From NCBI RefSeq assembly GCF_026210795.1, contig NC_089451.1, forward strand, positions 3,084,001 to 3,148,000: a stretch of 64,000 nucleotides of DNA, read 5' to 3'. This document shows, piece after piece, positions 1 through 64,000 of this stretch. A program made the translations under genes and the position numbers. This DNA is from Rhizophagus irregularis. Lineage: Eukaryota > Glomeromycota > Glomeromycetes > Glomerales > Glomeraceae. Within the stretch, counting starts at the first letter, position 1. Every line of letters begins with the position of its first letter. The notes under the pieces are model-generated. The model was not told the origin of the DNA, made no database searches, and saw only the letters and a program-made list of their open reading frames with translations.

Positions 1-11115: not shown

Positions 11116-11903
11116 TTTTACACCCAAAAAACAATTTAGAATAGTGTGAACCATTCCAACTCTGACAGTATTTACAGTTGGTGGCCATGTGGCCAAAAGA
11201 AAAATACGGAACATATTTTAATTGTGTTTGTTATTTTATAATGTATAGTTTTGCCGCACTTAATTTTTATACATAAGATATTTTATTTACATGATAATTT
11301 ACCATAATAATGTAGCCATTAGATAGATGTCCTCACTTCTTTGGTTCTCTAGTTCTCTGTTTCCTTTTACCTGCTCCTTCATCGGTCGTGTTGTTGGAGC
11401 AGTCTATTATATATAATAATTAGGTAGGGTCTGCCCCTCGGGATAGATGATGGACTAAATGTTGGGCACATTCCTAAGGATAAATGCTCTCTTAGAATAG
11501 TTCTTCCGACTTTACATAAAATAAATAAAATAAATAAATAAATAAATTGTCGGTGCATAAAAAAATTATTAGATTATTAGATTATCAGATTATTACTAAA
11601 ATTACATTTTTTTTTTTTTTTAACGAAGTCAATTTTATTTAGAAATAAGAAAAATTACAAAAAAGGAAAAGATCTACATTATATAACATTTAGTAAAGAA
11701 CACGATCGAACTAATACTATAATATTATTAGGGACTTAAGATTTTATGTTCAAAAGAACTATCTACCATCCTGCTCACCCAAATAGGTTCACTAAACTAT
11801 CCGCATAACTACTACTATTCGTATGGACTTCGGTAATGTTATATAAAAACTCACCACAACTCCTTTAATTACTACTACAACATCAAAGATAATAAAAATA
11901 ATA

Positions 11904-14900
11904 CTACGAAACACTACCGTAATCAACAATATTATAGTAATCTATTGTATTACCCCCAAAATAAATATGACTTTGAAGACTTTGTAGATTAAAGTATTTC
12001 TTATTTTTTGATTTACGCGTTTTGTCAATAAACTGCTCTTTACCAAAATGTTGTTTTTTAACATTTTTATTAATTCCCAAACCTCTATCAATTTCATTAA
12101 GTTTATTACACCTCACTTTCCAAAAAATCATAGATTTATCCAAAATTTCATTCCTAAAATTATATGACAAAATTTCAACTTTTGATTTCGTAGATAATAA
12201 TTGTTTAAAAAAATTAATTAACGAACAAGGAAAGAAACCTTTAATTAAATCTATGAAAGTTATGTGATCCTCTGATACTTCAAGTTTCCAAATATCATTG
12301 AGATTTTTAATATGTTCAAGAGTAATATGATTAATAGGATCTAAAATTTTATTAATTTCTAAAAGAAGCCAATTTTGTACTCCTGAAATTAAATCATTCA
12401 TATCCTCTCGTCTTTCTTCACAAAACCAGATATGATTGAAATCTTCTTCATCCTCTTCACACATAGGACAAAAAATTTCTTTATATAATGAAAATAAAGT
12501 TCTTTTAATTTGTTCAATGCAAGGAAGTTCTTCAATCATCAACTGAATTTTGCATCTTCTAATTTTTGATTCTTTGAAATCAGTGTATAATTTTTGTTTT
12601 TCTCCCAAAAAATTATTAAAAAAAATTGACCAATCTATTTCACATTTTCTATACTTATCATTTCTATTTAAATTTAAAAACCTTTCCAAATTTTTCGTAT
12701 TGGTTGTTAATGTAATTAACTTTCTTAAAGATTTTTCTATAACTATGCCATTCCATTTGGAAATCCAAGGAAGATCATAAAAATTATTATAATTTAAATT
12801 AATTCCTAAATTTTGATCATTATGTGCCAAAGAAACAATATTGTCGACATAATTATTTAAAGAATCATCTGTATGAGCATTAACTTTAAATATATTAACA
12901 GATAAATTATTTTCTTTAATAATATCCATAATTATTTTCCAAAGAATGTTGTTATTACTAATTTTAAAAATTTGTCTAGTAACTAAAGTAAAATTATAAA
13001 ATTTAAATTTTTCAAAATTACTAATAACGCTAGCACTATCTGTATAAACTGTTAAATTACTATTAGAAGGTGCTATTAGCAAAGTAATTAATAAAGCAAA
13101 AATTTCTGCACGTGTTGATGAAATCCAATTATTATAAGATGATATTAATTCCAAAATTTTTTGCAAGGACAAATTATAAAAAGTTGTTCCAAAAGTAGCT
13201 GATACATATTCTTTGGTAATATCTTTAATTGAACCATCTGTATAGCAAACAAAATCTTTAACATTTGAATCATATAAAATTTTTCTTGAATCAAATAATT
13301 TCTGTTTATCTAATGATAAATCTATATATTTTTCAATAATATCTAAACTATTTTCATCAAAACGTAATTGATAATAATTATCATATGAAGAGTAATATAA
13401 AGGGTTTCGTTTAAAAAATTGATCATATCTTATAATATTTTCCATATAATTATGTTGTGCTTCCTTTAGAAGATATGCCTTACATCCCTTCCATTTAATA
13501 AGTCTTTTATATCTCACTTCATATATTTCAGTTTTCATTGATTCTATTATACATTTACCCTCTATTTGACCAATATTATATTCACAACCATTACATACTT
13601 TAATAAACAAATTAATTTCACTTGTGTCTGATATTCTTTTAAAATGTTCAAAAATATATGTAAAGGGCTTTTCTTCAATTATTTTTCCATAAATATTTTC
13701 AAAATGAAACATATTAAAAGATGTTATAATATTATTAATATGAATATTAATTGGTAAAAATTCATAACCACCCAAATTTGTGACTACATTATTATCTATA
13801 TATTCCTCTTTAACATTATAATTTTTTCCATTAGTTGTAACTAAAGACTGAATTTTTTTATATATATTTGGCGTATTAACTACATTACTATTTCTATTAT
13901 TACTAAGAGCAAATATCTTATTTTTTATATTCCACCATGTCAGAAGAGTTTTGTTATCAGGAGATAAAAATTGGTCCAAAAAGTATAAATTATTCATACG
14001 TAAAATTTTTATATTTTTCAAAAAACTTTCAGTTCCAACAATTTCCATAATATGACGACCCCTTCCTAATACAGTACTATTTTTCCCAATATTGTGTTTA
14101 TTAAATTCTATACTAAAATTATAACTTTTCATTAATAATAAATTATTAATAATAAAATTATTTCGCAAATGTTGACCCATAAAGATTAAATCTTTATTAG
14201 AAAAAGGAAAATTAATTAAAAGATTGAAAGGTAAAAGTAGTTTATTTTGAATATCTACTAAACGAATCTCCATTATTTTTCCTAGAATTCCTTGATCATT
14301 AATTTGAATTATAAAATTATTAACCTTAGCTTGCAATTGATTATCAAAAATTGAACGAATATTATATAATAAATTCAATTCCATAATTATATTTGGTGCA
14401 GTTGAAGCTAACTTTAATTTATTTTTAAAATTTTTTCTATAAGGAACCATGATTTTTTCACAATCTTTTTCTGATAGTATTATCGTTTGTGTCCTATATT
14501 CGATACGTGGTAATATTACAGCATTAAAAATATAGGAACTAATTTTGTCTGTTATGCATTTGTTCTTCAGCAGGTTATTACTTAAATCTTTGACTTCATC
14601 AAAGGCTTGTTGTTTGATAAAATTGTTATCATTATATATATTGAACCAAACACCCAAGATTCTAAGACTTTCTGTTTTTCCTTTAGGTTTGATTTTGATT
14701 TTCTGATTGCCAAATTCTAACTCTATTTTTTCATTAAAGTTAAAATGCTTTTTCTTAAGTAACAATTCAGATTTTTCTTTATTTATTTGAATATCGTTAA
14801 GAGTATAGAAGTCATCAGCTGTTTTTAATATTTTTTCTAATTCTTCTTTATTACCAGCTAACATATTAGTATCATCCATATATGCCATGCTGGTAATGTT

Positions 14901-17252
14901 TTGTTTTACTTCTATTTCTATATTTTCATATAAATTGATTTTCTTTTTTGCCTTTACACGATATCCAAAGTGTTCTTGCTGTATGGCAGTAAGAAGTGGA
15001 TCATAATATATACACCACAAAAGTGGTGAGATTATTTCCCCTTGATCGATTCCAACCATTACATCATATGGATTACTTAATCCTCCTGCTGTAAATACAC
15101 TATTTTTCCGTCCTAAAAATAACTCTTTTGTTAAATTAATAAAAGAACTTGGTATTTTAAGACGTTGCATTGCTTTTTCTAACATAAAAATATTAACACG
15201 ATCATACGCTTTTGACATGTCTAATGATAAAATCCACAGTTCCTTATCATTCTCATTAGCATCTTGAATTATTTCATTAATAATCCTTAATGGTTCAAAA
15301 GTTGAACTGAAAGGCAATCCAGCAAATTGTAAACCTTTAAGAATTTTGTTTTTCTGAAGAATTGTTGATAATCTTGCATTCGTTATTGATACCATTAATT
15401 TTCTAGCCGTTTCCAACAAAGTTATTGGGCGTGTATTAACTAATTGACAACCCCATGGCTTTGGTTTCGGTATAGGATAAACATTAGCATATTTCCATTC
15501 TAATGGTATCTCTTGATTATTAAAAATTAAAATAATTAATTTTCTAATAATTTCTTTAAATTCTGGAGATGCGTGTTTCAACATTTCATTACTAATACCC
15601 GTAGGTCCAGAAGCTTTATTATTTGATAATTTATTTAAAGCTTCATTCAATTCATCATTTGTAGGCTCTACCATCAAATCTTTATAAATTTTATCATTAA
15701 TTTCATCTTGAGGAAAATAAAATTTTGCCCAATATTCTGATAAAATCTTAGGTTGGTTTGTTGATCCTGCAATATTTTGAAAATGATCATTTACAATATC
15801 TTTTATTTTTTCTTCATCAGTGATTAATTTATCTTCATTATTTTCTTTAATTAGAACTCTGTCTAATACAATGGATTTAATTTCACGTTCCATTACACTA
15901 TTAATCATACGTTTTTGATTTTCTAATAAATCTTCACAGCGTTGGTCAATTGCTAGTTTAATTTTTTCTTCTTTGAATTGTAAAAGATCGTGATTATATA
16001 GGATTAAATAAATTTGATATAAATTTTTTATTTCTTCAAAAATTTCCTTGACACTTTTATTATCCTTAGGAATTTTATTCCAACAATAATCACTTTTTTC
16101 TCTTCCAATTTCCAATAATTTTTTTCTATATGTAATCCAATTTCTGATCACATGATTTCTTTTTCTTGAATCTTTAATTGAACGTCTGAAATTTATTAAA
16201 AATTTCATTACTTTATATGCATTAGATATTTTCATTGGGTTGACTTGACTTTTAGTTAATTTGATTTTTTCTATTGGAATACAATTTTTACTAGCTTGAA
16301 CAAGACCTTTTTTGATCTTATCCCATATATGATTAATATTATTTTTATCGTTAAAATTAAATTTTAAAATTTCTGAATTTGAAATGTATTTATTAAGATC
16401 ATTCTGAAATAATTCCCATTGCTCTCCATCCATTTTATCATACTTATAAACTTCTTTAAATCCTTCCTTCCATTTGATATTAGCAATATTTCCAATCAAA
16501 TCTTCTGACCATATTGAATACACTAACATTCTATGATCAGTATTAATTGTTGTTGTATTAACAATTTTGCATTCTTGTGTTTCTGAAAATAAATTTTCTG
16601 TTACCCAAATGTAATCTATTCTAGAAGGATTTTGATTTGTATTAAAAGGATAGAAAGTATTTAAGGAATGTTGTGATAAATTATCGAACATGATATAGAA
16701 AGGATCATAAAAATTTTGTTCATCTTCAATCCATTCAAAAAGTTTATGTTCTTTTTTCATTTTACGATTATTATTTTTATCATCCAGATATTTTTCATAA
16801 TGAAGATTAAAATCACCAAGAAGAATAATTTCTGCATTTTGTGCTTTACTTTCTCTAACCAATTCTTTGATTTTATCAAAATAAATTTTAACTTCTTGAT
16901 TAAAATTGTCTAAAGTAACTCGTCCAGATTTTCCATAATAATTAATGATTCTCATTTTTTTATTTCCACTAAAAATAAAATCAACATATATAATTCTTCC
17001 TTTGAAGCTATTATAATTGACTATATGCCGTGCATAATTTTTCTTAATAATAAGACCTACACCATTTCCCCTATAATTAGTTTCCTCATTTGCAAAATAA
17101 GTAACATAATTATTTCTATAAAAATTAAAAGAATGTTTTGCCATTTTGTTTGATATATTAGTTTCTGATAGACCCAAAATAGTTATATTATATTCACCTA
17201 ATATATCAATTAAGAATTGTTTTTTAACATCAGTTATACCTTTAATATTCAA
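11904..17252 (-). CDS. LINE ORF2: endonuclease, reverse transcriptase, RNase H
   Basis: The frame is open for 1782 codons. Residue numbers count from 17252. The N-terminus is an apurinic-type endonuclease (GLSETN near 27-32, GDFN near 146, SRIDYIW near 211, TDHRML near 238). The reverse transcriptase centres on AYMDDTNML near 790, preceded by NKASGPTGISNEMLKH. RNase H shows CYTDGS near 1334, RAEIFALL near 1385, VYTDSAS near 1402 and a late aspartate in NYVDNIV, so the acidic quartet is complete. A CCHC-like cluster (CPMC..H..C) lies near 1596-1612. The endonuclease core actually begins further upstream: the frame continues through IIKIASLNIKG to an in-frame TGA at 17286-17288, then 40 open codons back to an ATG at 17408. 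The native start was probably 17408 and the TGA a later lesion. The product would cleave target DNA and copy the element RNA. Confidence 0.88.
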   Translation of the reverse strand: MNIKGITDVKKQFLIDILGEYNITILGLSETNISNKMAKHSFNFYRNNYVTYFANEETNYRGNGVGLIIKKNYARHIVNYNSFKGRIIYVDFIFSGNKKMRIINYYGKSGRVTLDNFNQEVKIYFDKIKELVRESKAQNAEIILLGDFNLHYEKYLDDKNNNRKMKKEHKLFEWIEDEQNFYDPFYIMFDNLSQHSLNTFYPFNTNQNPSRIDYIWVTENLFSETQECKIVNTTTINTDHRMLVYSIWSEDLIGNIANIKWKEGFKEVYKYDKMDGEQWELFQNDLNKYISNSEILKFNFNDKNNINHIWDKIKKGLVQASKNCIPIEKIKLTKSQVNPMKISNAYKVMKFLINFRRSIKDSRKRNHVIRNWITYRKKLLEIGREKSDYCWNKIPKDNKSVKEIFEEIKNLYQIYLILYNHDLLQFKEEKIKLAIDQRCEDLLENQKRMINSVMEREIKSIVLDRVLIKENNEDKLITDEEKIKDIVNDHFQNIAGSTNQPKILSEYWAKFYFPQDEINDKIYKDLMVEPTNDELNEALNKLSNNKASGPTGISNEMLKHASPEFKEIIRKLIILIFNNQEIPLEWKYANVYPIPKPKPWGCQLVNTRPITLLETARKLMVSITNARLSTILQKNKILKGLQFAGLPFSSTFEPLRIINEIIQDANENDKELWILSLDMSKAYDRVNIFMLEKAMQRLKIPSSFINLTKELFLGRKNSVFTAGGLSNPYDVMVGIDQGEIISPLLWCIYYDPLLTAIQQEHFGYRVKAKKKINLYENIEIEVKQNITSMAYMDDTNMLAGNKEELEKILKTADDFYTLNDIQINKEKSELLLKKKHFNFNEKIELEFGNQKIKIKPKGKTESLRILGVWFNIYNDNNFIKQQAFDEVKDLSNNLLKNKCITDKISSYIFNAVILPRIEYRTQTIILSEKDCEKIMVPYRKNFKNKLKLASTAPNIIMELNLLYNIRSIFDNQLQAKVNNFIIQINDQGILGKIMEIRLVDIQNKLLLPFNLLINFPFSNKDLIFMGQHLRNNFIINNLLLMKSYNFSIEFNKHNIGKNSTVLGRGRHIMEIVGTESFLKNIKILRMNNLYFLDQFLSPDNKTLLTWWNIKNKIFALSNNRNSNVVNTPNIYKKIQSLVTTNGKNYNVKEEYIDNNVVTNLGGYEFLPINIHINNIITSFNMFHFENIYGKIIEEKPFTYIFEHFKRISDTSEINLFIKVCNGCEYNIGQIEGKCIIESMKTEIYEVRYKRLIKWKGCKAYLLKEAQHNYMENIIRYDQFFKRNPLYYSSYDNYYQLRFDENSLDIIEKYIDLSLDKQKLFDSRKILYDSNVKDFVCYTDGSIKDITKEYVSATFGTTFYNLSLQKILELISSYNNWISSTRAEIFALLITLLIAPSNSNLTVYTDSASVISNFEKFKFYNFTLVTRQIFKISNNNILWKIIMDIIKENNLSVNIFKVNAHTDDSLNNYVDNIVSLAHNDQNLGINLNYNNFYDLPWISKWNGIVIEKSLRKLITLTTNTKNLERFLNLNRNDKYRKCEIDWSIFFNNFLGEKQKLYTDFKESKIRRCKIQLMIEELPCIEQIKRTLFSLYKEIFCPMCEEDEEDFNHIWFCEERREDMNDLISGVQNWLLLEINKILDPINHITLEHIKNLNDIWKLEVSEDHITFIDLIKGFFPCSLINFFKQLLSTKSKVEILSYNFRNEILDKSMIFWKVRCNKLNEIDRGLGINKNVKKQHFGKEQFIDKTRKSKNKKYFNLQSLQSHIYFGGNTIDYYNIVDYGSVS

Positions 17253-17519
17253 TGAAGCTATTTTAATTATATCTGATAAATTGAGTCATTGACGTGTTTT
17301 CGGACGATAAATTTGTTGATTATTTAAATTTGAACGTGATTTTTGATTAACAGGGGAAGGATTATTATAATGTTTTTTCTTAAAAGAATGTGTTTTTTTA
17401 TTGTTCATCATTAAAAATAATATTTAAAGAGGTATTTAATCCTCATGGGATTCATTATTGTCAATAATTTTATCCCCTTGAAAATTATTAACGTCATTAT
17501 TATTGTCAGAAGTAAAATA

Positions 17520-19526
17520 TTACATAATTTTTGAGATATTTTTACTCATAGTTGATAAAGCATCACCGAATCTATTAATTTCGTTATTTTGTTTGTTTAA
17601 ACTATTTTCTATATCTGAAGATCCTGAGGCTTCAAGTTGTTCATTATCAACTCTTGATCTTTTGTTATTCTCATTTTGTAAGGCGATTGTACTTCTATCT
17701 TGATTGACTTTAATATTTTTTCCTGAACTTGTTGTAGACTTGTTTTCTTTATATTTATAAAATTCAGATTTAATACGATAGTTTTCTTGTTGGATTTTTT
17801 TGAAATCATTAGCTAATTTATTCAAATTCTCATTAAGTTGTTTAATTTGCGTGAAAATTCCTTGATCAAGTGACTTTTCATTAACGTTATTATTTCTATC
17901 ACGTGAAATATTTTTATTCCAATATCTATTAATATTTCCATTATTATATTTAGAATAATTATTTGAATTATTACTTTGCTGACGTTTTTCAAATGAATTT
18001 TGTTTTGTTACATTTGCATAACTGCCTTTTTTAAACTTCTTGTTATTTTCTTGACGAAACTCCTTAAGCTTTTGCTTTCTATTCATTACACGTGGTTTAG
18101 CAGATGGTTCAATATCACACTTACTAATTAAATGATCAAAGGAACCACATCTATGGCATGATTTTTCACCTGGAGTTCCCCAATGAAGCGTTCTATTACA
18201 AAAAATAATATTTCTTTCTGCTGCAATACCTATATCTTCATCATTTTCATAATAAACTATTGCATAATTCAATGGTTTATTATTATTTGGATTACGTGGT
18301 ATAAAAATATACTTAGGATTGTTAACTTCTAAAGCTTCATGTATATCATAAGCAGTTGAATTCCATGGTAATCCAGTTAATTTAACTGTATACATTGATC
18401 TTTTTTCTATTTCATCTTCTGACAAAATTTTTGGCACAATAAGTACTTGATGTTTTCCAATCCATTCTGACCATATGCCTTTGTAAAATTTTTGTAGACT
18501 TTCTTCTTTTTTATATGTAATGAAAGCTTGAATATATAAATTTCTAATTCTGGTATAAAAGCCATTTTCTTCTATTTCACCATATTTGTTAAATACAGCT
18601 CTAATTTGATAATTAGGAATTTCAATTGGAATATTTATAACTTTAATCGTTCTACAATTTCTATCTTTAATTTCTTCTTCAGTAAAAACTTTTTTAGTTT
18701 TTTGATATGGTGTAAATTTTATTATTTCCTTAACCTTACTATTAGTACTCGACTCTGCATCTTCACCATTTTCATGTGACTGTTCATCATCAATAATATC
18801 AATTTCTAGATTAATAATTTTATCATAATCATTTTTCATGATTGGTAAAATGATAAATTCAGGTTCTTTCTTATTTAAGATAACTCCCCCGGCCAGGGTA
18901 ACATTAATTCCAGCTAGTTGTTTTTTCAAATTAAACTTTTTTTGAATAATATTGTTTCCTGGAATAGAATCTTTTTTGATTTTAACTAAAATAGGTTTAG
19001 CCTTATTAAAAATTTCTGAATGATTATCACTAATTATGTCATTAGTATCACCATTTTTCTGATTATCCTTATTAAAAGATTGATCATCTGTTTGATTATC
19101 AATTTTTCCATTGTCAACGATCATTTCATCATTTTTTTCACCATCAATTGGTGCATCTAGATTTTCTGGTGTTACTTGATTATCTGTATTGGATTTTGCT
19201 GCGCCACCGCTTTCAGATGAAGAAGCAAAAGTATCTTGACTAATATCCATATCATCAGTAGTTTTTTCAGTAGATTTATGTTGCCTAAAAGACAAACGAG
19301 GTTGTTTTTTCTGTTGTTTTTGTTCAACTTGTTTTTCTTTATCTTTTCTTTTAGTTTTACGAGAACTTGCAGGTTGCCAATCCTGAATAATAGGATTGAT
19401 ATTGAAGACTGGTTTATGTATCGAGTCTTGAAGAGTTTGCTGTTGTCCTGGTTTGTTAACTTCTTTATCTTGTTGCTGTCTTGTACTTGACCGAGTGGCG
19501 TGGACCCTAGGTTGCGACCCTGACAT
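17520..19526 (-). CDS. LINE ORF1: RRM and zinc-knuckle RNA-binding protein
   Basis: The first ATG (19524-19526) gives 668 residues starting MSGSQPRVHATRSS. A Q/K/S-rich disordered N-terminus is followed by an RRM-like domain (TIKVINIPIEIPNYQIRAVF, from about residue 290) and a second RRM-like fold (YTVKLTGLPWNSTAYDIHEA). A CX2CX4HX4C knuckle, CHRCGSFDHLISKC, lies near 456-469, then a basic N-rich linker and a coiled coil (about 560-600). This is the standard plan of nucleocapsid-like ORF1 proteins that coat LINE RNA. It sits immediately 5' of ORF2 in the same element and has no internal stop. Nine upstream bases could extend it from a TTG, but the ATG is preferred. Confidence 0.88.
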   Translation of the reverse strand: MSGSQPRVHATRSSTRQQQDKEVNKPGQQQTLQDSIHKPVFNINPIIQDWQPASSRKTKRKDKEKQVEQKQQKKQPRLSFRQHKSTEKTTDDMDISQDTFASSSESGGAAKSNTDNQVTPENLDAPIDGEKNDEMIVDNGKIDNQTDDQSFNKDNQKNGDTNDIISDNHSEIFNKAKPILVKIKKDSIPGNNIIQKKFNLKKQLAGINVTLAGGVILNKKEPEFIILPIMKNDYDKIINLEIDIIDDEQSHENGEDAESSTNSKVKEIIKFTPYQKTKKVFTEEEIKDRNCRTIKVINIPIEIPNYQIRAVFNKYGEIEENGFYTRIRNLYIQAFITYKKEESLQKFYKGIWSEWIGKHQVLIVPKILSEDEIEKRSMYTVKLTGLPWNSTAYDIHEALEVNNPKYIFIPRNPNNNKPLNYAIVYYENDEDIGIAAERNIIFCNRTLHWGTPGEKSCHRCGSFDHLISKCDIEPSAKPRVMNRKQKLKEFRQENNKKFKKGSYANVTKQNSFEKRQQSNNSNNYSKYNNGNINRYWNKNISRDRNNNVNEKSLDQGIFTQIKQLNENLNKLANDFKKIQQENYRIKSEFYKYKENKSTTSSGKNIKVNQDRSTIALQNENNKRSRVDNEQLEASGSSDIENSLNKQNNEINRFGDALSTMSKNISKIM

Positions 19527-20248
19527 CTCGAACAAGTTAAAACTTAATAAACTTACTCTTAAAATTGAACTTTTTCCTTTAAAAATTCTGCAGTAAAAAT
19601 GGTCTTGAATACAAAGAAGAAGAAGTTTCCATTACTAAAATTACATTCGCGATAGTATACTTTTAATGTGATAGTTATTGATGATCACTTTCCAAATAAA
19701 TGTACTTTTTCGCTTAATTTGGTATTTGTTGTGTGATCTTCAAGTATTTTTTCAGAAATTTGGAAGTGTGCAACGCGAACTTTAGAGTTCAAATTTATAT
19801 ATATATAAAATATGCATATGCATATTCGCAATTTCAATAGTAATACATTATTTAATGCTAATATTTCAAAAAATATTGCTATATGCAAATATTGCTTCTT
19901 TTGACATCATTAGAATAAAATCATAAATTGGGCACTTCTGTGATACTCTTATTGCTTGTTAAGTTTAATTATCAAATAATAAACTTTTGTAAAACAAAAA
20001 TTTTGTTGATCATCTTTTTTCTTTGATCATCATCAAAGAGATAAATAAAAAAAAATTAAAAAAAATTAAAAAATGAAAAAACAATTTAACATTTAATTAA
20101 ATAATGAAGTTTTTACTAAAATTTATTAAATAAAAATAATATATTGTTTTAATTATTTTATCCATTACAATATAATTTTTATATTAAAAAATTAAACCAA
20201 TAATACTAGTGCGTTGATCATTTCAATGATCAAAACATTGAATAATAA

Positions 20249-20480
20249 AAAAGCTCCGAACAGTTCCAATTTTCAATTCTTTTTTAATTGGTCAGAATCG
20301 TTTTCACGTAATAACTCACCATCCAGTGATCGTAGAAAGACGATTAAGAGCTCATTAGAATCCTCTTATTGAGAGCTTTCAAATGATGCCAAAATCATCA
20401 TTTTAGCATCGATAGATGGCGAGTTATTTTGACACATTATCAAAAAAAATAAAAATTGGAACCATTTGGCCAGGAGCTTT
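20249..20480. mobile_element. MITE-like element, AAAGCTCC termini
   Basis: The left end (AAGCTCC, GTTCCAATTTT, then TAACTCACCATC) is repeated inverted at the right as AAAGCTCC, GGTTCCAATTTTT and AATAACTCGCCATC. The arms are about 80 bp and enclose an internal hairpin around GAGCTC and GAGAGCTT. About 232 bp, no coding. Target duplication not resolved. Confidence 0.5.
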
Positions 20481-21577
20481 AAACAATATGCAAAATAATA
20501 TTATGTACTGATTATTGACATTTACTGAACATTATTCACTCAAGAATTGCTCATTGTATTGTTCAATGCTATATTATTTTTTGTAGAATTATTTTACTTT
20601 TTATTCAATACTTATCAATTTTTAAACTTCACAAAAAATTTAATACATATTTAATCAAAGGTCATCTAATTTAACTTCAAGAAACTTTCAGTTAGTAAAG
20701 TTAACCCAAAATTAAATTTTTCATAAAATTTTATCCATTTAACTTTTATAAACCTAAATTAAATATGTGTTATATGTTCAGATAATCCAAATTTATCAGA
20801 AAATAAAAAATTTTTTTTATTATATTCAAAAACAAAGATAATAACCAATTCTTTTTTTCAATCACTTTTCGATCACTTTATTGTTAAAAAAAATTAATAA
20901 ATATATAAAGTGGTTATTTTAAACAGTAAGGAAAAAAAAAATTATTATTCATAAGAAAAAATTATTTTTTATTTGTTTTAACTTCAGTTCCCTACTTTTT
21001 TTTATATAAAATATTAAAAATATAAGCTATAATATAAGATTTTTTATTTTTTTTAAGTTAATAAGATTCTAAAATTTTTTTTTGATAAGAAATGATAACT
21101 TTATGTCAGTTTATGCAATTAACAAGTTCATTAATATCTTGGCATTCACATATGCTAATCAAATAATTTTAAACTCATTTGAAAGGTAAGAATGTACTTT
21201 ATTTTAGCATTACTAGGCATGGTGATATCAACAATCAAAGATAAAAATTAAAAAAAAATATATTGAATGCATTTGCTCAGCAACCAGTGAATCAATTCAT
21301 TTGTTTTTGGATTCATTAGATAGGTCTTAATTTTCTCTTTTGGATGAATATAAATTCATCCATTTATCTTACATAGACATCAAGTTATTTGCAATTTTGT
21401 TCCAAGAATTTTATAATGATTATTTAAATTTTAATAATGGTGTATTAAAAAAAATATGATTAACAATTTTATTCATAAATTATTATTTTGTGCAACTGGT
21501 AATTTGGTAAAGTTTGTTTTTTAGAGTCAAAAAGTGCTAATTCCAAAAATTGGCATATATGAACAAATGATATGCTT

Positions 21578-21592
21578 GGGGACGAAGTCCCC
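21578..21592. repeat. Perfect hairpin GGGGAC-GAA-GTCCCC
   Basis: A six-base-pair GC stem with a three-base loop stands out in AT-rich DNA. The same sequence, with a seventh stem pair, recurs at 23357-23373. Confidence 0.6.
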
Positions 21593-22021
21593 TTATTTAA
21601 GAAATAAATAAAGTTAAAAAAATTAAAAACGTATAGATGATCATGCAGATCTTGTGATAATCAATTAAAAAAGTGTTAGACGAAATTTTTTTTCAAAAAT
21701 TTAAAATTTTTTCTTTTTTTATAAAAACATCATAAAATTTTTTTTACATTTTTTTCTATTTGTAAGATTAAATATTTGGATATTACATAATTACAAATTA
21801 AAATTATAAGTGTATTTCTTTTAAAAAATACTGTGATATTTCATAAAAAATATTTTTTTTTACTATTTTTATTTTTAAACTACTTGAATTTATAATTAAT
21901 GAAAGAATTAATTTAAAATTCATGTTATTTCAAATTTTTGTCAACTCAGTTCTTAATTTTTATATTACATTTTTTTTTATATAAAATTTTTTTAAATTAA
22001 ACTTCTTTTTCCAAACACACT

Positions 22022-22815
22022 ATAATCTCCACTTTGGACAAATGAAATCAACTTTATTTATTAATTGAAAGTTGTCCAGGCGGGTTAAAAGCACTTGAAT
22101 ATTAATTTTCATGAATGTAGATGTAGTGCTTAGAGAAGATTGCATTTTTCTTGATGATATTAATTCTCTTTTCTGTTTTTTTTTAATTTAGAGCGTAATA
22201 TCTCCACTTTGGACAAATGAAATCAACTTCATTTATTAATTGAAAGTTGTTCAGGCGGGTTGATTCTACTTGAATATTAATTTTCATGAATATAGGTGTA
22301 GTGCTTAGAGAAGATTGCATTTTTCTTGATGATATTAACTCTCTTTTCTGCTGTTTTTTTTTAATTTAGAGCGTAATATATCCACTTTAGACAAATGAAA
22401 TCAACTTTATTTATTAATTGAATGTTGTTCAGGTGGGTTGATTCTACTTGAATATTAATTTTCATGAATGTAGGTGTAGTACTTAGAGAAAATTGCATTT
22501 TCTTGATGATATTAACTCTCTTTTCTGTTTTTTTTTTTAATTTAGAGCGTAATATCTCTACTTTGGACAAATGAAATCAACTTCATTTATTAATTAAAAA
22601 TTGTTCAGGTGGGTTGAAACCACTTGAATATTAATTTTCATGAATGTAGGTGTAGTGCTTAAAGAAAATTGCATTTTTCTTAATGATATTAACTCTCTTT
22701 TCTGTTTTTTTAATTTAGAGCATAATATATCTACTTTGGACAAATTAAATCAACTTCATTTATTAATTGAATGTTGTTCAGGCGGGTTGATTCTACTTGA
22801 ATATTAATTTTTATA
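22022..22815. repeat. 175-bp tandem repeat, about 4.5 copies
   Basis: Units begin at about 22022, 22191, 22369, 22543 and 22716. Each carries CTCCACTTTGGACAAATG (with small changes), a TTGTTCAGGCGGGTTGA segment and an ATTAACTCTCTTTTCTG segment. Spacing is 173-178 bp. The last copy is truncated. Diverged copies occur at 29.5-29.9 kb. Confidence 0.85.
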
Positions 22816-23462
22816 AGATTTCGTTTTTTTTGTAGCTGTATTAACTTTAAAACACTTATTACAACTTACATCATTATTTTAAATCATAGGAATTAATTTA
22901 TATTATTGGCTAATTATAATCACATTGATACTAAGGATTTTTTTTATTTTTATATTTGATTTAATAATTTAATAAAATATTATTAAAATCAAATTCATAT
23001 AAATGCAACTAATATTAATAATTGTAATTTAAGTAGTAAATTCATTAACCAAATCATGTAAATTCTATGCTTAAAGTATGTAATTTCTGTGATCAAATCA
23101 ATATAAATTCAGCATAAATTATGGTCAAATTATGCAAATGATGCATTTTGTAATATGGAATTGTGCATTTTCTGTATTCCTATATAGATTAGAAATATTA
23201 TTTTTAAGAAAAAATTGTATAAAACCTTATTAAAAACATGATTTTTTATAGGATCTAATTATAATAAATTTTATTATTCAGTAATATTTTAGTGATTTTA
23301 CATACAATTCAATTTATTTATATCAAAGAATTTTTTTAATTATAAATGTTATATTTGGGGGACGAAGTCCCCCGGCAAATCGCATATTCTAGTTTATTAT
23401 ATCCAAAATGTACCTAAAATACTCTTGAAATATACTTTCTGGACTAGTTGATTCTACCTCAA
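22816..23462. other. AT-rich spacer upstream of kinase gene
   Basis: Nothing coding is seen. The second GGGGGAC-GAA-GTCCCCC hairpin (23357-23373) lies here. Confidence 0.5.
23357..23373. repeat. Perfect hairpin GGGGGAC-GAA-GTCCCCC
   Basis: A seven-base-pair stem identical in core and loop to the one at 21578-21592. It lies about 270 bp upstream of the kinase gene start. It could be a transposon terminus or a folded RNA element; no further context decides. Confidence 0.6.
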
Positions 23463-23631
23463 TGCAGATCACTTACCGGAAAAAATATGGCCCGAAAAAA
23501 ATTAATTTTATTTTTTTTTTCTACATTTGGTAAAAGTATTCCTTTTTAGTAACTCATTCATAACATATAAAAAAAAATTTGTCAAAAAAAATAAATTCTT
23601 TCAATAAAATAAGTTTCTACTAAATAATAAA
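23463..23631 (+). promoter_or_regulatory. 5' flank conserved between kinase paralogues
   Basis: The sequence from ATGCAGATCA through GGAAAAAATATGGCCCGA and AGTAACTCATTCAT to the start codon is shared with the region before the second kinase gene (38033-38200), although both flanks diverge further upstream. CGG at 23477 and CCG at 23492 have a 12-base spacer, which resembles a zinc-cluster factor site, but this is inference. It is the likely promoter or 5' UTR. Confidence 0.4.
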
Positions 23632-26600
23632 ATGGAAACGAAATGTAGTAATTTAAATATCTCAAATAATGATATCAATACAATGAATGTCAAAAATTGT
23701 TTATATTGTAATAAACTTTTTACTAAAGAATTATGGTGTGAAGAATGTATTAATTCTTTAGAAAAATTAGCAGAAAATGGTAATAAAGAAGCAATGTTCA
23801 ATTTAGCAATACATTATGGAAATGGAACGGAAAAGAATTTAGAAAAAGCCTTTTATTGGTATCAAAAAGCAGTAGAAAATGGTCTTAAAGATGCAATGCT
23901 TAATTTAGCCATACATTATAAAGGTGGAGAAGAAACAGGAAAGAATTTAGAAAAAGCCTTCCATTGGCATCAAAAAACAGCAGAAAAAGATCATATTAAA
24001 GCAATTATTAATTTGACCATATGTCATAAAAATGGAAAAGGAACAGAAAAAAATTTAGAAAAAGCCTTTTATTGTTATCAAAAAGTACTTATTTTAGCCT
24101 TATGTTATGAAAATGGAGAAGGAACAGTAAAGAATTTGGAAAAAGCCTTTTATTGGTATCAAAAAGCAGTAGAAAATGGTAATGAAGAAGCAATGCTTAT
24201 TTTAGCCATACGTTATGAATATGGAGAAGGAACGGAAAAGAATTTAGAAAAAGCCTTTCATTGGTATCAAAAAGCAGCAGAAAATGGTTTTGTTATTGCA
24301 ATGTCGTATTTAGCCATATGTTATAAAAATGGAAAAGGAACAGAAAAGAATTTAGAAAAATCCTTTTATTGGTATCAAAAAGCAGCAGAAAGTGGTATTA
24401 AAGAAGCAATGCTTATTTTAGCCTTATGTTATGAAAATGGAGAAGGAGCAGAAAAGAATTTCGAAAAAGCATTTTATTGGTTTCAAAAAGCAGCAGAAAA
24501 TGGTTTTATTGTTGCAATGTCTATTTTAGCCATATATTATATAATTGGAAAAGGAACAGAAAAGAATTTAGAAAAAGCCTTTTATTGGTATCAAAAAGCA
24601 GCAGAAAATGGTGTTAAAAAAGTAATGTTTAATTTGGTTAATAGATATTATAATGGTGAAGGAATAGAAAAGAATTTAGAAAAAGCCTTTTATTGGTATC
24701 AAAAAGCAGCAGAAAATGGTGCTAAAGAAGCAATGTTTAATTTAGCCATATATTATAAAAATGGAGAAGGACCAGATAAGAATTTAGGAGAAGCCTTTTA
24801 TTGGTATCAAAAAGCAGCAGAAAATGGTGTTAAAGAAGCAATGATTAATTTAGCCATATGTTATAAAAATGGAGAAGGAACTGAAAAGAATATAGAAAAA
24901 GCCTTTCATTGGTTTCAAAAAGTAGCAGAAAATGGTATTAAAGAAGCAATGCTTATTTTAGCCTTATGTTATGAAAATGGAGAAGGAACAGAAAAGAATT
25001 TAGAAAAAGCCTTTTATTGGTTTCAAAAAGCAGCGGAAAATGATTACACTGATGCAATGTTTAACTTAGCCATATGTTATGAAAATGGAGAAGGAACAGA
25101 AAAGCATTTAAAAAAGGCCTTTTATTGGTATCAAAAAGCGGCAGAAAATGGTATTAAAGAAGCAATGCTTATTTTAGCCTTCTATTATGAAAATGGAAAA
25201 GGAACAGAAAAGAATTTAGAAAAAGCCTTTTATTGGTATCAAAAAGCAGCAGAAAATGGTTTTATTATTGCAATTTCTGTTTTAATCGTATATCATGAAA
25301 TTGGAAAAGGAACAGAAGAGAATTTAGAAAAAGCCTTTTATTGGTATCAAAAAGCAGCGGAAAATGGTGATAAAGAAGCAATGTTTAATTTAGCCAATAG
25401 GTATAATGTAGAAGGATCCAAAAAGAATATAGAAAAAGCCTTTTATTGGTATCAAAAAGCGGCAGAACATGGTGTTAAAGAAGCAATGTTTAGTTTGGCC
25501 ATACGTTATAATAATGGAGAAGGAACAGAGAGGAATTTAGAAAAAGCCTTTTATTGGTATCAAAAAGCAACAGATAATGGTCACACTGATGGAATGTTTA
25601 GTTTAGCCATATGTTATGAAAATGGGAAAGGGACAGAAAAGAATATAGAAAAAGCCTTTTATTGGTATCAAAAAGCAGTGGAAAATGGTCACACTGATGC
25701 AATGTTCAATTTAGCCATATGTTATAAAATTGGAAAAGGAACAGAAAAGAATTTAGATAAAGCCTTTTATTGGTATCAAAAAGCAGCAGAAAATGGTATT
25801 AAAGAAGCAATGTTTAATTTAGCCATATGTTATAAAAATGGAGAAGGAACAGAAAAGAATTTAGAAAAAACCTTCCATTGGTATCAAAAAGCAGCAGAAA
25901 AAGATCATATTAAAGCAATGAATAATTTAGCCACATGCTATGACAATGGAAAAGGAACAGAAAAGAATTTAGAAAAAGCCTTTTATTGGCATCAAAAAGT
26001 AGCAGAAAGTAATAAAGTGAGTCCTAATAATAAAGTTGAATTATGTAATGAATGCAAACAACCATATACTGATTACCAGTGGTGTCAACAATGTAATGTT
26101 AAACAATTTCAACAAGATTTTTCAAAGTGGACTAGTAAAAATAAATTTATTGATAAATTTATTCAAGAAGCACAATTAAACGCTAAAAATAGTTATGAAA
26201 TTTTGGAATGGATACCTTATGATAAATTGTCAAGCATTAATTATTATGATAAAGGAGGATTCAGTGAAATTCATAAAGCTATCTGGTTAGATGGACCTAT
26301 TTTTAGTTGGAATTTTGACAAAAAACAATGGAATAGATGTAATTTTCAAACAGGTTATGAGATTATTCTTAAAACACTTAATAAATCATCAAACTTAAAT
26401 AATAAATTTCTGGAGGAGGTATGTTATTTATATTATTTAATACAAATTTTATTTTCTCTTGCAAAAATTTAATAATTTTTTATTATTTATATAGTGGAAA
26501 TATCATTATAACTGTCAGAAAAAATCATTTTCAAAGTTTATTCAATTCTTTGGAATTACTCAAGATCCAAATAGTTTAAATTATATAGTAGTAATGAGTT

Positions 26601-27379
26601 ATGCAAAAAAAGGAAGTTTAAGAAAATGTTTATCTGATATAATTAGATTTACGTGGCAAGACAAGTTACATTTATTGAAAAAAATTATATTAGGGCTTAA
26701 AGTAATTCATGAATCAAATTTAACTCATGGCGATTTTCATGATGGCAATATTTTAATGTCAGATAATCATAATGAGTTATTTATTATTGATTTAGGATTA
26801 TGTAAACCTGTAAGTGATTTACAGGATTCTGATAATGAAATTTATGGAGTTTTACCTTATATGGCGCCTGAAATATTAAGAAATAACCCCTATACTCCAG
26901 CAAGTGATATTTATAGTTTTTCAATGATAATGTGGGAATTTACATCAGGTATTCCCCCATTTAAATGTGAAGCACATGATTATGATCTGATCTTGAGTAT
27001 TTGTAAAGGAGAACGTCCTAAAATTATAAAAAATACTCCAAAATGTTATGTGAATTTAATGAAAAAATGTTGGGATTCAAATCCTGCCAATAGACCAACT
27101 ATAATAATGCTTGAAAATGTTATATCTGAATGGATTGGATGTATTAGTGATTATTATAGAATAAACAGTGATGGAAATTATAAATTTGATGTACCTAATA
27201 TTGATAATCAATTAAAAGATGTTATGTTGGAATTTGTTATGGCAAACAAATCTTTAGCGCAGGAACAAGTAAATTCTTCTATTACACAATCTCATCCACA
27301 AGCACATTATACAAGTCGCAAACTTGCTGAAATTTTAGTTCAAAAGACTCAGGGTTTTGAATGTGCAATTGAAGATTAA
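23632..27379 (+). CDS. Zinc ribbon-Sel1(21)-zinc ribbon-TKL-like kinase
   Basis: Two exons (23632-26418 and 26495-27379) with a 76-bp GTATGT..ATAG intron give 1223 residues. Order: a CxxC..CxxC zinc ribbon (C23, C26, C36, C39); about 21 Sel1 repeats of 36 residues (roughly 41-795); a second zinc ribbon (near 805-821, CNECKQ..WCQQC); then the linker FSKWTSKN..EILEWIPY and a kinase domain. The kinase has the loop KGGFSEI (near 874), the lysine in IILKTL (near 913), HGDFHDGN (near 1007), DLG in place of DFG (near 1028), YMAPE and a CW-x-P-x-RP C-lobe motif. The catalytic D, N and D are present, so activity is plausible. Sel1 arrays usually serve as protein scaffolds. One Sel1 repeat (third) is shortened by a deletion. 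The repeats are near-identical at DNA level, so copy number may vary. Intact, and paralogous to the split gene at 38.2-43.7 kb. Confidence 0.88.
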
Positions 27380-28932
27380 CATTTCTGTTGTTTATTCTTG
27401 ATTATTTATCAGTTATTAGTTATTAAATAGTAAATAATTGTGTTATTCTACCATTTTTACAATAAAGTAAACATTATTATTATATACAAATATTGATAAT
27501 TATTGAAATAGCATTTATTTATATATATAATTTATTTGTAATTTGTTTAGCAGATTTAAGTTTATATCCAATCTATACTTTAAAAATTTGGAGTAATATT
27601 ATAATTATGATTTATTTCTTATAAATTATAAAAGCAGCTAAATACCTAAAATATCACCATGAAATTCATTTATTGAAGTTGCATAATCAATACTAGTATT
27701 TAACAACTTAATCTCTTTTCTAATTTAGATTGATAAACTATTTTATTTGTGCCCTATAAAAAATTTTATCCGTTATTTCTGTAAAAATCTGTAAAAATTA
27801 GCCCTTCACGGATCCATTCATGGTAAATGTAAATAATTCAATAAATTCCGTGATATAAGGTTATAAATTCTGGAAAAATGATAGAATATAAAAAATGGAT
27901 CAACTTTTTTTACAGGGATGTTCTCAAGCACTCAAATGATAAATTGATGAGTGATCTAATTAACCAAAAATGTATCAGTAAGATTCAAAGAGTTTTGAAA
28001 AGCTTCCTATTTTAATGACTAACAAGCAAGCTAAAACCATTTTTTTCTTCAAATGATCTCAATGATCTTCTATTGATAGAAAATTCTTGATTATCATTTA
28101 AGTTTATATTATTTCACTTTTAATGCAAGAAATTTTTAATTTCCTAACTTTTACTCAAGTCATCATTATAAAAAAAATAAAAAATACCTGTTGCTTAATG
28201 ACAAGCTATAAAAAAGATATTCTCAGTGATACTTGAGCATAATAACATCACTATCTGATCAAATTGAAGGAGATACTTGAGAATGGCCTATATTGTAGAT
28301 AAAAGGTTGATTGTAATTTAGTGATGAATGATAATTGTAGTTTTTTATGTGATCTTTAAATTTCTAGATCAAAATTACAAATCCAACTTTCATTTATTAT
28401 TATTGTTCATAATTTGAGGCAAATTTATATTAATATTTTATAATTAGATATGATTAAATATATATAATTTAAATTAATTTAATATGGAATTATTGAAAAA
28501 ATTTATGGAAACATGTTGATAGAAATAATATCACTTGTAACATTATATAACAGAAATTTTTTATATTCCTATAATAGAAATTCTGGGGAAAAACTTCATT
28601 TTTCTAGTTTTTATTACGATATTACAAAGAAACTCATACACGTGACTATTTTTCCGAAAAATTTTTTATAGGGTATATATTTAATAATAAGTGCCGCATG
28701 ACAATGGACAATGAAATATTATCATGTGTCACAATCTATTTTTACATTTCATTTATGCCGATTTTTTTATTAATGTACAATTTCCTTCAGAAAGTATAAT
28801 ATTAACCCATTATCAACAAAGCTGAAGGCCCTAGCAATAGCGGCATCTTTTTTATGCTGTCCTAATGACAGACATGTGACTATTGTACAGCATTTCTACT
28901 TATAGCAATATTAGTAATGAACTTCCCAAATG
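27380..28932. other. 3' flank of kinase gene, with insertion
   Basis: Non-coding. Much of 27380-27735 and 28310-28530 is alignable by eye with the region after the second kinase gene (43745-44800), so the duplication included the 3' flank. About 27736-28310 has no counterpart there and begins near CCCTATAAAAAATTTT (27752), a terminus also seen near 28657-28673, 28933 and 30981-30994. Confidence 0.45.
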
Positions 28933-29539
28933 CCCTGTAAAAAATCTGATCCGTGTTTATCTTTGTTTTTTCCGTGAATGTATCATTTTCATGGAATTTA
29001 TAGCCTTAAATCATGGAAATTTTCATCTCGCTAACATGGATATCCATGAATGTATCAGGACCCCAGAAAATACTTATATATGTAAGGTACCAAGGTGCTT
29101 AGCCAACATAGTAAAGTTTTATGATGTAAGAATTTTATAATGCTTAATTTTAAGAAAATTTTATACTATGTAAGATAATTAAATTGCATATTTTTGGTAT
29201 TATTTTAAAATACTAAGAGTTTTTAGTTGCTTATTTTTCATATTTATATAACTTTTTAAAATATTATATATTGAATTTATAATTAATTTTTATTTTATTT
29301 TCACTAATGGTGAGTGTTAATTTTGTACTACATTTCACAATTTTATATAAATATATAAACAAAAATTTTTTTTTGATGAAATTTCTTTTTTTTTTCAATG
29401 TTTTATTAATTATCTGTCAATAGTATCTTTTTAATTTTTATTAAACTCAGTGTATTATTTTTAATATAAAATTACTATATTATACATGTTTATTTTGTTA
29501 AATAAATTACTATAAATATGTTTTACTTTAAAATATAAT

Positions 29540-29935
29540 TTCACTACTCACCACTTTGGTTATATCAAATTATCTTTTATATTTAAGTAAGTTTGTTCAG
29601 CAAGTTAAATCTACTTGTATTTTAATTTTCATAAGGCTAAGTATGATATTTATATAGAAAAGCATATTTTTTTAATGGTAATAACTTTTAAATTTTTCAC
29701 TTTTTCGTTTATAACTTCAGAGCGTAATTACACCACTTCAGTCATATGAAGTCGACTTTCTAAATTAATTGAAAGTTGTTCAGCAAGGTCGAAACTACCT
29801 ATATATTAATTTTTATGGGTGTAAGTATAATACTTATGGAGAAATTTACATTTTTTGTAATAGTATTAATTTCGAATTTTTCTTTTACTGTTTATTAACT
29901 TTATTAATTGAATATTGTTAATCTACTTGTATATT
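29540..29935. repeat. Diverged copies of the 175-bp repeat
   Basis: CACCACTTTGGTTATATC, GTTTGTTCAGCAAGTT and CAGAGCGTAATTACACCACTT follow the same order as in the 22.0-22.8 kb array. Spacing is about 180 bp over roughly two and a quarter units. Sequence identity is clearly lower. Confidence 0.65.
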
Positions 29936-30195
29936 ATGTTTAGTTTAGCTTCACAACATATTTAAAATTGGATTTAATAAAATATATTAATTAATAAATA
30001 TATTTTATAAATTATATGTGTTATAATAAAAATTTAATTAGGTTAGAAGATTAATTTGCTTATTTTCATATAATTTTTAAGGTTAGATATCAACAATGCT
30101 TAGCGATCATAGTAAAAACCTATGCTTAGAGCTACTAATAAAAAATATTTTTGGGACCTTACCTATATAAGTATTTTCCGGGGTCCTAATGTATC

Positions 30196-30916
30196 TAGTG
30201 CTTCGATCCGTTTCTAGTCCATCCGGATGAATCCGGATGAATCTGGATTTTTTTCATCCGGATATCCGGTTTTGATCCAAAATTTGATCCAGATGAAAAA
30301 TATCCAGATTCATCCAGAATCCGGATAGAAAAAAAAAATTTTTTCTAATATTTTTTATAGATTTTGTAATAAATAAATAGTCTATTAATTAGTTTCGCAA
30401 CTGATAAATAATTTTGTAATATATAAATTTTGTCATGAACAACGATAAATTGATGATTAGTAAAAAATTATTTATTTATTATTAATTTATTTAATATAAT
30501 TAAAGTGAAAATTATTTTTACATTTTTATTAATCTTATTAAGTAAAATCATAATTTAAGAAGCGATATTGTTTTTTAAGCCTGATTTTATCAAAATTTGA
30601 ATAAAATTTGTAACTCAGGCCAAATTAATAGTGCCGGCCTGAATTACGATAAAATAAGCTAATTCAAATTCAATAATCAAATCGGAAAAAAGGCTACAAA
30701 ATTTAAAAAAACCTACCAAATTGTATTAATAAGTACCATTATCTCTAATATGGATCGTCATATGCAATCTAAAAAATTTTATATATGAAATCTGATCCGG
30801 ATTCCAGATTTTACCTGGATTTCTGACCCGGATTTCAATTCAGATCAAACCGGATATAATCCGGATTTTTTTTTTGTGTAATCCAGATGACGGATTTCAT
30901 CCGGATCGAAGCACTA
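30196..30916. mobile_element. hAT-type MITE with 8-bp TSD
   Basis: A 721-bp unit has 15-bp terminal inverted repeats (TAGTGCTTCGATCCG..CGGATCGAAGCACTA) and a perfect 8-bp duplication AATGTATC (30188-30195 and 30917-30924). The interior is rich in ATCCGGAT-type motifs and contains no gene. An 8-bp duplication and TAGTG ends are hallmarks of hAT transposons. Confidence 0.85.
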
Positions 30917-30994
30917 AATGTATCATTTTCATGGAATTTTTATGGAAGACACGGAGAAATAATGGAAATATTCGGATAAAAATTTTTTATAGGG

Positions 30995-33900
30995 ATGACT
31001 AAAGATCAACTACGGTGTCCAATTAACACCATCACGTATCAAAAATGAATTACGTCAACTTTTACTAAAGAGTGAACTTTCGGATAACTTAACTAAACAA
31101 GGACGTAGTTTACCGCCTATTAATATTATTCTAAATTTAGAAACCGTGTTTTATCAATGTTACACATGATTTTACTATAGAATTCAATCTGCCATAGGAA
31201 AATGTATTATAGTACATAGTAAACTTAACACCTGACAAAGTTTTATTGAAAACTACCAACATATTTAAAGATATCCGATGACATCCAGTGTTCCACCAAG
31301 TTTTACTAGGAAGAACTTGAACTATACCTACATGTTACACGAAGTTGGTATATTGGTTTGCAACCTTTAAAGACTATAAAACTTGGTCTTTTTTATAATA
31401 AAAATGGTTCCTAGACTCATGTGAGCAATAATAAGAAGGATAAGAGCTAAATGGATGATCTTTTCCTTGGAATTTTTCGTGAGACCTTCAAAATCGGCAT
31501 TACGAAATCAACCTGTTATAAAAATTGATTTCAGCCAACCACTTAATATCTCTCGTGCTTTTGGATATTTTCTATTTTAAAATTTATTTTAAAAAATTTT
31601 GGATGATTTTTTTTTAAAAAAGTTTATGATTCGATTTTAGAAGTATCTGATTCAATACAATTGAGGTAAAATTTTAAAGATACTAATAATGAAATGTCAA
31701 TTGTTTTGCTATTGACAAAAGGTTCCTTTGGCGTTACAACAATTTAAAATTGGTCAAAAAACAACCGATCACATGATTCTAAATCAAGCCAATAAGATGT
31801 TCCTTCTTTATTTTAAATACTATTATTTTAAAATTCAAACCCTTAAATAAATTTTTTTTCTGTAGTAAGCAATTAAAATTTAGCTGGCTATTTAGACGTA
31901 TCAATATATATATACAGTATATATAATTAATTATATGACACCACATCCCTGTGTACATTCATTTATATTTAAAAATTTTAAAAATTTACAAATAATTTTA
32001 GAATTTGGATATTGAAATAAATTTATTAGAAGGAATTTTTTCTAATTTGTACGGACACCAATTTTTTTATTTTTGTAAATGAATATCTGTTGTTTAACTT
32101 TATATGTATGGTGGTGATCACATTAGCCGGATTTCAGTTTTTGGTTTAATTTAATCGGTAAATAAAATTTTAAACGTTTTCAATGTTTTTATATCAGGAT
32201 ATTTTTTTTATGCTTATAATTACTTTTATCCTTTCAACATTCCTTCCTAATTCCTATCTATTCTATGCTTGTGCTTATGTTTATGCTTTTTGCTTTCAGC
32301 ACTAAGAAATTCTTTCATGCAGCGCAAATGCACAGATAATTGTGTACTATAGGTGGTACTTTTACTAATATCATTATCAATAAGGAATAAAGAAAATGTT
32401 ATTTTTTTTTTTTTACTCTTCATTATGGTAAGTTTTATTCGTTATTGTTCAATTAGAAAATGAGAAAATGAATCTCAAAAAAATAAAATAGTGATAAATT
32501 TCGATTATGACCAATTTTTCAATAACGATGAAAATCATGTAATTAAGTTTTAAAAATTTAATTACGAATAATTAAGGTTGAACCGGTCCGGTCCTAAAAA
32601 GACCGGTCTGGAGGTCTTTGACCATTTGTAAGATAGGTCCTTAAGCTTTTTCAATTTTTTTTATTTATGACGTCAGTTGATGATCATTGATCAACATGAC
32701 GATGAAATTCAGATCATTGTTTTCATTGTAATGATCCAGGTATAGCTTAAATGAAATCTCAAAGTTTAAGAATAACCATTTTTTGACAAAATTTTACATT
32801 TATAGGAGTATTAAAAAAAAAAATTGTAAAACTATTATAACTGTAATAATAAAACTATAAAAGCTGGTGTCGATCACGTAACACAAAGATTTTTATATCC
32901 CGTACTTTAACTTTTTTTATAAAGCAACAATAAGGAATCGAAATGATATTGATATTATAAAATAACAGAATATGAAAATTTTAATAATTCAAAATGAAAA
33001 CTTGATTAATAATATGTAATTTGCTATCTTTTTATTTGATGAAAAATTTATATATATATCGGTCATGGTCCGGAATCCTGGACCAAAGACCGTGAAGACT
33101 GAAGAACGGCCAATCCAACCTTACAAATAATCATTATTTTAAAATTTTATAAATAGTTGTTCGATTTAACAGATTTATCATTTATAATTTCCATACCATC
33201 TTCGGATTTAACAACGTGGATCTTAATTGTTTTTATCCTAATAAAGTTAGATCAGATACAAAATCTAATACCAAAAAAGCGACTAAAAAACACATTTCGT
33301 AGTCTACGATAATTGACAGAATGAAATATTTCATTTTGTAAAATGAAATTACAGCATGTATCACGGTTATGTCCCGAACTTATATTTATTTTTGTGTGTT
33401 AATAAAGCGAGTCTTTATATTTGCCACATAACATTGAATAATTCCTAAAAAAAGTATTCTCAATCATGTCAAACGTTCCATCTATTGATTCATTAACAGA
33501 ATTAAATGCCAAGCTCATTATGAGCTTTACTCGAAAAATAAAATTGATTGAACTGTGAATATTACTAAATTAAATAAAATAATTAATAATAATTTAAAAT
33601 AATAAAAAAGAGCAATATTAAAATAAGTATTAATTATATAATTATTTAAAAAAGTTATATAATTTAAAAATTATTAATAATTTATTTTATTTTGGCTGGA
33701 TATTTTTAAAAATCATATTTATTCTAACTAAAAAATATTCATTTCGATTACATCGCGATCCAAACCTAAAAGGCAAAAAAAAAACTATCATAGGAAAAAA
33801 GAAAATATTAGTAAAAAAAATAACCAAGGAAAAAAATAAAAAAAATTCTGGTTAAAAAAACCAAATCAAAAAGCAAAATTAAAAATATTTGAAAAAAAAA

Positions 33901-34584
33901 AATTTCAGGTTTAGAAAAAAAAGAAAAAAAAAGTTTGGAAAAAAAAATTTGAAAAAAAATTTTTAAAGTTTCGAGCGAGCCAGAAATAAAAATTCATATA
34001 ACAAATAAAAAACCTATATGTTTGTTTATACAATATACATTACTATAAATAAAGAAATTTTCGTGATATTTCTTTGAAAAATGAATTTTTTTATAATTAA
34101 ATTTTTTATCGTAACACAGTAGGTATAGTTTCCGGCGCTGATTCCTTACGAGGTTATTAATTATTAAATACGTGAGATTATTTCACGATACATGATGCAT
34201 AAAGAATTCACTTTATTAATTTGTGAAGATTTATAAATTTTTTCTTTTTTAAAAGGTGGTTTTTTAATTAATTGACAACTACATTTTTACCTAGATACTT
34301 GATATTATAAACTATTAAAAACGCGTATCAGTACAAAAAAAAAAAATAAATCTTATGCCGTTCTAGTATTATAATAACATGTGGTTTCGGAAGTCAGGTC
34401 ATCAAATTTCAACATTTTAAATATTTTTTTGTTTTTTTTTAATAAAAAAAAAATTACTTTTCGTTTTTTTTAAACCGAAGTTTATTTATTATATTTACAG
34501 TATATTTTTCGTTTTTTTTTGAACCAAAATTTTTCTTTTAATTTTTTTTATTTTTTGTTTTTAAATCTTTTCGTTTTACTCTAG
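30995..34584. other. AT-rich intergenic region
   Basis: Apart from the relic at 31007-31390 nothing is supported. TGACGTCA (about 32668) and scattered homopolymer tracts are the only notable motifs. Confidence 0.5.
31007..31390 (+). pseudogene. Relic of an unidentified coding exon
   Basis: In one frame, about 31007-31168 reads LKINYGVQLTPSRIKNELRQ then LLLKSELSDNLTKQGRSLPP and stops after INIILNLETVFYQCYT. Further open pieces with stops follow to about 31390. Residue use is protein-like, unlike the surroundings. The family is not recognised. Confidence 0.35.
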
Positions 34585-35240
34585 GTTCGACTTTGATACA
34601 TCAGCTGCGGACAATCGGTAAGCCGTCCTATTTTAAGAATAAAAAGAATTTATTATTATTGTTTATTATTATTAAATAATTACTAATATTTTTACATCTG
34701 AGATTCAGATTTGGAACGGACAAGAGGATACATCGGCTGAGGTAAATTCGGGTAAGTCTCTAATAAGAAAAAATTTTATTATTATATTATTATACTATTA
34801 AATAAATAAATAATAAAAATTTCTTTCCTTTTTTACCTTAGGTACGGTCTTCGAAGATCAAGGTGTCACACTATGGTAATTCGGTAAGTGACGGGATTTT
34901 TTTCGGCTGGGGCGAAAACGTCAGCTTCTGATGACTTACTATTATTTCTTTAGATAAATTACTAATTAGTAATATTTATTATTAACTAAATAGGAATTTA
35001 TATGGGTACTTAGCTTGAAAATTGAAACGAATGGTTTAAGACTGATCAGGCGGCAATTCGGTAAGTGATAAAAATATTTTGTAAAAAACAAATGAGCAAC
35101 AAAATGTATTCAAAATTTTTGGAAAATATTATTTTATTTAGACATTAATTGATATTTGTAAATTTCAATATAATATGTTTCTTTATTACCTTAGATAAAA
35201 TATTTAACAATTTAATGTCCCAGAGGCCCATCTTTTTCTT
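34585..35240 (+). repeat. Array of splice-bounded mini-exon units
   Basis: Successive segments each sit between a T-rich tract ending in AG and a GTAAG donor: 34585-34617 (ending GGACAATCG), about 34703-34750 (ending AAATTCGG), about 34842-34884 (ending GGTAATTCG), about 35013-35060 (ending GGCAATTCG) and a weaker one near 35196. Units are about 110-170 bp apart, 33-50 bp long, and share AATTCG just before GTAAG. They do not form one long reading frame. This could be a non-coding spliced RNA or a repeat derived from an exon plus intron. Confidence 0.5.
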
Positions 35241-38032
35241 TGCAAGTAAGAGACGATAATATAAAATAATTATATGATCACAAATTACTTATTAGTAATG
35301 ATTTATCAAATGATTATGGTCTGTTATTGTCTCACTAAAAATATGACGTAAAGTGGCTTTATTAATCAATAGCAAAGAAAGAATTCCTATTAATAATCAA
35401 ACAACAACACAAATATAGTGATTCTTAAAATAATTGATTTTACTAAACAATTATGATTTTATTTTCTTTTGTTTCGGCTAGTTTTTATTGTCACATCAAT
35501 GAAACTTGTTGGTATTTATAAAACAATTAAACAATTACATCTTTAATAAATTTGTTAAACAATCCCTAACCCTGAAATCGTATTATTAATATTATGGTTA
35601 TATAATAGCGATCCCTATGATCCTTATGCAAATTATAATTTCCACAAATGTTATATAGGTGATCTTAAATTAAGATTATATTATTACACTCAATAAAGCA
35701 TATTATTACACAATACAAAACTAAGTTTGCAGTATCAGTATTTTTTTAAAAAATGTATTTAATATTTTATATCAAAAAAGAGGAATACATAAGAATTCGA
35801 CTGATCCTAAAATATATAAACGTGGAATAAACGTATTTTAAATAAGCGAACGAGCATCTTTTTAAGTCTATATGATAGATAAATTATGTTTTTTAACGTT
35901 ACCTACAATTTACAATTTAGAGCAATAAAATATACTGTGTATGTACTTTTTTATCTAAGTTGAACCAGTCATTATTAGTGAACGATTTCTTTACACGTGT
36001 AGCTTAGAATACAGTGATGTAAAGTGACCAGATCACTGATAATTTTTAAAATGAGCTTCTTAATGACGTTCGAATGACGTCATGTAAATTTACAATATTA
36101 GAGATATGAAATTAAAATGATTATCGATAGTTTTGACCAGAATTACAAGTTCACATGATATTTTATTCTCTGTGACGACATGACGATCATGACGTCGTGA
36201 CGACGTGACGTTCACGTTATTTACCTTAATATTAATAGTTAATACGCATCGATGAAATTTTTAAATTATTTAATGTTATTAATGTGAAAATTTTATTATA
36301 ATTATTATTACATTATTGAAAGAATAGGTATTTTTATGTTTCCCTAATTCGTTATTGTAACATAATAATTGAGCTAACAGTATTTGGAAATTGATCGTAC
36401 GCTTTGCAATTACTATTAATTATTTATTAGACGTATTGGAAAATAATTTCCCATACGCAGCAATTAACCTGCGCAGTTTGCGCAGCAATGATTAAATGAG
36501 TCGTATGATTTAAATTTTTTATTACATACAAATATCGAAGTTTGATAAACGGTTACACAGAAGAAAATTACACAATAAATTAAATACGAAAAATATAATT
36601 AATTATTCTTTCCCTAATTTTTTTATCAATTCGAGATTTATTTTTTTTAAAAAAAAAATTCTTTATAAATATTTTATTACATAATTATAAATAAATTTCA
36701 CATTAATTAAAATGATTACTATATCAATTAAAATATTAAATAATTAATAAAATGGAAATAGTTCTCTCAGATGTAAAAGAAATTATCGAAGCTTTAGAAT
36801 TGGCTAATTTAGAAAAGAAAAGGGATTAGAATTATAATGTATGCAAGAAATCCTATATAATTTTTTTATGGGTAATTTAGTATTTTGTAGCTTCAATTTT
36901 TTTCACTTAAGTTCTGCGAGAAAATTAAAAAAAATTAAAAAAATTTAAAATTTAATAAATATGATTATATTTATAATTTATTTATTTAAAGATAAATGCA
37001 CATAAATAATGATATGCTAGTATAAGTGTATAACAAATGAAAATATTCATTTAAATTTTTATTTTCATATTTTAAAGAAGGAGCGAGCGCCATAGCATAG
37101 GACTTCAATGGATTGAAAAAGTGTATGGCGAGGCTGGTAAAAAAGTATGTATGGCTGACTACATACGTACAATTTTCTATATTTAGCAATCAAAATAGTA
37201 CGTAAGATTTAAAATCATACGTACTAACTACTAACAAAAAACGCAAACTATATACTATTTGATAAGCATGTTTTAACTAAATTAGAAATTTTTCGTTGAC
37301 TTTTATTTTTTCAGGCTTCATTGATCTGCGTAAGAAATGCCTATAATCTTATTTACCAGTAGAAGAATTTAAAAAAATTTTTTTTTTTTAACGTATAAAT
37401 AGCACATGGGCTAATCTAAATTTAGGATTTATTTATTGTACTTTTGACATCTATTTTTATCAAAAATAGATTTAATTTATATATTTAACTTTTATTGTTT
37501 TTTAAGCATATGATAGTTATGATACCCAGAAAATTTTTTTTTAAAAAAAAAAAATTCTTTTTTTTAATACTATTTGTGTATTTGTAAGTATATTTTTGAG
37601 TATAACAGGATTCTTAATTTATAATAATCATTTATTATACTATGTATCGTCAGATTCTGAGAACATAAAAAATACTATTGAATATAATTATTACAATTAT
37701 ATTAGTATGACGATATTTGTACACCTATATAATAAGTTTTAATTTCAATTCATACCCATTTGTCTATCAATTTCATTGAAGAACATTCTGATAAAAATGC
37801 TTCTTATAATCTTAAAATTTTTCAAAAATTAAGCTTTTAACTTAACACTTTTTTTTATTTAGATTATTATACTTAAATAAAGCTTTTAATTAAGTTTATT
37901 TAAATAATAAGATGTTAAAATACATAAATTGTTTGAAATTTTACGTATGTCTACTATACTAAAACACAGTGAAATTGAACCAATCTCAAAAATTTGGTAT
38001 ATTATGGAAAACGTGACTACTTATTTTATTGA
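35241..38032. other. AT-rich intergenic region
   Basis: No genes supported. A TGACG cluster at 36173-36214 is listed separately. Short frames near 37.0 kb are chance. Confidence 0.55.
36173..36214. promoter_or_regulatory. Cluster of TGACG/CGTCA motifs
   Basis: Within about 42 bp the core TGACG (or CGTCA) occurs about seven times, including TGACGTCGTGACGACGTGAC. A further ATGACGTCAT lies near 36074. The core resembles CREB/ATF-type bZIP sites. No gene starts nearby, so a regulatory role is unproven. Confidence 0.3.
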
Positions 38033-38200
38033 TGCAGATCAGTGCATCGGAAAAAATATGGCCCGAAAAAATTTCATTTTTATTGTAACTTCTACTTTTG
38101 GTTAAATATTCCTTTTCAGTAACTCATTCATGGCATATTGAATAAAATAAAAAAAAAAATTTTTTTTAATAAAAAAATTTCAAATTTCTAAATTAACCAA
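38033..38200 (+). promoter_or_regulatory. 5' flank shared with first kinase gene
   Basis: Starting near TGCAGATCA, the flank carries CGGAAAAAATATGGCCCG (38048-38065) and CAGTAACTCATTCATGGCAT, in the same order and spacing as before the gene at 23632. Conservation between otherwise diverged flanks marks it as the probable promoter or 5' UTR. Confidence 0.4.
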
Positions 38201-41154
38201 ATGGGAACTAAACTTGGTAATTTAAATATCTCAGGTAAAGATACTGATACAATAAATACCAAAAATTGTTGTAAACCATTTACTGAAGAATTATGGTGTA
38301 AAGAATGTATTAACTCTTTAGAAAGATCAGCAGAAAATGGTGATAAAGTAGCAATGTTTAATTTAGCCAATAGATATAGAGATGGAGAAGGAACAGAAAA
38401 GAATTTAGAAAAAGCCCTTTATTGGTATCAAAAAGCAGCAGAAAATGGTTATGAAGAAGCAATGAATAGTTTAGCCAAATGTTATGAAAATGGAGAAGGA
38501 ACAGAAAAGAATTTAGAAAAAACCCTTTATTGGTATCAAAAAGCAGCAGAAAATGGTCATACTGATGCAATATTTGATTTAGCCATATGTTATGAAAATG
38601 GAGAAGGAACTGAAAAGAATTTAGAAAAAGCCTTTCATTGGTATCAAAAAGCAGCAGACAATGGCAATGAGAAAGCAATGTTTAATTTAGCCATATGTTA
38701 TGAAAATGGAGAAGGAACTGAAAAGAATTTAGAAAAGGCCTTTTATTGGTATCAAAAAGCAGCAGACAATGGTTATACTGATGCAATGTTTAATTTAGCC
38801 ATATGTTATCAAAATGGAGAAGGAACAGAAAAGAATTTAGAAAAAGCCTTTCATTGGTATCAACAAGCAGTAGAAAATGGTCATACTGATGCAATGTTTG
38901 ATTTAGCCATATGTTATTATCATGGAGAAGGAACCGAAAAGAATTTAGAAAAAGCCTTTCATTGGTATCAAAAAGCAGCAGACAATGGTTATACTGATGC
39001 AATATTTGATTTAGCCATATGTTATGAAAATGGAGAAGGAACCGAAAAGAATTTAGAAAAAGCCTTTTATTGGTATCAAAAAGCAGCAGAAAATGATGAT
39101 GAAAATGCAATGAATAGTTTAGCCATATGTTATGAAAATGGAGAAGGAACCAAAAAGAATTTAGAAAAAGCCTTTCATTGGTATCAAAAAGCAGCAGACA
39201 ATGGTTATACTGATGCAATGTTTAATTTAGCCATATGTTATCAAAATGGAGAAGGAACCAAAAAGAATTTAGAAAAAGCCTTTCATTGGTATCAAAAAGC
39301 AGTAGAAAATGGTCATACTGATGCAATGTTTAATTTAGCCATATGTTATCAAAATGGAGAAGGAACAGAAAAGAAATTAGAAAAAGCATATTATTGGTAT
39401 CAAAAAGCAGCAGACAATGGCAAAGAGGAAGCAATGTTTGCTTTAGCTGTATGTTATTATCATGGAGAAGGAACAGAAAAGAATTTAGAAAAAGCCTTTC
39501 ATTGGTATCAAAAAGCAGCAGAAAATAGTTACACTGATGCAATGTTTAATATTGCCACATGTTATGAAAATGAAGAAGGAACAGAAAAGAATTTAGAAAA
39601 AGCCTTTCATTGGTATCAAAAAGCAGCAGAAAAAGATCATATTAGAGCAATGAATCATTTAGCTATATGTTATATAGATGGAAAAGGAATAGAAAAGAAT
39701 TTAGAAAAAGCCTTTCATTGGTATCAAATAGCAGCAGAAAAAGATCTTATTGAAGCCATGTTTGGTTTAGCCATGTGTTATTATCTTGGAGTAGGAATAG
39801 AAAAGAATTTAGAAAAAGCCTTTCATTGGTATCAAAAAGCAGCAGACAATGGCAATGAGAAAGCAATGTTTGCTTTAGCTGTATGTTATTATCATGGAGT
39901 AGGAACTGAAAAGAATTTAGAAAAAACCTTTCATTGGTATCAAAAAGCAGCAGACAATGGTTATACTGATGCAATGTTTAGTTTAGCCATATGTTATAAA
40001 AATGGAATAGGAACAGAAAAGAATTTAGAAAAAGCCTTTCATTGGTATCAAAAAGCAGCAGAAAAAGATCATATTAAAGCAATGAATAGGTTAGCCATAT
40101 GTTATGAAAATGGAGAAGGAACAAAGAAGAATTTAGAAAAAGCCTTTTATTGGTATCAAAAAGCAGCAGAAAATGATAAAGTAAATACTAAAAATGAATT
40201 TAAATCATGTAATGAATGCAAACAACAATATACTGATTATCAGTGGTGTCAACAATGTAATACTAGACGATTTCAACAAGATTTTTCAAAGTGGACTAGT
40301 AACAATAAATTTGTTGATAAATTTATTCAAGAAGCACAACTATATGCTAAAAATAGTTATGAAATTTTAGAATGGATACCTTATAATAAATTGTCAAGTA
40401 TTGATTATTATGATAAAGGAGGATTTGGTGAAATCCATAAAGCTATCTGGTTAGATGGACCTATTTATAGTTGGAATTTTAAAAAACAACAATGGAATAG
40501 ACAAGTAGATTATGAGGTTATTCTTAAAATACTTAATAATTCATCAAGTTTAAATAGTAAATTTCTGGATGAGGTATAGTATTTATTTTAATAGCAAATT
40601 TTATTTTTTTTTGCAAAAAATTTAACAATTTTTTATCATCTATAGTGGAAATATCATTATAATTGCCAAAAAAAATCATTTTCAAAATTTATTCAATTCT
40701 TTGGAATTACTCAAGATCCAAATAATTTAAATTATATAATTATAATGAGTTATGCGAAAAAAGGAAGTTTGAGAAAATGTTTATCTGATATAATTAAATT
40801 TAAGTGGCAAGATAGGTTACAATTATTGAAAACAATTATGTTAGGACTTAAAGTAATTCACGAATCAAATTTAACTCATGGCGATTTTCATGATGGTAAT
40901 GTTTTAATGTCAGATAATCACAATGAGTTATTTATTATTGATTTAGGATTATGTAAACCTATAAGTGATTCTGGTAATAAGGTTAATGAAATTTATGGAG
41001 TTTTACCTTTTATTGGGCATCCCTATAGGATCATGTTATTTAATTTCCGCTCAATATTGCTAACGCATTACGTCATTTACCAAATATCATTTACATTAGT
41101 TTAGCTTAATACTGTACAGCAATTTGAAAAACTGTTACTTAAACTATATTAGTA

Positions 41155-42782
41155 TTATCTATTGAATACAAATGTACAATTATTGAAAATTGATCCGTTT
41201 CCTTTAAAAATATCCTGTAAAGTTTCAGTTTCATTTATTGTCAATTTGTTGGATTTGTTAGAAAATGGAATTCGGCTTTCTTGATTGATTTCAGCTAATT
41301 TTATTAATAGAAATCAATAAAATAAAATAAAATAAAACAAACTATTAATAAATTACCTTTAAAAATTTCGCGTGCACTAGTAAAAGTTGATTTAAGTTCA
41401 ATTGGTGTTAATGCTTGCTTATCTGGCATTGAAAAATGTGGCAAAGGTTCTAAAACATCTAAAATTCCATATTGTATAATTAGTATATTGAAAATCAATT
41501 TAAAAATTAAAATTAAAACTCACCCGAGCCTTCCATTTGATCATTATCTATAAGAACGTTCATTAAGTTGTTTAAACTAACATTCTGCATTTTTTCTTTA
41601 GTTCTTTCATAGCTAGTAAATCCTGAATTTGATTTATGCCGGGTAATTGCCATAACTTCATTGTCACTAGTACCAAGTTCTTTCAATATTCCTACTAAAC
41701 TTTTTCGGGCGCTATGGTTGCTGATCTTTCGATTGCCAATATCAATACCACATTCTATTACAATTTCATGTAAAAAATTTTTTAATCGCTTTTCACCAAC
41801 ATGAAACTTTTGAAACCAACGATTATAAATAATATAATCTATAAATAAATAAATAAGTTAACTAATAAATGTCATATTACTGAAAAAAATAGCATAAAAT
41901 GATAAAGTACATTGAACTCACCATCTTCAGACACATATTCTCTTAAATAGAATTCTTTATCGGCATTACCTGGTCTTTTAGAAAAATATTTGTTATAAGT
42001 TTCCATTATCATTGGATGATATGGAATTCTTAATTTTTCATCATTTAATGAGCCATTAATACCCCTTTGATTTGTTTTACTTCGAGGAATATTTACATCA
42101 AAACCCTGACCATCAGCTCTAAACTTAAAATGAGAATATTGTAATGAATAGTGCTCACCACCTCTAAGAGCTAAGAATAATGCATTTAAAAAAAAGACTT
42201 TTTTTAACAATCCAGTGGGTGTGTCAATGTTTAATACTGGTGAATACAGTATTTTTTTACATTCTTCAACAGAAAGACCATCAGCTCCTTGAACATTGGC
42301 CTTTCCTTGTTCTGCTACATGTTTCATTTTGCCATCTAATACATCATATAATATTGGAAATTGTTTTCTTGAAGTAAAATCCATTGGAGATAGTGATGAT
42401 AAATCATTTAAATGTCGGTTTAATGCATGTATAGCACTGAGGATAGATCTAGCCTTGTATTCTTCACCAGAATTAGTCTTCATAACTGTTACGAAACTAC
42501 AGATTTGACTTTCTAATTCCTTTCTATCAGTAATATCTATGCTTTTACCAGTAAATCCAGCTTTTTCACGAAAGTTTTCAAATTGGTGAACCCAATTTGC
42601 TGTGGATTTATCTGTATTTACTACTCTTGACTTCTTTTTGAAAAAATTTATTTCGTCTTCTGTAGGTAAATAAAACTTGAATAGAAAATATTGTATTAGC
42701 AAATTAATATAACAATATTTTGGTAATAATAACAACATACTTTATCATTATTTATTTTATTTTTGTTAGTTTTTTCCTTCAT
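41155..42782 (-). CDS. Crypton-like tyrosine recombinase, five exons
   Basis: Exons (minus strand) at 42782-42741, 42675-41922, 41838-41524, 41458-41357 and 41294-41155 are all bounded by GT..AG. Phases fit exactly and give 450 residues without a stop. The ATG at 42782 starts MKEKTNKNKINNDK. The N-terminal half is helical (core-binding type). The catalytic half has arginine in LRGGEHYS (about 185), lysine in PRSKTNQRG (about 214), HSAR (H307, R310), TRHKS (H333) and nucleophile Y342 in FTSYER. This is the full R-K-HxxR-H-Y set of tyrosine recombinases, as in Crypton elements and related fungal and animal proteins. It would cut and join DNA through a 3'-phosphotyrosine link to move the element. 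The intact gene suggests recent or current activity. I saw no GCR1-type DNA-binding domain. Confidence 0.8.
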
Positions 42783-42819
42783 TATTAAAATAAATAATAG
42801 AATAGGTTGAAAGAAAAAA

Positions 42820-43010
42820 ATGTGTAAAGAAAAAGTAGGGTATTTAAAAAGTGTATATAAAAAAGAATGTGTAAAAGAAAAAACGCGTAAAGAAAAAATG
42901 TGTACAAATGAGTGGATTTAAAAGAAAGTTTAAATAAACTTTTAAACGCGTAAAGAAAAAGACGCGTAAAAATTGAAATTTAAAAGAAAGTTTAAATAAA
43001 CTTTTAAAAC
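42820..43010. repeat. ACGCGTAAAGAAAAA-type repeats and twin hairpins
   Basis: Upstream of the recombinase start, GTGTAAAGAAAAA and ACGCGTAAAGAAAAA variants recur about six times. A palindrome, AAAGTTTAAATAAACTTT, occurs twice (about 42925 and 42984). ACGCGT is the MluI-box core of fungal G1/S promoters, so a promoter role is possible but unproven. Confidence 0.45.
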
Positions 43011-43043
43011 ATGATCTTGGTGGTCTGCCACAATAAAATCATT

Positions 43044-43186
43044 ATTAGGTAAGAAGTATTCAATATTACCATTTTGACCATCAACATTATATGATTGGCC
43101 ATTGTGCCACTACGTGGCACAATAACGGCCAATCATTTAACATCGACGGTCATAAATCTTCATATTGAATACTTCTTACCCAATAA
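43044..43186. repeat. Long palindrome at right edge of the Crypton insertion
   Basis: TTAGGTAAGAAGTATTCAAT at the left matches the reverse complement of ATTGAATACTTCTTACCCAA at the right. Inner arms ATGATTGGCC..TTGTGCCAC and GTGGCACAA..GGCCAATCAT meet at a central ACTACGTG. It may be a MITE inserted within the larger element or its folded terminus. Confidence 0.65.
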
Positions 43187-43744
43187 CTATATAATATGGC
43201 TCCTGAAATATTAAGAAATAAACCCTATACTCCAGCAAGTGATATTTATAGTCTTTCAATAATAATGTGGGAATTTACATCTGGTACTCCTCCATTTTAT
43301 CATGAAGCACATGATCATCACCTTAGCTTGAATATTTGTAGGGGGAAACGTCCTGAAATTATAAAAAATACTCCAAAATGTTATATGGATTTAATGAAAA
43401 AATGTTGGGATTCAGATCCTTCTAATAGACCAACTATAAGAATGCTTGAATATATTGTATCTGAATGGATTAGATGTATTAATGAATATTATGAAATAAA
43501 CAGGGATGGAGATTATAAATATTTAGTACCTAATATTGATAATCAATTAAAAGATGATATGCTTGAATTTGTAAAAGCAGACAAAACTTTAGTACAAGAA
43601 CAAGCAAATACTTCTATTATGCAATCTCATCCACAAGCATATTATAGAAGTCGCAAATTTACTGAAATTTTAGCTCAAGAAAAATCTGAAATCGTAGTTC
43701 AAGAAAATTCTGAGTGTTTTGAATGTATAATTGAAAATCAATGA

Positions 43745-45074
43745 TCTTGTTATTTATTGAATTATTTATTGGTTATTATATAGAAAATATTTATATTATT
43801 ATGTAATTTACAATTTTTGCAATAAAATAAATATACTGTAATTAAATACAAGTATTATAATTATTGAATAATGTTCGTTTATACAATATTTTTATTTATT
43901 ATTCCTTATAATTATAATGATTATGGTACATTTCACCTAAGTCTGTTTCGCATAAACTCATTTTTCCAAAGTCATTTCTCTGAAGGGAAGTTTTGGAAGT
44001 TTTGTAAAAGAGATATTTCATCAAATGGGAAAATGGGCATTTCGCTGACTAATCATCTATTTTGTTGGAGGACTGCCTAAAATGTTAGCGATTGACATAT
44101 TTCTCTTATTTCAGAAAATTGGAGTATGGTGATTTCATTATCTTTTTTAAACTTAAGATCAAATAAAATTAATAAAAAAGAAATGAGTTAATATATCATA
44201 TAAATAATTTATTTTTCTTTAAAATAAAAGGAAATTTAAGAAGTTCTATATCTTTGGCAAATGTCCCTTCACTGAAATGGCTTTGTTAAACGTCTTTCAG
44301 CAGAATAGCCATTTAGGGAGAATGTCCATTCAGGAAATTGTTTGTTGGCGAAATGGCACTTTAGTGAAACATCTCTAGCGAAATTTCTTCAGAAAAATGG
44401 GTTTTTAATGAAATGAACTTGGATATCAACTATAATAGCAACTTTACACCCAAGTATTATCATAAAATTTATTTATTGAAGTTGTATCATTTATGTTAGT
44501 CTTACTGAATCAACTTAAACTATTACCCCTAGTATTCCTTTCCTAATTGAGATTTGAGATTGATAGATAGTAAATTAGTGATGAATAGTGATTATAGATT
44601 TTTATGCAATTTTAAATTCCTATTTCAAAATTACAAATTCAACTTTCATTCATCATTGTACATAATTTGAAATAAATAAATTTATTTTGTATTGACTTAA
44701 TATAATTAAATATGAAATAAAATAAATATATTAATTCAAATTAATCTAGTATGGAATTATCAAGAAATCCGAACGACTAAGGAATTTATGAAACATGATT
44801 ATAGGAAAAAATATTAGTATGTAAAAAATTTATTTTTTACAATAATGTTATATGATTAATGGTTTATATATATTTTATAATTTTAATGATAAAAGCCACC
44901 AATTTAAAGTTCGTTTAATATGATCACATTTTGAAAAAAGACCATAAATAATCAATGGTAAAACATAGTGCCACATGATTATGTGACTTTTTTCTGAAAA
45001 CTTCATATAAATGTTTAAATTTTTACTATTGTTAATTTATTCTCCTTCTTTCCCTCTTAAATACATATGAATAT
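43745..45074. other. 3' flank of split kinase gene
   Basis: Alignable in part with the DNA after the first kinase gene. About 43960-44410 carries scattered AAATGG/CATTTC segments in both orientations (for example AAAATGGGCATTTCGCTGA and CTTCAGAAAAATGGG), perhaps a worn element. It has no counterpart in the first copy. No coding. Confidence 0.4.
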
Positions 45075-46043
45075 GTGGAGAATGTAATGAACCTGGGCAA
45101 GAAGTTTTTGATGTCAACCTTGTAATACTAAAAATTTTAAGAAAATTTTAAAAATATGACCAATATAAATAAAGAAATTGATGAATTAATTCCAAATTAT
45201 AAAAATTTTATACTTTACGAAATGTTTTGAATGGATACATTAAAAATTCCTAAAGATATTACAAGATATTACTATATATATTACATGTTGTGGATTTAGT
45301 AAATTTATTTGGTGAAGGATATATTAGGTGTCGGGTATTGAGAATCAGAATCGATAAAAAAAATTCGTATTTCACGGTTGCATTAAAAGTTTGAATAATT
45401 CTTTTGATAAAATAAAAATGAATAATTCGAAATCTATATTATTTCATGTATATAATTATTTTGTGCTAATAAATATGATTTTTATATGAGAAATAAATTT
45501 GACTTTTTTCCTTATCTTTTATTAATGTTCATATTAGATCAAATCCATCTTATTTATTTTGAAGACGTTGTCAGATGTTTCGGTATAACTTAAGATCCAA
45601 TTAATAAAAATTATACTGTATGATTATAAAATAGTATTGTTTAAGTATATTGATTATCTGAATTTGCAAAAGTCATTCAGGAAAAATACTAGTTTTTTCA
45701 TACATAAGTGATTAGGAATGTGTCAACCAGTAAATGGTAGAAGGTATTGCCCTATATTGCACCAGAAGGTTTACGTAGATCAATATACATAAGGAGCTAT
45801 TTGGAATAATAATAGATGAACTTCTTTCTAAAAAATTCCTTATAATAATATTTCTAATGATGAATTTTAAAATATTTAAAGGAGTTAAATAAAATTTCTA
45901 AAGATATACCAAAAATTATTGCAGGTTTGATAATGAAATATTGGGATACCGAAAAAGAAAATAAACCAACCATTGAAGAGTTACATCAGATATTAAAAAA
46001 CTGGAATAATAAAATTAAAAATAAAGGTAGTGGAGATAGTTAA
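45075..46043 (+). pseudogene. Heavily decayed kinase relic
   Basis: Recognisable pieces lie in family order across several frames: CGECNEPGQEVFD (remnant zinc ribbon) near 45077; TNINKEIDELIPNYKNF; CFGIT near 45570; YIAPEGL near 45750 (the APE motif); and KISKDIPKIIAGLIMKYWDT with NKPTIEELHQILKNWN near 45885-46010, ending TAA at 46043. Stops and shifts separate the pieces. It is the same zinc ribbon-kinase family as its neighbours but lacks the Sel1 array and the HRD/DFG region. Confidence 0.6.
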
Positions 46044-46919
46044 GATAGTGAATTAAAAAGTGAAATTTGTTTCAAATAAAAGAATGTAATAAAATTGAAG
46101 AAAAACAATTTAAAAGCGGATTAAGACATTAAATTACAAAAATCTCCCAAAATCAGTAAATTATCCTGTTTTTAATTTTAACTCGAATAAAATAATTTTA
46201 CTAATCAAAATTTTTTTTTTTTAATAGGCATAATATTTGATCAGTATTAATATTGGCAAAGATATAATAGATTCAAATGTTTAATAATTCAACATAAATA
46301 TTCTATATAATTATAGCATTATGTAGTAGGTTACCCCTACGGAACAATTGTAATATGATCACGTGTTAGTGCATTAAAGTAGGATCGACGCGTATTTATG
46401 TGTGTGCACGTAGGTTTTCTTATGTAGTATATCATTATATTATTTAGTTAAGGAGTGAAATAAAAAACAGTAAAAGATTCTGTCATAATTAATTTATTTT
46501 GAATTTAAACAAAAAATTTACAATTATTCCTGGCATAACATTGATATAACTAAGACTATCTTATAGACAGTATATGGTAATTTAGAAAAGTTAGAAGTCT
46601 GAATTCTTACACGCAACTATTATAAATATAACATGTGATATAAATTGATATTATGTAAATTTGATGTAATATGTGAGACAAGAACTTTCCAATAAAGGAA
46701 CACGTTTATACCTTTCATTAATAATATGTGCCCATTAATATAGGATGCATTATTAAAAAACAATAGTTAACAAATTTTCGGCTTTACAGTACCTTTATGA
46801 CTAATAAAATACTGGCAATATTTTTGTTTGTTCAAAATTACTTTACTCAACATATTTCATAACTACTTGTCGTTTTAAATATAAAAATTACTATCAACTT
46901 TTATAGCGGATTTAGTAAT
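46044..46919. other. AT-rich spacer
   Basis: No feature supported. Confidence 0.5.
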
Positions 46920-47975
46920 AAATGTATGTTGGTAAAATTCTCAAGAAATTTTTGATCTTTCTTATTACATTGAAAGTTGTTATCAGTATTTCTATTACTA
47001 ATAAATCAAATGCCTTCTGCCAATCAATTTCATGAGGACTAATAATACCAAAAATATCATTTAATAGCACACAATGTAATATTTCAATTTTGTATTTAGC
47101 GATTGCCCAGTTACGATAATTTCCTGTAATTAAAAAACTCTTTCAATAACACGAATTCTTGAATTATTATATTACTACTTTTGAGTCTTAACATATAATC
47201 AATTAATAAGTGAACATTAATTTTTTTAATATCATCTTCTAAATCCTTCTTACCATTCTTCAATAAATGATTACTCAATCGACCATATATTTATTATCAA
47301 GATGTCTTCGTATATTTCTCTCATTTATAAAGTCAATACTTAATAAAAATTCTCATTATCTGCTCATTACATTACTATTAGAAGGAATTATTAATAATAT
47401 TAATATTATATCATAATCATCCATTTGAACTATCATTCTCGATTTAGTTTATTAGTTCTACCAAAATCTTTAAACATTAACGACAAAGAAAATCACATAT
47501 TCATCATCAGACTCTATTTTCTATTTTAAAATGCTATGACTAAATTAAATTGCATCTTTCCATATGAAGCATCATTTTCCTTAAAAATATTTCACGTTAT
47601 AATCACATTTTGTTAATTTTAACATCTTCATTGAAACCTCCATTCTATTTACTTTGTTTTTCTCTGTTAACAAACTCTCTTTTTAAAAATCTACTATCAC
47701 CCGTAGTAATTATATCTCGTATTATTTTATACCATTTTGGTTGCACTCCCGAAAAATTACATTCTAATATACTTCTAATTTCCGTCAAACCTCCTGATTT
47801 TCAAATTGATCGTGTCTCCAATAAAACTATTTTATTTTTCATTATAATTTTACCATTATCCCTAATACAACCTGTGATCCAAAGGTCTTTTGTAATTGTC
47901 TTATCTGTATATTAAATAATTTTTTCATCATCTTATTACCATTTGCTTGATAAAGTAAATTTTTACATAATATTT
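46920..47975 (-). pseudogene. Relic of an unidentified protein gene
   Basis: On the minus strand, protein-like pieces appear in order: RQLQKTFGSQVVLG near 47900; GGLTEIRSILECNFSGVQPK and WYKIIRDIITTGDSRFLKRE near 47800-47690; DDIKKINVHLLIDYMLRLKS near 47240; and NYRNWAIAKYKIEILHC with LLNDIFGIISPHEIDWQKAF near 47130-47010, ending at a stop near 46920. A TTACAG acceptor-like site (about 47130) separates the last two. Several stops and shifts show decay. I do not recognise the family. Confidence 0.45.
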
Positions 47976-49189
47976 CTAGTTGTAAATCATATATTTTTTT
48001 AAACCTATTAAATCTTTATCATATAATATAAATTTGGAGACCATAATATTTTCACATTTTTTCTTAGTTAAAACTACTCACATCAGTTGAGATTCAATTC
48101 TAAGGAACAATAACGATGATTATTTGTTTATCGTTTAATTTTTTCCATCTCATTAATTTGCATCCTTTGTTAACTATAGTTTGTGTATTATTAACATAAA
48201 AGTGACGACATCAACAAAGAAATGAGTCAGCACATTGTGATCTTCAATGAGTCAACGAGTATCAATAGTTATTTTTAATATTTAAATAACCTCATGAAGC
48301 AGAAAAAAATTTTTTACCTTTCTTTTTTTCCTCTTTTTTTCTTCTATTATATTTCGTCAGGTATGGCAAAAGTAAGGTACAATCAATTCTACGTATTTCC
48401 ACATATTCCACATAATAAAGCATACTTGAATGAATATAAAAGTTTGAATTTGGTAGAGAAACCTGTGTTTAATCCTTGATCCTAGTTCAAAATATTTATA
48501 TATGATTATATGGGTAAAATGGGAAAGTTTATTTAAGAATAATTTCTTTCTCATTTTAGTGCCATGTTGCATAGGTAAAGGATTTAGAAGGTATAATACG
48601 TAACAGAAGAGGCACGGATCAGAAAGTCTCTACTCAATTTTTTCTTAATAAACCCATATTTTATTTTTTAATATTTTGTAGCTTATCATCCATTAAGGGC
48701 AGTGACATGTATTAGCTAATATTATTTTATACTTTCAGGTAAGATATTGCAACTAATCATTTTTCTTATAAATTTTATTGGTTATTATATGTCATTGCTC
48801 TTAAATAATTATAAACTGGTTGTAGCAGGTAAGCCTGAACGTAGCTTGCCACCTCTACATGGTGTTCAGGAGAAACAGCTATAGGTTAACTATATCTGGC
48901 CAAGAGCAAGCATTAATAAATATATGTTTTTAATTGTTAACATACTAAATCGTAAAAACTTTAAATGTGCAATATAACAATCTTTTATTGAATAAGCAAA
49001 GTTACAGATAAGTTACATGTAAAAGTAGAACTGTTTCTCAAAAATCCGTAATCACAGAAATTGAAAGAAAAATAGAAAATTACTATGACTTTGTATTTCT
49101 AAAAATGTTTTTCGATAAAAAATGATAAAAATAAGAAAAATAAATAATTACGAAGCTTATATAACATTTCTTGGATTTCGGAGTTTCTT
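47976..49189. other. AT-rich spacer
   Basis: No gene supported. A 61-codon frame at 48294-48479 begins with a hydrophobic stretch resembling a signal peptide, but it has no other support. Confidence 0.45.
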
Positions 49190-49474
49190 CTAAAGGTAGG
49201 TGATGTGAATTAAAGAAATTTGTGTTATCCATTCAAGAAATCTTTCATCATTTTTTACGCCATAAATTGTATCTTTGATAAATCTATCAATATCATTATT
49301 TCCACTGGTCCAACCTTCAATCATTCTAAATGGGTCATATTCTTCACACCATAATTCTTTGGTAAATAGTTTATTACAATAATTACAACAATTATCAAGG
49401 TTGATGTTAGAATTATCGGAAATATTTAATTCATTAGATTCTGTTGAAACTCGAGTTTCATTCTCTTTATTCAT
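49190..49474 (-). pseudogene. N-terminal fragment of zinc ribbon-kinase gene
   Basis: Ninety-four codons from ATG at 49474 give a leader, CNYCNKLFTKELWCEEY (zinc ribbon with the last cysteine changed to tyrosine), then GWTSGNNDIDRFIKDTIYG and ERFLEWI. This is exactly the segment that leads into the kinase domain in the neighbouring genes. After EWI the sequence no longer matches and stops within 12 codons. No kinase domain follows on this strand. A truncated duplicate. Confidence 0.65.
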
Positions 49475-52052
49475 ATTATATTTGAAGATTTTAGATTTAT
49501 TTTTATTTTTATTTTTTTTTCGTATATTTGCGATAGAAAATTATTTACATTATTAGGCGTATTTATATTCAATTAAATTTATGAGGATTAAAAGGAATTA
49601 GAATTCTAAATAAAGGAATAAAATAATGGAAATAGTATACCATACTTGTTATTGGGCTTCCATTTTAATCAATGAAATCAATGAAAAAGAAAATTAAAAT
49701 TTCTCATAAAAAGAATGATTGGCGTCTTTTACGTTATTGAGCGTTATTTTTTTATAATTAATTAATTAAATCATTTAGATTAAAAAAAGAAATCAGTTTC
49801 CTAATAAAAGAATAAATAGTGTTATTGGGCGTTACAGGACCCGAGCAGTAATATTTTATTCCAAGAAAATCCAGAGCAATAGTAAGGATGCCTAAATAAT
49901 GTGTAGATCCTTTTTTTTTTTGAATAATGTCAGCCGGTAATACGTAATTCTGTCCCAGAAGAGATGAGTGCCGATCTCTCTCTTGTTACCTATTTATTAT
50001 TTCTTTCGTTAATTTAGAATCAATGAAAATAAATATGGAATCAAAATTCCATAAAATGGTTGCAACGGATCGGAGTCGGAGTTGGCAAATTCATGATGTC
50101 ACCTTTACGGAAAACATGACACAAGTCGTAATTTTGACCGACATTGAATGAAGGTTTATTATCGAAAAATTAAACAGTAAAAATAGCGATTACATTTAGT
50201 ATTTAATTCTTGAATATTTTGGATTTCATCGAAAATGATATTGATATTTCAAAGAATTAACCTAAATAAAGAAATGCGTTACAGTTTTTTTAAAAAAAAA
50301 AAGTCAGTCGTCAGATTATAGGCTTAGGTTCGTGGTACAAACAGCAATTCCCACAGCTAGTAATCTGACTAGCCATTATCGCTTCTTAATATTTATATGA
50401 TTTAAGTCAATGAAATTTTGAATATTTTTTAGTATAACAAGTTTTCAACGAAATTAAAGTGAAGAGATTTGTTTGTTTGTTATAAATTTAATAGACAACT
50501 CACATACAAAAGACTAAAGAGCCAAAGAGGTATTGCAAAAAAATATATGCGGTAATTTATTCAGTCCGCTACTAATTGTCCGTCATATTGAATGACAATT
50601 TTTTTTATACGCAAATGAAATCACAGGATTTAAGTTCTCCGGAAATTTTATATCTAAATATTAAAATAAGTGGTCGTTTTATATGTTAAAAGAATATAGA
50701 TTTTTCGCTAATAATATTTTTTTTTTTTTTTTTGACTATTTGTTCGTTACTTTAAATTTTTTTTTTGATTATACTCAAAATTTTGATTAGAATTATCAGA
50801 GTAATAACAGAAAACAATTATTTAAGACGACCGTTCATAAATCTTTTTTTTTCTTTAAAAAAAAGATATTAAAATTATAAATTTTATCTCAATATTTTGG
50901 ATGATCGACGAATAACGATTGAAATTGATGATGCCATTGGCGCAAAAATACGTTGATTAATGAACAAATTAACAATTTCTTTGAAATGACATGAGTTTCT
51001 TATTCTATGTTGTATACCAATACTCGGAGGATATATTAATATACTGTAATTTAGGGTGGCGTAGTATATTTAATTGATATTTGCGAAGTTATTTACTATT
51101 ATTGATAATGACAATTTTCATGATTAATTTATCGCCATTTTCAAAATAATGTAGTAGAGCATATTAATGAAAATATTTTCGTTACATATCGAAATTATGT
51201 AATAAAAACTACATATTTATATTGTAAATATGCAAAACTATAATAAAAATAAGTTATTGATTCTAAATCTTCTAAAATTGGTTAAGAAATCAAGAAAAAT
51301 TTAACGTCCTAATTTGATATATGTCACACAGAATACATTGCATGTCGATCACGTGTTCAGAATTATTAAGAAATTTCACGATTAAAATCTGTTAGTAGAT
51401 TTGATTATTTGACATTAATTAATTATATAAAGCACGAAAATTAATTTTTTTGTTTATTATTTCTTATAAATTATTAGTTATAGTCGTTCTGAATTGAGTG
51501 ATACTTTTATAATCATACTTATTATTCTAATCTTAATGTTGAAGATAATTTTTCGGTATCTAAATATTTTGAAAAAATTCTTTATCATTTGCATCAGTAA
51601 TTCCGATCGAATATTAGATAAAAAAATGTTTTGTTACTTTTTAAGTGAATTGTTTTGCATACTGAAGATCATAATTTTATCTTCTTAACTATCTTATAAA
51701 TTTCTTAATAATTTTATCGTAAGATTAAAATAATAAGTTATCTAACCTATCTATTACAAATAAATAAAACGTTTGCACAATATAAGCAAGAATATTCTTT
51801 CAACTTGTTTTAATAATTTCGGGAATGTTTATGATATAAATTTACGATAAGATATTTAATTTTCGCCCAAATCAATATATGGTAGTAAATACATTTAATA
51901 ATTTGAATAGATTTATTATAATTATTTAATTACAAACTAAGAATTTGTAAAACATTTACTACTCTAATCTTAGCGTTTAAATAATCCAACATAAAAAAAT
52001 AAATAAATAAATGACAATAATTTAAAATATAAAAAAAACATTGTTAAATGAT
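49475..52052. other. AT-rich intergenic region
   Basis: No gene or clear repeat supported. A hydrophobic 64-codon frame at 51494-51688 is probably chance. Confidence 0.5.
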
Positions 52053-54347
52053 TCAAAATCCATCTAAAAATTAAAAATAACAAATTATAAATTAATTATT
52101 TGCTTTATGAAAAAATTTATTTTTAAACTTTATTTTAAGATCTTACCGTCAGGAATTTCCAGTTCATCTTGTTCTTTTGAATGAAGATTTGGATTATTAT
52201 ATACTTCGTCTTCATCTGTAAGAAATAAATAATTAAATTAAAAAATAATATAAAATTAAATTAAAAATTCGCATAGCATACCATCAATATCACCAATATT
52301 TTGTCTTTTCATTTGTTGTTGAATTATTTCTTTTTAAAATAAAAGTCACGTTATTTAATAAATGAAACTGATACAATGAATATTTTTTATTTCACTTATT
52401 TACTTACTATTTGAATTTATTTGCAACTTTATAAATTCTTCGGGTAATTTTTCACTATCACCTAAAATTAAGAATGTAGAAATAGATTTTAATATTTAAT
52501 CTATTAATCTATTATTTCAAATAAGTCATTTTAATTATACTTATTAATTTCTTACTATACTGCTTATTTGATCCATTAAAATCGTTAACTAAAAACAAAT
52601 ATAATTCAATTATAAACCTATGTCATTATAATGGTAACGTTAATGATTACAGTACTTACTATTGTTAGGAATGTTAAAATCATACAATTTACTATGAAAC
52701 ACTATTAGTAGTAAAATAAACTATTTTAAAAACTAAATTATTATAGTAACCAAAAAATGGTAGAGATTATTATTTATATGATTATACCTTCTTGTTCTTC
52801 TATTATAATAAAAAGATAACATTAATAATGTATTTTAAAATAAATATATTCATTAATAAAATATTATACACTTATACCTTCTGTTGCATTTCTTGGTTCA
52901 GGTAGATTTTCAAAGTTGTGAATTTTACTTGTAAATAATCTGCTTCTCGTATAATTTTCTTTTACTTTATTCATTTCTAAATTATCTATTTCTGATTTGA
53001 ATAATTCATAAGACATATTTTGATAATCTAAATTAATTTTATGCATTTTTTTCATAAGTGCACAAGCGTCAGGTCTTTTTAATGGATCAGCATCCCAACA
53101 TTCTTTCATTAAATTTTTATATTCTAATGGAGTTCCTGGCACAATTTTTGGTCTTATACCATTAATAATATTCATTACAATATCATTTTCATGTTCATAA
53201 TTTATAAATGGTGTTTGTCCAGATGAAATTTCCCACATAAGAATTGCAATACTATAAATATCAGATGCAAAAGTATACTCTCTTCCAACAATAACTTCGG
53301 GTGAAATGTAGGGAAGATTTCCATATATACTTGTTGAAGATTTATCAGCAGGTCCACAAAATCCAAGATCACTGATATACCAATAATTATCAAATTGTGA
53401 ATACAATATATTTCCAGAATGCAAATCCCTATGAATTGCTTTCTCAAAATGAATAGAATAAAGTGCATGAGTTATTTCATTAATAATTTGATTCTAACTT
53501 TCCATGTAAGTTTATTATGATTTTGCTGTGAATATTTCCTTAAATCTATATCCATTTTCTTCATTACAAGCATACAATTTCCATTTGATGGATTTTGTGT
53601 TAAACCAAAACATCGAACAATATCTGCCCATTTATTACCTATAGTTAAATGTGATTTAGCCTAAATGACAACATGCTATTGTTAATACAAAAAACTTAGG
53701 ATTTTATAAATAAATTTTAAATAAATTTTACAAACCTCTTCAAACCAACTTTGATTTGCTCTTTCAACATTTTCTAACGTTTTAAGTACTACTTTTGCCA
53801 CTAAGTTTTGTATTCCAGGAACTTTACCTCTTTTTAATTCTTTTTTTTCAGAATCCCATTCAACATACTCTCCATTAATCCAGTCTGCTGTATAAATTTC
53901 AGCGAATCCACCTTTTGTCAAATAATTAATATTTTCTAATTTACTATATGGGATCCATTCAACTATTATATTCGGCATGAGTGATTCCATTTGACATTTC
54001 TGTATTAAATTATCAATATCATCATTCCCGGATGTCCAATTTGAAAAATTTTCTTTTAAATAATTTAGAACACAATATTCACAATATAATGTGGCTAAAC
54101 ATTCTTGCTTACAATTTTCACAAATTCTTTTTGTTCCTGAATTAAAAATAACTTTATCTCGATCATAATCTTTAGTTAACAACCTTATTGCATAAGTTTT
54201 TTCATCATTTGTAAGAATTTTATCAGCAAGGACTGTTTGTTTTTGAAATTCTAATTGTTTGTATATATCATTGTAAATATTAGTATCTAATAATGCAAGT
54301 GTTCTATTTTTTATTGCATAAATTAATCCATATCGAAGTGTGGACAT
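52053..54347 (-). pseudogene. Nine-exon zinc ribbon-TKL-like kinase, one frameshift
   Basis: Exons on the minus strand: 54347-53736, 53660-52878, 52799-52788 (12 nt), 52701-52660, 52588-52556, 52461-52408, 52329-52282, 52215-52147 and 52063-52053. All junctions are GT..AG and phases agree once a single-base deletion near 53484-53490 in exon 2 is allowed, giving about 554 residues. Zinc ribbon C76, C79, C89, C92; FSNWTSGNDDID; loop TKGGFAEIY (about 143-152); lysine in VVLKTL (189). After the shift come HRDLHSGN, DLGFCGP, ISPE and CWDADPLKRP. The tail (NLPEPRNATE, YDFNIPNNINDFN, LPEEFIKLQ, ELEIPDDGF) is typical of Rhizophagus kinases as I recall them. The frameshift falls just before the catalytic loop. 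It could be a sequencing error, in which case the gene is intact. Confidence 0.75.
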
Positions 54348-55280
54348 AACGTAAACAATAAGAAAGAAATAATTAATGATTCATTTTAAGTAAGTTCACT
54401 CGAACTCCGTGATAAATTAGTAAAATGCAAATTGTTGATCAAAACTTCATATTGTGCCCACATAAATGTGATCCTAAGGCGTAGTATTTTTACGCCTCAT
54501 AACCAAATATTTCGTATTTCCTAATTTTTTTATACTTAATGATAATTTAAAAATTAATAATTTACTTTTTTTTATTTTTATTTTTATTTTTATTTTTTTT
54601 TTTGAATATAATTTGCGTTTAACAAATTTGATTGTCATACTTAATGAATAGATAGTATCCTTATTAATATTCAAATAATTAGATAAACAAAAATCAATGA
54701 TTGTTATTCAATAGACTACAATAGACTATTAATTTGTAATTATTTATATCTTACTTAAAAATCAATGAAAAGCCAATTTTTTTTGTTATTTTCAATTGAA
54801 TTTATCTGTTATTTTAGTGTAAAAATAAATAAGGGGTTATGTCAATATGTCATGGGTTTTCATGTTACACAATTCAAATTATTATATGGAGACTATTCTA
54901 AACGTCAGACATTTTGTTTTTAGTTAAATAGATTTAATGAATCTTGAAAACATATATTATTAACATGTATTAAAAATTAAAAATAATTTAAATCACGTTA
55001 GAATTTTAGATTAAAATTTTTATAAAATTCGAATTTATGTATAGTAATCGGCGATAAGACCTTTTTTTTTTTGTGAAATCTACATTACGGAGTGATTTTA
55101 TTTTTTTTGACAGAAATTTGTTACCGAAATTCTTTGTGATCATCAGCTGACAACCTTGTTTGCCAAATTAAGATTGTCGGTGTTGTCGTACGACAGTAAT
55201 ACGTTTTATAATGCCGTGGCTTTTATTTTTTTTTATACTCTGTTTAAACATGGAGTTGATGTCACTTTTATTATCCAAAT
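54348..55280. other. Intergenic between divergent kinase genes
   Basis: Separates the minus-strand kinase (start 54347) from the plus-strand relic (55281). AT-rich with T-tracts; no motif stands out. Confidence 0.45.
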
Positions 55281-55800
55281 ATGGAAGAATTTTTACTCAG
55301 TGACGATGTAATTAAGCAAATAAGAAGATTTTGGCTTTTGGAGTTTAACAGATGAAAGTTTGTTAATTAATAATCTAATATTAAATGAAGAATTGAAAAA
55401 ACGTTATAAATGGTATAGCTTATGTAATGAATGTAAGCAACTCAAAACTTCTTATTTTAGGTGTCAATTGTATAGCACCAAACATTTTCAACAAAATTTC
55501 AAAAATTGGACTAGCGGAAATCATGAAGTTGACCAGTTTTATTCAAAAAGCACAACTTAAAGCTAGTAAATACAGAGAAATTTTAGAATGTTCGGGATTA
55601 AATATGATAGATTTGAAAATGTTGAATATTTAACTAACGGAGGATTTGGAACTATTTATAAAGCAATTTTGAAAGATAATAACAAATCTGTTGTTTTAAA
55701 ATGTTTACATAATTCTCAGGATATTACAGCCGAATTTTTAAGAGAAGTGAGTTACACAGTGTACTTATATAAGATATTGTTATATATTGAAACTTTCTAA
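55281..55800 (+). pseudogene. Kinase N-terminal relic with frameshifts
   Basis: From ATG at 55281: MEEFLLSDDVIKQIR, a shift near 55325, then FGFWSLTDESLLINNLILNE and LCNECKQLKTSYFRCQ (zinc ribbon with a lost cysteine), then FKNWTSGNHEVDQF. A shift near 55545 leads to FIQKAQLKASKYREILE, and a third to KYDRFENVEYLTNGGFGTIY with lysine in VVLKCL, ending REV at a GTGAGT donor-like site (about 55748). The acceptor-like TAATAG near 55890 leads into stops, and no catalytic loop follows. At least two frameshifts and loss of the C-terminal half mark a pseudogene. Confidence 0.7.
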
Positions 55801-57807
55801 TTTATAAATAATGTAAATGATAAACTAACTTTTATGAATTCTTAATCACATATTGTTCAAAATATATGTTTTATTAATATTTTTTTTGTAATAGAAACTT
55901 AATTTAAATTGATGTTAGAAAGGAATCGTACTACGTCTTTAATTTTAGACGAAGCTGTTAACGATTAAGGTTTTTCTCCGCAGTAGCACGTGATTACTGT
56001 CCCGCAGTTATGAGATTAATTTTATCGAATGTACGAGTTTACGAAATACATTCGTAAATTAATGAATAACAATAGTAGTTATAAAAATGCACAGTATATA
56101 AAGTAAAATTTATTGTATAAATGAGCCAGCCTTAGTACTAAGGGGCTTATACGAAAAATAATTTCCCTTGTAATATGAATTTATAAATCAGTTTATTTGT
56201 TCATAAAATAATTTTTATAAAACTTACCGCAGTAGTGCTCCTACCGAGTCAACTCGAGTCGGGTTTGGAGAAAATATTCGACCCGACCTAAACAAAAAAA
56301 GCAAGACCTGTAAGTGATCGGTTCACATTTTTTATAAACCGACGGCCGACCCTGACTCGACCCAAGCATAGTTAACTAAATTCAATGAATTGATCTATAA
56401 ATGATCAATCAAGTAGATCTACTAAATTCGTGAATTTTAGCAATTAAATTAAGATAAAATTCATAATTTTATTATTAATCATTTAATATTAATATTTAAT
56501 AAAGAAATCAATAAAATTTTAAATACAACAGTTTAATTTGATTATTGGTTAAATTTACTAATAAAAAAAAATGGTTCTAGTTGTTATGTTCTAGTATCTT
56601 TATTTTACTATTTTTACTAATAGCCAACTACAAGGTTAATTCCGGCCGATATTATAATTTAGCCAGAGTTAAACACATCCGGGTCAAAAACTGTGTCAAG
56701 GAAATATATAACCCAACCTACCTATCAGGTCAAATCAACGATCCTATCGAAAAATGGTAGCTGGATTTATATGCCGGTACAACATGCCAGTTACACGTGA
56801 TTTCGGATAATTATTTACTTTAATTACGTCAAAATAGATAAACGATTTCACAAATCAAATATTCTTTCACTATATATTTAACTTTGTTAAGTCAATAATG
56901 CAAGGCTTGTAAAAGGTGTCATGTTCTTCGAAATCATAAAGAATTTCTGAATGAAAAAGGAGTTGCTTTAAAAAAGTGATTAAAATGTCGAAATAAAATT
57001 GTACGTTCAAATAAAAAATAAGCCACAGCAATTAATTTTTTTTCATAGTGTATTACTGTAATTGCCTAACTAATAAGCTTGAAAAATGAAAAGCGAAACA
57101 TTCTAATTTAGATAAGCAAAGAGATACACTTACATAATTTTGTAATATTTGGCAATACCAATGTCGTTAGATATCATATGTAATTTATATTTATCTAAAG
57201 CAAGATTGCGGCATTTTTAATACAGCGATGACTTTTTCCCATGGAAAGTAGAATATAATATAATAATTATTATTTCAAAGAACAATACGTTGATTTTGTT
57301 CTTATTAAAAAAATGATTAAAGTATTTTGAGTGTAAAACCTATGACATTATTAGTTACCAGTTACCATATTTTGAAGAAATATTTAAATTATTAACGAAA
57401 TTAAATGAGTTATTTTAAATTTATTATTATTATTATTACTATTTATAATAACAATAATTACTTTTATTTACCAGCAGTCGAATTTTTCTTTCATAAACAT
57501 TAATAACTATAGTAAAAATTTTTTTTATATTAATAATAAAGATTATCATTATCCGCATCACGTTAGAATTGTAGATTAATTGGCAATCCGGCATTATCGC
57601 TATATAAACGTATTAATAAATTTTGGGGCAAATTTATTATGATTTTTTATCATTTTGGAATCTGAGCTGCGTATACTATAGGTAAGTAATAAATATTAAA
57701 ATAAATTATTGATTTATTTTACTGTATGTGTACATATACCAATTAAGTATTTTTTTGACAAATTTTCAAAGATTTTCTTAAATAAATTAGGAAAGTATCT
57801 CAAGAAG
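55801..57807. other. Intergenic with worn GGGTCGGGT-type repeat
   Basis: Around 56228-56370 CGAGTCGGGT, GACCCGACCT, CGACGGCCGACCC and ACTCGACCC form opposed copies of a GGGTCGGG motif also seen at 1277-1340, probably ends of an old element. At the right side a TATATAAACG stretch (about 57600) and a GTAAGTAA..AATTAG intron-like interval (about 57682-57790) may be the 5' exon and intron of the gene continuing at 62038. Confidence 0.35.
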
Positions 57808-57824
57808 TATGGCAAGCCGTACTA

Positions 57825-57960
57825 AGTCAAAAGGTTGATAACTTTTCATCATGTTGATCATATTTTTCATCATATTTTATGATGTTTTTCACCATGTGAC
57901 ATGAAATTTTTTCATCATGTGTTGAATAATCTTCATCATGTTTCCTAATATGAAATTAAA
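57825..57960. repeat. CATGATGAAAA subterminal repeats, left arm
   Basis: Several inverted-orientation copies (TTTTCATCATG) with variants lie just inside the left end. They mirror the larger array in the right arm. Confidence 0.6.
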
Positions 57961-58544
57961 AATGTCTTGCCAAACTACTGGTTTTTTGATGTTCAGATTT
58001 AGAAAATAAGAAATTTTTTTTTTACAAACTTAGAAATTTACCGATTTTCTGGTATTTTGCCATTACACAAATATATATCACATAAAAAATTTTATCACAT
58101 CACGTTAACAGTATATGAACAAAAGAAAAATAATTCAATAAAAACAATACATATACATAAATATAGGTTGTAAAATTTTTCATATGGGAAGAGTTCGTAT
58201 GGGATATCTTTGATAGAAAATATTTTTTTTGAGATTTTTTGAGTTCGTATGGGAAGAGTTCGTATGGGACTTTTTAATAAAGATTTTCTTTTTGTAGGGT
58301 TCGTATGGGATATTTTTAGTAAAAATTTTTTTTTTGAGATGTTCTAAGATTCGTATAGGATATTTTTGATAAATAAAGATTTTTTTTTTAAGAATTCTAT
58401 GGGATGATAGATAAGTTTTTTTTTGAAAGATTCTAGGATATTTCTAATAAAAAAATTTTTTGAGATTTTCTAAGATTCATATAAAATATTTTTGATAATT
58501 TTTTTTTGAGAGTTTTTTTGATAATTCCATCAGTAAATTTCGGA

Positions 58545-58740
58545 GGGGTCAATATTGTACATTAATGTGCAATAAGTTCAATATTGTTCAATAATATATT
58601 GCACAAAATTTTAAATTGCACAAATTTTATGCAATAATGAGCAAAATTTTTTGCAATTTATTGTAAAATATTGTATATGTCATTTTTGCACAAAATATTG
58701 CACATATACACATAAGAGAAATATAGCCAATTAAAACTAT
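58545..58740. repeat. TTGCACAA-type short repeats, left
   Basis: ATTGCACA, TTGTGCAA-like and AATATTG words recur densely over about 200 bp. They are mirrored by a similar tract at 60610-60870 inside the same element. Confidence 0.5.
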
Positions 58741-58924
58741 TTATAACCACTGCGTTCCACTAGTCGATTTCGGTCATGTGACTTTCGGCTAAGTTTTGGC
58801 CAAAGTTCGGACTGTGCGAAATTTTGACCAAAATTTTGACACATGATATCTTTCCGAAGAATGATTATCACGTATATAATAGATAAGTGATAATCTTTAA
58901 CAAATTAATTTTTAAATTTTTTTT

Positions 58925-59215
58925 TATTTAAAACTCTTTCGAAGTTTCACAACGAAACTTTAAAAAAATTATTTTTTATTTTTCTTTTCAAAGTTTCGTT
59001 ACGAAACTATAAAAAAAAATATTTTTTATTTTATTTTTTTTTCTTTAATTTATTTTTATTTAAAACTCTTTCGATCGAAGTTTCACAACAAAACTAAATA
59101 AATTATTTTTTTTTCTTTTCAAAGTTTCATTGTGAAACTATAAAAAAAATATTTTTTATTTATTTTTTTCTTTTAATTTAATGTTTTTCAAAGTTTCGTT
59201 TCGAAACTATTATTT
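58925..59215. repeat. AAGTTTCG/CGAAACT hairpin array
   Basis: Five short palindromes of the form AAGTTTCGTTACGAAACT, with variants, separated by A/T runs. Confidence 0.6.
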
Positions 59216-59287
59216 ATTTTTTATTAAATATTTTTCTTCTATTGTATAGATATTGGCTTTGAAACTTAAAAAATTTTTTTTTCTTAT

Positions 59288-60300
59288 TTTATAGGTTTCA
59301 CCTTCTGATACTTGGGCCTTGTTAGGTGGTTAAATGCTTCAAAACTTTTTTTTAAAAAAGTTTTTTTAAACTTTTAATAATTTTTTTTTTTTTTTGTAAG
59401 TTACGTCTTCTGATGCTTGGTCTTTGTTAGGTGAGTTTCGAAGCTTTGCTTTCGCTTTGAAACTTTTAAAATATTTTCTTTTTAATTTCTTTCTTCTATT
59501 TTTAGGTTTCGGGTTTCGGATCATAGACTTTGGATGAGTAAGTTTTGAAGTGTAAGCTTCAAAACTTTTATTATTCAATATAAATATACTTTTTTAATAA
59601 TATTTTTTTTGTTTATTTGTAGGTATTGGCGTTCTTGGGCTCTTATAGGTGAATTTTGAAGTAAACACTTCGAAATTCTTTTTTTTTTTAAATAATTTTT
59701 TTAAAAAAATTATATGTTGATTTTTTTTTGTTTTGTAGATATCAACTTCGGTTTTGGGCTTTGATAGATGGTTTTGAAGCAAAAGCTTCGAGTCTTTTTT
59801 TAAATTTTTTTTTTTATTTAATTAATTTATTTTCTTTTATTTGGTAGGTTTCGGCTTCAGTTCTTGGACTTTGGATAGGTAAGTTCATTTTGAACGTAGG
59901 TTTCAGCTTCTGTTCTTGAACGTTCGATAGGTAAGTTTCATTTCAAAACTTATTGTTTTTTTAAAAAAAATAAAAAAAAATAAATTATTTTTTAATTTTT
60001 TTCTTTAATTTACAGGGTTTCAGCTTCCTGGAATATGGGGTAAGTGTGTGGAGGTCAGTTTGTTTAATGTTTACTTTGAAGAAATGTACTAACATTTCAT
60101 TATTTTGTAGGAAGTGAACCTTCCGAAGTATACTAATGCTTACTACCTATTAAAATATTATCCTAGATGCGATATTTCGGTATGGTTTTTTATTTTTTTA
60201 TTCTTTTAATATTTTTTATCTTCACAAACAGCTTCTAACGATTCTTTTTTACATTATTCGGTCTCCTTGGATGTGACAATTCGGTAAATTTCAACTTTTT
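59288..60300 (+). repeat. Tandem array of splice-bounded mini-exons
   Basis: About eight to ten units spaced about 105-120 bp. Each has a long T-tract ending TAG or CAG, then 25-35 bp (for example GTTTCGGCTTCAGTTCTTGG plus ACTTTGGATAG) and a GTAAGT/GTGAGT-like donor, followed by a TTGAAGC..GCTTCGAA-type inverted pair. Starts are near 59294, 59400, 59507, 59623, 59739, 59849, 59910 and 60015; later, less regular units end in ATTTCG and AATTCG before GTA. There is no continuous reading frame. Confidence 0.5.
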
Positions 60301-60609
60301 ATTCCTTTAATTGTTATTACATGCGCGTTTCGATTTTGCTAATTTCCTTGGTATTATTTTGATTTTACTCTTTGGATTTTTTATATTTGTGGTTGGTACT
60401 ATTTTATTTGATTTCGTTTATTGATTTCGGTTAATTTCAATTTTACTAACAATTTTACTTGGTTATTTTTTATATTTTCACGCGTTTCGATTTTACTATT
60501 CTTGGAATTTTTATATTTATGGTTGGGTTTAGATTTTGTCAATTTGCTTAGCGTTAGTGTTAGATTTTAGCCTTAGATTTTAGCGTTAGCTTGTATTTTT
60601 AGGTTAGAA

Positions 60610-60870
60610 TACAAATTATGCAATAAAGTAATATCAAATTTGCACAATTTATAAAGTTATGTTATTAAAGTTGCAAATATTGCACATTTCAATAAAGTTA
60701 CAATATATTATATAAAAATGTGCAAAATTTTGAACAATTAATTACACATTACTAAATATACAATCATTGTGCATTTTCAGGGTGCGCAAATCAATTTTTT
60801 TTATGCACAAAATTTTGCACAATTTTGCAACCTTTTTGTGCATTTACTGCGCATAAAAAATTTCCTGATG
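60610..60870. repeat. TTGCACAA-type short repeats, right
   Basis: TTGCACAATTT, TTGCACATTT and TTTTGCACAA words recur, mirroring 58545-58740 and suggesting that the inverted-repeat structure extends inward in degraded form. Confidence 0.5.
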
Positions 60871-61053
60871 TCATCAATAGCTGCGAGAACGTTAATGTAT
60901 ACTAATTCAATAAAAAAAAAGTTTCGCAATATTTTTTTGATAATTCATCAAATAACGCCGTGAGAATGTTTTTAATGTATAATTCAATAAAAAAAATGTT
61001 GCGAACTTTTTTTTTATTGAATTATATATTAAAAAACGTTCTCACAACGTTAT

Positions 61054-61560
61054 TTGATGAATTATCAAATTAAAAACAATCTCAAAAAAATATCTTTATC
61101 AAAAATATCCTATATGAATCTTAGAAAATCTCAAAAAAAAAAAATTTTATTTAAAATATTCCATACGAACCCTAGAATCTCTCAAAAAAATGCTTTTCTG
61201 TCAAAGACATCCTCCCATATGAACTCTAAGAGAATCTCAAAAAAAAAATCTTTATCAAAAATATCCTATATGAATCTTAGAAAATCTCAAAAAAAAAATT
61301 TTTTATTTAAAATATCCCATACGAACTCAAAAAAAAAACTCTTCTATCAAAGACATCCTCTCATATGAACTCTAAGAAAATCTCAAAAAAAAAAAAAAAA
61401 AAATTTTTATTAAAAATATCCCATACGAACCCTACAAAAAGAAAATCTTTATTAAAAAGTCCCATACGAACTCTTCCCATACGAACTCAAAAAATCTCAA
61501 AAAAAAATATTTTCTATCAAAGATATCCCATACGAACTCTTCCCATACGAAAAATTTTAC
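61054..61560. repeat. TCCCATACGAACTC / AAAATCTC repeat array, right arm
   Basis: Repeats of about 70-100 bp alternate ATCCCATACGAAC or ATCCTATATGAATC with poly(A)-rich AAAATCTCAAAAAA. The same units occur inverted at 58180-58500. Confidence 0.7.
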
Positions 61561-61789
61561 AACCTATATTTATGTATATGTATTGTTTTTATTGAATTAT
61601 TTTTCTTTTGTTCATATACTGTTAATGTGATGTGATAAAATTTTTTATGTGATATATATTTGTGTAATGGCAAAATACCAGAAAATCGGTAAATTTCTAA
61701 GTTTGTAAAAAAAAAATTTCTTATTTTCTAAATCTGAACATCAAAAAACCAGTAGTTTGGCAAGACATTTTTAATTTCATATTAGGAAA

Positions 61790-62010
61790 CATGATGAAGA
61801 TTATTCAACACATGATGAAAAAATTTCATGTCACATGGTGAAAAACATCATAAAATATGATGAAAAATATGATCAACATGATGAAAAGTCGTCATGTCAA
61901 CATGATGAAAAGTTATCATAAAACATGATGAAAAGTCATCATGAAACATGATGAAAAGTTATCATGAAACATGATGAAAAATCATCATAAAACATGATGA
62001 AAAGTTATCA
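61790..62010. repeat. CATGATGAAAAGTTATCA tandem repeats, right arm
   Basis: A 20-23-bp unit (ACATGATGAAAAGTTATCAT and close variants) is repeated about six to eight times, expanded relative to the left arm. Confidence 0.8.
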
Positions 62011-62037
62011 ACCTTTTGACCAGTACGGCTTGCCATA

Positions 62038-63975
62038 AAGAAGTTGAATCAACGAGGATAGAGCTGAAAAAGGCTAGGGTAGGCACTAAAAATTACAGTA
62101 AAAGGAATAGAGTAAATCAGGAAAAAAGTGTTACTGAAATTCAGGTTGATCAGCTGCCGATTGAGAAAATTGATACGTCATTATATCAGGTGACGCCGAT
62201 CAAGATACTTGTGTACAACATTCCAGCACGATGGAAAGATGAAGATATTATTAAAGTTTTTAGAAGTTTAGGTATAGTTAGAAGGATGTCAATTAAAAAG
62301 CAGTTTAAGTATAAGTCAGTTAAGTTATGTATATTTTTAAAGTTGGATCAAGTGGATGCTGAATGGAGAAGTAGACATAGTATTAATATACAAATGAACG
62401 ATAAAATGTATTGGTTTAGTAGATGGTTTCCAGAGTATATGAAGTTGTCAGATATTAGAGAAAGGTTTAAGTATACAGCTTACAAAGAGGTTAAGGCAGA
62501 TTTGAAAGATTTGACAGACGAAGAGATTTTGGAATTTTATAAAGGGCATGGAGATTGGTTTTATGGGAAGATTATTTTTATTAAAGGAAAGAAGTTTATA
62601 TATGTATATTTTGCGAATGAGAACAAGTTAGAACATGCAGTAACTGAGAGTTTAGGTCAGGGTTTACAGGAAGCTTGGATATTTCCACAAAAAAAAAAAG
62701 AATTTTGATTATTTTATTTCAAGTAGGAGCAGTACGTCAAGTCACGTGAAAGGAAAGGACGAAAATGAAATGGTTGTGGATAATATTGATAAAGAGGAGA
62801 TTTCTGACAAGGTTAAATATTTGGAAGATGATATGAGAAGGATTGTGGAAAAGGCAATTGATGATCAGGTAAAAGAGAAAGAGTTGATTAGAGAAGAGCT
62901 GTTAAAGTTCAAGTACACGGATGATGATGTGAGAAAGATTGTTGTAAAGGAAACTGATGATCTAATAAAAGAGCAAGAGTTGATTAAAGAAAAATTGTCA
63001 AGATTTAAGTATACAGAAGCGGATTTGGAAAAGAGAGTTGCAAAGGCAGTTAATAGTAGAGACTCTAGAATCAAGTATACAGAAAAAGAAGCAGAAGAGA
63101 AGGTGAAGAAAGCAGTTGATCATTTGATCAGAAAGCATGAATGGACCTAAGATTTTGTTGATTATGGTAAGTATAAATATACGGAAAAAGATGTGGATGA
63201 TATGTTGGCGTTATATAAATACACGGAAAAAGACTTAGAGTTGATGGTTGCACAAAAATTAGAGGAACGGATTAATGAACAAAGAGAAAAAGATAAAGAG
63301 ATAATTTCTAAGTTTAAATACACAGAAGAAGATGTGAATGAGTTAGTGGCAAAAGCAATAGAGGACCAGATAAAAGAGAAGAATTTGTTCAAAGAGAACG
63401 TTATAAAGACTGCAAGAGAGATCGCTGGTATGATGGGTTTAAAGTTAGATGATATAGATTTTGGCATTAGCAGTGTAAATAAAGATAGACAAACTGAAGT
63501 TTTGTTCCAAGAAATACAAAAAGCTAATGCTAAACAGATGATTAAGGGTGATATTTCAAAATCAGGTGATAAATTGAGAAAACTTTTGGACGTGAATAAT
63601 CATGTGATTAATGAAATGACTAACAAAGGGATGAAAGATAGAAGTGAGATTACGGGCAAAGATAATCATAGTAGAGAGGTTTCAGTGTCTCAAGAAGATT
63701 TGGAAATATATAATAAAGTTAATGAAGCTTGTTCATCACGCCTGCCACCTGAAATTAAAAAGGAAGTTGTGGTAGACGAAAAAGTTGGACAGAAGAGAAA
63801 TAATAAGGATGAGTTAAATAGAGGCATGGTTAGTAGTGATAATACTGATGATGATAGTGGATCAGAAACTAAAGATTTAAAGATAAATGATAAAAAGCAG
63901 GGAATACAAGGAGGAAAAGGTAAAAAGGGTGGCAAAGGTGGAAAATCAAAGAAAAAAAGTAAGAAAGGGTGGTAA
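62038..63975 (+). pseudogene. RRM-like and 32-residue-repeat coiled-coil protein gene, disrupted
   Basis: Three open pieces belong to one gene. Piece 1 (to 62708) has an RRM-like fold (IKILVYNIPARWKDEDIIKV, then RMSIKKQFKYKSVKLCIFLK). It ends because of a frame change at an A-run (62689-62699); a one-base change there joins piece 2 (to 63150). Piece 2 stops at an in-frame TAA (63148-63150), after which the same frame continues as piece 3 to 63975. Pieces 2 and 3 hold seven or eight copies of a repeat of about 32 residues built on FKYTEEDV..V.KAI and rich in K and E (coiled coil), then a G/K-rich tail (GGKGKKGGKGGKSKKKSKKG). No ATG lies near the 5' end; the start seems displaced by the element at 57808-62037. 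It resembles RNA-binding ORF1-type proteins of retroelements or a host RNA-binding protein; which is unclear. Confidence 0.6.
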
Positions 63976-64000
63976 GTATTTTGTAAGGGACGTGTTAATG

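What the first reader, a model, noticed from the sequence alone, without database searches (positions are those of the whole stretch)
59288..60300. Tandem array of mini-exon-like units inside a non-autonomous transposon
Eight to ten units of about 110 bp each pair a strong 3' splice-site context (T-tract plus TAG/CAG) with a GTAAGT/GTGAGT-like donor 25-35 bp later. Selection for repeated splice signals without a long reading frame would be unusual. It could be a spliced non-coding RNA, a splice-site trap that exonises into host transcripts, or a protein gene made of micro-exons in changing phase.
Basis: partly seen in the sequence, partly recalled or inferred. Interest (0 to 1): 0.72.

Follow-up and report, generated by a model that had tools for sequence, protein, structure and literature searches.

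The report
Tandem splice-signal repeats inside a transposon
A transposon in a fungal genome carries eight tandem copies of a short block framed by intron-end and intron-start signals, most likely a duplicated exon-intron unit that makes no protein, but no RNA data were available to show that it is spliced.

Summary
Inside a 4,230-bp element with long terminal inverted repeats (57808-62037, AAGAAG on both sides) lie eight boxes of 24-32 nt at 59295-60039. AG precedes eight of eight; GT follows seven, full GTRAGT five; four of eight units pass a joint acceptor-donor scan. The pattern is on the + strand. GTRAGT exceeds shuffles (6 against 0.38), T-tract acceptors do not (6 against 5.1), because the DNA is T-rich. 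AG and GT are kept better than the box interior (one-sided p below 0.05 in 51 of 60 alignments, gaps left out), though the units share descent. The last interval, 60040-60110, has GTAAGT, TACTAAC and TTTTGTAG and leads into 69 open bases. A micro-exon protein is disfavoured. Most units also carry imperfect hairpins, densest here in the window, and a hairpin-bearing minisatellite that merely contains splice-like words remains a serious rival. No other copy of the element and no RNA was reachable. Best reading: a tandemly duplicated, probably splice-competent, non-coding exon-intron unit in a foldback-like non-autonomous transposon (0.47).

The parts
57808..62037 (.). Whole element: long-TIR, non-autonomous, foldback-like transposon (4,230 bp)
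   Evidence: Inverted arms and identical outer 16 nt TATGGCAAGCCGTACT; no Pfam match above cut-off in the 7 in-element frames tested
57802..57807 (.). Left copy of putative 6-bp target-site duplication AAGAAG
   Evidence: Flanks printed; one insertion only, so a TA duplication is not excluded
62038..62043 (.). Right copy of putative target-site duplication AAGAAG
57808..58540 (.). Left terminal inverted repeat with internal tandem repeats (inner limit approximate)
61055..62037 (.). Right terminal inverted repeat, longer by extra tandem copies (inner limit approximate)
58942..59208 (.). Five hairpins AGTTTC-N-GAAACT (one with a mismatch) without splice-like boxes
   Evidence: four of the five pass the stem threshold
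59295..59325 (+). Box 1 (acceptor TATAG, donor GTGGTT)
59401..59430 (+). Box 2 (acceptor GTAAG, donor GTGAGT), followed by 11-pair hairpin 59434-59464
59506..59537 (+). Box 3 (acceptor TTTAG, donor GTAAGT), followed by 12-pair hairpin 59540-59567
59623..59648 (+). Box 4 (acceptor TGTAG, donor GTGAAT), followed by 12-pair hairpin 59651-59678
59739..59767 (+). Box 5 (acceptor TGTAG, no GT: ATGGTT), followed by 7-pair hairpin 59774-59791
59848..59878 (+). Box 6 (acceptor GGTAG, donor GTAAGT)
59900..59930 (+). Box 7 (weak T-tract, CGTAG; donor GTAAGT), only 21 nt after box 6
60016..60039 (+). Box 8 (acceptor TACAG, donor GTAAGT)
60040..60110 (+). Intron-like interval of 71 nt: GTAAGT ... TACTAAC (60087) ... 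TTTTGTAG
60111..60179 (+). Exon-like stretch, 69 nt open in frame with box 8
   Evidence: no Pfam match for the frame that contains it

Best explanation
The array is a tandemly duplicated exon-intron unit: a box of about 31 nt plus about 75-90 nt of T-rich, often hairpin-bearing intron-like DNA, on the + strand of a foldback-like non-autonomous TIR transposon. If the + strand is transcribed, by a promoter of the element or by read-through from the gene it interrupts (same strand), the boxes can be spliced as tiny cassette exons and the last one joined through a normal-looking intron (60040-60110) to a 69-nt exon. The product is non-coding or frame-breaking, not a protein. Shown: the repeat, AG and GT framing on one strand, AG/GT kept better than the box interior, the canonical-looking last interval. 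Inferred: transcription, splicing, and any benefit to the element.
For: AG before 8 of 8 boxes, GT after 7 of 8, GTRAGT after 5 of 8. Exact GTRAGT 7.1 per kb on + in 59280-60120 against 0.5 per kb in the window and 0 on the - strand of that stretch; 6 against 0.38 in 1000 shuffles. AG/GT better kept than box cells, one-sided p below 0.05 in 51 of 60 alignments with gaps left out. Interval lengths of 71-90 nt (seven of eight) fit three introns that I read in this window, 72, 76 and 109 nt (and reading). The A of TACTAAC lies 18 nt before the last base of the last interval; TACTAAC occurs 4 times on the + and 3 times on the - strand of the window. In unit 8 the box interior has changed but the donor is intact. 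The five upstream hairpins have CAAAG or CGAAG where boxed units have GTAAG, so the donor GT is not a by-product of the hairpin (read).
Against: No RNA and no second copy. T-tract acceptors are no commoner than in shuffles (413 of 1000). Only 3-4 of 8 units have both signals near consensus, and at looser thresholds other stretches of the window score as high or higher. One interval of 21 nt cannot be an intron; box 5 has no GT. In 9 of 60 alignments the AG/GT test is not significant. Parts of the donors lie in hairpin stems. The box core CTTC is about as conserved as AG, which splicing alone does not need. The 'intron-like pair' measure also reaches 8 near 34381-34561, outside the element, and a second TACTAAC in the element (60444) is not followed by a nearby AG.
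Confidence: 0.47

Rival explanations
1. Neutral minisatellite: the unit of about 110 bp happened to contain TAG and GTAAGT when it was first duplicated; the signals persist by descent and T-richness and are never used.
For: T-tract YAG not above shuffles (413 of 1000); shuffles ignore shared descent, so six donors may be one event; only 3-4 of 8 units are complete; foldback elements elsewhere carry tandem repeats that seeded satellite arrays (PMC4079207, abstract).
Against: AG/GT kept better than the rest of the box at pairwise box identity of 49-84%, mean 64%; canonical-looking last interval with TACTAAC.
Confidence: 0.36
2. DNA-level function: the palindromes (AGTTTCG-N-CGAAACT kind) are binding or structural sites for a transposase or host protein, and the boxes ride along.
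For: 10 stems of at least 7 pairs in 58900-60110 (8.3 per kb) against 1.4 per kb in the window, the highest 1.2-kb count of the scan; five hairpins lack boxes; the THAP domain of the Galileo transposase has multiple binding sites in tandem repeats within long TIRs (PMC3688188, abstract).
Against: The hairpins lie in the core, not in the arms. Exchanging arms among units 2-5, or among the five upstream hairpins, gives as much pairing in 4 of 24 and 72 of 120 permutations, so no significant covariation. Does not explain the GT outside the stem or the one-strand polarity.
Confidence: 0.11
3. Protein gene made of micro-exons in changing phase.
For: Box 8 and the next exon are open together for 31 codons.
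Against: Box lengths 31, 30, 32, 26, 29, 31, 31 and 24; the longest fully open in-order chain uses 4 of 9 exons while all 100 letter shuffles do at least as well (mean 6.4); boxes 1-7 each end in a stop in one frame.
Confidence: 0.03

Closest known systems
Foldback-type elements (Tetris, Galileo of Drosophila)
   Same: Long inverted arms with internal tandem repeats; Tetris is also apparently non-autonomous
   Different: Here the splice-like array lies in the core between the arms, and the superfamily is not established. Abstracts and section lists seen only
Introners (transposons that create introns)
   Same: Transposon-like elements that bring splice sites; some families have TSDs (49 of 130) or TIRs (72 of 177) (PMC9860276, passages)
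   Different: Introner families there have median lengths of 30-654 nt and the element becomes an intron; here 4.2 kb with many internal AG/GT pairs, and nothing shows that it is spliced out
Schistosome micro-exon genes (MEGs)
   Same: Chains of very small exons
   Different: MEG coding regions are mostly very small symmetrical exons (PMC4350168, passages); here lengths break the frame
Transposable-element exonization
   Same: An element supplies AG and GT that host transcripts may use
   Different: Here eight candidate exons in tandem; exonization itself is not shown. Listings only seen
SP7-like effectors of arbuscular mycorrhizal fungi
   Same: Repeat-bearing genes in what I take to be the same kind of fungus
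   Different: Proteins with a signal peptide, hydrophilic repeats and one conserved intron before the first repeat (PMC11333574, one section and passages); no such frame here

Membership tests
Non-autonomous TIR DNA transposon, foldback-like | Long inverted terminal repeats | tested here: met
   473 matches, 3 mismatches, 2 gap columns between 57860-58335 and 61394-61871
Non-autonomous TIR DNA transposon, foldback-like | Target-site duplication | tested here: inconclusive
   AAGAAG on both sides, one insertion only; TA also fits
Non-autonomous TIR DNA transposon, foldback-like | Tandem repeats inside the arms | tested here: met
   Periods 23, 46, 51 and 156 in the right arm, 21-22 and 42 in the left
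Non-autonomous TIR DNA transposon, foldback-like | No transposase gene | tested here: met
   No Pfam match above cut-off in the 7 in-element frames tested; best was DUF6824 at E 0.08, below cut-off. The other listed frames were not tested
Non-autonomous TIR DNA transposon, foldback-like | Multiple copies in the genome | not testable with these tools
   No genome held; no second copy in the window; exact patterns absent from viral and prokaryote collections, which need not hold fungal DNA
Introner | Element is removed as an intron | not testable with these tools
   No RNA
Micro-exon gene | Very small symmetrical exons with an open frame across exons | tested here: not met
   Lengths and frames
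Spliceosomal exon-intron array | AG and GT at the ends of each unit, on one strand | tested here: inconclusive
   AG 8 of 8, GT 7 of 8, GTRAGT 5 of 8; one unit without GT and one 21-nt interval
Spliceosomal exon-intron array | Spliced transcripts | not testable with these tools
   No RNA

The most novel reading that the evidence does not exclude
A DNA transposon of this fungus has evolved, by tandem duplication, an array of non-coding micro-exons under selection for AG and GT: a multi-exon splice trap that captures read-through host transcripts or keeps the element's own RNA spliced.
Probability: 0.14. Interest if true: 0.75.

Novelty: new variant of a known kind. Interest (0 to 1): 0.42.

Why it matters
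If the boxes are spliced, this would be a transposon that multiplied exon-intron units without coding for anything, a natural series of similar micro-exons for testing exon definition in a fungus, and a way in which an inserted element could change or survive inside host transcripts. If not, it is a useful warning that T-rich minisatellites imitate exon chains.

Tried and rejected
Micro-exon protein: rejected on frame and length. Hairpin covariation as proof of an RNA structure: the arm-swapping test, done on units 2-5 and the five upstream hairpins, is not significant. Single-unit RNA folds beat shuffles clearly only in units 3 and 4 (z -3.4 and -3.3; the other six between -1.7 and 0.9), and the - strand gives similar values for those two. 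Known RNA families: none at gathering score; no tRNA. The bacterial promoter and terminator scan is not meaningful for a fungus; four of its seven terminator-like hits are hairpins of this array. SP7 link: considered and dropped. A link between the interrupted RRM-like gene and the LINE ORF1 of the window: best BLASTP expectation 1.3. Other copies: four exact-pattern scans, three of viral and one of prokaryote contigs, found none; a control scan of viral contigs with a LINE fragment of this window found no relative either, so that collection may hold no DNA of this fungus. Print: six searches that named the fungus or its group listed no paper on such an array; I saw only the listed rows, of 405, 16, 771, 535, 163 and 163 matching papers, so this is weak evidence of absence.

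The hand alignment was anchored on AG and GT; the tests made on it (column sets, 3.6% of random sets as conserved; Fisher p about 0.02) are biased for that reason. Searches used MAFFT but counted gap cells against the box; one search repeats them without gap cells and gives weaker values, which I use.

Full report
What the window is. The DNA is 26% GC and carries two genes with long Sel1-repeat arrays and kinase-domain pieces downstream (23632-27379, 38201-41104), a LINE (11904-19535) and T-rich introns. I take it for an arbuscular mycorrhizal fungus of the Rhizophagus kind; that assignment is from recall of such gene families, not from a search, because no genome is held.

The element. Between 57808 and 62037 lies an element with long inverted arms. 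The outer 16 nt are identical; 57860-58335 and 61394-61871 agree at 473 positions with 3 mismatches and 2 gap columns. The right arm has extra copies of a repeat of about 23 bp. AAGAAG stands directly outside both ends, so a 6-bp target-site duplication is likely, though TA cannot be excluded from one insertion. The site appears to lie in a gene on the + strand: an intron-like stretch 57682-57790 (GTAAGT to TTAG) ends 11 nt before the left AAGAAG, and a frame that is open after the right end has an RRM_1 match (E 0.00015, 22 bits against a cut-off of 20.7, no single stretch significant). That gene has later stops and may itself be decayed. None of the 7 in-element frames tested has a Pfam match above cut-off.

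The array. Eight boxes lie at 59295-60039, spaced 105-117 bp except one interval of 52. A typical unit reads T-tract, TAG, a box like GTTTCGGCTTCAGTTCTTGGACTTTGGATAG, GTAAGT, an imperfect palindrome, then an A/T spacer. AG precedes 8 of 8, GT follows 7 of 8, GTRAGT 5 of 8. In 59280-60120 exact GTRAGT occurs at 7.1 per kb on the + strand and 0 on the - strand; the window means are 0.5 and 0.4. In 1000 dinucleotide shuffles of that stretch the six GTRAGT are never reached (mean 0.38) and the four acceptor-donor pairs in 7; but T-tract plus YAG (6) is reached in 413. So the donors, not the acceptors, exceed composition. A shuffle does not model a repeat, so this may count one independent event. 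In a plainer scan the array leads the window only at the strictest T-tract threshold (4 against at most 2 elsewhere on + and 1 on -); at looser ones other stretches reach 4 on + and 6 on -.

Are the signals under constraint? Pairwise box identity is 49-84%, mean 64%, while the arms are nearly identical, so the array diverged before this copy was inserted, or the arms were homogenised. In 60 MAFFT alignments with different trims and settings, gap cells left out, AG and GT are kept in 28-30 of 32 cells against 73-79% of box cells; one-sided Fisher p has median 0.008 and is below 0.05 in 51 of 60. Among 43-75 adjacent column pairs GT ranks 1-6 in all 60, ties included; AG ranks 1-5 in 41 and 7-16 in 19. 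The box core CTTC is about as conserved. The cells are not independent and the units were cut out around these sites, so I read this as moderate support.

The last interval. 60040-60110 is 71 nt with GTAAGT, TACTAAC with its branch-like A 18 nt before the last base, and TTTTGTAG. TACTAAC occurs four times on the + strand of the window and three times on the - strand. The following 69 nt are open in frame with box 8. This is the most intron-like piece of the element, and it touches the array. That TACTAAC is a branch-point consensus is recalled.

Protein? Box lengths are 31, 30, 32, 26, 29, 31, 31 and 24. Joined in order with the 69-nt exon, all three frames have stops; the longest fully open in-order chain has 4 of 9 exons, and all 100 letter shuffles do at least as well (mean 6.4). 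A micro-exon protein is unlikely.

Hairpins. Ten stems of at least 7 pairs lie in 58900-60110, the highest 1.2-kb count of the scan. Boxes 2-4 are followed by the longest (11-12 pairs), box 5 by one of 7. Five hairpins upstream (58942-59208; four at the threshold) have no box. Exchanging arms does not lower pairing significantly (units 2-5: 4 of 24 permutations; upstream: 72 of 120). Units 3 and 4 fold better than shuffles on both strands, the other six do not clearly. The stems include bases 3-6 of the donor in units 3 and 4 and bases 4-6 in unit 2, which might weaken those donors; that is inference.

Verdict. I favour a duplicated exon-intron unit, probably splice-competent and non-coding, in a foldback-like element (0.47), over a neutral minisatellite with splice-like words (0.36) and DNA-level sites (0.11). 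The closest known kinds are foldback elements with internal repeats (abstracts) and Introners, transposons that bring splice sites (passages). About two-thirds of the transposable elements of Rhizophagus irregularis were unclassified before a recent curation (PMC11075540, abstract and one section), so an undescribed family would be no surprise. It is filed as a new variant of a known kind because superfamily, copy number and splicing could not be tested.

Noticed in passing
11904-19535 (-): LINE with endonuclease, reverse transcriptase and RNase H matches in one 1,782-aa frame (11904-17252) and an RRM-bearing ORF1 (17520-19535).
   Followed up: partly
23632-27379 and 38201-41104 (+): Two similar loci, each a long frame of Sel1 repeats (20 and 17 significant stretches) followed by a kinase-domain frame, with a T-rich intron read between them.
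   Followed up: partly
41872-42738 (-): ORF with a weak DUF3504 match (E 2.5e-5, below the curated cut-off), perhaps a Crypton-like recombinase remnant (recalled).
   Followed up: no
22025-22811: Tandem array of a 178-bp unit, 4.5 copies.
   Followed up: no
60936-61069: Short inverted repeat next to the right arm (38-nt arms, 92% complementary); no counterpart on the left was found by BLASTN within the window.
   Followed up: no
58598-58720 and 60610-60860: TGCACAA-rich stretches on both sides of the core, a weak second tier of inverted repeats (42 nt, 76%).
   Followed up: no
62016-62043: The right end of the element reads CCTTTTGACCAG shortly before the interrupted gene, and the frame is open across the junction; it could serve as an acceptor.
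   Followed up: no
34381-35400 (+): Stretch outside the element with as many intron-like donor-acceptor pairs (8) and three GTRAGT per 840 bp as seen; not examined.
   Followed up: no
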